The translations under genes were made by a program, and so were the position numbers. A stretch of 64,000 nt of DNA from positions 372,001-436,000 of the forward strand of contig WHUZ01000021.1 of assembly GCA_015179045.1 (NCBI GenBank), read 5' to 3'. This DNA comes from Kalaharituber pfeilii (lineage: Eukaryota > Ascomycota > Pezizomycetes > Pezizales > Pezizaceae). The notes under the pieces are model-generated. The model ran no database searches, was not told the DNA's origin, and saw nothing but the letters and a program-made list of their open reading frames with translations. Shown here in pieces: positions 1 through 64,000 of this stretch (the stretch's first letter is position 1; each line of letters begins with the position of its first letter).

Positions 1-1010
1 TCGGAACACCAGTATATGTTGGTTTAGGTCCAAGAAGTGGATATGCGAGGTTAACATGAACGTTGGGAAGTCGTTTGTGAGTTTCTCTTGTGGAATGACT
101 TCATGTATCGTAGACCCCTTCTTCGTTCGAATAATCAACTGGTCGCCGCGCATGGCAAAATATACCTAGGATCGTAATTTAGAGAAAGGTAGCAACAGAA
201 TGTTGTCCAAGGTGTTCTTACCTTGAGTTCCCAGTACACCTCATGCACAGGATGAACCATCTGAAATAACATTCCAGGCATATCTATATCTGCTCTGGTT
301 ACCAAAAAGGTCCGCTTGAAATAGTCAGCTATACAGAACATATTCTACTAGGATGGGCAGTCAGAAGTGCCACTTACATTTGAAACAATCTTTGTAGAGT
401 GGATTATTCACGTATTCCTTCCGCACCTCCCCTAAAGGAAATCCATTTACAAGCAACACCCTTCTAACAGATTATACGTAGTGCACATTCATCGGTAAGC
501 CTCCACCTGTCCTAGTCGTGGTCCATCTATCATTCGGAGCTTCCAATACACTCCACGGCTGTCCAGCAACATACTGTGGAAAGACTCTGAGAGCAGCGGC
601 ATGGAACACTCATTATTCGCACAAACAAGGCCCCGTAAGTACGGCTCCATTCGATGTGCTAACCTCTCGTTTTTTGTAAGCAGATATGAGAACTCATGTA
701 TATTGATATCGGAAGGGGCAGTATTGTAAATGCATGCCGTACATTCGATGAAGTCGGCTAAGTCGCACTTGGAGTTGAACACGGCGTAGAGGTCGCCCAG
801 GTCTACATCAAAAGTGAGTCGGCACGTGGCCGCCATTGCTAATGCTAGCTTTTGCCATTTCTGCCGAGTTCTGTCATTGTCGGAGGAGCAGATATAGCGG
901 AAGATGCCCAGCATCCAGTCCATATACACAGCACGCGACATCCTGAGAAGGTGCGCAGCTCTTGATTTGATTGCCCCTGATGGGGCGAAAGGGAATATGC
1001 AATCAACCAT
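1..1010 (-). CDS. 5' part of a large spliced gene, possibly DUF3638-like (partial)
   Basis: I assemble four exons on the minus strand: 1010-507, 426-378, 328-222 and 165-1, still open at the window edge. The introns are 80, 49 and 56 nt, with GT..AG ends; the 49-nt intron contains CTGAC. The joined frame has no stop. It reads through DGPRLGQ|VRKEYVNNP, then HPVHEVYWELK|VYFAMRGDQL, and on to HIHFLDLNQHILVFR. This run (a YWEL segment, then an RGDQLIIR-type strand, then VIPQEKL, then HFLDLN) resembles the N-terminal half of very large fungal proteins that carry DUF3638/DUF3645. That match is from memory and is tentative. The ATG at 1010 is used here, but an acceptor-like ACAG just upstream leaves open an earlier exon. 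Codon use is ordinary. The product may instead be an unrelated conserved hypothetical protein. Confidence 0.5.
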
Positions 1011-1013
1011 CAC

Positions 1014-2029
1014 CTCGAGCTCTGTTTGTAAGCCATGTACAACAATTTTATGATCCTATTACAAGTCTTGATTCTATGTGCTAGTTTGTGGTGTGAGTGA
1101 ATAGGTGAGTGCAGTTTGGTTAATGTGAACTATATCATGATCATCCCTCACAAATTAAAGCCATGCTCAGCAAGCATTATTTTACAGGTGTCCGTTAGCA
1201 GGATATCACAAAGCCATTCTTGGCCACATACAAATTTGGACTTACAATCATTTTCCCCAATTGCGATGACTACATCACCTGACCAAATATTGCAATTGTA
1301 TTGCCATGTACATGTTATTTACCCGAAGTATTCGCACATGAGACGCTCTATATTCATGAATATTTTTTGAGCGAATACTCACGAGGTTGCCGTCGACGCC
1401 TCAAATACTTTTACTGGCTGGTTCGGAAAACGTATGCGCTATTCACTACGCTCATCCGACTGTGTGCAAATCTCACACCACACCGTCTTACTGTGGGATC
1501 GATCAGATAAGAGCTTTGAACCAGGATGTACTGTAACAAGGCCGGAAGCAGTCTTGCTGCAATAGCGGAGGCAGTAACATTTTGTACAACATGCGGGACA
1601 ATTTAGCCTTAGTTATTGTACAACAGTCATGAATTTGGCTGCATCGAAACCATCAGTGGTTACGCGGCAAACTGGTGACAGATACTGTAACTTCCATCAG
1701 TGCCCTTGCAGCCTACAGAGAGCACAACTAACTGCATCACGGAGTCTGATGATCCTCTCCGCATGCCACTTCGCCCAATTCAATTGATGGTATCGACAAC
1801 TCCTTGCCAGAACGGGAGGCTCCAACATCTGCAGGGAAGCAGCGGCAGTGCAACTACGACAGGGATGCTTGAAGGTGAGGCTATGCCTGACAATGGTGAA
1901 TCTAGGTATATCTTTGTTAGATCCCCAGTTGTCGCGATGACTGGTATTGAGCTGCCACTTCAATACGAAAAGGAACCCTCTTTGCATACTATCACTCGTG
2001 GAGGAACTTGAATCAAGAGCTGCAGGAAA
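1014..2029. other. Intergenic, no gene recognised
   Basis: The reading frames here are short and overlap on both strands (for example 1700-2011 on plus against 1697-1987 on minus), and none resembles a known protein. The stretch presumably holds the divergent promoters of the minus-strand gene to the left and the membrane-protein gene to the right. Confidence 0.5.
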
Positions 2030-3394
2030 ATGGGGTTGCGGTCGCCACGCATGAATTACCTTCGGTCAAATTTTCTATTTGCACTCTTTGCAGTCACCCT
2101 TATTTTCTCTTTTCTCGCCAATGCTGAGAACTCACAAAACGCGCATGCACCGCAAGGACCACAAGATCGGTCGTCATATTCGGCGCTGGTCTCAACGCAT
2201 GGAAGGCAGAATAACAACGAGACCGCCAGCTCCGAGGAACGTTGTGGTTTCGATGGTGACCAGGACACTTACGGACTCGGAATTCGGATCGGTCTTTACT
2301 TCCAGTGGCTCACCTCGTCGCTCGCTTACAATTTTGTGCCGAGCGAAGCTGTGACTATGCGAGGTGTCAATAACTGTTTTCAAGCAGCTATGTTTGCAGG
2401 TCTGCTGTTTGTGACAATAACCAAAGGCTCAGAACTATTCGCTGTAGAGGCATACCTTATGCTACTCTTCTGCATGGGAGGTGTGTGTTCAAGCACAGGA
2501 GACGAGGGGCCGTCGTACTGGGAAGACGACGAGAATCCTCAACAGCGTGCGCGTACAATCCGAGGATATGCATATTATGATACTACAACTCTCGGAAGCT
2601 ATGTGCGGCTGCTGCTTACGGCCGCATTTCTCGCTTACGGGCTTTGGTTTGTGTGGGTCGGTATGGACGGGATGCGGCACCCCCCGTGTTCCACATATGC
2701 ATTCTTCTTCGCTAGGGTGAATCTGTACAACTGGTTTCGCACGTTTTTGAAGGTCATCTTCACGATTTCTGCCATCCCAACAACCTACTGGACGATCACC
2801 GGCTTTTGTAGCCTCATGAAGCAATCCTACAAATACTGCTTTTGTGGTGGCTGGCGTGGGTATGAAGACGTGGAAATGCAATCCAAGGTCACCACTGATG
2901 GCACCCCCGAGGGGGATCCACTCGACGCGGGTGCTACCAACCTCACCTTCAAGAAGGGACACGTTGGATTCGGGGGTGCGTTGATCCTGTTCATCGTCGC
3001 TGTGGAACTGACAATCCGGTGGAATGTGATTGAGGGAGTGGACGACGTTGGCTCAACAGGGCAGCTGCTTCCTGTCATTCTTGGAGTCGGTGGTATGGGG
3101 AGGGTGTTTACGAGATTCGTCGCAGACACCCTGAAGGAGCTGGGGAAAGGTAAAACGACCAACGTGATACATATACAACCACAAGAATCCAAGTTGGAAA
3201 CCCTGCTCGTGGGGACGGGTGTATCAGAAGTGGTAAAAGAGCCTGAGCAGCAGGAGATCACCAATGCGTCGACGAGCACTGTGCAAAAGCCAGCAACGCG
3301 TTCTCCATCCACATCTAGGCCAGGTACAAGTGCGCCGATACCCTCTTGCACGGATCCAGGCCGGCTTCAAGCAGATCCTGGTAAACCGGTGTAG
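2030..3394 (+). CDS. Fungal multi-pass membrane protein, function unknown
   Basis: A single open frame of 454 codons without an obvious intron. The second Met (codon 8) begins a clear signal-peptide-like segment (NYLRSNFLFALFAVTLIFSF), so either Met could be the start. A hydrophilic stretch then leads to the motif CGFDGDQDTYGLGIRIGLYF at about residues 72-91. This motif resembles a widespread, uncharacterised ascomycete family (C-G-F-x-G-x-x-D-x-Y-G-L-G-I-R). Hydrophobic segments follow at about 112-150, 190-211, 228-262, 310-328 and 343-360, which suggests five to six membrane spans. A Cys-rich loop (SYKYCFCGGWRGYEDVEM) sits near residues 263-285. The last ~70 residues are Ser/Thr/Pro-rich and probably cytosolic. 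I know of no established function for this family. The gene stands alone, with no operon-like or cluster context. Confidence 0.75.
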   Translation: MGLRSPRMNYLRSNFLFALFAVTLIFSFLANAENSQNAHAPQGPQDRSSYSALVSTHGRQNNNETASSEERCGFDGDQDTYGLGIRIGLYFQWLTSSLAYNFVPSEAVTMRGVNNCFQAAMFAGLLFVTITKGSELFAVEAYLMLLFCMGGVCSSTGDEGPSYWEDDENPQQRARTIRGYAYYDTTTLGSYVRLLLTAAFLAYGLWFVWVGMDGMRHPPCSTYAFFFARVNLYNWFRTFLKVIFTISAIPTTYWTITGFCSLMKQSYKYCFCGGWRGYEDVEMQSKVTTDGTPEGDPLDAGATNLTFKKGHVGFGGALILFIVAVELTIRWNVIEGVDDVGSTGQLLPVILGVGGMGRVFTRFVADTLKELGKGKTTNVIHIQPQESKLETLLVGTGVSEVVKEPEQQEITNASTSTVQKPATRSPSTSRPGTSAPIPSCTDPGRLQADPGKPV

Positions 3395-6300
3395 AGCACT
3401 TCCAGTGGACATCAATACATGAAATTGAAGTTTGAAAGTGGCGGTCGATAAGTTGCTAGATAGACGCAATTGCATGAAGTTTTTCCTCCGACAAATCAAA
3501 TCGATTCTTTACGGGAAGTCAGTCTCCACTACTTCTCCACGTTTACTATCATTTAGAGTATGACGATGAACAAAATATTAAAATGGTGTTAGCGCTGCTT
3601 CTTCGCCGGATTTTGGGGAGTTTATTTTATTTCATTTTATTTCATTTATTTTTGTGCTCTCTTCTTTGGAATTTAGTTAATGGTTAGAACCTTATTGTTC
3701 ATGCATATATATGATATTATTTCCTTGATCAATATCATTTTCCTTTTCTCTTTTATTCCACCAAGTCATGGCGAGTTATATCCGGGGATTCCTTTTGCTA
3801 ATTTATTTGGTAGATGGCGTGAATGTTTTCCTGTTTGACCAAGCATATAGTTGAAGCATGATCCCTTTACGGCAATTTTTTAAGATAGTACACAAAATTC
3901 TGTAATCCAGCATTCATGGTCTTTCAGAACCTCTTCCAGGGCGCTTGAGGACGATTGACATGGAACACTACTTCTCTCAAGTTCCCTGGTGATCTAGAGA
4001 TTCCGCAATTGTGTCCCCTGTATCCGGCATGGCTGCAAAAACGACACCTTGGTTTGTCAATTATCACAAAAAATAAAACTGAAGAGTAGTTTTGGTTTTT
4101 AATATTCCCCCCCCCCCCTCCCCCCCTGCAGGTAGAATGTCCCCGTTATTTTTGCACGGCTGCCAGGTACAAATTGTCACCATCCAATTACAGAAAATAA
4201 CTATGCAAAGCCCCGGCGCAGGTAAAGACTGCCAGCATGCCGATTCATCCAGCGGTCTTCGATAAAATCCGACAATAACATTGATTTGTGCTTGTATTGG
4301 GAGATTTTCTGCAGATTTTCATGTATTGAGAATTAATTCCCTGGCACGAGCGAGAGCGCCGTGACCACCAATATCTCCTAGCTTGGATAAAGTACGTATA
4401 GTAAGTAGCGTGACGTTAGGGACTGTTTAAATACGATGCAAGGCCTCGTTCACTTTTCACGCTATCCCAACATCTACTGTGCTAGTACGGCGATCGATGT
4501 ATAGATCTGCGATCGTATTGCGCAGTCGCCAATAGATGGATCGATATTAGATGCTGAGAGGTGTTTAGCCATTGTCGGCGTAGGATATTAAAGATTGTGG
4601 ATCGCAATTGGAAAAGTTGGGGGAAAAAAAGTTCGTATATTTGTATGGATCTAGTAGACAGCTATAGAACCCTTACGGTAGCTGGGAGTGACGAAATGCC
4701 ATGTAGTTAAACAAGCGTTAGTGATTATGAATTACCGGAAATTTCCAAAAATGCCATGGACACTTACTAGTTCTTTTCTAATCCCACTCAGGAGTAATAT
4801 TGTAAGAGTGCCTTTGTATTTTGTAACCAGTCTTATCATGAAAAATCTTGCGCTATTATGGCTACTTCGCCACAAACTCTTTCTGTAACCTTTCCAGTTC
4901 GTAGGCGGGACTTTCTTGGTCTTCCCTTTTGCACTCTAGTTGTTGGTGCAGCAATATGTTCTCGGCATCTACTTGTATATCGGCAACCTTAGTCATAGGT
5001 ACGTTGGTTTAATAACCGGAGATATAACTATTGTCTCATATATAAGGGGCGTTGTAGGCATGCAAAGCTTGTAATTGCATGACTGGAACATCACCATCCT
5101 GAGAACTGTTGAAGACGGATAATCTGGCTTTGTGTATTGAAGGGGCAAAAAGAAGTGAAATAAATACACACATTTGAATAGATCATTGTAAGTAGACCCT
5201 TTAGAAAAGACTCAAAATTTAGGGTCATGAAGTTTCGGATACAAGCTAACCCTGTCAGTGATTCCCATACATACGGAGTACATGCACGTGCGACAAGCTC
5301 CACTGCCGGTACAACCTCGTTGCCAATTTCAATTGATAACTATACCTGTCATCCACCATAAGGAAACGACCAGGCTTGGCACCACCTCGATATGTAGGTA
5401 CCCTAGTTTTTATATCTCCACTGCCAAAATGTTCTCGTACCAGTTCTCACAATTTTCCTTTATTTGGCAAGCCAGAAAAGTCCAGGTACGAGAAGAGAAA
5501 TTTGGTCGTTGCTGGTGACTGGTCGTTTGCCGGTGGAAGACAGTGATGGGGGGCCTTCAAAGTTGTTGGGTACACTTTCGAGTTCACTGTGTTCTGTGTA
5601 TTTAGAATGAGTTTCACCTATTCTGCCTCCATACCCACGAATGAACGCTGTCGATGAAAATATGACAACTAAAGGGGTAGTGCAACTAGACTAATATCTC
5701 ACGGCTTACAAGAAAGCCTTTTTTATCCCCCGTATTTAAGCAGCTGTTGTGGTTGATGTTGAAGCTCATGGGGAGGGGGGCCTGCAGAACCTGCAGAGCT
5801 GAATTCTATAATTCAGACTGATATATGAAGGAATGTACAGTGCTATATTGTAGACCTCAAGCTTTTACTAACCTCATATTGTAATATAGCACTAGTAGTA
5901 CCATTGCCACTACTTCATGAGCAGGTGGAATGATGCAGAGAGTGGGTATTTGCTAGTGGGCGCCGGAGGGGTTATTTCACAAGTTAGAGAAGCGATAAAA
6001 TTTTAGACACTATAGATTTAGCATTTTCACTTTTTTCCTTCATATTCGATTCAGCACAGTCAATTTAGCCCATAATTAATTCATCGCACATATTAGAGGT
6101 ATATTCTGTGAGATATTGATTGCTAAAACAGGAAACTCGGGGGCGGTGTAGGTGCCAAGGTGCCAGCTCATAGCCCTACGCCGCTCGTTAGCCTACGGAA
6201 CTGGTACCGGACCAGCACTCTGGATTGCCGCCTGGTGGACACCTGCGATGCTGCGGCCCTTATTCATAAAGAACGTTGCCAAATCAGCGCGACAACAGAC

Positions 6301-7790
6301 GGAGGTTTCACCATTTTACATACGCAAAAAGAAAAATAAAAAAGGCGGAGTCAAACTAACCTCAAGACAGCCCAGGCAGAACTTTATCGCCGGAAGGAAC
6401 AAGTCAACATATTCACGCATCGAAAGGACCCTGAAGCATTACCCCCGCCAATATACCAAGGCCTTAGCCGAAGTTGCAAATTCCTTTCGCCCCAGATCTC
6501 TAATCCAGCTACAAGATGGGTGAGAAAGAAACCGGACAAACTTCAGGCTCCGGAAACTAGGCGACCTACCTTGCGTTACATCTAAATTATAAAACTTCTG
6601 CCATAAATCTCAAAAATATATTTCGAAGATGAGACCACTTGGGTGGTAGCAGCCACCAGACAACGGAGACGACAGAAGCTCCTCGAAGCGCTAACCATTT
6701 GTTAAAAATCAGTATGAAGATCTATCGGTCGCAATCCGAGTCATAGCCACCACCGCGGAAAAGTGCATGATAGTGGAGAACGATACGAAGGAGGAGAAGT
6801 GGGAGGCATATCTCTTTTTAGCAAGAGAGAATACGACCAAATCCATCTATCATCTCGCCAGTCTCGATTATTCACCTACTCTACAAGATGTGATCTACTC
6901 AAGTGCGGGAAGCCTCCGCATATCCTGTACCCGCAACCCACGCATCCGCAACTCCAAAAATTGGATGTAGATAGATCTTCAGGCACCGTCTCTTCCCCCT
7001 ACCGCCTAGTTCCCTGCCAGACAGTGCTTGTCAAACGTGTGGCGATTGTGTGAGCCCGTACCGCCAAATCTGTGAATCTACGCTGTTAGTGTCGACACCC
7101 ATAGGGCAGGCCTTTACACGCCTTTGCTGCAAACCCACCGCATTAGCTACGGTACCTGCCCGATTCGCCAAAGTGGAAGCTGCAGAACCTGAGCACAGAG
7201 TTCAATGGGTGTCAAGGGATTTGGAATAAGGCGATCGCTTCTTTCAGCTCCGAAACTCCCGTCCCCAGCGCCGCTTTCATGCATTAGTTGAATTAGGAAG
7301 TTTGAGGGATCCTTTGGAAAATATTGCACTCCCGCAACCCCGCAGCCGCAACCAAGGTATCGAGCAATAAGATTATACTCAGACGTGTTCGAACTTATCT
7401 ATTTAAGGTGTAGAGGCATATGTGAGGAATGAGTAAATACCGATATGCTGTTGGAATGGGCCTTCAAAAAAAATATTGACGTACTATGAATTGGGGAAGC
7501 ATGGGTAAAAGAAAAGAATAGGAAATGGGTGACCACGACGCATCCTGCTTACACAGCAATCATAGAAATTAAATGCTTTGAAAAGAATAATTGCAAAGGA
7601 TAAAGTGCGAGATGAGGTTTTAAGAGATGATCATGAGGAAAAGATGTCCTTACTCCACGACACCCATTGCCCCTTGTGATGGAGTTCCCTTAGGCACTTA
7701 TTAGTCGGTCAGCTATTGCCTGTTACAGGTAGATTAAACGGGACGGATAGGTCAAACAGCACGGGAGGGATAGTTACTTCTTTTGCATCA
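3395..7790. other. AT-rich gene-poor stretch
   Basis: About 4.4 kb with no recognisable gene. There is a C-rich run at about 4107-4127 and T/A-rich tracts near 3620-3660. Unrecognised frames lie at 6152-6523 (plus, 123 codons, Lys-rich middle) and 6763-7053 (two overlapping plus frames). The 6.1-7.1 kb part is richer in GC and codon-like, and could be an old gene or transposon relic, but I cannot assign it to a family. Confidence 0.4.
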
Positions 7791-8397
7791 CTGTCGCTTA
7801 CCTATTAGCGACCGAGTGACAGATCTCTTGGCGCTCCTCATCCCTACAGTTCTACGTGCAATTTCTCCGGCGTCAGGCATGCTAGCAGCAACAGGTAAAT
7901 TCCGGAATATACAGCTGGTGCGCCTAAATATTTAAAGGGTATTTGACAACCACACTATATATACACCTTTTTTATTTAGTGATATGCAGAGAAAGTATGG
8001 CATTCTACGCCACTCTTGCATAACATAGGATAGCACACATTTATTACTATATGGCTATCCTCAACTATAGCTTTTCGCACTCTTAAGTGGCTAAAGAAGG
8101 GTAGCTAGTTGAAATAGCCAGGGATAAGGTTGATGTGGATTTCTGTGGCATCAGAAGCAGTTGCTGAAATGCCCGAAAGTGTCGGAAGCGCCAAAACTAC
8201 CAATAATATCCTGCTGTATACGTAATATACCCTTCGAAATCAATACACTACTTTATAAGTAGCATTTACATACTCTCGATTAAATTAATAGTGTTTTTGC
8301 ATAGCAAATATGCAATAGAGTAGTTGGTATATGATGAACCAGTTCTTTTACTACTATATTCTGCCCTGCCATGGCGAACAGCTGCAAGCGGGGTTAC

Positions 8398-8430
<33 letters not shown>

Positions 8431-9881
8431 ACTATATTCTATTAGCAAGTACAAATTTATACCAAGTGCTACCACCTCGATGTCAGGGAACTACTTCTCT
8501 CTATAGACTATATCCTAAGTGTTACATACCTAAAATGCCCTAATATCCCAGTATTGTAAGCATTCTGAGTGTCTCTATCATTCTCAGTATTATAGAAATC
8601 ATAGCTGTTCTTAATCTCCTTACATAATGTAACGGAGGTGGTAAACGCCTAAGTTACCGTCCACCATGCCAAAAAGACACTTGACTAGCGATATTCGCTA
8701 GTCCTCTGCGTGGCTTAGCACTCATTTATGCGAGTGCGACGCCGTTCCTGCTGTCGCATATCACCTGCGTTGCATATGCGCATTGCATCTGCGCGCGCTC
8801 CGCCCCACCTACGGTTGCGGTCAGCTCGTAACACATAAGCCCTCCCAACATACTGCCCTAATACTATTGTTAGATACTGAACATCTAATAGAGGCTCTTC
8901 CAGCTAGTCATTATAACACTTATGAGGCCACTATAGGATAGTGAGCATCCAGACACACTCCTGTGTACTAGTACTACATTGCCATGAGGGATACTAAATG
9001 TGTATTAGTATTGCTATCTATATCATTCTATATACACCTACATGGCAGTAATACTATTATTATACCTTTCCTACCAGCCATGGTACATGCTATCACATTG
9101 ACATAGCAAGAGATTTATATCATCTATCCATTCTATCAGCTAGGCATATACTATTGTGGCTATAAGGATGCTTCCATACCTACCAATTCTGTAGCAATAT
9201 TCTATCATCAGTATATATACCTATCACATCTGCCAATCCAGTCAATCCTGTTATAAGCTGCTGTGCTCATGAGAGCGTTTTTCTAGCAATTAATACTATT
9301 AGTCCTGCGATATGCTATAGTATTCTTGAGGGTGTTTTCCTAGTAGTCAATACTGCTAGTCATGTTATATGCCATTGTAGTCATAAGAGTAGTTTCATAG
9401 CTGTTAATCCTGTCATTTCTGGGCATACAGTTGTAGTTGTAATTAATAGAAAGTCATAATTAATAGTTTTAGCACTTCCAGCACTTTCGAGTATTTCGGC
9501 AACTGCTTTTGAGGCTATAGAAATTTACACCAACCTTTCCTATCAGTATTTAAGTTAGCTATCCTTCTTCTTTAGTCACTTCAGAATGCAAAGAGGTATA
9601 GTTGACAATAGTCATGTAGTATCTAGCATATGCTATCCTTTACTATGCAAGGTGGTTCTAAAATTCTCTACTTTCTCTGCATATCATTGAATTGAAAAAG
9701 ATGTATATATAGTGTGGCTATCAAATTCCTCCAACTATTCAAGCACACTTGCTGTACATTTTGCAATTTACCTGATGTTGCTAACATGTCAGACGCCGAA
9801 GGTATTGCATGTGGAATTGTAGGAGGAGCGCCAAGAGATCGGTCACTAATAGATACTTGGTCACTAATAGGTAAGCGACAG
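7791..9881. mobile_element. Long-inverted-repeat DNA element, non-autonomous (copy 1)
   Basis: The left end reads CTGTCGCTTACCTATTAG and the right end is its inverse, CTAATAGGTAAGCGACAG. Inverted similarity continues inward for about 420-440 bp (roughly 7791-8225 against 9440-9881). Shared blocks include one around ATGCAGAGAAAGTA and its inverse TACTTTCTCTGCAT. The core carries no transposase-like frame. A second copy at 45513-47342 shares arms and core and is flanked by TA; here TA follows the right end but the left flank reads CA. A LINE 3' stub (8363-8428) interrupts this copy. TA targeting would fit a Tc1/mariner-like or similar superfamily, but the very long arms resemble foldback elements. 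Confidence 0.8.
8363..8428 (+). mobile_element. LINE family I 3' stub with 13-bp target duplication
   Basis: A 66-bp insertion made of the family I tail (CCATGGCGAACAGCTGCAAG, then CGGGGTTACGT) and about 29 A's. It is flanked by ACTACTATATTCT at 8350-8362 and 8428-8440. The paralogous element at about 46070 carries the empty site, which makes this an insertion and not decay. The tail matches the 3' end of the RT-bearing LINE at 57.9 kb, so this is an extreme 5' truncation. Confidence 0.88.
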
Positions 9882-10326
9882 TATTTACGTTGCGTGTATT
9901 TAGTCAGCGCCTTCGGGCAGAGGCGGCTTTTATGACGGTCTCCCCACTCCCCTGTAAAGAACGTCCGCGAGCTATACCGAAAATGTGAACCCTGGTTTCT
10001 GTGTTTTTGTGTTTCTATCCCTTGAGCCGCTAGCCCTTTTTGCACTCTTATTAAGTAGCAACAAAGTCTTCCAGAGGATATCCAGACTCCTGGGAGTGGA
10101 CAGAGCTCTACTACATCAAAATTTGCACCAAATGTTTCGTAAAAATGGTGACGAGTCAGGTGCTTCTCAACTACTTCCTTACTTTGCTCGCCCAAAGCTG
10201 CCTCAACTTCTTTAACTTAGTGTGAGTTTTCTTTCCTTGAAGCCAGAGCATGGCAGAATATATGGAATTATCTTCCGCATATTCATTGTGCCAATTCTTA
10301 GGATATAAGTATTAACCTATTTAGTA
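9882..10326. other. Intergenic, no gene recognised
   Basis: Overlapping frames on both strands (9668-10195 minus, 9985-10215 plus). The minus frame runs across the end of the neighbouring inverted-repeat element, which argues against a real gene. Confidence 0.35.
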
Positions 10327-11247
10327 TATACCAAATCTTATGCTAGACATACTTTGAGTTGCCAAGTGTCAATGATCCTACTTGAGATCTTATTCAACTT
10401 GATGTATACTCTATTACCTATGCTGAGGAAGCATAGCTAGTTTTGTCATGTTTGGCCATGTCATGGGGTCACCATGACCGTAGAGTGAGTGGCCCACCTA
10501 TGTCAGATATGTCAGATATGCAGCGTGGGACACATGCGATATATAATAGCAGTAATTTCATGACCATCATGTAGTACAATACGGGCTGTACACAGTCTCG
10601 GAATCTGCACAAAGGACTAGGTATATAGACTAATACATAGAGTGGCACTATCATATCAAAAGTATGTTTTCACTTATGCAGGTACACATTAATACTGCAA
10701 TGTTGTGGAGTACAACTGATGCGTAGACACTCTCTAAAGTTACAAACATGAAGACGTATAAAAGGAGGAGTGTCACGGCTTGGCGTGCCATGGCGGCAGA
10801 GGGAAGCTGATTACTAGTACGTGTGGACGTCTAAGGGAGCCAAGATCCTTGACCACGTGCGCAAACGTAGGCGAGTCGCTGACCGGCCCGTACGGATACT
10901 CCTATATATACCGACCGCACTACCGGGTGGTACCGGTAGTTCTACCTTTTGGTGCGACGGTTTGCAAACGGTCGGTTGCAATCCGTAACAAGGAGTTTAA
11001 AACTGCTGGTGATACTAGCTATTGCTTTTGGGCAGCTGAAAACTATAGTCATGGTGTGGCAGAACTAACATAGGCAGGACGCTCACTCTACAGTCATGGT
11101 GACCCCATAGCATGGCCAAACGTGACAAAACTAGCTATGTTTCCTCAGCATAGGTAATAGAGTATACATTAAGTTGAATAAGATCTCAAGTAGGATCATT
11201 GACACTTGGCAACTCAAAGTATGTCTAGCATAGGATTTGGTATATGT
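10327..11247. mobile_element. Foldback-type element with ~160-bp inverted arms
   Basis: The arms at about 10327-10488 and 11083-11247 are inverted copies. The left arm begins TATATACCAAATCTTATGCT and the right arm ends in its near-inverse, AGCATAGGATTTGGTATAT. Both arms include ATCATTGACACTTGGCAACT or its inverse, and a CATGGTGACCCCAT-like block. The interior of about 600 bp has no transposase and is itself interrupted by a solo LTR at 10771-10990. The outer target duplication is not clear. Confidence 0.7.
10771..10990. mobile_element. Solo LTR, probably Gypsy type
   Basis: A 220-bp sequence that begins TGTCACGGCTTGGCG and ends CAATCCGTAACA, so it has TG..CA ends. It is flanked on both sides by the 5-bp repeat AGGAG (10766-10770 and 10991-10995). 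A TATA-like CTATATATACC lies near 10900. The ends and the 5-bp target duplication are standard for an LTR left by recombination. A 97-codon frame inside (10780-11073) crosses the LTR end and is not a gene. Confidence 0.85.
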
Positions 11248-12005
11248 TCGGGGCCAGCCATCTTATCCGGGCCAGTCATGAGTGGCCCGGTCTACCCATG
11301 AGTGGCCCGGGCCAGTCGGTAACTGGGCTACTAATCACTAAAGCGGGCCACTGATCAATTTAGAAGGATAAAGGACCAAAAACGAGCCAAGATGCATAAT
11401 TAGATACATGAGTGGAGATGTTGCCGCTTTATAGTACATCATTTCTTAACTGACTTTCTTGTTTCTTTTTTTTAAATATCGCGTAACATCGCTTACCGCT
11501 GTTCACTATGGCAGGTCAACTGACATGCATAGTGCTAGAAGTATCACTCCGTTTACATTAGTATCATCACTCGCATACCGCCCTAAGGGCTACGGCGAGA
11601 CATGATTTCTTAACTGACATGAATAGTACCATGAACATCATTTTTGATTCTTGATGCGTCTCATCATCTGACTCTTCTATACCCCGATTTTGGCATTCCA
11701 CATCAGGATGACAAGAGGGTGAATAGGTACGTAGGCGCTTTCTGCAGCCACATCGCTGGGTTATACATCCTGCTTGACAGGAACAGTTTCCTGAAAATAA
11801 TTCGCCAACTTGAGTAGTGTTGTCATGTTCACAGTATATTCGCCAAGACAGACAACAGAGTGCCGGGAGGCGATAAATGCAAATTCTCACTCAAGTATGC
11901 AGCTGCAGGGTATGTATTCGGAATACGGACGAGGAGCCTCAGGCCAGTCCGCACAAATATGGATGGCCCGGACCACTCATCTCGGAATCCGGACCACAGG
12001 CCCGG
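11248..12005. repeat. GGCCCGG-rich flanked block, hAT-like remnant (tentative)
   Basis: Both ends carry clusters of short GGCCCGG/CCGGGCC motifs in the context GAGTGGCCCGG, at 11250-11345 and 11935-12005. They resemble the subterminal motifs of the element at 44323-47500. The middle is AT-rich and contains a family II LINE stub (11455-11604). I could not define terminal inverted repeats or a target duplication. Confidence 0.4.
11455..11604 (-). mobile_element. LINE family II 3' stub(s) with 14-bp target duplication
   Basis: A 150-bp insertion between direct repeats ATTTCTTAACTGAC at 11441-11454 and 11605-11618. In minus orientation it holds two family II-like motifs (ATCGCTTACCGC... and ATCACTCGCATACCGCCCTA), with a T-rich tract at the left end. 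This suggests a retroposed 3' end, possibly two stubs in tandem. Confidence 0.7.
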
Positions 12006-12619
12006 GCTATTGGTCCTATGCTAGCATGATAATTAATTCATCATATATTTGTGAGGTATATCATACCTGACATTTGGGTGTTGGGAAGGGTGCCAACCGG
12101 CGCCAAGGTGCCCAGCGTTACCGGTGTGCACATCGTTATCTATACCGTATCATACTGGCACAGCGTCCGAAAATTAGGTGGCTCGAGCGCTCGGCTATGT
12201 AGCCTATAAGCGCAATTGTGAAACATGCTGAAACGGTTTGGGCATGGGATCTAAAGCGAGTTCCGCACCTGCTGTCAAGGATCGGGAGTGCGGCTACAGG
12301 AAAAGCAACTTCCGGGTAGATGACCAGTATTGAACATCACTAGCTGTAGTCCTCATAATATAGGTTGCGCATTCGTTTGTAAACAAATATGCATGCAAGC
12401 ATAGGATAGATCAGTGAACCCATTATTCACAGGCAGCCTGCTGTATAAGCTTTTCATTGCTATTGATATATAGAGAGCTGAAAAATTTTTCAGTAATTGG
12501 CATACCTCTAGTAAAATTGAAACAGATACCTAATGTGTCATCTTCATTCCCATTCTCTCGGACATTTTGCCTAGTACTCGACAGTCTCTACTTGCCCCAG
12601 AATGCTGAGTTACAGACCC

Positions 12620-13021
12620 CTACAGAGACTGGGGATCCTGGTGAGCACCTTGGGAGGTCTGATGGGGGGAAAGGGTTTAAGAGCATGGAGGCTTAAAATT
12701 GGCTAGGAGGATAGCGGCGATAGCCTAAAATGTCGATGGCGTGGGACAGAGGAGGAGACAACGGAACACTTATGGGGATGTGAGGTATGGAGAAGAAGGT
12801 GGCAGGGTGGGCGGGATGCAATCAGCACCGCCAACTGGAGAGGAAGACAAACAGGACCCGCTAGTGTGTTTAATGAGATGGATAGAAAGATGAGGCTGGG
12901 GAGGCGGAGAGAGATGTCACTTGTTCTGGTGTGTTTATGCGTTGTACTATTTCTCTTATCCCCTATGTGGCTATCTCGTCATGGCCCCCGGGGTGGTATA
13001 CGAGTAATGATATTAAAAAAC
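12620..13021 (+). mobile_element. LINE family II 3' fragment
   Basis: One frame near 12730-12810 encodes CRWRGTEEETTEHLWGCEVW, a C-x(n)-H-x-x-x-C zinc-knuckle-like ending of the kind found at the C-terminus of fungal LINE ORF2. A tail follows (GGGGTGGTATACGAGTAATG, then ATATT and an A-rich stretch), matching the family II stub motif. The left boundary is uncertain; a weak direct repeat CCCAGAAT (about 12597 and 13032) may be the target duplication. The region is a truncated, non-functional copy. Confidence 0.6.
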
Positions 13022-14350
13022 AAAAGCTGGTCCCAGAATACAATATATCTAATGTTCGGTGGACATTACCCCCGCTACGAAATCGATCATCGGCTAGGGA
13101 TGCCAGGTTCCCCGACGCAGTTGTCTTCCACCGGAGTGGCATTCCGCAATGTCCTACCCATGCACCTAACTGCCTAGCTTGGTTACTACACTGAGGTCTC
13201 TGAACGAGCAACTCCAAAATGGAGAGTGTAGTGATCGGCTTTCCTTCTGCACAGAACGCGTTAAGCTCAAGTAAAGATGAGCTGCACATATTTCGAGTGG
13301 ACAAGGGAATTCGTGTATGCTCCACTAGGATGCTCTTTCGACCCATGGTCAACAGTTGTCCACTTGTGAGGATCATCCAAGTGTCCATCCGGTTGCCTAG
13401 GAGTCTGGCGAAGTAAAAATATTTTCAGTGAGATATACCTAAAATGGGGCACCTTGATGAGTGGTCAAGTAATATACATTTGTTTTGTTTCTGATACAGG
13501 GAACGCTGGCCTCTGAGATTGATCGTCCAAATAACACAGTTGCCTATAGGTTGCTTCCTTTTGCGCTCAATTCCAGATGTTGATCATGGGGCCTCTGGGC
13601 GCCAGCTGTTTCCTACCATGACTACAATAAAAAGTACAAAAAACAACCTCTCAATCTTGCCCACGTCTAACTGTGGGGGTTTACCATAACCACCAGGTGT
13701 GTTGTAGGATCTGTAGTCCTCCAACTAGTATAGTAGTGTAGTCTCTCGCGTTAGGGCCACTTCTTGCTTTTTGCGGGGAACTACACATCTCGTTCGAATA
13801 TACCCTACAGTTTGCCAGAATCACAGCCTACTATAGCTACTACTCTAGTCGAACTTAGTTTCTAGTGCCGAGCCGAGAACCATTCCATTTATGTGACGCC
13901 TAACTTGCTTCCCTTGCCATTCCGATCAACCATATTCCATTCTCATCTGATAATTTGACCTCATTATTAAGTACCACCCATATTACAGACAGTGCAGTTG
14001 ACTGGGCTAGGACCACCATGTCGCTCTAATAAGTCCTGAAAACAACATCACATTTTCCCAACTCATATACTCGCTCCAACGTGCCTGACTTGCCCTGGTT
14101 CCTGAGTAGTGGGAAGTGGCAAGGTGCGCAACCTAGTGGGCCGAGATGAGCGAGGGGCATCCCTATCCAAGCCATCGTCCAGAGGACTGGAGGCGAGGTT
14201 GTATTTCATTGTTCATCACCAAGTATAAAGGTAACTGGGAATCCTCTCGAGGCTAACTTTCAACAGCAACAAGACATCATCTATCCATTCACTCGCTAAT
14301 CGACACAGTAGGGATTCGAATTATAACCAGATAGATATCAGATTGTCATT
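13022..14350. other. Intergenic, upstream of the pectate lyase gene
   Basis: No gene recognised. Short frames at 12963-13452 overlap on both strands. The last ~150 bp before 14351 presumably hold the promoter and 5' UTR of the pectate lyase gene; TATAAA is present near 14222 (AGTATAAAGG). Confidence 0.45.
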
Positions 14351-15434
14351 ATGCCTTCTTTGAAGTCCTCTTTCGTGGCGTTGATTGTGGCTGCTGCGTC
14401 AGTCAGCGCCCAGGTTGGTCCCTATGGACAGTGTGAGTATCTTGCTTCCTGCTCAGGAGTTAATCATACGTTCGACTGTTCAAAAGCTGATTAATATTTC
14501 CAGGCGGTGGTGAAGGACATACCGGCCCTACAACCTGCGTTTCCGGTTGGAGATGTGTTTATATCAACCAATGGTACTCCCAGTGCCTCCAATCCACTGG
14601 CATCGGTGGCAGCGGAAGCACTCCCACTACCACCACTCGTGCTAGTTCCAAGAGAAATAACGCAGCTGCAACTCCCACCGGCCTGACTACGACCTTCCCC
14701 GCATCCGCTGGCTCAACCAGCGTTCCTACCGCCGTCAGGATTAGCGGGTCATTCGACGGGAAGATGATCAAGTATGATAGGAATTCGAAGGTCTGCACTG
14801 CGCAGGACGAGACTGGCGAGGCCGATGCCATCTTCATCTTAGAGAATGGAGCTACACTCAGCAATGTCATTATTGGGCCCAACCAAGCTGAGGGTGTCCA
14901 CTGCAAGGGTATATGTACATTAAATAATGTCTGGTGGATTGACGTTTGCGAAGGTAAGTTGTCACTACACCCATCTTGCGCGGACCGGGCCCAGGAACTG
15001 GACAATAGCTAACACTCCGGATCTCGCCAGACGCTGCAACCTTCAAACAATCCTCCGGCACCTCTTACGTCAATGGTGGTGGCGCCAAAGGAGCCTCCGA
15101 TAAGGTCTTCCAGCACAATGGCTTCGGCACCGTCTCCATCAAGAACTTCTTCCTCCAAAACTATGGCAAGTTGTACCGTTCGTGCGGCAACTGCTCAAAG
15201 AATGGTTCTGGCTCCCGCCACGTTGTTATTGACAACGTCGTTGCGAAGAGCGGTGGTGTCCTTGCTGGGATCAACACTAACTACGGCGATACTGCAAGGA
15301 TTAGCAACAGCTGCCAAAACAGCAACAAGATCTGCGATAAGTTCGAGGGAACAACCGACGGAGAACCAAAGAAGATTGGAAGCGGACCTGATGGGACGCA
15401 CTGCATTGCTACCAACTTTAGGACTAGCTGCTAG
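14351..15434 (+). CDS. Secreted pectate lyase, CBM1 + PL3 type
   Basis: Exons are 14351-14432, 14504-14953 and 15031-15434; the introns of 71 and 77 nt have GT..AG ends and leave one continuous frame of 311 residues. Residues 1-20 form a signal peptide (MPSLKSSFVALIVAAASVSA). A family 1 carbohydrate-binding module follows (QCGGEGHTGPTTC, then WRC...QWYSQC); the first intron splits its first Cys codon. After a Ser/Thr linker comes a domain with GKMIKYDR, ILENGATLSNVIIG and GVHCKG, then VWWIDVCEDAATFK and FFLQNYGKLYRSCGNC. These are typical of polysaccharide lyase family 3. PL3 enzymes cleave de-esterified pectate by beta-elimination with calcium, outside the cell. The CBM1 would anchor the enzyme to cellulose in plant walls. 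The gene stands alone and looks intact. Confidence 0.92.
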
Positions 15435-16111
15435 ATTGCTTAGCCTGCTTAGTTAGGGTGCAGGGGGGAAGTGGGATTGATGCTTAGGGGCTCAAAAGAT
15501 GACATCAGAAAACTGTGTTGTTATCGTCCCGGCCATGGATGTTTTTTGTCTTCTTTTATGTATATTCTGTTTGTCTTAATACCTACAGCTGTCTGGAATA
15601 CTAGTTATCAGAAAAAGCTTCCAATTGATGCACGCGTAAACTTTGAGATACATCTATGTATAATCCTGAGTGGCCATGGGGCACTGAGTATCAACTCTCC
15701 ATGGGGTTTAGCCCAGCCCCAGCTGCTAGCACCGATGGCCGGATAGGAAGAAGTCTTACTGTACTTTATGATCAGCAACTGCTACTGTATGCACTTTTGT
15801 GCGGGACCCGGCCTGAGGTCCTGCCTTTTGTGAAACGCACTCAGTAGTAATAGTTATTTATCAAATAGTTACTTTTAAGTATCACTTCATGCCACTCGCG
15901 TAACAGAACGATTTTGGGCCATGTAAAGTCCGATTTATCGCAACTAGTAATCAGTTTTTTCACTTTTCTATGGCACGCTGTCCCATTTGATAGCAATTCG
16001 AGCCAAACATTGTTACACATTTTGATGTCGAGATATTGCCATTGACCCTCAATGAATGAACACTACAGTAGTACGTACAACCAACTTCTGAGTTGACCGT
16101 CGTGGCAGACC

Positions 16112-16147
<36 letters not shown>

Positions 16148-17291
16148 TCACATGACCCCGCATGCAGCTGTTCGCCAAGGCAGGGCGGCAGACCGCCATG
16201 GCTTTTTATCACAAGCATTCAACATGTAGCGCCATTCTGACTTGACTCAACTTTGCAATTTACACTGCTTGCCTTGGAAGATGAACTGAGAATGACATGA
16301 CATGAAAGGCAAAATAGAAAGATGCCGTTATATTCGCTATTTTCACGTTGTTGCCCGATGAGGATACAAGGTTACCTAAGTATGTATGCACCTATGCAGT
16401 AGACGACATTGCATACTTTGTCGCATATGCTTGGCGCTGAGTGCCTTGCCGTTGATGGAATTTCACAATACCCAATACACATTTCAGCTAATCAAGTACC
16501 GGTAACAGTCTTGTCGTTGAGAATCCATATTCAGAGAGTTATGACCAAGTTTTACGTTTGAAAGTCCGATTCTTCACCGTACTGCGCTGCAGTACGTGGT
16601 TACGTGACCACTGCAGTACTACGTTTTGCCGAGCGGCGGTTCGCCTTCATTCCTCATTGAGCACCCGGACCTGTCATACATCGCTAGCGCCCTGCTCCAA
16701 TGCTAACATAGCACCCAACCTCTTGGCGGCGCTAAGCCCCTCGTATTCTTCCAGCGCCAATTCTCCGTGACCCTGGTTTCTCCATGGTGTCTCGGAATCG
16801 CCCATACGCAACGATCGGGCTTCGGCAACAGCGTGAAGATGGAGAAGGGGAGTTTCAAGATGCTCTAGATTGCCCCAGAAAGCCGCTAGGTGTCACACCG
16901 GAAAAAAACAGTGCGACGTCCCGTCTGCGGCAGGGAGGTCAGAGAATTAGTTTTGGTTCAGTGTGAAGGGCCGGGAGATTCCACAGCCTGTTGAAGGAAG
17001 ATATATTAAGGCCGCATCCAACATGATATGATATTTTTCTTCTTTCTACTATCCACCGCCAGCAATCGCCTTGATTCTATAATTCCTCCGTCTCAATTAC
17101 CCTCTTGTGTACTGCTAGCCAGTCCAAGATTTCCAAAGCTTTGTTCAATTCTAATAATAATTTTAACTTATTTGATTTATTTTTTTCTATCGCACAAGTA
17201 TATATTAAACATATACTTTTTAAACACTCTCCTTCGTCATTAATATTTTGATATCACTTGATTGCTTAGCTACGACTTACCAAAAATCATA
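15435..17291. other. Intergenic between pectate lyase and PEBP-like genes
   Basis: About 1.86 kb without a recognisable gene. It contains a minus-oriented LINE 3' stub (16117-16186) and TA-rich sequence directly upstream of 17292. Confidence 0.5.
16117..16186 (-). mobile_element. LINE family I 3' stub with 13-bp target duplication
   Basis: A T-run followed by ATATCACATGACCCCGCATG and CAGCTGTTCGCCAAGGCAGG, which is the reverse complement of the family I tail. Direct repeats GGCAGACCGCCAT flank it at 16104-16116 and 16187-16199. Confidence 0.88.
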
Positions 17292-18195
17292 ATGTTCTCT
17301 CGACCATCACGGCTTTTTTCCGCGCTGCTATTTGCATCGTCTGCGTTGGCACAAGGCGCACTGCCGGACTACCTTACCCAACAGCGAGAGCAGAACAAAG
17401 GGGGCCTGGAGCTTGAAGTGTTCTATGGCAGCAACCAAGTCGTCGATGGTGAGCAATTTGCTGTGTCTGGTACGTATTTCTCCGCTTCTTGCTTTGCTCT
17501 GCAGGAACTCATTTCGCTAACAATGGTTGCCCGCAGAAATCCAAGAAGTCCCCCAATTCGCCCTCTGCGACTCTTGCGGCATCTCCACCTTCGACAGATA
17601 TATTATTGCCATGATCGACCTTGATCTTCGCTCCTCCAACAACAGCGTGCCTCAATACCTCCACTACCTCCGCACAAACTTCTCCATCTCGGATGCCACC
17701 GCCCTCAACTCTTCTTCCCCTCCCGAAATCCCCTTCACACCACCTGCACCCCGGGAAGGGTCCGGTCCACACCGATACGTCTGGGTCATGTACAACCAGC
17801 CTCGGAATAACTCTTTCCGGCTCACCAACATTCCTGAATCCGATGAGGCCCGAGCGGAATTCAATATTCAGCAGTGGCAGACGGGCAACGGGTTCGTGGA
17901 CGGCCCGGAGTGGGCGGTGTATCTTGTCGCGGAGAACGGGGTTCAGCCGACCAGGACAGCGAGAACAACGAGCACGACGGCTACTAGTGTGGCGAGTGAG
18001 ACGGGGTCAACGGTGACCTCGACATTGTTGACGCTGCCGCCGCCGACGGGGAGCCCGAATTCGACGACGAGGACCGGTGAGGCACAGCCGTCGGAGACGT
18101 CGAATAATGATTCGGCGGCAGGAAAGGCTGCCGGAGTGTCGGTTCTAGCTGGACTGGTTGGATTCGCGAGTGTGATGCTTTCCGCACTGATGTAG
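17292..18195 (+). CDS. GPI-anchored PEBP-like surface protein
   Basis: Exons 17292-17469 and 17537-18195 (67-nt intron) give 278 residues. Residues 1-20 are a signal peptide (MFSRPSRLFSALLFASSALA). The middle resembles phosphatidylethanolamine-binding proteins. MIDLDLRSSNNSVPQYLHYL corresponds to the D-P-D-x-P...LHW stretch, here altered to D-L-D-L-R, and GPHRYVWVMYNQP is the family's GxHRY motif. Several N-glycosylation sites (NFS, NSS, NNS) are visible. A Thr/Ser/Pro-rich stalk follows from about residue 195. The C-terminal hydrophobic tail (GVSVLAGLVGFASVMLSALM) follows small residues, as expected for a GPI signal. The product is therefore probably a wall or plasma-membrane protein. PEBPs bind lipids or small anions and can modulate proteases or kinases; the role here is unknown. 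The altered D-P-D-x-P site suggests changed ligand binding. Confidence 0.82.
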
Positions 18196-18752
18196 GTGCA
18201 TGGCCGTAAATAGCCGTGCTCGATCCTACAGCTGGTCTTTTCGGTTTTGGTTTATTTATTCACTGGGTTGGGCTTTTATGTTCTCTTATTTATGTCCTCT
18301 TCGTTTATTTTACTGTACGGAGTTTATGGGTATCAAAAATAGAATTTTTATTGCATCAATCGCGCAAGTATGTGTGTCTAAGCATTATTCATTTGTGAAA
18401 GCACCGTACAACCTTGTTATGAAATATGTGATTTTCTCCTAAGGCTGGTCTATAAAAAAAAAATTTAAGCAACCTGCGAGTATAATATGGGATATGAACG
18501 CAGGCATCGAAGGGGCAATACTGCTTTTAAACCATATTTGGGAGCGCTTGCGGTGTCAATGTTTTTATCCCAAACATGGCCACGGAGTCCACATTCAACT
18601 GCAGGGATTAAGAAGTTTAAGTTTACTAGCACTATGCTCGTAGCAAATTACTGGAGTCATCGTTCTACTCCTAGATTGCATATAACCTGATCATCATGCC
18701 ATGTGGTATCATTTTCTATGGCCTCTTTTCATGCCTCAAACAACATTCCGCT
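18196..18752. other. Convergent intergenic stretch
   Basis: This lies between the 3' ends of the PEBP-like gene (plus) and the oxidoreductase gene (minus). It is AT-rich with no gene and is likely the 3' UTR/terminator space of both. Confidence 0.5.
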
Positions 18753-19989
18753 CTAATACTTAATCTTCGTCACCAACTTTCCCACATTCTTCCCATCCAG
18801 CAACCTCGACAATCCCTCTGGGATCCTATCAAACGGCGTCTCAAACACTGTTGTAAGAACCTTAATCTTCCCCTGCTCAATCCACCCCATCAACTCCGGG
18901 ATCCCCTTTTCAAAGTCATCAAGATAGTCACTAACTAAAAACCCCTGGACCGTCAATCCCTGCGTAATAATCAACCTCCACTCCTTCGGGTAACTCTCCT
19001 TCGCCGTCCCTTCGCCCGCATACGAGGACACGGACCCACAAGCAACGACCCTGCCCTTCCTCCTAATCCTCCGCATACACATGTCCAGCATTTCACCACC
19101 GACGTTGTCGTAGTACAGGTCGACGAGCCTAGGTGTGGCGGCGATCAGCTTCTTTTCAAAGTCAGGTGACTTGTAGTTGAGCGCAACGGTACAGCCGAGG
19201 TCGCGTATGATGGGGAGCTTTTCGTCTGACCCGGTGATACCGATGATGTTGGGGATCTTGAGAATGTTTTTCGCAATTTGGACGGCGAAGGCGCCAGTTG
19301 CACCGGCAGCGGTGGAGATGATAATGGTTTGGTCTGAGGAGGTGGCGCAGCCTGCATGCAGGAGGCCGTAGTAGGCGGTTAGCCCCTGGGGTTACGATAT
19401 TTGCGTTGTTAGTACATGTTTCCGGGGGGGGGGTTGGGTACTGATGTGAAAGACAGTGCTCATGCGATTGTCTACGCAATTGTGCGATTGGAGTGTCATT
19501 TGATTTCCTGGGCGGAAATAAACCCGCAAAACTCACCGTAAGCCTCGCGGCAATATAACTCGCTGGATCCTTCGCCTGTTCCTCCGTCAACTTCTGCAAG
19601 CCCGGCGGGTACGTTGTCGCCGGGTCATCGTAGATAATGTACTCGCTCCAGCTCATCATCCCGTAGACCCAGTCTCCGCGCTTGAACTCGTCCTTGTAGC
19701 TCTCGATCACCTGCCCCACGCCCCAGGCCCTCATGACGTCCCCTGGATTCATAACGATGTACGACGCCTGCCTGCCGATCCAAGTTCGTTGCGAGGGGTC
19801 GTTCGAGAGCCAGTGCACCTTGATCGCGACCTTCTTTTTCGCAGCCCAGCTGTTGGGGCCATATTCGGGCTCGAGCATGGAGTTGTAGAGGACGGTTTCC
19901 TCAAGTTCGAATGTCTTGGAGGGGTCCTCATTGGGCTCGGAGCGGCGCGCAAGGACCCATTGGCGGGTGATGCCGGGGGAGGAGGGCAT
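18753..19989 (-). CDS. MDR-family NADPH-dependent alkenal/enone reductase-like enzyme
   Basis: Exons 19989-19537 and 19385-18753 on the minus strand give 361 residues. The 151-nt intron is long for this window and holds a G/C run and an ACTAAC branch site. The N-terminus (WVLARRSEPNEDPSKTFELE) fits the ADH_N_2 domain of the leukotriene B4 dehydrogenase / prostaglandin reductase (PTGR1) branch. The cofactor motif is STAAGATGAFAVQIAK, and DLYYDNVGGEMLDMCMRRIR is a hallmark of this branch. The end (FDRIPEGLSRLLDGKNVGKL) is also typical. I see no zinc-binding Cys/His set, as expected for this branch. Such enzymes reduce alpha,beta-unsaturated aldehydes or ketones in the cytosol, either for detoxification or inside secondary-metabolite pathways. 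No biosynthetic neighbours are visible, so the substrate is unknown. Confidence 0.9.
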
Positions 19990-22199
19990 ATTGGACAGCG
20001 GAGTGGGTAAATTCGTGAGGTAAATTCAACAGGGACGGCGAAGTGAGAGGGGCTGTATAAATACTAGTGCAGCGGAGGTGATGCAGGTCAACATGCGCGA
20101 GGGGAAGTGTGGGGATTCTGACTGCGATTGGATGGGGATGGGTTGAAATCTGATATGTCAGAGGAGACGATCTGATTATCAATTTGAGCATCAAGCAATG
20201 GGATGAGAGATGCAATTGTTCTAATACATGTGCTCTGTTTTAACAAATAAAAAATCAGCTTCCATCCAGACAGGAGACACCAATTGTTGTTCACTTAAGT
20301 ACAGTTGCCCTATGTTTAGCCGTACAGTTCGATATGCCTCGGCAGTGGGTGCCAAGTGGTGACACTAAGGGCAGTGCAATACAAGTCTCTACTCCACATA
20401 TCAATAATCATTCTTGTCCCACCTTGATGTAGTACGCGATACGTATACATCTGCATGCTTCGCCTGGAGTATCTATCTACCTATATATACACTTGACAAT
20501 ATAGATTAATTTACCGCCCAAAAATTTCAGTACTATTGGGAGTACAAAATCGCGACAGCTGCTGTAGCCGGACATCCGCAATCATGGCACGCACGAGCTA
20601 CACAGTGGGTCCGGAGGTTGTAGACCCCCAGAATGGCAGTGGCTAGTGGCCGCCCTAAGCGCCGTACAGTGGGTGTTGGAAGCTATTTTTCCGACTTTAA
20701 GCTAAGCAGTACAGAGTACATGTGGCCCATATCGGCAGTTTTGTGAGATTGAGAACTGCATTATTTTCAGCTGGATAGTCTAGTGCTCAGACCCTTTCGG
20801 AAAAAGGCAATAAATATTCAATTATCCAGATTGGGATATTTAGGTTTTTTTTTTCTTTTTTTTTTCTGCGTCTTGTAGCATACTTCATGCGCATTTGCAG
20901 CTGACAGGTGTTTTTGATTACCTGGAGACGAATTACGTTAACAACCTGTATTTATCGATGAGAACTTGATAATCCTTGACCTCGGCACCAACCGGCATTT
21001 GTGTATGTATGTCAACGACATGTAACGGCAAGTCCAGTGACATCTCTCTCCATTTTTCTATTTTATGTATAATATTTGGTACCTGAATAATAAGTATGTA
21101 AACACGTATCCAACGTATGAATGTGTTCATATAAATATTTGCTCAAGTAGAGAAAACTGCGCAGCCATCGACCTACGGAGGAACCTGTACTAGATACTTA
21201 AGAAAGTGGTACTGGAGTTTCTGAGCACCAGTATCAATCTTACTTCATTTTACTGCCGACAAAATAAATTGATTTAGGTTCCAGCAGCTTACTCGCAACA
21301 TAGCTATAGCGTAGTCTGGGCTATAATGTCACTCTAAGCTTTCCCCCACTTACGTAGTTAACATGATTATGCAGAAAATCGATCAAACCCAACCAGCTTG
21401 GTATTGGTAGGTACAATTGTGCCTACTGGCACTCTATGTCTACCAATCCATTTCTGTTTTCTTATCTTGTGTAAATCCGAGAAGGCTGCACAGCCGATGC
21501 GAGGATCGAGGGTGGATATGAATCCTTGCCAGCGAGGTGGTGGGAATTTGATTAGTTCAGATGCAGTCCCGCATATGATTGAGTACAGACAATCGAGTGG
21601 GGCATACTTCCAAGTTTTCTGGGTTATAAATTCCCAGAACTGATCACGATGGCTCCGATCTGGTCCAAGGTAACCTACATATGCAATGAAACGCGCAATA
21701 CAAACCTCCGGACGCCGGTAGCCTAGTCTCATGCCAACGCCAGATCACTGAGGAATAGATATTAGCTAAGTGTAAGTTGGATATGCTTCGAGATGACTCT
21801 CTCTTTTTTTTTGCATGGAATACGGTGGTAGTTCATATAAACCAATGGTGAATTTTTACTTAGCACTATATGCCTTGAAAAAACGGAGTCATTATTCAAT
21901 TGAGATCTGGGGTTTATTGAATTAATTTTGGGAAAAATATTTTTTCTGAAGAGACAAAGTGTTTGCAGCTATTAGAGACCAGTATATCCTAGACCGCCAG
22001 TGTGGTTATGGTTTTGTTGAATACATCGTTTTCACGTAGAAATATGATCAAATATACCTTCGTCTAATACTAGTAGTTGCCAAATAAAAACGTTCTCTTG
22101 CCTTACTTTATCCTTTTGTGCACCTTTCGGAAATGAGATTAGTCTCGCGCAAACACAAGTACAAAATAAACTCTCACCTATAAATATCAAACAAGTCGA
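19990..22199. other. Intergenic; one unrecognised frame
   Basis: AT-rich and without a recognisable gene. A minus frame at 21367-21732 (121 codons, with Cys/Trp-rich stretches such as QFWEFITQKTWKYAPLDCLY) could be an exon or relic of an unknown gene; no intron-linked partner is evident. TATAAATA near 20057 lies ~70 bp upstream of the oxidoreductase start on the minus strand. Confidence 0.35.
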
Positions 22200-23543
22200 C
22201 TAGATGTGAGTACTGCATCCTCCCCCATCCCACGAAGCCAGGACTCCTTCGAAATGCCTCGCCTGAGTCCAAAAGCATTGGTACAGCACGATCTAATTAT
22301 CGAATGGAAGGTGTCGTAATATCAATGAGCTGGATGCAGATTGAGATTCAAATTCGGAGTTCGAGTCATCGATGGCGACTATGACAGTAATATTGAAGAG
22401 TTGTCAGCATTAGGAGTGGGTTCGCTGGAGATTGGAAAGAGGGGGGTTATCTGGGGCTAGTAAGGGACGTTCTTGGAAATAAATGTGTTGTATCGGAATC
22501 TTACGGAGAATAGAAAAATTCTATTTGTAACCCGCTCTTTACATTGGGATGCTCTGATTTATCTATATGGGGCGGAATTCTAACTTCCTTCTCATCTTCA
22601 AAAAGTTCTCTTTCTCGTCTGTTTTACCTTCTCAGGCCCTGTCAGGACTTGCACTGCCTTAAAGATCTTGGCGCCAAGAAGCATTTGCAGCTTATGTACG
22701 GACGCGTCAGAGGTTGTCAGTAGGGAGCATAGATTCGCCAGAGGTGGCCAGTAAAAGGAAGGGTTTCACAGGACGTAGGCGAAATGTACGTGATGTCCAG
22801 CAGCTTTCTAAAGGTTGGGCTGAAATGCTCCGTTTCCGTATGATTGAACTCTATTGAAGGACAACCTGCTTTTGATTTTTGCTTTCTTATTTTTGTTTTT
22901 GAAGCAAGTGCAGTACAGGTATTCATACGTAATGAGAATCACTCGGCTGCCCGCTGGTTGATAACCAATGCCCTGGCTAGTGGTCAACTGGTTGCAACGG
23001 AGTCTTAGCCCGTTTGTCACACCTATTACTGGTAAACCGGCAGTATAGTAGTATGTGCAACAAGACTAAGTAGCATGCTGAGCACTATGAGCATGTTATC
23101 ATGCACTGGCTCAGCCAATCATACCGTTCAAAAATAGACAGCCCTGCTGCGGCGCCTATTAATTAATTAATACAGTACTACACTCTTCTACATTGAGATA
23201 ACCAGCACTTTACAATGCAGCCAGCAAAACTGAGATAGCACGCTGCCAAGCTACTGCATTGGCCAAAGCGCGAGACAACAGACTAGTTGACCGGTCCGCA
23301 AAGTATACGATTACAATACATAGTTCGGCCATCGGTCTCATGGACCATCCTCCGAGGGTTGAAATTCGCAACAGGCAAAACATTGCTTAGAAATCGTTTC
23401 AACACACTTACAACAGGTTATCCTCCTCATTGCCAACGCTGAAGAGTTTCATAAACTAATTCCCTGTGGAGCTAGTCACGTTCCGTCTATCAGAATTCAT
23501 TTCACTGGAATACTCTCTTCATTCAACTAGTATACCAACAACA

Positions 23544-25769
23544 ATGTCTGATCCAATATCTGTAGCTGCGTCAATTGCTGGCCTCATTGCAATCTCAGCA
23601 AAAATTGTAAATTTGCTGAAGGGCCTCTATAGTTGCAGGACTCGGGTCAGGCAGATACCAGAATCCATCAACCGCCTAGTAGCAGAAATGCAAGATATGA
23701 ATGCGATCTTCTGCCAGGTCCAGCTGTTTATTATTGGGACAACTAAGATTTCAAACAAAGGTGGCTTGAAAATGTTGTCTATTCAGCACCTTCTTGCAAC
23801 TTTGAGTGGATGTGTTTTGGTCACTTCTAACCTGGACAAGTATCTGAGTGAAGTTTTGGGAATTAGTCATCCCAGAAGCACGCAACCTCTAGCAAACAAA
23901 GTAAGCCTTTTATTTGAGGAGATGAAATGGGCACTATGGAAGGAAGAAGAGGTTGCAGTCTTTATTGAGGACCTACAGCGGCACAAGCTGAGTTTGAATT
24001 TGATGTTGGGAATTATCCAATGGTAGGTTGATAAGCCTGCTTTCTTTCAGAAGATGCAGAAACTAATCTCTTTATATAGCAATTCTATGGCAGATGCTGC
24101 TGAGAGCCTTGGGAAATTGCATGAAGCAGTTAGTCACATATTAGAATCCAACCATGCGATTTCAATTCAGTTGCGCACAATCATCAGCCGTGATGATCCT
24201 TCAATAAGCGATGAAATAGAGTCTACGACAGTTGATATGCATCCCCAGGCTGCATGCATGGTACCTGCAGAAGGTTATTCCAAGATACCATTCTCCACAA
24301 CTAAATATGGGCAGGTCTCCGACAACATTGATGACGCGGCATCGGTCAGTTCTACAGCAACATCTCGTAGCACATTGTCCTTACGGTCCATGCAATCTAC
24401 ACTACCATCGTTCATAGACGAATTGCAACATTCAAGGCCTTACAAGCGAATGCGAAAGTTGAGCACCAGTGATGATTCCTGCTCCACATTCTCTCGAAGT
24501 AGTTCTACAAGAGGCTGTAGCTGGTCAATGCTTTCAAACATGAGCTTTGGTGATCTCTCGATTTCAGAGATCTCAGTGATTGAGCTACCTATTTGGTTAT
24601 CGGATGTCTGGGACTCACAGCCCTACGAAGGTGAAACGCTACTTCATTCAGCTGCCGGTCACTACAGATCATGCCAACCATTGATACCGAGGCAGTATTC
24701 TTTGGAGGATCGAGATGAGGATGCCATTCGAACTCTGCTCGCTCTAGAAACAGATGTAGAGGACTTGACACCACTGTTTGCAGCGGCGTACCAAGGGTCT
24801 TACAAGATGGTGGAACTGCTGCTGGCAGACAGCAAGGTTGACGTCAATATGGCTAACAAAAATGGCTCGACACCCCTGCTTGCAGCAGCTTACCGAGGTT
24901 CCTACAAGGTGGTGGACCTGCTGCTGGCAGACGGCAGGGTTGATGTCAATGTGGCTAACAAAAATGGCTGGACACCGTTGAGTATCACAGCTAACAAAGG
25001 GCATGACAAGATGGTGGAGCTGCTGCTGGCAGACAGCCGGGTTGATGTCAATGTTACTAACAAAAATGGCTTGACACCACTGAATTGCGCAGCTTTAAAA
25101 GGATATGACAAGGTGGTGGAGCTGCTGCTGACAGACCGTAGAGTTGATGTCAATATGGCTAACGAAAATGGCTGGACACCGCTGAATTGCGCAGCTGACA
25201 ATGGGCATGACAAGGTGGTGGAGCTGCTGCTGGTAGACAGCAGGGTTGATGTGAATATGGCCAACGGAAATGGCTGGACACCACTGAATAGTGCAGCTTT
25301 AAAAGGGCATGACAAGGTGGTGGGGCTGCTGCTGGCAGACCGCAGGGTTAATGTCAATATGGCTAACGGAAATGGCTGGACAGCGCTGAATAGTACGGCT
25401 TTAAAAGGACATGACAAGGTGGTGAGGCTGCTGCTGGCAGACAGTAGGGTTGATGTCAATATGGCTAACGGAAATGGCTGGACGCCACTGCATAGTGCAG
25501 CTTTAAAAGGGCATGACAAGGTGGTGGAGCTGCTGTTGGCAGATGGCAGGGTTCATGTCAATATGGCTACCATATATAGCTGGATGCCACCGACTACTGC
25601 AGCTCACGAGGGGCATCACAAAGTGGTAGAGCTGCTTCTCGCGCATGACAAAATCAACAAAGCAAAGGCCATTGCTGCGTCTAAGACTGCCACTGCCATG
25701 ACCTTGGCCGACAGGTACCTACAACGCAGAAGTACGACTAGGTTGCGCTCAAAAGTTGAAAAGAAATAA
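23544..25769 (+). CDS. PF17111-like N-terminus + ankyrin array protein, copy U1
   Basis: Exons 23544-24022 and 24080-25769 are separated by a 57-nt intron after IIQW and give 722 residues. The first ~45 residues (MSDPISVAASIAGLIAISAK onward) match the fungal N-terminal domain known from PigL and STAND/NLR-like proteins (PF17111). An all-helical-looking stretch follows to ~residue 180. A Ser/Asp-rich linker (~residues 200-370) contains TRGCSWSMLSNMSFGDLSIS. About nine 34-residue ankyrin repeats occupy ~415-695, with the consensus GWTPLNSAALKGHDKVVELL then LADSRVDVNMANKN. A basic tail follows. No NACHT or NB-ARC motif (P-loop) is present. Compared with U2/U3 it lacks the GPMHRAIHDG segment before the array. 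By family analogy it may work in non-self recognition or as a scaffold; the partner is unknown. The protein is probably cytosolic. Confidence 0.85.
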
Positions 25770-26349
25770 GAGGATGTAGACGTTACTCTTCTCTGCCCTT
25801 GGTTTTATCTTTCTACTGATCCATGTAACGTCAATTCTAATTTATTTCCATATTTCTATTGGCAAGGAAACTGGGAAAGTTGTATATGTGCTTCGCGTTC
25901 AATCGAGATAGCAGCGTTGGATTTTAGCCGTGAATTTATTTATTTATTTAATTATTTTTTTTTTTTTTTTAGTGTGTATACTTCAATTGTTTGTCTGTCA
26001 AATGTAGAGATTATTTCTCATGTGTATGTCATTTGCATTCTCGTTGGACAAATTCTGCTTTTCATTTACGTGAGTGATTGAAGGGTCACAGATTCTAAGT
26101 TGCACATTTTCCTCTAGCCTTCACGCTGGTGTGAACATCTTATGCTGTACTTTATACCTTCTATATATTTGTCATCTTGTGGTATACACAATTCAACTGT
26201 TCGAAGGAACACAGTTTGCACACTTATTGTGCTATGTCTGCAGGACGTACTCTGATCAAAAGATTACTCATGGCTAGCAAGTGCCCGAGCCCCCTGCGTC
26301 GATGTCTTCAGGTGGGCTGATGGGATAGATAGTAGATATGTTCCCGAGT

Positions 26350-27220
26350 TGAAGCAACGTTCCAAACCGGGCAGGCCAAGGTTCCAGATGGCCCAGGACG
26401 CCCAGGCCATTCAGACCGTTCAAGCGATTCAGGGGGCCGCCTTCAGGTCAATTGGACACGGATTCAATACAAAGGTTTCTATATCCTCGGATAACAATCC
26501 AGACTTTTTTAATGAGCAGCGCTTTTTGCAGGTATTTACGTAAGTAATTTGTAGTATCGCTCGACTGTATACTAATTTCTTTTATTACTAAAGCATGGGA
26601 ACACATTCCAACCACCTGTACCAGAGATGACGATTCCTTTGGTGGTCTTTCTTCATTCTCTATAGTGCGGTTCAAGTTTTGATCTTGCGTCGACAATTCC
26701 TTTCAGTCAATCTGATGCCGCTACTGAGACTTCTGGAATTGGGGCTACAAAAATCTGGTGCCATGAAGTTGGATTTGACAGTAGGATGAAGCTGTGCATG
26801 ATAATGGAAAGGGATAACTTACTGACGGTGCAAGGGAAATCCTAAACGTTAGAGAATGAGGTATACGTGGCAGCTAGAGTACGCTCTGCATATAGCTACT
26901 AGAAAAATTTAACTCACCACTGCAGCCTAAATGGCCCGAATGGCCTGGACCGGCCGGGGCGGACCTCACGGCTGGTCTAGATTTCTGAGGCCCAGGCCTG
27001 TTGAGCTTTGGGTAGAAAGAGATGATTGTTATTCCTTCGTAGAGAGAGTAGCCAAAGTAATACACCTATATACATAGAGCATGAGGTTGCTCTCGGGCCC
27101 TTACCACCCTTTATCACGGACCTCTCTGATATCCGACACCTCCGACACTCCGACATTACTGTAGATCTCTAACAAGGCCGGCCAGGCCATATGCCTGGGC
27201 TGGCCGGCCCGTTGGGAACA
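26350..27220. mobile_element. U1-specific ~0.87-kb insertion, GGCC-rich ends
   Basis: U2 and U3 are continuous here (GTAGTAGACTTG...TGATAGATGAGG), but U1 carries ~870 extra bp. The ends are rich in GGCCAGGCC/CCGGCC motifs (CCAGATGGCCCAGGACGCCC near the left, GGGCTGGCCGGCCCGTTGGG at the right), like the ends of the 44.3-kb element. No transposase is visible and the exact borders and target duplication are unresolved. It may be a hAT-like non-autonomous element. Confidence 0.5.
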
Positions 27221-27449
27221 CTGAATTTTGATGGATGAGGAATTGTTCATACGATGCCAGTACCGGGCGCCCGTAGTACTTCACATGGTACCTTACTTTC
27301 CAATACCTGCCTTCACGCCCACTGAATGCCCTTCCTCAAACATAAGCCTTCGTTCTGTGTTAAGCCGTCATCTGGCTTGCAATTTCTGTTTTTGTTTGTT
27401 TTTCTTACATGGTGAGCACGCTGAAAGGGATCAATGGACATAAAAGCTG

Positions 27450-27744
27450 CGGCGGGGCGAATTGGTAGGTCGGTGGTGACAGAAGGGGGGCTGCGGCAGA
27501 AGTGGAAGCAACTGCGGGCAGCGGAAAGAAGCGAGCCTGGGTTTGGGAGCGGAGCGGTGATGAGGTGGGGTGGAGGGGCGGCCACTACCTTCACGCGGCT
27601 GCGGACGGGGAAGGGGATGGCGAAGGAATGGGATATGAAGATCGGAAAGGCGGCAGAAGGGGCGGCATGCGGGTGTGGAGAGAGACAGACGGCGGACCAC
27701 CTGGCCTTCAAGTGTGAGAAGGTAGCATATCCAGAAGGGTGGGG

Positions 27745-27786
<42 letters not shown>

Positions 27787-28214
27787 TCAGTACTCACATG
27801 CCGCCCTAAGGGGTGGGGAGAGTGGGTGGACTTCGAGAAGAGAAAGTGGGTGGAGCAGCAGGAAAATGGGGAGGTGGTGCGCGTCCTGGAACAACTGTTC
27901 CACTCGCTGAAGGCGTAGAGGGGGAGGAGGGGTCTTTCCTTTGTTATAACATTCGGAAATCTCTGTGGGAGCGGCGGAGAGGGGAAGATAATTCGTTTGT
28001 AGAGGTGGCGGCGGAAGAAAGATGTAGCTATTTTTATTGCCGCATGGAGGTGCGGCGGGGCGGGGGTGAGAGTCTCGTATGTAGAGTAGGCGGCGGAGGA
28101 GTAGGTAGATGTGCTTGCCTCCGAGCATTGCGGGTTTAGACCCAGCGCCCTGCCATGGCGAACAGCTGCAAGCGGGGTTACGTGACACGAAAAAAAAAAA
28201 AGAAAAAAAAAAAA
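27450..28214 (+). mobile_element. LINE family I, 5'-truncated ORF2 3' end
   Basis: Flanked by GACATAAAAGCTG (27437-27449) and GACATAAGAGCTG (28215-28227). U2 has the empty site near 36733. The 5' part encodes CGCGERQTADHLAFKC, the same C-x-C-x8-H-x4-C pattern as the C-terminus of the 54.8-kb LINE (CRCGEVQTGEHLAFRC). The copy ends with CCATGGCGAACAGCTGCAAG, then GGGGTTACGTGACACG and an A-rich tract. A family II stub (27748-27810) interrupts it. It has no RT and cannot move by itself. Confidence 0.85.
27748..27810 (-). mobile_element. LINE family II 3' stub nested in a family I LINE
   Basis: A poly-T run of ~36 followed by ATATCAGTACTCACATGCCG and CCCTAAG, which is a family II tail in reverse. 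The 11-bp repeats GGGTGGGGAGA flank it at 27737-27747 and 27811-27821. Confidence 0.82.
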
Positions 28215-28610
28215 GACATAAGAGCTGGTGAGGAGGAGTGTACAGGAGGGTACAAATTCTCGACGTGCACTAGTACTGAAGTTGCACGTGCTTGGAAGAT
28301 AGGTGACATTGAGAATGCTGCTAGAGAAGTTCAGTAGCTACATGGTTTCAGTACGTACTGGTACTACTGGAGTAGTTTACTTTAAGTAGTTGAGTTCAAG
28401 AAAGGGGATGTTCGAATGTGTTGCTGAACTATGCAATAGTACATACAGAGTGGATATGCGGGTAATCCTTATGCATATGCACTACGGTAGGAATACTCAG
28501 ACTCATCTCAATGCGAAATTTCCGGAATTTCCAAATCGGAATTTTAGGCGAATTCCAATAACGGCTTCACTCTCCCATAGAAGAAAAGCTTCGAGTCGAA
28601 CCCTTTCATA

Positions 28611-28679
28611 AATTCCCTGCCATAGGCTTGTAGCTTGTATGCGGGGTTATGTAGGAAAAAAAAGAATAAAATAAAATAC
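28611..28679 (+). mobile_element. Degenerate LINE family I 3' stub
   Basis: CATAGGCTTGTAGCTTGTAT, then GCGGGGTTATGTAGG and an A-rich tail, interrupt a block that is continuous in U2 (near 37650). It matches the tail of the 37871-37928 stub more closely than the others. The target duplication is unclear. Confidence 0.55.
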
Positions 28680-29085
28680 AATAAACGCAGATTATCCGCA
28701 TTGAAAAGACAATGTGAGAATTGACCCTAAATAGCTGATACCATACCAAATCTGGTTGGATATATCACATGACTCAATGTCATGATTGTGGTACTCGTAC
28801 ACCTTGAACTCAATATTTCTCTCCATTAGTGTAGTCCAGAAAAAAAAGACTGATCTGGTTTTCAAACCTGGGGACTGAATTGCAGTTAGAAATCTAGATA
28901 GGGAAAAAAACGGACCTGGGTCTGAGTACCTCTAATTTTTGTTGCGCGCGGAATAGACAGTTAATTTATGTTAGTCTAATTGAGATGTATGGTAGCGAGT
29001 GATACTGTGACTGCTAAGAAATTTTGGCCTGCCACCGAATCCGCTATAGGTGCCCAGCACGCCTTGCACATTGACATGTTATTGC

Positions 29086-29183
29086 GCTCCATCGGTCTTG
29101 TAGTATGATTCTCGCTTGGGGTGCCACCCTGAGTTACAGCTTCTGGCTTGCGAAAGGTCCGTGTTCAAACCACGGATGGAGCC
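29086..29183 (+). tRNA. tRNA-Pro-like gene, anticodon GGG, 27-nt intron
   Basis: The acceptor stem GCTCCAT pairs perfectly with ATGGAGC. The D arm (GGTCTTGTAGTATGATT) is close to canonical fungal tRNA-Pro. The T arm is CCGTG-TTCAAAC-CACGG, with a perfect stem. The anticodon stem is CTCGC with GCGAA, with one C/A mismatch at the outer pair. The loop reads TT-GGG-G, so the anticodon is GGG (29118-29120). A 27-nt intron (29122-29148) sits at the usual place after base 37, and its CCACCC can pair with the anticodon. GGG is not the usual proline anticodon in fungi (AGG, TGG and CGG are), so this may be a mutated AGG tRNA or a pseudogene. No T-run terminator follows directly; TTTTT starts ~23 bp downstream. 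Confidence 0.65.
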
Positions 29184-31368
29184 ATTGTGCTTTTTGTGTA
29201 TTGGTTTTTTGTTGTTTTTGTTTTGTAGAAAGTTGGGTGTTTATTTAAGATTTCGTATGGGGGTCGGGGTTTTTGCATGGCTCAGTTCGAGAATATCATT
29301 GCTACTGTAACTACTACAGTGCTGTGGGATATTTTCAACAAGAGAGAACTTCTGTTTTGCCAGTGTAGGTTGATGGAGCAGAACCTCCGTCATGCCCCTT
29401 CTCACATATATACAGGATACAACCCCCCCCCCCCCTCCCTTCTTTCAGCAACAGCCCAATTCCGGCCCCCCCCCCCCCCCTCCTCCCGTGCTCATCGCAA
29501 CTCCCCCTCCAGTAACAGCGTACACCGCCACAATGCTCTGGAAAACACAAGTTAAGCTTGCAGTTCTGATTTTAGCCCTTTCTCTCGGTCCCATTGCAGG
29601 GGGTGGCGATTCGACGTCGTCATCCTAAATAAGCTGTCTCATCTATAAGCTCAAGATGAAGTAGATGTCAGTACTACACCCCCCATCCCATGAACGCAGA
29701 ACACCTGCGGAAATAAAAGGCTTGCCTGAGTCAACAAGCATTGATATAGCAAGTGTCCTCATTGTGAATGAGCTCGATGTAGATTCGGAGTCTAATTCAG
29801 GGTTCGAGGAGTCCATAATGGTAACTGTGTCAGGAATTGAAGAGTTGTCAGGACTAGGGGTGAAGTATGGAGGCTTCGCCAAAGTTTGGGAAGAGAGGGT
29901 TCCCTGGAGGTTGGAAATGGAGATTTTTGGAAATGTATAAGTGTGTGTACTGGAATCTTAAAGAGGATTGAATAGAAAGATTTTATTTACAACTTGCCCT
30001 TCATATTGGGATGCTCTGATTTATCTACATGGATGGAATTCCAACTTCCGTTTCATCTTCAAAAAGTTCTCTTTTCATACTCTACCGGACTTGCACTGAC
30101 TTTAAGATCTTGGCACCAAGAAGCATTTGCAGCTGACAGCTAGTAGGAAACATGGATTCATGGCCAGTAGGGGAGGGGGGAGGGAGGGTCATGGAAACGT
30201 AGCAAAAATATAAGGATCCATTTTTTTTATTAATTCCTGAGAAGTTCTGTTTTGCTTTGTTTCAGTGTCTGCTTATATCTGAGCCCATTGCCTTTTTTGC
30301 TTTTTGCTACACCCTCTACTTTCAATCACTTCGAGTTTTTGTCTTCATGATTATGGGTCTGTCTTGACTCAAGAATTCACTTCGCTGAGTATCACCGGTC
30401 CCTACTTTTCAAGTTTGTAATAGAGGGGTGTGCAGCTAATAATGGTGTAGGACACTTAGGTACTAAGTGCTGACGTATAGTTGACACTGAACTAGAAGCT
30501 CGAGAAGGTGAGGGTTGAGCTGAGGATCACTTGAATTTATTTGGACACTCAGGTGATAGACGCTTGAAGCATCTTGGAGAGTTTGAGGAGCTTCTACAGA
30601 ATTCGGGAGTTGATGGAGAATAGTGTAGATGTCTGAGAATCTGGAGTGGGGGTGCTGAATTGTGAGGCTCTTGTGGAGATACCAGATTCTGAGAACATTA
30701 GGGTACTGTCTGGAAGAGCCGTTACATACGGTTGAAGGAGCTCGACCCCTGATGGTGACGGCGGTGAAAGTAAGCTTGGCATGAAGGCACGTGGGATAAG
30801 GGCAGCACGTGAGGCGATATCGTATATATCGACTCTCTGTACTGTAGCACATACAATGAACAACCTTTCTCTTCTCTCCTTTTCGCACACTTTCGCACTT
30901 GCACCCGTATTTTCGTTCCGCAAGTTCTCACCGCTCCGGTCCATCGAAAGGCAGTAGTTGATACTATCTGTCTATCTTATACTGTTGCTTTCGGTCTAAC
31001 TCATACATCCAATTGCCCAAAAAAGCAAAAAATAGTCCTTAACTTGAGCCAAATATTATCTGTCGAGTTGGGTAAATCAGCATCGAGGCCAAGACGCTAT
31101 CGCAATCCACAGTAAAATGAAGGTAACTAAGCGGTTATTTTTGCCAACCGCTTTGATGCCATTTATATCATGGACGTCTTAGGTACGCAAGGTTACCACT
31201 TAGTTCTCCAGAAAAACAGTGCCTGTGTCAAACTTTGTGTTAGCTGCAGCCGCCAAATGTGTGCATGTTCGTTGATGGCTTTACTGTAAAGTACGGAGTA
31301 CAGGCTGTATGAGCAGCTGCAGGAGGGCGGGGATGGGGGGCTTGGTACAAGAGGAGGGGAAGTATCTA

Positions 31369-31457
31369 CAGTGACCCGCAAAAAGTCTTGGGGATTAGGC
31401 AATATTGGGGTAAGTGATCATGCAAGCCTAATCCCCAAGACTTTTAACTGGTCACTG
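31369..31457. mobile_element. MITE with CAGTGACC ends and TA target (U2 copy)
   Basis: 89 bp. The left end CAGTGACCCGCAAAAAGTCT and right end AGACTTTTAACTGGTCACTG are near-perfect inverted repeats over ~32 bp, flanked by TA. The CAGTGACC terminus and TA target are typical of Tc1/mariner-derived MITEs. A shorter copy sits at the paralogous place in U3 (47656-47728). Confidence 0.8.
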
Positions 31458-32131
31458 TATTATCTGAACAAGGAACGAAAAGCGGGGTGGTTTGTTCTAC
31501 TGCCGTAGTAATGAGCGACGTGACAACAAGCGGCAGTAGAAGTGTACAGAATTTCATGAGTGCCCCAGTTGGATGAAAAGGGCTGTCTAGCAGCTTTCTA
31601 AAGGTTGGGCTGAGATGCTTCGAATCCATATGATTAATCCCTATTAGAACCGGGGCAACCTGTTTTCAATTTTTGTTTTTTCAACAAAAGTACAGCACAG
31701 GTACCTAGGTATTCATGCTATTCGGCAGCCCAGCTGACTGCCGTGGCTACTTGTTGCAATGGAGCCTTGAGATAGCGTAAATGTGGCACTATCCCCGTGT
31801 GCAACCAGCCTTGACAAAGATAATGATTTGGCCATTTTGTTACTAGACCCATTTCTTGTTAATCTACAGTATGAAGTTATCATAGTAGCACCTGGCTGGA
31901 TAATACTTGTACTCGAGTACCCCATGAATTATTGCACGCTGCATGCAAGCTGCATACCGTGCAGTAGCCAGTCCGAATGTAAATTAGAATTTTGTGTGGC
32001 CGCCGTTGGCAGCAATTACACCCGTAACTCACTCAGGCATGCTATCTACAAGCTTCAAAATCTCCTCCGGCTTTATCTTCTGCCATTCCTCCTGAATCTG
32101 TTGACATACCCCCTCTGCTGTAGTAGCTCTA

Positions 32132-32210
32132 CTAGCCAGTAAAATATGTATTCGGCAGGAGTACTAATGCACATTATGCGCTATGTCCGAATACATATTT
32201 TACTAGCTAG
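32132..32210. mobile_element. 79-bp MITE in the U2 Tc1 relic
   Basis: The inverted ends CTAGCCAGTAAAATATGTAT/TCGG and their inverse (23 of 24 bases) are flanked by TA. U3 has the empty site (GCTCTATCTTGAT near 48436). Ends and interior (CACATTATGCGCTATG) resemble the element at 38017-39256, so both belong to one family. Confidence 0.85.
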
Positions 32211-33124
32211 TATCTTGATGTTTGCTTATCCTTGTCTTGATCATTCTCCAGATATCCTCAATAGGATTGAAATCTGGTGAACTTGCTACCCATGGCAGTG
32301 ATTCCATTCCAAATTCCTTTCGTACTGCTTGAGTTGCCTTTGCAGTATGAGCAGAAGCACCATTCTTCATGACTGTCAACCATTTCCTCGACAACTTTAC
32401 TCAAACCAGTATGGACGTAAGACAGGACGAAGGTCATGTGTACAATATGACTCTGATGTGATATTCCCCCAATCATTCTTCTGCCAAACAACTTCACTTG
32501 TAGAACCATCAGCAGCTCCATAGATAGCACCCTAGATGATGACTGAAAGTTTGTTGTTGGGGACTAGACAATCTTCATGATATTCTTCATTTAATTGTCG
32601 AGTAACCCATATTCATCCAGCTCTTCCATTCAATCAAATATATGATTCATCTGTCTAAATGAGTTCTCTCCACATCTCAATTGTCCAGTCAAGATGTGCG
32701 CCATAGCCCATGCCAATCTTCTAGCCTTTTTCTCAGCATCTAGAAATGGTTTACGTCATGCAACTCTTCGAAAATAGCCCTCCTTTGCAAATGCTTCCTT
32801 CAATACTCGTTCACATGCTTGAATTTCAGCTCTCTCTGCAACTTCTGGGAATGTCAGTCTGCGACAGACAGAATCGCGAGTAGCAACAGCTACTAGTTGA
32901 TGTCGTTGTGGAGTAGTAATTTTTCGATGACGTCCTCGCTGCTTAAATTTGCTTAGAGTACGAGGCTGTCTGCATATTCGAGCAATTGTGGTTCGGTGGA
33001 ATCCCATCTCTTCCGCTATTTTCTCATAACTCCATCCAACTCGATAGCGGAGAGTATGCATTTCAATGCGCTCTTCATGAGTTGGCTCACGCGTCTTCAG
33101 TCCAGATCTTGCCGGCGTCTCCAT
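32203..33124 (-). pseudogene. Tc1/mariner transposase pseudogene (U2)
   Basis: The N-terminal frame (33124-32756, 122 codons) has a paired-type helix-turn-helix region: RYRVGWSYEKIAEEMGFHRT then TIARICRQPRTL. Downstream, in broken frames, TDESYI fits the first catalytic Asp region, preceded and followed by stop codons. The C-terminal frame has WVASSPDFNPIEDIW, the third acidic motif. The expected second Asp, normally in a D-x-A-x-x-H motif, reads N (MKNGASAH). Stops plus the lost Asp make an active enzyme very unlikely. Confidence 0.82.
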
Positions 33125-33802
33125 GCTGTCGGTATATTAATTAGATATCCTTACTGCATGAATCTCTACAATACCACGAGCGAATCTCTGAATTCTGAAT
33201 TTGTAGCGTACTCGAGTGCTGAATTGGACACATATCGTATTTACATTTGAACTGGCTTCCTGCACGGTATGCAGCTTGCAATAATTCATGGGGGTTACGA
33301 GTACGAGCATGATATCATTATACCGGCTCCGCCAATGATACTGTCCTATAATGTTCAAAATAGATAGTTGTCAACAGCACAGCTGCGCTTCGCAATCTTA
33401 ATTAATTAATACTACCAATTGAAATAATCAACACCTTTCAAGACAGCCAAAAAAACTGAGACAAGAGGCTGCTGGCCGCTCCATTACGGTAGTCAAAGAG
33501 AATCAGGCGAGACAACAGAGGGCATTTGAGTTGGTGACGAATAGTAGGATTACTAGCTGACCGGTCTCAAAAAGTTTTATAATAGTTCGACTATTAGTCG
33601 TATGGGCCGTCCTCACAGGGTTGAGATTCACAACAGAACAAACACTACTTAGGAACTGCTTCATAACAATATTATCACAACAGGTTAACCTTCTCATTTC
33701 CAGTGTTGGAGTTTCATAAACTAATTCGCTGCAGGGCTAGTCACATTCCTCTACGAGCATTCACTTGAGCACCTTCGACATCCAACTAGTGTACCAAGAA
33801 AA

Positions 33803-35854
33803 ATGTCTGATCCACTTTCTATAGCTGCATCAATTGCTGGTCTCGTTGCGATCTCAGCAAAAATTGTAAGTTTGCTGAAGGACCTCTATGATTGTGGGGC
33901 TCGAGTCAAGCAGGCACCAGAATCCATCAACCGCCTAGTAGCAGAAATGCAAGATATGAATGCCATTTTCTGCCAGGTCCAGCTCTTTATTATCGGGACA
34001 ACTAAAATTTCAAACAAAAGTGGCTTGAGAATGTTGTCTATCCAGCACCTTCTTGCAACCTTGAGTGGATGTGTTTTGGTCACTTCTAATCTAGACAAGT
34101 ATCTGGATGAAGTTGTGGGAATCAGTGATCCCAGAAGCACGCAACCTCTAGCAAACAAAGTAAGCCTTTTATTTGAACAGATTAAATGGGCACTGTGGAA
34201 GGAAGAAGAAGTTGCAGTCTTTATTGAGGACCTACAGCGCCACAAGCTGAGCTTGAACTTAATGTTGGGAATTATCCAATGGTAAGGGTAGAAGCCTATT
34301 TTTTTCACAATATGCAGAAAACTAATCTCTTTAAATAGCAATACTACAGCAGAGGCTGCTGAAAGCCTTGGGAAGTTGCACGAAGCAGTTAGTCAAATAT
34401 TAGAATCGAACCATGCGATTTCAATTCAGTTGCGCACAATTCTCAGCCGTTATGATCCTTCAATAAGCGACGAAAAGGAGGTTACGATAGTTGATATGCA
34501 ACCCCAGGTTTCAAGCGCGGAAAGCGATTTCAAGATACCATTATCCACAGCTCAGGATGACTTGGTCTCCGATAACGATGATGACTCTTCATCAGTCAGA
34601 ACTACAGCAACATCTCTTAGCACATTATCCTTGCGATCCATGCGATCCATGCGATGTGTGCTACCATAGTTCATAGACGAGCTGAAACACTCAAGACCTT
34701 ACAAGCGATTGCAAAAGTTGGGTATGGGCGACGATTCTCACTCCACATTCTCTAGCAATAGCTCCACAAGAGGTTGTAGCTGGTCGATGCTATCAAACAT
34801 GAGCTTGGGCGATCTCTCGATTTCGGAAATCTCAGTGCTTGAACTACCTATTTGCTTATCTGATCTCTGGAACTCACAGCCCTACCAAGTTGAAATGCTG
34901 CTTCATTCAGCTGCTGATCTTCGCAGATCACACCGACCATTGATACTGAGGTGGTTTTCTTTGGGGCCTATGCATCGTGCCATCCATGATGGGGATGAGA
35001 ATGCCATTCGAACTTTACTTGCTTCAGGGAGAGATTTAGAGGAGAGAGATTCAAATGGCAGAACACCACTGTATGTAACAGCTATAACTGGCCAGGACAG
35101 GATGGTAGCGCTGCTGCTGGCAGACAGCAGGGTTGATGTCAATACGGCTAGCAAAAATGGCTGGACACCACTGAATTGCGCAGCAGGTAAAGGGCACGAC
35201 AAGGTGGTGGAGCTGCTGCTGGCAGACAGCAGGGTTGATGTCAATGTGGCTAGCAAAGATGGCTGGACACCACTGAATTGCGCAGCAGATGCAGGGCATG
35301 ACAAGGTGGTGGAGCTGCTGCTGGCAGACAGCAGAGTTGATGTCAATATGGCTGATATAATGGGCATAACACCACTGAATTGCGCAGCTTCTTTCGGGCA
35401 TGTTAAGGTGGTGGAGCTGCTGCTGGCAGACAGCAGGGTTGATGTCAATGTAGCTACCAAAGATGGCTGGACACCACTGAATTGCGCAGCAGGTAAAGGG
35501 CACGACAAGGTGGTGGAGCTGCTGCTGGCAGACAGCAGGGTTGATGTCAATGTGGCTAGCAAAGATGGCTGGACACCACTGAATTACGCAGCAGATGCAG
35601 GGCATGACAAGGTGGTGGAGCTGCTGCTGGCAGACAGCAGAGTTGATGTCAATATGGCTAGCAGAGCTGGCTGGACACCATTGACTTCCGCAACTAACGG
35701 AGGGCATGACAAGGTGGTGGAGCTGCTTCTCGCACATGACAAAATTGACATAACAAAGGCCATTGCTGCTTCCAAGACTGCCCCGTACCCAGTCCCTAGG
35801 TATTTACAACGCAGAAGTCTGGCTAAGATACGCTCAAAAGTTGAAAAGAAATAA
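33803..35854 (+). pseudogene. PF17111-like + ankyrin gene, copy U2, nonsense-interrupted
   Basis: Exons 33803-34281 and 34339-35854, with the same 57-nt intron position as the sisters. The frame is intact except for TAG at 34667-34669, where U3 has TCG in CTACCATCGTTCATAGACG. Full-length translation therefore stops after ~269 residues, leaving the N-terminal domain and part of the linker. The downstream frame (from Met at 34709) still encodes about eight ankyrin units. Repeats 2-3 and 5-6 of the array differ by a single base over ~200 bp, so a three-repeat (306-bp) block was duplicated recently. The change is not C-to-T, so it is not a RIP-type mutation. A short N-terminal product plus a separate ankyrin product is possible but unproven. 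Confidence 0.78.
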
Positions 35855-36140
35855 GAGGATGCAGACGTTACTATTCTCTGCCCTTGGTTTTATCTCTCTC
35901 TCGATCCATGTAACCTCAATTCTGATTTATTTCCAAATTTCCATCGGCAAGCAAATTGGGAGAGTTTTATATGTGCTTCGCGTTCAAGCGAGATAGCAGC
36001 GTTTTTGATTTTTTAACCGTGGATTTATGTTTTTTCTTTTTTTCGTGTATGCATCAATTGTTTGTCGCTCAAATGCACAAGTTCTGATGTATGTCTGTAG
36101 CATTCTAGTTGGACAAATTCTGCTTTTTTCATTTACGTGA

Positions 36141-36189
36141 TTTTTTTTTTTTCTTTTTTTTTTTTATCATTTATCGCATGCCGCCTTAA
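36141..36189 (-). mobile_element. LINE family II 3' stub (U2), shared with U3
   Basis: A T-rich run then ATCATTTATCGCATGCCGCC, flanked by ATTTACGTGA (36131-36140, 36190-36199). U1 has the uninterrupted site at 26064-26073. U3 has the same insertion at 53020-53074, so it predates the U2/U3 split. Confidence 0.88.
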
Positions 36190-36808
36190 ATTTACGTGAG
36201 TGATTGAAGGGTCACAGATTCTAAGTTGCACATTTCCTGTAGCCTTCAAGCTGGCGGTAGCATCTGATGCTGTACTTTTATATCTTCTGGATATTTGTTA
36301 TTCTTTGGTATACACAATTCAACTGTTCGAAGGAACATAGCTTGCACACTTATTGTGCTATGTCTGCAGGACGTACTCTGATCAGAAGATCAACATGGCT
36401 AACAAGCACCCGAGCCCCTCCGTCGATGTCTTCAGGTGGGCCGATGGGACATGTAGTAGACTTGTCCCTGATTTGATAGATGAGGAATCGTTCACACGGT
36501 GCCAGTACCAAGCACCGTAGTCTTTCACATCATACGCTACTTTCCAGTACCTGCCTTCACACCCAGTGAGTGCCTATCCTCAATCACGAGCCTTTGTTCT
36601 CTGTCACGCGTCCGACTTCGCAGGCTGAGTAGCCGTCATCCGCAGGCTATGCTAATTTAGGCCGTAGGCCGTGGCTTGCAATTGCTGCCTCTGTTTGTTT
36701 TGCATAGCGAGTATACTGAAATGGATCAATGGACATAAGAGCTGGTATGAAGCATTGTAGTGGAAGGTGCAAGCCTTTGAGGTACTGTAGTACCTGTGCT
36801 GGAGTTTT

Positions 36809-37173
36809 TGTTGGAAACCATGACTAGCTAAGGTATATGGGCCCCGCCCTGACAGTCCGAGAGATGTGTGACAATTCCGGACAGGCATGCAATGACCGGT
36901 CGGACATGATCGCCGATCCCGTTGGAGTTGACTTACACTGTCGGATGTCCGTGGGGGGCCATGATTTGAGCCTGAACATACGAGGTGAGGCTGTGTGCCC
37001 CCTATACTTGACAGACCGAACACTTAGCTATTGTGTGGTTCATGGCTTTGTATGCAACTTCGTTTTATGTATTTTTCTATATATGTTTGGCACTGGAAGC
37101 CTCGTCATGTATTAGTGAGATCATCAAGGAATTCAGTCGTGTCGCATCCTGCGTTATCACTCTATTTTCTACA
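36809..37173. mobile_element. Solo LTR, 365 bp (U2 only)
   Basis: Begins TGTTGGAAACCATGAC and ends CTATTTTCTACA (TG..CA), flanked by the 5-bp repeat GTTTT (36804-36808 and 37174-37178). U3 lacks it. The TGTTGGAA start suggests a Copia-type LTR, but no internal region is left to confirm this. Confidence 0.82.
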
Positions 37174-37870
37174 GTTTTGAATGCAAGGTGCACGCGCTAA
37201 TAAATAAGGTGGCTTCGAGAAGGCTGCTGGGGAAGTTCAGCGACTACATGGTTTCGATGCATACTGGTACTATTGCAGAGTTTTTACTTTAAGTCGTTGA
37301 GTTTAAGAAAGGGGAAGGTTGAATGTGTTGGTGAACTGCGCTATAGTTGTACGGAGTGTATAAGTATGCCGGTAATCTGCATGCATATGCACCGCAATGG
37401 GAGTACTCAGACCTCACCTCAATGCTATGCACGAGACCATCCTCAATGCGGAATTTCCAGATTTCTCCAGATTGGAATTTTGGGCAAAATTCCGGTATTG
37501 TTAAGTGCGTTTGGTATATCATAGCAAGAGGGTTTTGTATGGGAATGGAATGTAGAAGCCTGAGAGCATCTGGTATAGCAAGGTTTCCGGTACAGCGAGG
37601 TCCGGATTTTTAGACATTTCACTCTCCTGTAGAAACAAAAGCTTCCTTTCGTCAACGCAGATTATCCGCATTGAAAATAACAAATGTGAGAATTGACACT
37701 AAATAGCTGATACCATCCCGTGGATACCACATGACTCTACATTATGATAGTGATAACTCGAACTCAATTGTTAGCCCCAACACCATATACTCCTCTCAGG
37801 TATCTGAGTGGGGGTGCTCACATATGGAGATCGAGTTGCATGTAAAATCAGGATAGGAAAAAAGAAGAAA

Positions 37871-37928
37871 ATCCCTACCATAGGCCAGTAGCCGGTATGC
37901 AGGGTTATGTGACCAAAAAAAAAAAAAA
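37871..37928 (+). mobile_element. LINE family I-like 3' stub (U2 only)
   Basis: ATAGGCCAGTAGCCGGTATG, then CAGGGTTATGTGACC and ~14 A's. The U3 sequence (near 54613) lacks it. The tail is a diverged version of the family I end. Confidence 0.65.
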
Positions 37929-38154
37929 CAGAATTTCGGGGTCTGAGTATCCCTTATTTTTTATTTTTATTTTTATTTTTATTTTTTTTGCCCCCCAACC
38001 CGCAGTATGTACAGTACTAGCCGAAAAAATAAGTATCCGCCCAATGCATATTATGCGCTATGCAGTTTTTGGTATAAACTAGCATATTTATGTATGGTTG
38101 ACTCCTTAGACCAGTCCAAATTTCATGATAGCGTCCAATTTTTATTATGTCAGA

Positions 38155-39145
38155 AGTATCCGGACAGCCTGACCTAATGAAATCCGGACAGCTGACATAA
38201 TGAATTTGGGTCTTCTCTGCAATTCTGGAGACCCCCTATCATACAGCAGCGGAATAAATACAAGAACAAGGTAATATATACAAGGACAGCAAGCAACAAA
38301 AGTCCGGGTAAAGACTCAATTTATCATACTAAGTAAGATACTAATATTCTTGTAGGTGCTAAAATAACCCCCCTGGAAAAGAACAGCCATTGTTGGCCTA
38401 CATTGAGGTATTCGCATACCAAATAGCCCAAGCAAAGTTTTTATCAATAAGAACAATATCTAGAATAATGAAGATACTGAAATCAATATGCACTGACATC
38501 ATTGAGAATGGAGTTTTGAGAGCTTCACATATGCATCAGCTACAAATCTTGAAGTTGTAATAAATTGCAGAATAGAGTACTGTAACTGGAGGTAGGTCAC
38601 TACTGCTTGTTTTCACTGCTATTGCAGTGCTCTTCTGTAGCCTGTTCCAGAGGCTATTCCGGAGGCTATTCCAAAGGCTATTCTGGATGCTGTTTGAGTA
38701 GCTGTTGAATGCTACAAGCAGCTGTTCGAGCAGCTGTTCAAGAGGGTGTTCCGGAGGCTGTTCAGAGGCTGTTCAGAGGCTGTTTCGGAGGTCGTACCGG
38801 AGGTTGTTCCGGAGGCTACTTTCCAGGCCGTTTCGGAGGCTGCTTCGGAGGCTGTTTGAGCTCGAACAGCCTCTTAAACAGTATTTCAATGGTCTCTAAA
38901 AAAGCCCTGAAGAGCAGTCTCGAAATCTTAGGATCTATCCGAATAGTAGTCAGACTATCAGAATAGTAAGTTTTGATCATTATAATGCCTGAACCTGTAC
39001 TTATCGTAGTTGCCTGCAGTGCCATTTTTATATTTCTAGTAAAGGACTTACATCTCTTTGCGCTGTCCTCATACGTAGGTATAGGACTGTTGGTGTTGCA
39101 AGTCCCAACTTCGTTATGTCAGCTGTCCGGATACTTCTGACATAA
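38155..39145. mobile_element. Nested ~990-bp non-autonomous TIR element
   Basis: Inverted ends TTATGTCAGAAGTATCCGGA/CAGC with TA flanks inside the 38017 element. No transposase frame. It contains a degenerate ~12-bp tandem array (38640-38870). Confidence 0.75.
38640..38870 (+). repeat. Degenerate 12-bp minisatellite
   Basis: Repeated variants of CGGAGGCTGTTC / AGAGGCTGTTC / CAGCTGTTCGAG fill ~230 bp and produce spurious frames such as 38709-38966 with Gly/Cys-rich repeats. It is confined to the nested TIR element. Confidence 0.7.
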
Positions 39146-40002
39146 TAAAATCCACACTGAGTGTCATAGCCAAGGATACGAAAATATGCTAGTCAAAAAC
39201 TGCATAGCGCATAATATGCATTTATCCCCTGTCCGGATACTTATTTTTTCGGCTAGTACGTGGGGTAGGTGGAAGGGCAGAGCCCAGAGGACGAAGCCTA
39301 CGTAGTGAGAGAGTTAAAGTCTATTGAGTCTCGAGTCTAAACTGGGGCTTTAAATAGTGTGGCTCGCATACGCTATGCGTCCCATCGCCATGCAGCCCTG
39401 ACACAACACCATATGCGCCATATGCGCCATGCAGCCATGCAGCCCGGCCATGCAGCCCTGACAGTAGGGGCAAGTCTTCAGAAGCGCGAAAAGGTGACAG
39501 GTAGGATAGAGTTCACCTGTTGGCTATGTAGTACTTGTTACCCTACAGGCATTTCGCATAGCTACACGCTTTAACGAACCAACTCGCGCAACTCCATTTC
39601 CCAGTCACAGCCTCAAATCCCCCGCAGAAGCCTCACACAATAGTGAAATGAAAAATCCGAGCTTGGCACGCAAAAGATTTCAGTCATGGTATTTCACAAT
39701 CGAGAAACTACTTGAGTTGAGCGCATCTGAATTATTACTTTACGTGCCAATGAATGGTGAAAAGCTTCAAGAGTAGGTCAGTTAGAAGTGTGCCAGATTG
39801 GCTTTGCTGTTATGGGTAGTCAGATGGAAATTATGCATGACTTGTATGCAGTTGAAAAAAACCCTTTAAATGCTTATAAATAGTAATCTTAGTTTTTAAG
39901 TAATTATAATTTAATATCATGTGTCATATTTTTGTGTAAAAAAGTTCTAGAAGACTTTTCGACAAAAAGTCATACCTTCTTCAGTTTCCATGCCCTGTCC
40001 AG

Positions 40003-40107
40003 TAAGCCTGTCTCCGGGCTTTGAGGGTTTAGACCCAGGGGCCCTGCCATGGCGAACAGCTACAAGCGGGGTCATGTGAAATAAAAAAAAAAAAAAAAAA
40101 AAAAAAA
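40003..40107 (+). mobile_element. LINE family I 3' stub, longer form (U2 only)
   Basis: About 105 bp: TAAGCCTGTCTCCGGGCTTT, then GAGGGTTTAGACCCAGG, the CCATGGCGAACAGCTACAAG motif, and ~26 A's. Flanked by ATGCCCTGTCCAG (39990-40002 and 40108-40120). The U3 paralogue (58.36 kb) lacks it. Its 5' portion matches the LINE 3' UTR at 57.86-57.91 kb, which links these stubs to that LINE. Confidence 0.9.
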
Positions 40108-40350
40108 ATGCCCTGTCCAGTGATGTACTAGAGTACTCGAGTACATTAATGCACGCATAGCGCTTCTGGGTACTTTCCCCCTATCCCCGAGTACAAACTC
40201 AGCTATGTGTGTGGAATAGAATGTACAGTAAATTTATATTAGTCTGTATGGTGCCAGGACTGCTAGGAAAACCTTGTCTTTATGAAACAAGTCACTGAAT
40301 CTGATATAGATGCCCGGCACGCCTCTGACAATCCTTCCGGTCAGGTGATT

Positions 40351-40426
40351 GTGCTCCGTTTATGATTCTCGCTTAATGCGCCACCCTGAGGTACAGCTTC
40401 TGGGTCCCATGTTCAAACCGCCGTTG
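40351..40426 (+). pseudogene. Decayed tRNA-Pro copy (U2)
   Basis: Shares GCTCCG, TATGATTCTCGCTT and the intron-like GCGCCACCCTGAGGTACAGC with the 29086 gene. The D arm is largely deleted, the anticodon region reads AATG, and the 3' acceptor strand is gone. Not functional. Confidence 0.65.
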
Positions 40427-40633
40427 TGTTTTTCTACGTATTGCTTTTTTTGTTTTGGTGAAACGTCGGTGTTTAAGATTTCGTATGTGGCGGGGGTGCT
40501 TAATTCGAGGAAATATTACTGCAGTGCTCTGGAAGACAAGTTAAGGTTAGAGTTCTGATTTCAGCCCTGGTCCCGTTGTCAGGGGGTGGTGCCGTCGCCA
40601 TCACTTTCTTTTCCTCTTTTCGCGAACACTTTA

Positions 40634-41166
40634 TCTCTTGGGCGGGTGAAACTTCGCTAAATTCGATGCACTAGTTTCACTGTGTGGCGTCCAGCCAAGA
40701 GGGTCTGCGTACTATCAAATTCCTGACCTCAAGCAATGGCCAGTGCATATATCTCAGGCACGGGAACAGCGCACATCTATTTAATGTCCTTGTATCTACT
40801 AGAACGTTCTCGAAGTTATTTATTACAGTACTTGAAAGGAAGGTCAATGCACTTGTAGCGAGATATTAAATACTATCATGAATTTATGCAGCCGCTGATA
40901 GAGTAGACATAGCTAAAGCATACTCGAGCAGCGAGCTATAAAGTACTACCATAGAATAACAATAGCATAACTATTAGATCATGTAGTTAGTCCTAGCAGT
41001 CAATATAATATGGACTTATACAGTCTCATCAGTCCCGTAGTAGGCGAGTGCAATCGCATAAGTAAATGTGTACGTTGCAAATTTGATATGATTGATCGGC
41101 ATGACAAGGACCAAAAGTAGTGAAACTAGTGCATCGAATTGAGCGAAGTTTCACCCGCCCAAGAGA
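40634..41166. mobile_element. 533-bp TIR element in glycosyltransferase 5' flank (U2 only)
   Basis: The inverted ends TCTCTTGGGCGGGTGAAACT/TCGCT and the inverse extend ~48 bp, flanked by TA. The U3 paralogue has the empty site near 58905 (ACTTTATACCCGAGCG). No transposase is present; the 61-codon frame inside is unrecognised. It is a non-autonomous element with a TA target. Confidence 0.85.
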
Positions 41167-41672
41167 TACCGAGCGAGAACGAGAACGAGAACGAAAAGAA
41201 AAGCAAAAATAAATTATTTCTTTTTGTGCCCATGAGACCGGTATGATATGATATGCCAACGTCACGACCTGCGCGTGGCTTAGCTAGGTAGCAAGCCAAG
41301 TCTTCAGCTCCGGGTGAGTGTGTGGGGGGGCTCTATGATATGATCTAGCAAGCACCGCCACAGGAAATTCGTCGTCATGCAACGCGCGGACTTGCGATGT
41401 ATATATGGGAGTAAGTAGCACCTATTTCTCCTGCTCAAATTGATTCTTATTGGCATTCAAGCGTCTTCTCGGCATATATAACAGGTTTCGATTTACGATT
41501 ACTAGTTGTCGACTGTTTACGTACACCTATCCGTTTCTTGATTCGGGCTTCCCTGTTAACTTGCTCGATTTAACGTCCGCTGCGTCGTCTCCCCGTACTC
41601 ACACAAAGAGCTTCAGCGCCCGTCGACACGAGACGAGACGATACGAGACGATACGATACCAGGTAGCGTAAG

Positions 41673-42341
41673 ATGATTGCGCCGCACCTGATTAAAGTCG
41701 CGAGGAGCCAAGAGGAGCAGGAGCAGGAGCAGGAGCAGCAGCAGGAGCAGCAGCAGCAGCATCCCGAGACGTCCCCTCCGCAGCCGCAGCCCCACCCCCC
41801 GCACCAAGACCCACAGCATGAACAATCGCAACCCCACGACACCGCGACCGCCGACCATCCGCCCCCCGCATACACTCCCATCGCAGAGCCGTTTCCGCCC
41901 TCCACAATCACGCAGCCGCTGCCACCACCATCTCCAGCACTCGCACCACTACCACCATCCCCACAGCCCTCCCGAACGGAAGCTGCGGGGCCAGCGCCTG
42001 TCCAAACGCCCCTCCCGGACGGTGGAGAAGAGTGGCAGACGCCGCCGGAATATACCCCAGCGCCTGGGTACCAGCAGCAGGATGACGTCCCGGAGAAGCG
42101 GGGTGGTGAAGGGTATACGGGATCGTATGACCACTCTGCGGCGGCGGTGGATGAAAAGAAGCCTGGAGTGATGGTGACGGATGACGATGAGGCTGGGCGT
42201 GAAGCGGAGGACACAAAAGGAAAGGGAAAGGGAAAGGGGGTCGAGACGCAGCCAGAAAGCACGAAAGTTAGGTGTTTAAGATTTCGTATGGGGGTCGGGG
42301 TTTGTGCATGGCTCAGTTCGAGAATATCATTGCTACTGTAG
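41673..42341 (+). pseudogene. Truncated glycosyltransferase exon 1 fused to repeat sequence (U2/U3 junction)
   Basis: Nearly identical to the first ~195 codons of the gene at 59431 (MIAPHLIKVARSQEEQEQEQ..., both PPxY motifs, WQTPPEY). The 5' flank back to ~41.2 kb is shared too. At ~42264, within codons for PESTK, it switches to the sequence that also starts U2. The frame then runs 20-odd foreign codons (CLRFRMGVGVCAWL...) to a stop at 42341. The Gln/Glu repeat near the start differs in length from the full copy. If transcribed, it would give a ~220-residue disordered peptide without the catalytic domain. Confidence 0.85.
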
Positions 42342-44063
42342 CTACTACAGTGCTGTGGGATATTTTCAACAAGAGAGAACTTCTATTTTGCCAGTGTAGG
42401 TTGATGGAGCAGAACCTCCGTCCTACCCCTTCTCACATATATACAGGATACAACCCCCCCCCCTCCCCTCTCCCCCCTCTTCTTTCAGCAACAGCCCAAT
42501 TCCGGCATCAACCCCCCCCCCCCCTCCCGTGCTCATCGCAACTCCCCCTCCAGGCTCTGGAAAACACAAGTTACGCTTACAGTCTGATTTTAGCCTTTTC
42601 TCTCGGTCCCATTGCAGGGGTGGCGATTCGACGTCGTCATCCTAAATTAGCTGTCTCATCTATAAGCTCAAGATGAAGTAGATGTCAGTACTACACCCCC
42701 CATCCCATGAACGCAGAACACCTGCGGAAAAAAAGGCTTTCCTGAGTCAACAAGCATTGGTATAACAAGTGTCCTCATTGTGAATGAGCTCGATGTAGAT
42801 TCGGAGTCTAATTCAGGGTTCGAGGAGTCCATGATGGTAACTGTGTCAGGAATTGAAGAGTTGTCAGGACTAGGGAAGGCTTCGGCAAATTTTGGAAAGA
42901 GAGGGTTCCCTGGAGGTTGGAAATGGAGATTTTTGGAAATGTATAAGTGTGTGTACTGGAATCTTAAAGAGAATTGAATAGAAAGATATTATTTACAACT
43001 TTCTCTTCATATTGGGATGCTCTGATTTATCTACATGGATGGAATTCCAACTTCCGTTTCATCTTCAAAAAGTTCTCTTTTCATACTCTACCGGACTTGC
43101 ACTGACTTTAAGATCTTGGCACCAAGAAGCATTTGCAGTTGACAGCTCGCTAGGGTTCGACAGTAGGAAACATGGACTCATGGCCAGTAGGGGAGGGGAG
43201 GGGGAGGGGAGTCATGGAAACGTAGCTAAAATATAAGCATTCATTCGCTCCATTTATTCCTGAGAAGTTCTGTTTTGTTTTGTTTTAGTGTCTGCTTATA
43301 TCTGAGCTCCATTGTTTTCTTTGCTTTTTGCTACACCCTCTACTTTCAATCACTTCGAATCTTTGTTTTCATGATTTTGGGTGTGTCTTGACTCAAGAAT
43401 TCACTTTGCTGAGTATCACTGGTCCCTACTTTTCAAGTTTTTAATAGAGGGGTGTGCAGGTAATAATGGTATAGGACCCTTAGGTACTAAGTGCTAACGT
43501 ATAGTTGACACTGAACGAGAAGCTCGAGAAGGTGAGGTTTGAGCTGAGGATCACTTGAATTTATTTGATGACTCAGGTGATAGATGCTTAAAGCATCTTC
43601 GAGGGGTTTGAGGAGCTTCTACAGAATTCGGGAGTTGATGGAGAATAGTGTAGATGTCTGAGAATCTGGAGTGGGGGTGCTGAATTGTGAGACCTTGTGG
43701 AGGTACCAGTTTCCGAGAACATTAAGGTACTGTCCCGTTAAATACGATTGAAGGAGCTCGACCCCTTATTACTGTTGCTTTCGGTCTAAATCACACATCC
43801 AATTGCCAAAAAAAAAAAAGTACACTTTTCCTCTATTTCTACCTATGATTCATTTTCATATTCATTCGTCTGTCATATGAGGAAACTTTTTATTTGCCCT
43901 CCGCATTTTTCCTTCCATTCATCCATTTTGGATCCAGTAATCGTTCCATATCTCTCTCCTCTGTACTCCATGGTAAGTACGTTTTTATGCTACGAGAAGA
44001 TGTGATATACTATTGCGTTGAGAAGACATTTTAATGATATGCAGCGATGGTAATGGAATTTCC

Positions 44064-44111
<48 letters not shown>

Positions 44112-44532
44112 GTGTGGTGTTTTACTGCACTTCATTAACTTGAGCCAAATATTATCTGCCGAGTCGGACAAACGAGCATTGAGGCAAAGATGCTATCGCA
44201 AGCCATAGTAACATGAAGGTACATAAACGGTTTTTTTTTTGACAACCGCTTTGATGCCATATCGTGGACGCTCTAGGTACGCAAGGTCACTGCTTAGTTC
44301 TCCAGAAAAACAGTGCCTGTGTGCCGGGCCATTCGTAACAAACGTTCCAGTGGCCACTGGCCCGGGCCACTCACCACTGGCCCGGACCAGTGGCCACTAG
44401 CCCGGACTACTCAATGGAACGCTGGTTCGTGACTGGCCCGGGCCACTCAGAATTTGAATTTTCTCATTCTACCTACAATTCACCATCTCAAACTCACGCA
44501 CACACACTCACGTGTCCACACATCCACTGTTT

Positions 44533-44933
44533 GAAAAAAACAGCTCTACCAAGGACCCCTCCAGCGACAGGAAAAAACAGCTTCATCAAGGACCGTCTCC
44601 GGCGAAAAAAAAAAAAACAGCAGCAGCAAGGACCCCTCCGGCTACAGGAAAAAACAGCTTCATCAAGGACCCCTCCAGTGACAGGAAAAAACAGCTTCAT
44701 CAAGGACCGTCTCCGGTGAAAAACAAACAAAAAAACAGCAGCAGCAAGGACCCCTCCGGCGACAGGAAAAAACAGCTTCATCAAGGACCCCAAGCGACAG
44801 GAAAAAAACAGCTTTATCAAGGACCCCTCTAGCGACAGGAAAAATCAGCTTCATCAAGGACCCCTCCGGCGACAGGGCAAAAAAAAATACAGCGTGATGA
44901 ATGACCCCCTCCGGCGACAGGAAAAACAGCTTT
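44533..44933 (+). repeat. ~38-bp minisatellite
   Basis: About ten imperfect units containing CAGCTTCATCAAGGACCC and CTCCGGCGACAGGAAAAAA. Units vary in A-run length and in CAGCAGCAG against CAGCTTCAT. The array yields repetitive frames on both strands (44390-44832 plus, 44494-45029 minus), which I treat as non-genic. Confidence 0.82.
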
Positions 44934-45512
44934 AAGATTGCAATGAATATCTTGAATAATGTTAAATGCTCGATCTTCTATAATAGCCTCACGATGGTAT
45001 TCGTTTTGGGGAGGATTCGCTTTGCGCATTAGAACGCCATCCTCATTAATAAAAAAATTCTAATTTGTTAATATCTTATTAAAATATCTCATTATACTGT
45101 AGGTTATACTTACCTTGGCAAGAGTTTTAACATTATTCTCAGCTGCTGAAGACATGGGCCGTTCTGGATATCGACAGAAAATTCGGATTTCACGTAACTT
45201 CTGAGGTTCCATTCGATATCTATTTGTATGATCCCGAGATTAAATATATAGCTCAAATTAATAACAAATTTCGGGTATAAAAGGCTCCATAGGTAAAAAT
45301 TATTAAGAAATAAGGCTGAAAAGTAAATACCAGTTTAGGTAAATAAGATAGGCTTGGCGTTGTATACTACAGAAGTGTATGGAACAGAATGCGATATATG
45401 TAGAATACATTCAAAATACTGACAGCATGGAAAAATATCAAGTTTAAATACTTGAGTAAATAAACAAAAAAATAAACAAATGATTTAGACAATTACAATT
45501 TCGAACCTTCTA

Positions 45513-47342
45513 CTGTCGCTTACCTATTAGTGACCGAGCACCTATTAGTGACCGATCTCTTGGCACTCCTCCTCGTGCAACTTCTACATGCAATATCTTC
45601 AGCGTCAGGCATGCTAGCAACATGAGGTAAATTGCAAAATATACAGCAGGCATGCCTGAACATTTGGAGGATATTTGATGGCCACACTATATATACACCT
45701 TTTGTAATTCAATGATATGCAGAGAAAGTATAGCATTCTACCCCCCCCTTGCATAGCAAAGGATAGCATATACTAAATACTATATGACTATCCTCAACTA
45801 TAGCTCTTCATACTCTCAAGTGACTATAGAAGAAGGGTAGCTCACCTAAATGATGGTAGGATAAGTCGCTGTAGATTTCTGTAGCCTCAAAAGCAGTTAC
45901 CAAAATATCCGAAAGTGCCGGAAGTGCTAAAGCTGTCAGTATGTCCTGCTGCACACATAATATACTCCACTGCAATCATATACTACTCTAAAAGCAGCAT
46001 TTCTATGCTCTTGATATAATCAATAGTATTTTATATAACTAAAGTAGTAGATATATGATAAACCAATTCTTTAATTACTATATTCTATCAGCAAGTACAA
46101 ATTTATACCAATTGCTGCTACTTCAATATCAGAGTACCATTACTCTCTATAGACCTTGTTCTGAGTGCTCTATATATGCTAGTCCTCTGCGTAGCTCATA
46201 TAGCACTCATTTATATGACTGTAATACCAGCGCCGGCACTGTCACCAGCACCGCCGCTAGTACTGTCAGCTCATATATCATTTGCATATATGCATCCACT
46301 GACTGCCCACCGTATAGTTGTGGTGAACCTATAACAAGACACTAACCACCCTGATAGAAGTTCTTGCAGCTAATTATACCTATGAGGTCATTATAGGATA
46401 GTATATATCTAGACACAATTCTGCTTATTATATTATTATAACAAATACTAAATTTTTGTTAGTATTGCTCCCTATATCATTCTATATAGATATACATGGC
46501 AGTATTACTATTATTCTTACCTCCTCTATCAACTATAGTATATGCTATTAATGTTGATATAGTAAGAAGTTTATTTCATCAACTAATCCTATCAGTTAGG
46601 TATATGCTATTATAGCTATCAGGGTACTTCTATACCAACTAAGTCTGCAGCTATATACTATCGTTGGTATAGATACCTATCAAGTCTACCAATTCTATTA
46701 TTCTACTAGAGGCTGTCGCACTCATAAGAGTATTTTTCCTAGTAATTAATACTATTAGTCCTGAAATATACTATACTATTCTTGAGGATGTTTTTCTAGT
46801 AGCCAACACTCCCAATTATATTACATACTATCGTAAATATAAGAATAGTCTTATAGCTATTAATCCTGTTATTTTTAGTATATGTAGTTGCTTGTTGCAA
46901 GTAATAGAAGAGCAGATTGGAAGTTTTGGCACTTCCGGCATTTTCGGCCATTTCAGTGACTGCTTTGAGGCTACTGAAATTCAGCACAGCCTTATCCTAT
47001 CACTATTTAAGTTAGCTATCTTCTTCTATAGCCACATGAGAGTGTGAAGAGCTATAGTTGAGGAGAGTCATATAATATTTAGTGTATGCTATCCTTTGCT
47101 ATGCAAGGGGGGGGTAGAATGCTATACTTTCTCTGCATATCATTGAATTACAAAAGGTGTATATATAGTATGGCCATCAAATAACTTCCAAATATTCAGG
47201 TGCACCTGCTGTATGTTCTGCAATTTACCTCATGTTGCTAGCATGCCTGAAGCCGAAGATATTGCATGTAGAAGTTGTACGAGGAGGAGTGCCAAGAGAT
47301 CGGTCACTAATAGGTGCTCGGTCACTAATAGGTAAGCGACAG
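45513..47342. mobile_element. Long-inverted-repeat DNA element (copy 2)
   Basis: Ends CTGTCGCTTACCTATTAGTG and the inverse CACTAATAGGTAAGCGACAG, flanked by TA on both sides, with arms of several hundred bp. Related to 7791-9881 along the whole length, including the core. This copy is free of the LINE stub found there. Next to each end the terminal motif CACCTATTAGTGACCG is repeated once more. No transposase frame. Confidence 0.85.
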
Positions 47343-47655
47343 TAGTATTTACAGCCACCAACATACCAACATTCTGTTGTAGTTCTGTGCGCAGAACAAA
47401 AAGGTCAATGCGTTGTACTAGTGTGTGATCACGAACCAGCGTTCCGTTGAGTAGTCCGGGCCAGTGGCCACTGGAACGTTGTTACGAATGGCCCGGCACA
47501 CCTGTGTCAAACTTGCTAGCTGCAGCCGCTAAATGTGTGCATGTGAGTGTCAATTCGTTGATGGCTTTACTGCATAGTACGGAGTACAGGCTGCATGAGC
47601 AGCTGCAGGAGGGCGGGGGTGCGGGGCTTGGTACAAGAGGAGGGGAAGTTATCTA

Positions 47656-47728
47656 CAGTGACTCGCAAAAAGTCTTGGGGATTAGGCAATATTGGGGCAA
47701 GATCCACAAGACTTTTCACTGGTCACTG
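47656..47728. mobile_element. MITE with CAGTGACT ends (U3 copy)
   Basis: Paralogue of 31369-31457 with a shortened middle: CAGTGACTCGCAAAAAGTCT ... AGACTTTTCACTGGTCACTG, flanked by TA. Confidence 0.78.
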
Positions 47729-48306
47729 TATTATCTGAACAAGGAACCAAAAGCGGGGTGGTTTGTTCTACTGCCGTTAGTAATGAGCGAGGTGACAACA
47801 AGCGGCGGTAGAAGAGTACAGAAATTCTTGAGTGCCCCAGTTGGATGAAAAGGGCTGTCTAGAGCAGCTTTCTAAAGATTTGGCTGAGATGCTCTGGTTC
47901 CATATGATTAATCCCGAATAGTACCGGGGCAGCCTGTTTTTAATTTTTGTTCTTAATTTTTGTTCTTTTCAACAAAAGTACAGCATAGGTATTCATGCTA
48001 TTCGGCAACCCAGCTGGCTGCTAACTAATGTCGTGGCTACTGTTGCAACGGAGCCTTGAGATAGCGTAAAGGTTGCACTATCCCCATGTACAACCAGCCA
48101 CGACAAACATAATGATTTGGCCCTTTTGTCACTAGACCCATTTCTGGTAAATCTACATTGTGAAGTTATCATACTCGTAACCCCCTTGAATTATTGCACG
48201 CTGCATGCACACTGCATACGGTGCAGTAGCCAGTCCGAATGTAAATTAACTTTTGTGTGGCCGCCGTTGGCAGCAATTACACCTCTAACTCACTCAGGCA
48301 TACTTT

Positions 48307-49319
48307 CTACAAGCTTGAAAACCTCCCCCGGCTTTTTCTTCTGCCATTCCTCCTGAATCTGTTGACATACCCCCTCTGCAGCTGCAAGCGGGGTAACGTG
48401 ACAAAAAAAACAAAAAAACCCTCAGCTGTAGTAGCTCTATCTTGATATTTGCTTATCCTTGTCTCGATCACTCTCCAGATATCCTTGAGATCTAGTGAAC
48501 TTGCTACCCATGGCAGTGATTCCATTCCAAATTCCTTTCGTACTGCTTAAGTTGCCTTTGCAGTATGAGCAGAAGCACCATTCTCCATGACTGTCAACCA
48601 TTTTCCTCGACAACTTTACTCAAACCAGTATGGACGTAAGACAGGACGAAGGTCATATGTACAATATGACTGTGATGTGATATTCCCCCAATCATTCTTC
48701 TGCGAAACAACTTCACTTGTAGAACCATCAGCAGCTCCGCAGATAGCACCCCAGATCATAACCGAAAGTTTGTTGTTAGGAATTCTTCATTTAATTGTCG
48801 AGTAACCCATACTCATCCAGCACTTCCATTCAATCAAATATATGATTCATCTGTCTAAATGAGTTCTCTCCACATCTCAATTGTCCAGTCAAGATGTGCC
48901 ATAGCCCATGCCAATCTCCTAGCCTTTTTCTCAGCATCTAGAAATGGTTTACGACATGCAACTTTTCAAAATAGCCCTCCATTTCAAATGCCTCCTTTAA
49001 TACTTGTTCACATGCTTGAATTGCAGCTCTCTGCAACTTCTGAGAATGTCAGTCTGCGACAGACAGAATCGCGAGTAGCAACAGCTACTAGTTGATGTCG
49101 TTGTGGAGTAGTAATTTTTCGATGACGTCCTCGCCACTTAAATTTGCTTAGAGTACGAGGCTGTCTGCATATTCGAGCAACTGTGGTTCGGTGGAATCCC
49201 ATCTCTTCGGCTATTTTCTCATAACTCCATCCAACTCGATAGCGGAGAGTATGCATTTCAATGCGCTCTTCATGAGTTGGCTCACGCGTCTTCAGTCCAG
49301 ATCTTGCCGGCGTCTCCAT
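48307..49319 (-). pseudogene. Tc1/mariner transposase pseudogene (U3)
   Basis: The N-terminal HTH frame (49319-49008) matches U2 (METPARSGLKTREPTHEERI onward) and then breaks. The second catalytic motif reads ENGASAH (Asp lost, as in U2). The third motif is eroded to WVASSLDLKDIW by a small deletion. Non-functional. Confidence 0.8.
48380..48418 (+). mobile_element. LINE family I 3' stub, 39 bp (U3 only)
   Basis: AGCTGCAAGCGGGGTAACGT, then GAC and an A-rich tail, interrupt CCCCTCTGC|TGTAGT, which is continuous in U2 (~32110). Short flanking repeats CCCTCTGC / CCCTCAGC (one mismatch) fit a target duplication. Confidence 0.75.
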
Positions 49320-49995
49320 GCTGTCGGTATATTAATTAGACATCCTTACTGCATGAATCTCTACAATACAACGAGCGAATCTCTGAATTCTGAATTTGTA
49401 GCGTACTCGAGTGCTGAATTGGACACATATCGTATTTACATTTGAACTGGCTTCCTGCACGGTATGCAGCTTGCAATAATTCATGGGGGTTACGAGTACG
49501 AGCATGATATCATTATACCGGCTCCGCCAATGATACTGTCCTATAATGTTCAAAATATATAGTTGTCAACAGCACAGCTGCGCTTCGCAATCTTAATTAA
49601 TTAATACTACCAATTGAAATAATCAACACCTTTCAAGACAGCCAAAAAAACTGAGACAAGAGGCTGCTGGCCGCTCCATTACGGTAGTCAAAGAGAATCA
49701 GGCGAGACAACAGAGGGCATTTGAGTTGGTGACGAATAGTAGGATTACTAGCTGACCGGTGTCAAAAAGTTTTATATTAGTTCGACTATTAGTCGTATGG
49801 GCCGTCCTCACAGGGTTGAGATTCACAACAGAACAAACACTACTTAGGAACTGCTTCATAACAATATTATCACAACAGGTTAACCTTCTCATTTCCAGTG
49901 TTGGAGTTTCATAAACTAATTCGCTGTAGGGCTAGGCGCACTCCCTCTACCAGCATTCGCTTGACTATCTACATCCAACTAGTATATCAACAAGA

Positions 49996-52224
49996 ATGTG
50001 TGATCCACTATCTATAGCTGCATCAATTGCTGGCCTCGTTGCAACCTCAGCAAAAATTGTAAGTTTGCTGAAGGACCTCTATGATCGAGTCAAGCAGGCA
50101 CCAGAATCCATGAACCGCCTCATCGAAGAAATGCAGGATATGAATGCCATCTTCTGCCAGGTCCAGCTCTTTATTATCGGGACAACTAAAATTTCAAACA
50201 AAAGTGGCTTGAGAATGTTGTCTATCCAGCACCTTCTTGCAACCTTGAGTGGATGTGTTTTGGTCACTTCTAATCTAGACAAGTATGTGAGTGAAGTTGT
50301 GGGAATCAGTGATCCCAGAAGCACGCAACCTCTGGCAAACAAAGTAAGCCTTTTATTTGAACAGATTAAATGGGCACTGTGGAAGGAAGAAGAAGTTGCA
50401 GTCTTTATTGAGGACCTGCAGCGCCACAAGCTGAGCTTGAACTTAATGTTGGGAATTATCCAATGGTAAGTGTAGAAGCCTATTTTTTTCGGAATACGCA
50501 GAAAACTAATCTCTTTAAATAGCAATACCACAGCCGAGGCTGCTGAAAGCCTTGGGAAGTTGCACGAAGCAGTCCATGCGATTTCAATTCAGTTGCGCAC
50601 AATTATCAGCCGTTATGATCCTTCAATAAGCGATGAAAGGGAGGTTACGATAGTTGATATGCAACCCCAGGTTGCAAGCGCCGAAAGCGATTTCAAGATA
50701 CCATTATCCACAGCTCAGGATGACTTGGTCTCCGATAACGATGATGACTCTTCATCAGTCAGAACTACAGCAACATCTCTTAGCTCATTATCCTTGCGAT
50801 CCATGCGATCCATGCGATGTGTGCTACCATCGTTCATAGACGAGCTGAAACACTCAAGACCTTACAAGCGATTGCAAAAGTTGGGTATGGGCGACGATTC
50901 TCACTCCACATTCTCTAGCAATAGCTCCACAAGAGGTTGTAGCTGGTCGATGCTATCAAACATGAGCTTGGGCGATCTCTCGATTTCGGAAATCTCAGTG
51001 CTTGAGCTACCTATTTGCTTATCTGATCTCTGGAACTCACAGCCCTACCAAGTTGAAATGCTGCTTCATTTAGCTGCTGATCATCGTAGATCACACCGAC
51101 CATTGATACTGAGGTGGTTTTCTTTAGGGCCCATGCATCGAGCCATCCATGATGGAGATGAGAATGCCATTCGAACTTTACTTGCTTCAGGAACAGATTT
51201 AGAGGAGAGAGATTCAAATGGCAGAACACCACTGCATGTAACAGCTGGAAATGGGCAGGACAGGATGGTAGCGCTGCTGCTGGCAAACGGTAGAGTTGAT
51301 GTTAATATGGCTGACAAAGATGGCCGGACACCACTGAATTGCGCAGCTTCCAATGGGCATGACAAGGTGGTGGAGCTGCTGCTAGCAGATGGCAGAGTGG
51401 ATATCAATGTGATTAATAAAAATGGCTGGACAGCACTGAATAGCGCAGCTTTAAAAGGGCATGATAAGGTGGTGAAGCTGCTGCTGGCAGACAGCAGGGT
51501 TGATGTCAATGTGGCTAACAAAAACGGCTGGACACCACTGAATAGCGTCGCAGATAAAGGGCATGACAAGGTGGTGGAGCTGCTGCTGGCAGACAGCAAG
51601 GTTGATGTCAATGTGGCTAACAAAAACGGCTGGACACCACTGAATAGCGCAGCTTTAAACGGACATAACAAGGTGGTGGAGCTGCTGCTGGCAGACAGCA
51701 GGGTTGATGTTAATAATATGGCTAACGAAGGTGGCTTGACACCGCTGAATAGTGCAGCTATAAGTGGACACAACAAGGTGGTGGAGCTGCTGCTGGCAGA
51801 CGGCAGGGCTGATGTCAATATGGCTGACAAAGATGGCTGGACACCGCTGATTTCTGCAGCTGTCACCGGACTAGACAAGGTGGTGGAGCTGCTGCTGGCA
51901 GACAGCAGGGTTGATGTCAATATGGCTAGCAAACGTGGCTGGACACCACTGAATAGCGCAGCGAACTATGGGCGTGATAAGGTGGTGGAGCTGCTGCTGG
52001 CAGACAGCAGGGTTGATGTCAATACGGCTGCCAAAAGTGGCTGGACACCATTGACTTCCGCAACTGACAGCGGGCATGACAAGGTGGTAGAGCTGCTTCT
52101 CGCACATGACAAAATCGACATAACAAAGGCCATTGCTGCTTCCAAGACTACCCCGAACTTGCTCGATAGGTATTTACAACGCAGAAGTCTGGCTAAGATA
52201 CGCTCAAAAGTTGAAAAGAAATAA
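49996..52224 (+). CDS. PF17111-like N-terminus + ankyrin array protein, copy U3
   Basis: Exons 49996-50465 and 50523-52224 (57-nt intron) give 723 residues with no internal stop. The N-terminus is MCDPLSIAASIAGLVATSAK; relative to U2 it has lost three codons near DLYDRVKQ and eleven codons in the HEAV-HAIS stretch. The Ser-rich linker is as in U1/U2. The array starts with MHRAIHDGDENAIRTLLASG, followed by nine 34-residue repeats (GRTPLHVTAGNGQDRMVALL ... GWTPLTSATDSGHDKVVELL). One repeat has an extra Asn (VDVNNMAN). Repeats are 102 nt each, and neighbours are very similar in DNA. The tail RRSLAKIRSKVEKK is shared by all copies. There is no nucleotide-binding domain. This is the best candidate for a functional copy. 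By analogy it may have a recognition or scaffold role in the cytosol; this is unproven. Confidence 0.87.
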
Positions 52225-52373
52225 GAGGAAGTAGACGTTGCTCATTCTCTGCCCTTGGTTTCATCTCTTTTCCGATCCATGTAACCTCAATTCTAATTTA
52301 TTTCCATATTTCTATTGGCAAGGAAACTGGGAGAGTTTTATATGTGCTTCGCGTCCAATCGAGATAGCAGCGT

Positions 52374-52877
52374 TATGAGCGGGCGCGAGGCTGCTCAGTC
52401 AACTATGCGCGGTTCCTCTACTAGGTGGTCCTCGAGTCACTGTCCGAAGGAGGCGAATCGCTATCTTGAGTAGTAGAAAGTCTCGATATGTGTATATTCG
52501 GCAATGGCAGTAGCGAGTAGAATGTGTAAGTACAATAAAAGAGTGCGGGAATGTGGTAAGTAGGAAAAGGAAGTAGTATAACGGCGCGGCGATATCTACA
52601 TGACTGTAGAAGACAGAGTAATCGTGCGTATGTACAAATGGATGATGTGTGTATTGTATATCTGTGTATGATACATGTGCAAAAGGAACAGAACCTCTTT
52701 ATACCGCAGACCGTTCGGTCATTTCTAATCAACCCGGCTTACCCTCATCCTCACGTGCCCGTGCTACTTCACTATTGCTCTTGAACTTCCACGTGACCTA
52801 CGGCGTTATCTGAGCCCAGCGCCAGCGCGGTTAGTAAATAAGTAGCAACTAGCAAGTAGGCGCGCGCCGCCTACCAC
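52374..52877. mobile_element. Probable solo LTR, ~503 bp (U3 only)
   Basis: U1 and U2 are continuous through GATAGCAGCGTT; U3 carries ~503 bp between copies of CAGCGT (52368-52373 and 52877-52882). One end reads CCTACCACA and the other TATGAGCGGGCG, so in minus orientation it would begin TGTGGTAGGCGG. The exact TG..CA borders are ambiguous by a few bases. It contains CTTTATA and AATAAAAG signals. A 103-codon minus frame inside is probably spurious. Confidence 0.65.
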
Positions 52878-53019
52878 AGCGTGTTTGATCTTTAACCGTG
52901 GATTTATGTTGTTTCTTTTTTTCGTGTGTGTATCAATGGTTTGTCTCTCAAATGCACAAGTTCTGATGTATGTCTGTAGCATTCTAGTTGGACAAATTCT
53001 GCTTTTTTCATTTACGTGA

Positions 53020-53074
53020 TTTTTTTTTTTTTTTTTTTTTTTTTCTCACTATCATTTATCGCATGCCGCCTTAA
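53020..53074 (-). mobile_element. LINE family II 3' stub (U3), shared with U2
   Basis: Poly-T then ATCATTTATCGCATGCCGCC between ATTTACGTGA repeats (53010-53019, 53075-53084). Same site as U2 36141-36189; the T-run differs in length. Confidence 0.87.
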
Positions 53075-53696
53075 ATTTACGTGAGTGATTGAAGGGTCAC
53101 AGATTCTAAGTTGCACATTTCCTGTAGCCTTCAAGCTGGTGGTAGCATCTGATGCTGTACTTTTATATCTTCTGGATATTTGTTATTCTTTGGTATACAC
53201 AATTCAACTGTTCGAAGGAACATAGCTTGCACACTTATTGTGCTATGTCTGCAGGATGTACTCTGATCAGAAGAACAACATGGCTAGCAAGCACCCGAGC
53301 CCCTCCGTCGATGTCTTCAGGTGAGCCGATGGGACATGTAGTTGACTTGTTTCCTTGATCTGATAGATGAGGGGTTGTTCACACGGTGCCAGTACCAAGC
53401 ACCCGTAGTCCTTCCCATGATACGCCACTTTCCAGTACCTGCCTTCACGCCCACTGAGTGCCCATCCTCAATCACGAGCCTTTGTTCTCTGTCACGCGTC
53501 CGACTTCGCAGGATGAGTAGCCGTCATCCGCAGGCTATGCGAATTTAGGCCGTAGGCCGTGGCTTGCAATTGCTGCCTCTGTTTGTTCTACACAGCGAGT
53601 ATGCTGAAATGGATCAATGGACATAAGAGCCGGTAAGAAGCATTGTAGTAGAGGATGCAAACCTTCGAGGTACTGTAGTACCTGTGCTGGAGTTCT

Positions 53697-53719
53697 TTTT
53701 TTTTTTTTTTTTTTTTTTT
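53697..53719 (-). mobile_element. Pure poly-T insertion with 11-bp target duplication (U3 only)
   Basis: 23 T's with nothing else, flanked by GCTGGAGTTCT at 53686-53696 and 53720-53730. It is best explained as a LINE reverse-transcription event that copied only the poly-A tail. Confidence 0.78.
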
Positions 53720-53854
53720 GCTGGAGTTCTGAATGCAAGGTGCACGCGCTAATAAATAAGGCGGCTTTGAGAACGCTGCGGGGGAAGTGTGCTGACTATA
53801 TGGTTTCAATGCATACTGGTACTATTTGCAGTAGTTTTTACTTTAAGTAGTTGA

Positions 53855-53907
53855 TTTTTTTTTTTTATATATCATTTATCGCTTACCGCCCTGTGGGCTA
53901 TGGCGAT
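53855..53907 (-). mobile_element. LINE family II 3' stub (U3 only)
   Basis: T-run, ATATATCATTTATCGCTTAC, then CGCCCTGTGGGCTATGGCGA, between TTTAAGTAGTTGA repeats (53842-53854, 53908-53920). U1 (28378) and U2 (37288) have the empty site. Confidence 0.87.
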
Positions 53908-53978
53908 TTTAAGTAGTTGAGTTTACGAAAGGGGAGGGTTGAATGTGTTGCTGAACTATGCCATAGTACATACGGAGT

Positions 53979-54182
53979 TCTGTTGTGCATTGACGTTATC
54001 TCTTTCTCCCTACATTACCATCGGAGGTTGTGGGTTCCATGCCGGTTTTGTTGTTTCTCCCTCCAGTACTATTGCAGATTGTGGGTTCATAGGATGCGGA
54101 CTTTTATTATCTACATTTCCGTTTTTCATTATTTACATATGGAACTAACCTCCGTAGCCCATCGGGCGGCATGCGAGTGATG

Positions 54183-54216
<34 letters not shown>
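53979..54216 (+). mobile_element. LINE family II 3' fragment, 238 bp (U3 only)
   Basis: Ends GGGCGGCATGCGAGTGATGA, then TATTTT and ~25 A's, flanked by ACGGAGT (53972-53978, 54217-54223). Its 5' part (duplicated TTTCTCCCT...TGCGGGTTC-like blocks) is the longest family II 3' UTR in the window and could serve as its reference. U2 is continuous here (~37350). Confidence 0.82.
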
Positions 54217-54218
<2 letters not shown>

Positions 54219-54803
54219 GGAGTGCATATGCAGGAAATCTGCATGCATATGCACCGCAATTGGAGTACTCAGACCTCACCTCAATACTATGCACGAGACC
54301 ATTCTCAATACGGAATTTCCAGATTTCTCCGGATTGGCGAATTCCAGATTATAGACATTTCACTCTCCTGTAGAAACAAAAGCTTCCTTTCGTCAATGCA
54401 GATTATCCGCATTGAACAGACAAATGTGAGAATTGACACGAAATAGCTGATACCATCCCGTGGATACCAACACATGACTCTACATTATGATAGTGATAGC
54501 ACGAACTCAATTGTGATTCCCAACACCATATATTCCTCTCAGGTATATGAGTGGGGGTACTCACACATGGAGACTGAGTTGCACTTGAAGATCAGGATAG
54601 GGAAAAAAGAAGGAAAAAGTAGAAGTTCGGGGTCTGGGTATCTCTTATTTTTATTTTTATTTTTATTTATTTATTTATTTATTTTTTTTTGGCCCCCAAC
54701 ACGCAGTATGTACTCGGGAAAAACTGCATACAATGTGACAGGGGATAGTTGCTAGGATAGAGTTCACCTGTTGGTTATGTGATACTGGTTACCCTACAGC
54801 ACG

Positions 54804-57800
54804 AGGGGGCCGAGGAGAGGGTGCGGGTGGACTGGGAGAAGGTGGAGAAGGAAGTGAAAGGTTGGGAGGGGGAGTGGGGAGAGGAGGAGAAGAGGGAGTG
54901 GCTGGAGAGAGTAGGGGACGGAAGTGCATATGAGCAGCTGAAGAGGTGGAAGGGGACGGTGGAGAGAAGGGTGAGGGTAGGGGGAAGAAGCAAGAGGTGG
55001 TGGACGGAGGAGATTGAGGAGATGAGAAAGGAGGTCAATAGAATGGCACGGGGAGGAGTAGGGGCCAGGGCAAGATTGACGGACGGGGAAAGGGTAAGGG
55101 GGTGGAAGGCAGCAGTGAAAAGGATGAAGTGGAAGATCCGGGAGGAGAAGAAGAAGTGCTGGAGGGAGTTCGTGGAAGAGGAAGGGTATAGCGACCCGTG
55201 GAGGGTGGTGAGGGTGGCGAAGGACCCTTTCGGAGGAAAGGAGAAGATGGGAAGGTTGAAAGATGAGGAGGGGAGGGAGTTGGAGGGGGATGGAGAGAAG
55301 GTGAGGACGCTGGTGGAGAGGAATTTTGCGTGGAGGGAAGAGGGGGAGGCAGAGGCGGGGGAGGAGGGGGAGGGGAAGCGGAGGGGGAGGGGGACGAGAG
55401 GGAGAGGGAGAGAGTGGAAGGAGAAGTGAGGGCTGCGTTGCAGGGCACCAAGAACAATTCGGCACCGGGACCTGACGGAATCGGATACCGATTGATCAAA
55501 GCTGCCCTGAAGACTCCCATCGGAGATGAGTTAGTAAGGGAGATCGCCGACAACTGGATCCGGAACAGGACCCCGGCGGAGTGGAGGGAGATGAGGGTCG
55601 TCATGATACCGAAGCCAGGCAAGGACATCAAGACGGCGAAAGCGTGGAGGCCAATCAACCTGATCAATTGTATCGGGAAGATCGGGGAGAAAGTCATGGC
55701 CAACAGGCTGCAGAAAGAAGACCGACTCTTCCACAGGCTCCAGCTGGGAGCACGCAAGGGGAGGAATGCGATCCAGGCGATGGCGAGGGCGGTAACAAAG
55801 GTGCAGAGGTGCCTGCACAGGGGGGGGAGAGCAGCGTGGGTGACGGCAGATGTTAAAGGAGGCTTTAACATCGTGAGGAAGGAGGTGGTCCTGGGAAGGA
55901 TTGAGGAGAGGGGGAGCGAGGGGTGAGAAAGAAGCGGAGGTGGCTGGAGGAGTTTATGGAGGCAGGGAGTTCGGAGTGTGGTGGGACGGCGAGGAGAAAG
56001 GGAGGGGCAGGTCGAACGTGGGGGTTCCGCAAGGGTCACCACTGTCGCCGGTCATCTTCCTCATCTTCATGGCACCCACCATTGAGAAGATGGAGAGAAG
56101 GCTGAGGGGGGTGGCGATGGGGGCGGAGGTAGAAGTGCCATCGTACGTCGACGACCTGGCAGCAACAATCCTGGACTGGCACGGGTACTGGGATATGGGG
56201 CGGCTCAGGGAGAAAGTGAAGGTGGCAATGGCGGAGGTGGCGGAAGAAGATCAGATCCCGCTGGAGGAGTCGAAGTGGGAGATGATAACTTTCGGAGTGG
56301 GGAAAAGGTGGAAGAAGGAGGGGGAGATGCTGAAGTGGCTGGGAGTCATTTTCGACGAGAAGCTGACCTTCAGTGCGCATTGGCGAAATAGGTTGAGTAG
56401 GGCGAGGAGGCTGGCAGGGGCACTCTCAGGACTGGGAAACCGGGACTGGGGGATGTCACCACGGAGCTGGCGGCAGGCGTACACAGGGATGGTGAGGGCG
56501 GTGGCGATGTGGGGGAGTGAGATCGGGTGGAGGGGCCAGAAGGAGTGGAGGAAGGAGATGGAGCGATTACAGCTGCAAGTTTTGAAGAGAGCAGCTGGAG
56601 GGGGGAGAGGTGCCGGGGTGGAAGGGGTGAATGCGGTTTGCGGAGTGGAAGACGTGGAGACGGTCCTGGATGGCGCGCAAGCGAGAGCGATCGTCCGGGA
56701 GGTGGAGGCGCCGTCAGAGCTGGCGGAGCTTTGCACGGGCGACTTCGGAGGGAGTGAGGAGAGAGAGGAGGAGGCGAGAAACTGGAGAGACTGGGGGCTG
56801 CAGTGGGCGGCGGTCGAGAATGATGGGTATGAAGCAGTGCTGGACCGCTGGCAAGGTCAGTGGGCGAGGTTCTCGGAGGAGGGGGAGGAGATCTCGTGGG
56901 GAGGGGGGTGTGAGAAGGTGGAGGTGGAGACCGCGGTGAGGCTGGGAAGAAAGAAGGGGGGAAGGGAGGAGTGGGAGACCTCGGTTGAGGAAGCCGGAAG
57001 AGGGAGGGCGGTCCTGTTCTCGGATGGTAGCAAGGTCGAGGACAGCAAGGTGGGGGCGGGGGTGTGGGGGAGATCAGCGGTGGTGGCGGAGGTAGTAGGG
57101 AGAACGGCGACGGTTTTTGACGGGGAGGTGAGGGGGGTGAGAAGGGCGCTGGAGAGTGTACCGGAGGAGGTACCGGTCCTGGTTTGCTTAGATTCTGAAG
57201 CTGCTGTCATGGCGATTCAGAAGGCAGGCAAGGAGGGAAAGGGAAAGACCGAGGATGTGAGAAGGGTGGTGAACGCGGTAGCGAGGAGGAAGAAGAAGGG
57301 AGGAGATGCGAAATTGATGTGGGTCAAAGGCTCACATCGGAATCGCAGGAAATGAGAAGGCGGATGAGTGGGCGAAGAAGGGGACGGTGATGCAGGGGAA
57401 GGAGGTGGCCACCGGAAGTGGGGTGCGCCAGAGGGTGAAGGCGTGGAGGAAGGAGAAGAGAGAAGTGGAGGGCTTTGGAGGAGGAAAGGTCATGGAGTGG
57501 AATAGGATGGCAGTATCCAATTTCACTGCCTTGCGCCTGGAGAGAGGGAGGTGTGCAGTGTGGTTGAAGAGGATAGGGGCGGCTGAGTCGGATAAGTGCA
57601 GGTGCGGGGAGGTGCAAACCGGGGAGCATCTCGCTTTCCGATGCAGGAACCAGAAGAACCGTCCAGAAGGCTTTGAGAGGTGGGGCGACATGGAAAAGAA
57701 TTGGAAGAGAAAAGCGGAGAATGGGGAGGAGTATGACGTTTTGGAGAATTTCTTCTCTGGGGTCAAGTTCTAGAAGGTAGGAGAATGCGGGGTCAAGTTC

Positions 57801-57957
57801 TAGAAGCTAGGAGAGCGGGGGCGACGGCGCGTGGGGGCCATGTACGTAGAGAGTTAGTTTAGCCTGTCTCCGGGCTATGAGGGCTTGCCCAGGGACCCTG
57901 CCATGGCCAAGTGCTACAAGCGGGGTTATGTGATTTAAAAAAAAAAAAAAAAAAAAA
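54804..57957 (+). mobile_element. Tad-like LINE (family I), 5'-truncated, 3.15 kb
   Basis: Flanked by the 14-bp repeat TACCCTACAGCACG (54790-54803, 57958-57971); U2 has the empty site near 39540. It begins inside ORF2 (no ORF1, no endonuclease) and ends with the 3' UTR CTGTCTCCGGGCTATGAGGG, then the CCATGGCCAAGTGCTACAAG tail and ~22 A's. The plus strand is extremely purine-rich. It is GC-rich with no sign of C-to-T hypermutation, so repeat-induced mutation seems not to have acted. Confidence 0.92.
54806..57773 (+). pseudogene. LINE ORF2: reverse transcriptase + RNase H, frameshifted
   Basis: The frame runs in four pieces. Up to ~55400 it is the linker before RT (SKRWWTEEIEEM, KKCWREFVEE). 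From ~55400 to 55926 it carries RT motifs NSAPGPDGIGYRLIK and AWRPINLINCIGKI. From 55901 to ~57330 come PQGSPLSPVIF, the catalytic box YVDDLAA (56144 onward) and LKWLGVIFD, then RNase H motifs LFSDGSK, GEVRGVRRAL and VCLDSEAAV. The last frame, to 57773, carries the RNase H end GIAGNEKADEWA and the C-terminal knuckle CRCGEVQTGEHLAFRC. Three frame changes lie near 55.40, 55.91 and 57.33 kb. RT plus RNase H and a C-terminal knuckle fit the Tad clade of fungal LINEs. No active product is expected. Confidence 0.88.
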
Positions 57958-58585
57958 TACCCTACAGCACGCTTCGCATCGCTACACACTTGAACGTTTG
58001 TTTCCAACCAACTCGCGCAACTCCATTTCCCAGTCACCCTCATACAATAGTGAAATCAAAAAAATCCGAGCTTGGCACGCAAAAGATTTCGGTCATGGTA
58101 TTTCACAATCGAGACTCTACAACACATCTGAATTATTACTTTACGTGACGAATGCACACATGAAGTGAAAAGTTTCAAGGGTAGGATAAGAAAGACTCCT
58201 GTCACCAGTTAGAAGTGGGCTTTGCTGTTATGGGTAGTCAGACGGAATTATGCAATACTCTATTGACTTGTATGCAGTTGAAAAAAATACATGCGTCATA
58301 TTTTTGCGTGTAAAACCAGTTCTGAAGACTTTTCGACAAAAAGTCATACCTTCTTCAGTTTCCACGCTAGAGTACATTGATGCACGCATAGCGCTTCTGG
58401 GTATATTTCCCCCTACCCCCCGAGTACAAACTCAGCTATCTGTGTGGAATAGGATGTACAGTAAATATATGTTAGTCTGTATGGTGCCAGTGATACTGGG
58501 ACTGCTAAGAAAACCTTGTCTTTGCCACCGAATCCGATATAGGTGCCCGGCACTCCATTTACAATCCTTCCGGTCAGGTGATTGT

Positions 58586-58675
58586 GCTCCGTTTATGATT
58601 CTCGCTTAATGCGCCACCCTGAGGTACAGCTTCTGGCTTACCGTACGGGGGGGCCCATGTTCAAACCGCAGTTGT
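58586..58675 (+). pseudogene. Decayed tRNA-Pro copy (U3)
   Basis: Paralogue of 40351-40426 and 29086-29183: GCTCCG, TATGATTCTCGCTT, the intron-like block and TTCAAACCGC remain, but the D arm and acceptor 3' strand are lost, and a G-run interrupts the variable region. Confidence 0.62.
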
Positions 58676-59430
58676 GTTTTTTACGTACATATTGCTTTTT
58701 TTGTTTTGGCGAAACGTCGGTGCTTGTGTAAGATTTCGTATGGTTGTCGGGGTTTGCATGGTGCTTAATTCGAGGAAATATTACTGCAGTACTCTGGAAG
58801 ACAAGTTAAGGTTAGAGTTCTGATTTCAGCCCTGGTCCCGTTGTCAGGGGGGTGGTGCACCATTCGACATCGTCGTCATCACTTTTTGTGAACAACTTTA
58901 TACCCGAGCGAGAACGAGAACGATAAAGTGCGATCTGCACGTGGCTTAGCTAGGTAGCTAGGTAACGCTGCCAAGTTTTCAGCTCCGGGTGAGTGTGGGG
59001 GGGTAGTCTCGTAACCAGGGGGTTCTATGATATGATCTATCAATTGCTAGCAAGCACCGCCACAGGAAATTCGTCGTCATGGGTGCTAGTGGGGGGCGTG
59101 CGGAGATTGAAACGCGCGGACTCGCGATGTATATATGAGAGTAGGTAGTACCTATTTCTCCCGCTGAAATTGATTCTTATTGGCATTCAAGCGTCTTCTC
59201 GGCATATATAACAGGTTTCGATTTACAGTTACTACTTGTAGTTATCGACTGTTTTACGTACACCCCCACCCGGCTATACGTTTCTTGATTCGGGATTCCC
59301 TGTTAACTTGCCTGCAACGCTCGATTTTAACGTCCGCTGCGTCGTCGCCCCCGCACTCACACGCAGAGCTTCAGCGCCCGCCGATACGAGACGAGACGAT
59401 ACGGTACGATACGATACCAGGTAGCGTAAG

Positions 59431-62400
59431 ATGATTGCGCCGCACCTGATCAAAGTCGCGAGGAGCCAAGAGGAGCAGGAGCAGGAGCAGGAGCAGCAGC
59501 AGCAGCAGCATCCCGAGACGTCCCCTCCGCAGCCGCAGCCCCACCCCCCGCACCAAGACCCACAGCATGAACAGTCGCAACCCCACGACACCGCGACCGC
59601 CGACCATCCGCCCCCCGCATACACTCCCATCGCAGAGCCGTTTCCGCCCTCCGCATTCACGCAGCCGCTACCACCACCATCTCCAGCACTCGCACCGCTA
59701 CCACCATCCCCACAGCCCTCCCGAACGGAAGCTGCGGGGCCAGCGCCTGTCCAAACGCCCCTCCCGGACGGTGGAGAAGAGTGGCAGACGCCGCCGGAAT
59801 ATACCGCAGCGCCTGGGTACCAGCAGCAGGATGACATCCCGGAGAAGCGGGGCGGTGAAGGGTATGCGGGATCGTATGACCACTCTGCGGCGGCGGTGGA
59901 TGAAAAGAAGCCTAGAGTGACAGCGACTGATGAAAAGAAGCCTGGAGTGACGGTGGCGGATGACGATGAGGCTGGGCGTGAAGCAGAGGACACAAAAGGA
60001 AAGGGAAAGGGAAAGGGGGTCGAGACGCCGCCGGAAAGCACGACAAGCGTGCCCCCAGCGACATCGGCATCGCATGCTGCGGTTGCCTCATCAAGTCCCC
60101 CAAATCCTGGTCTCGCGAGAACACACAGTGAGGCTTATGGGGATCTGGGTGCGATTAGGCCTGATGATGCGCCTTCGCAGGGCGCATTGGCGAGTGAGTA
60201 TCTTCCATTTTATTCATTCCGATGCGAAATTTTGCATTTTACTCACGAAAACTTTTGTTGCAGACGACGGCCGCGTTAGAATCACCATCTCCTCCACCGG
60301 CGTGCTCGGAATCCAGGGCCGCGAGAAGCGCCCCGGCGAAATCACCCGACCGCAGACAAAAAGAAGGAAAAAAAAGAAGCCAGTGCGCTCTCGTACCTCT
60401 CCTCCCTCTCCTCCCTCATCAACTCCGAGATGTACTTCCGCAGACGCAAGAAGCTGCAAGCAACCGGCGAGGTTGAAGCTCCTGTCGCCGACCCCTCCGC
60501 GCTCATCCCAGACGTGGTGACGGGGGTACCGCCTCCCCCGCCCCCGGTCACTCCGCGGTTGAATATCGTGATGCAGGTTATCGGGTCCAGGGGGGACGTG
60601 CAGCCATTTTTGTCGCTGGCGATAGTCCTGGCGAGGCCACCGTACAATCACCGCGTGAGGGTAGCGACGCATGCGTGTTTTGAGAAATTTGTGATTGAGG
60701 TTGCGAATAGGCATGGATTGGAGCCGGAGCAGGGGCAAGATACGAGGGGGTCGATTGAGTTTTTCCCGTTGGCAGGCGACCCCGCGGTGCTCATGTCGTT
60801 CATGGTGCGGAATCCGGGGCTCATTCCATCCACATCCGGGGACGAGATTCGCCAGCGCAGGAAGGACGTGTGGGATATTTTGGTCAGCACCTGGGCCTCA
60901 TGTTACCAGACCTCGCCTACTTCCCCGACCGCCCGCCCCTTCGTTGCGGATGTGGTCGTAGCGAACCCGCCTGGCTTCGGGCACCTGCATTGCGCCGAGC
61001 GGCTTGGGGCCCCGGTGCACATTATGTTCACCATGCCGTGGGCGCCGCCGACATCCGCGTTCCCGCACCCGCTCGCAAACACCCCGACGGACGTGAACGG
61101 GAAGACGAAAAAGGGCTATGTGATTGACAGCGCGACAATAAACTACCTAACCTACCCGCTTCTCGACATCCTGACATGGCAAGGGGTCGGGGACCTCGTG
61201 AACCGGTTCCGCACCGAGATCCTCCGGCTCGATCCGTTGAACAACGTGCATGCGCCCACGTTGCTTGGAAGATTAGCGACGGAGGGGGTGGTCCCACACA
61301 CGTACTGCTGGAGCCCAGCGCTGATTCCAAAACCAAAGGACTGGACTGGAGAATCGATTTCGGTGTCGGGGTTCTGGTTTCTGGATCTGAACACGGGGTT
61401 TACACCGGCGGCAGAGCTGATAGACTTTATTGAGAGGCGGAGTGAGAAGCCGTTGATATACATTGGATTTGGGTCGATTGTTGCGCCGGACCCAGGACGG
61501 CTGACGGGAGTGGTGCTTGAGGCGATAAAGTTGGCTAATGTGCGAGCGCTAGTGTCGAGAGGGTGGGGCACGATTTCTCCCCCGGAGGGATGGAGCGACG
61601 AGGATGTGTTTTTCCTGGGCAACACTCCGCACGACTGGCTGTTCCCGAGAGTAGCACTGGCAGTGCACCACGGTGGAGCAGGTACCACCGCCGCGGCGAT
61701 CAAAGCTGGGATTCCGAGCGTCATTGTACCGTTTTTTGGAGACCAGATGTTCTGGGGAGAGATGGTTGCGCGGAGGGGCGCGGGGGGCGTGTGCCATAAC
61801 TCGCAGCTAACGGCGGCGAAGCTCGCGGAGCTTATCACGACCGCGCTGGGCGAGGACGTACGTGCCTGCGCGCAAGAGCTGGGGCGAATCGTGGCGGGGG
61901 AGAAGGGCGAGGAAGTCGCAGCAGTGGGGCTCGTGCGGGGCGTGGCGACCAAGATCGGCGTGTGCGAAGTCGAGGAGAAGATGCACTTTATCCGCCGTGA
62001 GGAGCAGCCGAAACTTGCGGTATTCACGGTCGTCCCGCAGCACCCTGTGCCGCCCGGGGACGAGTTGAAGAAGCGGAGGCTGAAGACGAAGAATAAGAAG
62101 GGCATCAGGGTCTCCGCGAGGGTCGCATACGTGCTGCACGAGCTGGGGCTGATTGATCTGGATGACCCGAAGGCGGTGAGGTTGACGAGGTGGGTGGAGT
62201 ACCATGATCATATTCGGAGGTATACGGAGACGGACCCGGCGACGGGCGGGGCGAGCGCGCTGCTGGGGACGATTGTGGCGATGGGGATGGCGGGCGGAGT
62301 GGATTTTGATAGGAATTTGTTTTTTGGAGTGGGTGAGAGGAACGAGGAGGAGAAGGAGAGAAGTAGAGGCGCGGTGGTGGAGGCGGGGGAGAAGGAGGTT

Positions 62401-63891
62401 TCGAACGTCGAGCTGGCAGATGTGCCGAGCGAGGGTGGCGAGGCTGCGGCTGAGCAAGGGAAGAAAACTTCACTCTCTGATATTGCGTCTCAGAATCACA
62501 CTCTTGCGAGTGCACGCTCAGCTGTGAAGCCCATCTCAACAATCATCTCCGCGGGTCTAAAGTCCCCGATCGACTTCTCGCTGTCCCTGTCCCGCGGGTT
62601 CCACAACCTCCCCACCATGTTCCACGACGACACCGTGCGTCCGCTCCCGCCCGTGCACTCCTCCATCAAAGGCATCGGCTCGGGCGTCTCCGTCGCAACA
62701 AAGCAGCTCGTGGAGGGCATCTACGATGGGGTCACGGGGCTGTATTCGCAGCCTGTGAAAGGGATGAAGGAGGAAGGAGTTGCGGGTCTTGTCAAGGGGT
62801 TCGGAAAGGGGATTGGTGGTGTGGTGGCAAAGCCAGCTGCGGGGGGGTTCGGGGTCATGGGGTATCTTGGGCTCGGGGTGGTGAGGGAGATGGAGAGGTT
62901 GACGGGGGTGGTGGAGAAGGGCAGGAGATGGGAGGTGGAGGTGAGGGTGGGGAGAGTGGCGGAGGGGCGGAAGGAGGCGGGGTTGTGGGGGCCGGAGGAG
63001 AGGAGGGAGGTGGAAAGAGTGTGGAAGGAGATGGCGGGAGAGTATTTGAGGAACGACATGGAAGGGAGAGAGGAGAAGGTGAAGGAGCAGGCCACTTGGA
63101 GTACAAGTACTACGACTACGGGGGAGAGACCGGGGCTCAAGACACACTGTACGGGTTCCCAGTCCAGCTCATCGCGGGCAGCGTCCTTGCTCGAACACTT
63201 TAGGAAACGGAAGGCCAAGTCCTCCGCCTCACCAGCAACAGCAGAGCGCTCGTTGCATCATTCTCGCTACGAGACCCCGTCCGGACTTGATATTGCCGAG
63301 TTGTCGGCCCACCGGCTGTCATCGGACCATCCGCAGTCGAGTAAATTCGAAACCGACCTCGGCGCCGCTGCTGCATTTGCTAGTTCTAGTTCCTCACAGC
63401 GCCATCCGCAGGAGCATAAGTTCAGAGTGCCTCCTCCGCCGGGCGCCGTGCCGATGCCCACCCACACACTGTCGTCAATCGGGAAGGAAGGCTACGATGA
63501 CGATGACGCGCTAGCGCGGGCGATCCGGGAGTCCCTGGCGGACGCGGACGAGGACGAGGAGCAGCTACGGAGGGCGATCGAGGCGTCGCTGCGGGAGCAG
63601 GAGCAGGGGGCGCAGCATGAGGGGCAGGATATGGGGTACGTACCGTATGACGTGGATGTGGGTGGAGGAGGGGGAGGAGGAGAGAGAGGGAGTGAGAGTA
63701 TCCATACGAGGGAGGGTTATCATACGGGGGAGAGCGAGTTGGAGGAGATGGAGGACGAGGAGGATGAGGTGTTTAGGAGGGTGTTGGAGGCGAGTAGGGT
63801 GTTGGCAGAGGAGGAGGAGGAGAGGAGGAGGAAGAGGGAGATGGAGGAGTGGGAGGAGTGGGAGGGGAGGGTGGGGGATGGGGGGAAGTAG
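59431..63891 (+). CDS. Sterol-glucosyltransferase-type GT1 enzyme with PPxY and UIM-like motifs
   Basis: Exon 1 is 59431-60193 and exon 2 starts at 60264 (70-nt intron). The exon 2 frame must shift by one base at the A8 run 60368-60375 to join the long frame from ~60376 (Met at 60430). An extra A would give ~1463 residues. Residues 1-250 are Pro/Gln-rich and disordered, with PPAY (61-64) and PPEY (121-124). EASALSYLSSLSSLINSEMY precedes the GT28-like N-lobe (LNIVMQVIGSRGDVQPFLSL). The UDP-sugar site is VALAVHHGGAGTTAAAIKAG then IPSVIVPFFGDQMFWGE. The GT part spans ~350-810. A later Gly-rich stretch (KGFGKGIGGVVAKPAAGGFG) resembles the VPS13/ATG2 C-terminal helix region. The C-terminus has UIM-like helices (ALARAIRESLAD, QLRRAIEASLRE). 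The family transfers glucose from UDP-glucose to membrane sterols, at membranes. The frame break may be a homopolymer error or true decay. Confidence 0.85.
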
Positions 63892-64000
63892 GGGAGGGGT
63901 AGATGGGTGACATAGCGTGCATGGGTAGGTGGGGGATTATGGTTATGGTTTAAGTTACCCTGAATTTTTAAAATTTGGTGGAGGAGGGGGGAGGGGGTTT

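Follow-up and report, generated by a model that had tools for sequence, protein, structure and literature searches.

On sequence evidence, gene C of the desert truffle Kalaharituber pfeilii is a candidate member of a lineage-expanded, NTPase-less and NLR-like recognition family that carries NLR-type ankyrin arrays, a reading for which we put the chances at about even. The core of the preliminary description, which had proposed a candidate recognition system lacking the NTPase, holds, while some details do not, as the repeat units are less alike than near-identical and gene B is broken by a stop. The window, i.e. the whole stretch of 64,000 nucleotides that was analysed, corresponds to positions 372001-436000 of contig C124 in a genome of 78 Mb and 360 contigs, and the whole-genome searches covered this genome alone.

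Gene C, its sister genes and the family

The span given previously for gene C was exact at both the ATG and the stop, and an intron of 57 nt (50466-50522), which had not been described, was added. The gene, its parts and the two paralogues in the window are as follows:

23544..25769 (exons 23544-24022 and 24080-25769), + strand: gene A, intact paralogue, 722 aa
33803..35854 (exons 33803-34281 and 34339-35854), + strand: gene B, paralogue broken by an in-frame TAG at 34667-34669
49996-52224, + strand: gene C, intact, two exons, 723 aa; ATG at 49996, stop ending at 52224
49996..50465, + strand: exon 1 of gene C, PF17111-related helical bundle (PigL_N / HeLo-like)
50466..50522, + strand: intron of gene C (57 nt, GTAAGT...AAATAG), matched in position by an intron in A and in B
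50523..52224, + strand: gene C exon 2, with the end of the bundle, a serine-rich linker, the conserved motif, the ankyrin array, a basic tail and the stop
50833..51048, + strand: gene C linker motif FIDELKHSRPYKR...WSMLSNMSLGDLSISEISVLELPICLSDLWNSQPY, from the alignment of 42 proteins
51136..51234, + strand: first ankyrin half-repeat of gene C, class II type, up to GRTPL, left of the putative chimeric junction
51220..52140, + strand: gene C array of nine 34/35-residue NLR-type ankyrin units, from tandem-repeat and unit reading
52093..52221, + strand: end of the capping unit and tail of gene C, LLLAHDKIDITKAIAASKTT...RSKVEKK, resembling by eye the tail of the C294 NLR

Pfam analysis of the spliced gene C protein (E <= 10) led to Ank_2 with an E value of 2.2e-86, indicating the presence of C-terminal superstructure-forming repeats, and to PF17111 (PigL_N) at residues 3-187 with E 3.5e-6 and 27.0 bits, just under the cut-off of 27.2, in addition to a weak match to GAT (E 0.091). 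At the same threshold no RhoGEF, PH or GTPase domain was found in the gene C protein and no NTPase domain in the spliced proteins of gene C or gene A. Nine units of 34/35 aa are recognisable in the array of gene C, and about ten ankyrin units overall. Gene A is laid out in the same way and scores 16.6 bits with PF17111, and the repeat period of 102 nt was confirmed by TRF with scores of 919-1077 for the arrays of A, B and C (threshold 50), far above chance. That all copies share the layout is correct for the three window genes in so far as each has head and array, but B is interrupted by its in-frame TAG. Gene C was absent among the family-matching proteins returned by protein searches and therefore probably lacks protein annotation in the genome's record.

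When exon 1 of gene C was searched against the genome, at least 108 matches were obtained among the best 150 of 167 candidates scored, and 85 of them were kept after removal of eight rows that represent a further fragment of a copy already counted and of 15 weak matches to canonical PF17111 loci; some of the match rows are fragments or contain stops. Within the same best 150 of 167 candidates, at least 65 copies are stop-free over 152 or more of the 156 residues, with 21 of these located on contig C318 (one further C318 row has a stop and is not counted), 14 on C124, 8 on C82, 4 on C360 and the rest scattered, among them a copy on C101. The family proteins P0001, P0002 and P0105 come from K. 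pfeilii. One or more ankyrin units lie downstream in 40 of the 43 family loci read (A, B and C of the window included, and with L041 and L072 being a single gene). No unit was seen downstream in the remaining three, L062, L067 and L071, the first of which corresponds to the annotated protein P0002, where Pfam finds no ankyrin. Two array classes could be distinguished: class I is the 34-aa unit as in gene C and was found in the C124 cluster and a few other copies, and class II is an alternating type of about 33 aa (IH.AI... / GRTPL.HAASMGHESICKLLLERGAS) present in the copies that were read on C318, C82 and C360, and in others. Class II units appear less variable than those of class I (43 units), and no NTPase was detected by Pfam in exon 2 of three class II members. 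A match to SCO1/SenC in the class II exon of L070 (24.8 bits, above the cut-off) lies inside or beside the ankyrin region and was taken as spurious.

For exon 1, a median pairwise dN/dS of 0.20 (595 pairs from 35 copies) was calculated, indicating purifying selection. Together with the full-length stop-free copies, at least 65 in number, this value argues against a mostly decaying family that spread through a repeat-rich genome by segmental and transposon-linked duplication and whose array variation is drift. Such an origin would fit the duplication of 6 kb or more that contains B and C (about 31500-37755 versus 47771-54498), the broken gene B and the further exon-1 copies that carry stops or are fragmentary, but we consider it very unlikely. 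As far as the literature searched shows, a family of at least 65 clustered copies with this head and ankyrin layout in a desert truffle is new; no paper on the gene C family or on a Kalaharituber genome was among the best-ranked literature matches, in which subscription papers were little covered.

Head, linker motif and the absence of an NTPase

Comparison of the family head with the heads of ten canonical PF17111 loci of this genome, each of which has a P-loop, led to a profile-profile probability of 95.1 and an E value of 3e-8, with 23% identity over 128 columns. As judged from these profiles, the head of the gene C family is homologous to NLR heads and hence an effector domain of NLR type. 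The PF17111 scores of other family members are below the cut-off of 27.2 bits as well (P0001, 21.2; P0003, 16.5), and the two family members found among the 81 PF17111 matches of the genome are also sub-cut-off (24.0 and 24.3 bits). The predicted structure of gene C exon 1 consists of five helices (mean pLDDT 78.2), and Foldseek gave no match for this model at E <= 0.001; the similarities to MLKL, plant CC domains and CBL seen in the structure comparison did not exceed what any helical bundle would give. HET-S was absent among the structural matches listed, and nothing was concluded from this absence.

After the bundle, the linker pattern S..Y...S...S...LP.....Y was detected in the gene C family and in the Cdc24/Cdc42/modin module, where 'modin' is presumably Podospora MOD-A. 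The linker motif holds all four columns that are invariant in the 42 of 42 aligned proteins (S335, Y338, S355 and S366 in P0001 numbering); in none of the proteins scanned does a Pfam match extend over it. Head and linker motif also form fusions with CDC24 calponin, RhoGEF and PH_10 domains as well as with Ras-superfamily GTPases (PF00071 in e.g. P0112 and P0113; P0164 is named Cdc42-like by its source). The Cdc24-like, Cdc42-like and modin proteins of Sordariomycetes (P0014, P0112 and P0084; likeness established by alignment for P0014 and P0084 and by search for P0112) thus have bundle and linker motif as in gene C, but end in RhoGEF/PH, a GTPase or an unannotated region where gene C has its ankyrin array. 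Contrary to what had been assumed, the head is consequently not specific for STAND proteins, and the motif common to Cdc24-, Cdc42- and modin-type proteins ties it to Rho signalling. The connection of the gene C family to these proteins by the linker motif is new, as far as the literature searched shows.

The same fusions favour an alternative in which the proteins would be Rho/Cdc42 adaptors, with the head docking on the Cdc42 polarity machinery and the array as a cargo scaffold, so that array diversity would reflect many cargoes or relaxed constraint and not non-self recognition. As 65 clustered copies with fast-changing arrays are not expected for a cargo adaptor, and as the array is related to NLR arrays (see below), this alternative seems somewhat unlikely to us.

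With the canonical PF17111 loci as internal control, a P-loop was detected within 1500 bases downstream in 27 of 30 such loci (the best 30 of 81 genome matches) versus 0 of 43 gene C family loci, and both results were unchanged with a general Walker A pattern and all matches. NPHP3_N (PF24883) follows within 3 kb on the same strand in at least 26 of 79 canonical loci, among the matches listed, and in L024 PigL_N and NPHP3_N are found within one open frame. The canonical PF17111 loci of the genome are NLRs, unlike the gene C family, for which none of the 85 matches has NPHP3_N within 6 kb downstream (among the NPHP3_N matches listed) or NACHT or NB-ARC within 3 kb downstream (among the matches listed). 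This supports both the missing NACHT or other NTPase core and the contrast with NLRs pointed out in the preliminary description. The genome searches for NTPases represent lower bounds, with the best 98 of 190 candidates for NACHT, 86 of 86 for NB-ARC and the best 150 of 578 for NPHP3_N (178 matches found, 150 used). The idea that PF17111 never occurs on an NLR in this genome, suggested by 0 of 81 loci with a downstream NACHT or NB-ARC, was overturned by the NPHP3_N search; the count was misleading because introns interrupt the canonical genes, which have an NTPase of the NPHP3_N type.

A NACHT or NB-ARC match within 10 kb was observed for 2 of the 85 family copies, with about four expected by chance from simple arithmetic, indicating that the gene C family is not genomically paired with NLRs. 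On the same strand, NB-ARC lies 3.8 kb downstream of a copy on C306 and NACHT 8.3 kb downstream of a copy on C79. The copy on C306 is L067, the head of which contains a stop; the NB-ARC near it is located in a 484-aa frame starting with its own, different head and was therefore taken as a separate gene. The absence of pairing, together with the low identity of the head profiles, speaks against a role as decoy or partner of NLRs, in which NTPase-less proteins would bind ligands and act only via homotypic contact with HeLo-like NLR heads, be it as sensor, helper or sponge. Homologous heads in one genome would suit such a role, as would an array type, variable sites and a tail common to the NLRs of this genome (see below), and we regard it as distinctly unlikely.

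Origin, turnover and variation of the ankyrin arrays

A genome search with four units of gene C (best 150 of 2676 candidates) showed that units of this type also occur on contigs that carry no family head. On C294 the array is located downstream of an NPHP3_N exon (E 5.9e-17) on the same strand, and comparison of the tails by eye gave LLLAHDKIDFTQVNAASETT...LRSKLE for the C294 gene versus LLLAHDKIDITKAIAASKTT...IRSKVE for gene C. The C146 gene has exons that are near-identical by eye to those of the C294 gene, and its 71-aa fragment is without Pfam match; NLR-type units were found in four genes (C294, C146, C57 and C112), and of the first two, which were scanned with Pfam, only the C294 gene has an NTPase match. 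Up to GRTPL, 31-37 of 60-64 residues of gene C are identical to three class II genes, followed by only 8 of 25. From these comparisons gene C looks like a chimera of the family head, linker and first half-repeat with an NLR-type array and tail. Site-wise entropy of the family and of the C294 and C146 genes is correlated with a rho of 0.77 over 34 sites, a comparison confined to these family and NLR-type arrays. The nearest unit from another gene belonged to the family for all 93 family units, and 65 of the 67 NLR-type units likewise had theirs in the NLR-type set. These separate pools rule out a recent unit exchange between NLRs and the gene C family, and any array transfer would have to be old.

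In a midpoint-rooted tree of 35 exon-1 copies the array class changes three times, and a single class I clade was recovered in 0 of 200 bootstrap trees; as such a clade was not rejected on this tree (p-AU 0.057), multiple array swaps are not claimed. Since class II is found on the deeper exon-1 branches and Tirmania proteins have, by eye, arrays of class II style, we infer that the NLR-type array was acquired by the gene C family, a direction that is not proven. NLR-type arrays on a non-NLR chassis are new as far as the literature searched shows.

Turnover of the arrays is visible between the paralogues B, C and L033, which are 95.6-96.7% identical over about 1.2 kb before the array and have 7, 9 and at least 8 units respectively. 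Units 1-4 of C align with units 1, 2, 7 and 8 of L033 (6, 12, 11 and 3 differences per 102), and L033 carries four additional units between its units 2 and 7, two of which (units 4 and 6) are identical. Units 2 and 5 of B are identical as well, and the last unit of B differs from that of C at 5 of 102 bases, with no one-to-one partner in C for the inner units of B (9-25 differences). In L035 a three-unit block is repeated (3, 2 and 13 differences). Compared to a change of 3-4% elsewhere in the gene, these differences indicate that units were duplicated, lost or exchanged. Array turnover as in NLRs is thus visible between these paralogues, and the arrays are also of the type carried by a true NLR. 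The units themselves had been called near-identical, which is too strong, as only some unit pairs are identical and the mean aa identity within a gene is 0.69 for A, 0.77 for B and 0.68 for C. This range of 68-77% is below the 85% unit identity used as the mark of high internal conservation, which fungal NLRs with highly conserved repeats exceed (PMC4986451, in the part available). At the nucleotide level, unit identity over 19 genes was 0.799 within genes (291 pairs) versus 0.774 between genes (5065 pairs), a small excess that was reached in 0 of 1000 shuffles.

Variability was analysed with 93 unique units of 19 genes, obtained from 110 units of which 10 were dropped (2 caps, 4 of 35 aa and 4 of the other array class). 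The highest entropy was observed at ankyrin positions 13, 3, 10, 1, 14, 2, 32 and 9, numbered, as we assume, as in designed ankyrin proteins. By this ranking, the variation previously assigned to the NSAALKGHDK loop and to ANKN was found at ANKN and in part of NSAALKGHDK. At six face positions named in advance, which we take to be those randomised in designed ankyrin proteins, piN/piS was 1.02 (0.84-1.20) compared to 0.36 (0.32-0.41) at the 26 other sites (bootstrap over genes), so that the anticipated excess of variation at repeat surface sites is present on the ankyrin binding face. A fixed-effects codon model led to an omega of 1.28 (p 0.11 versus 1) at eight face positions, a set chosen after the variability table with position 32 for 33 and with position 9 left out though more variable than 5, and to an omega of 0.34 (p 7e-26 versus 1) at the other 26 sites. 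This constraint on the framework positions is a further argument against decay of the family by drift.

In the site-wise dN/dS analysis, which the preliminary description had proposed as a check, dN exceeds dS with p < 0.05 at 3 of 34 sites, namely positions 1 (p 0.007), 2 (p 0.024) and 3 (p 0.007), but none survives correction for 34 tests. Position 10 showed an omega significantly below 1 (p 0.012, codon model). Recombination between units can inflate single-site p values. For 18 independent close unit pairs (11 within one gene), omega was 1.43 at positions 1-3 and 1.87 at positions 13-14 compared to 0.69 at positions 5, 10 and 32 and 0.51 elsewhere, with no significant replacement excess (omega > 1) at any site group. 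The contrast between a conserved head and a variable ankyrin binding face is firm and positive selection on the face is suggestive; as neither the omega of the face nor that of the close pairs is significantly above 1, relaxed constraint is compatible with these values as well.

Relation to known systems and proposed function

Gene C resembles the fungal NLR/STAND proteins with HeLo-like head and ankyrin repeats (PMC4986451, as far as its available part describes them) in the homologous head, the unit turnover and the variable binding face, and its 34-aa unit type also follows an NPHP3_N domain in this genome; unlike in these proteins, the linker motif stands in place of NACHT, NB-ARC or NPHP3_N. 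The rarity of the two-part layout, which had been implied, was not confirmed, because PigL and protease-repeat fusions precede it. PigL, encoded in the Monascus pigment cluster and the protein from which PF17111 takes its name, is called an ankyrin repeat protein with PF17111 as its N-terminal part, and its disruption is reported to be without effect on pigment production (PMC8241920, accessible portion). In fungal gasdermin protease sensors, a small subset of which are NLRs, a protease is directly fused to ANK, TPR or WD repeats (accessible portions of PMC10197012 and PMC12881547), which is similar to gene C in the direct joining of effector and repeats, whereas the protease as effector and the pairing with a gasdermin gene set these sensors apart. 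As PigL already combines a PF17111 head with ankyrin, the layout of gene C is not new as such. The likeness to PigL is by description and not by sequence, and the gene for PigL sits inside a biosynthetic cluster, unlike gene C. To our knowledge, neither a copy cluster nor array turnover is known for PigL.

A conserved output module together with a fast-changing binding surface is the architecture of a receptor, and as the NTPase is missing, the switch must be simpler, either a clustering driven by the ligand or a detachment of the head from the array. In gene C the array would bind a variable ligand, such as a non-self or a modified self protein, and binding would cluster or unmask the head without an ATP-driven step, upon which the head could relay the signal via homotypic contact or at the membrane. 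HeLo and HeLo-like heads are described to act at membranes in cell death of other fungi (PMC12881547, accessible portion). The output may also be Rho-type signalling instead of, or besides, a HeLo-like membrane permeabilisation, because the head is fused as well to Cdc24-like exchange factors, Cdc42-like GTPases and modin proteins; from these sequence relationships, a Rho-pathway output may rival cell death as the output of the head.

As a more tentative proposal, desert truffles might possess a second recognition repertoire without the NLR NTPase, in which a Rho-pathway head received, perhaps repeatedly, NLR-type arrays whose diversification now proceeds by exchange of units inside the family. 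If true, sensor cassettes would be interchangeable between NTPase-driven and NTPase-free chassis. If the proteins of the family recognise ligands, the question whether an NLR-type array can signal through a head without a nucleotide switch becomes testable, and NLRs and NTPase-less genes with related arrays in one genome represent a ready experiment. Fungal NLR surveys start from the NTPase (NACHT/NB-ARC), as described in the available part of Dyrka et al. (2014, PMC4986451), and surveys seeded in this way do not count the gene C family. If the family indeed recognises ligands, it would represent a part of the fungal recognition repertoire that has been missed so far.

Linker motif and members of the family

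The genes related to gene C share a conserved linker motif, C-terminal to the PF17111-like helical bundle, with the pattern S..Y...S...S..LGDLS.SEISV..LPI.LSDLW....Y. It is common to the ankyrin, Cdc24-like, Cdc42-like and modin proteins, and no Pfam match was found over it in the proteins scanned. Ankyrin repeats were not detectable in one family member (P0002, locus L062), and several tandem copies of the linker motif region were observed there. Near-identical repeats are better exemplified by an ankyrin open frame on contig C57 than by the genes of the window, as its units are strongly conserved internally (mean amino-acid identity 0.85 over the 16 units read), with a two-unit alternation through most of the array.

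P0001:335-399; window 50833-51048: linker motif
C79:622977-628753: L062, corresponding to P0002
G000:C57:159327-162656: ankyrin open frame, 1589 aa, part in the stretch read as L079

Duplication and other elements of the window

Genes B and C are carried by a segmental duplication, which also includes, upstream of each gene, a transposase-like ORF; about 500 bases 3' of gene C (52374-52877) are without counterpart 3' of gene B. The reverse-strand translation of a 37-nt tandem repeat recurs in locus L011, downstream of a PF17111 exon. No P-loop could be detected there, and the repeat is perhaps a dispersed element interrupting an NLR gene at this locus. One copy of a low-complexity ORF lies upstream of a sterol-glucosyltransferase-like gene, which is missing at the copy at 41.6 kb.

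31500-37755 and 47771-54498: segmental duplication
32756-33136 and 49008-49331, minus strand: transposase-like ORFs, helix-turn-helix look by eye
44535-44932 (and L011 75-571): 37-nt tandem repeat
54761-57773: non-LTR retrotransposon-like open frames, reverse transcriptase and RNase H look by eye
41570-42382 and 59274-60134: low-complexity ORF
60280-63891: sterol-glucosyltransferase-like gene, by eye

Representation in public gene models

The model of protein P0046 combines a HET domain (193-327) with a weak PF17111 match under the cut-off (699-910), and may be due to two adjacent genes merged by the annotation. Protein searches returned only three Kalaharituber family proteins, compared to 65 stop-free full-length exon-1 copies. 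Therefore, most of the family may have been missed by public gene models, perhaps as a result of repeat masking.
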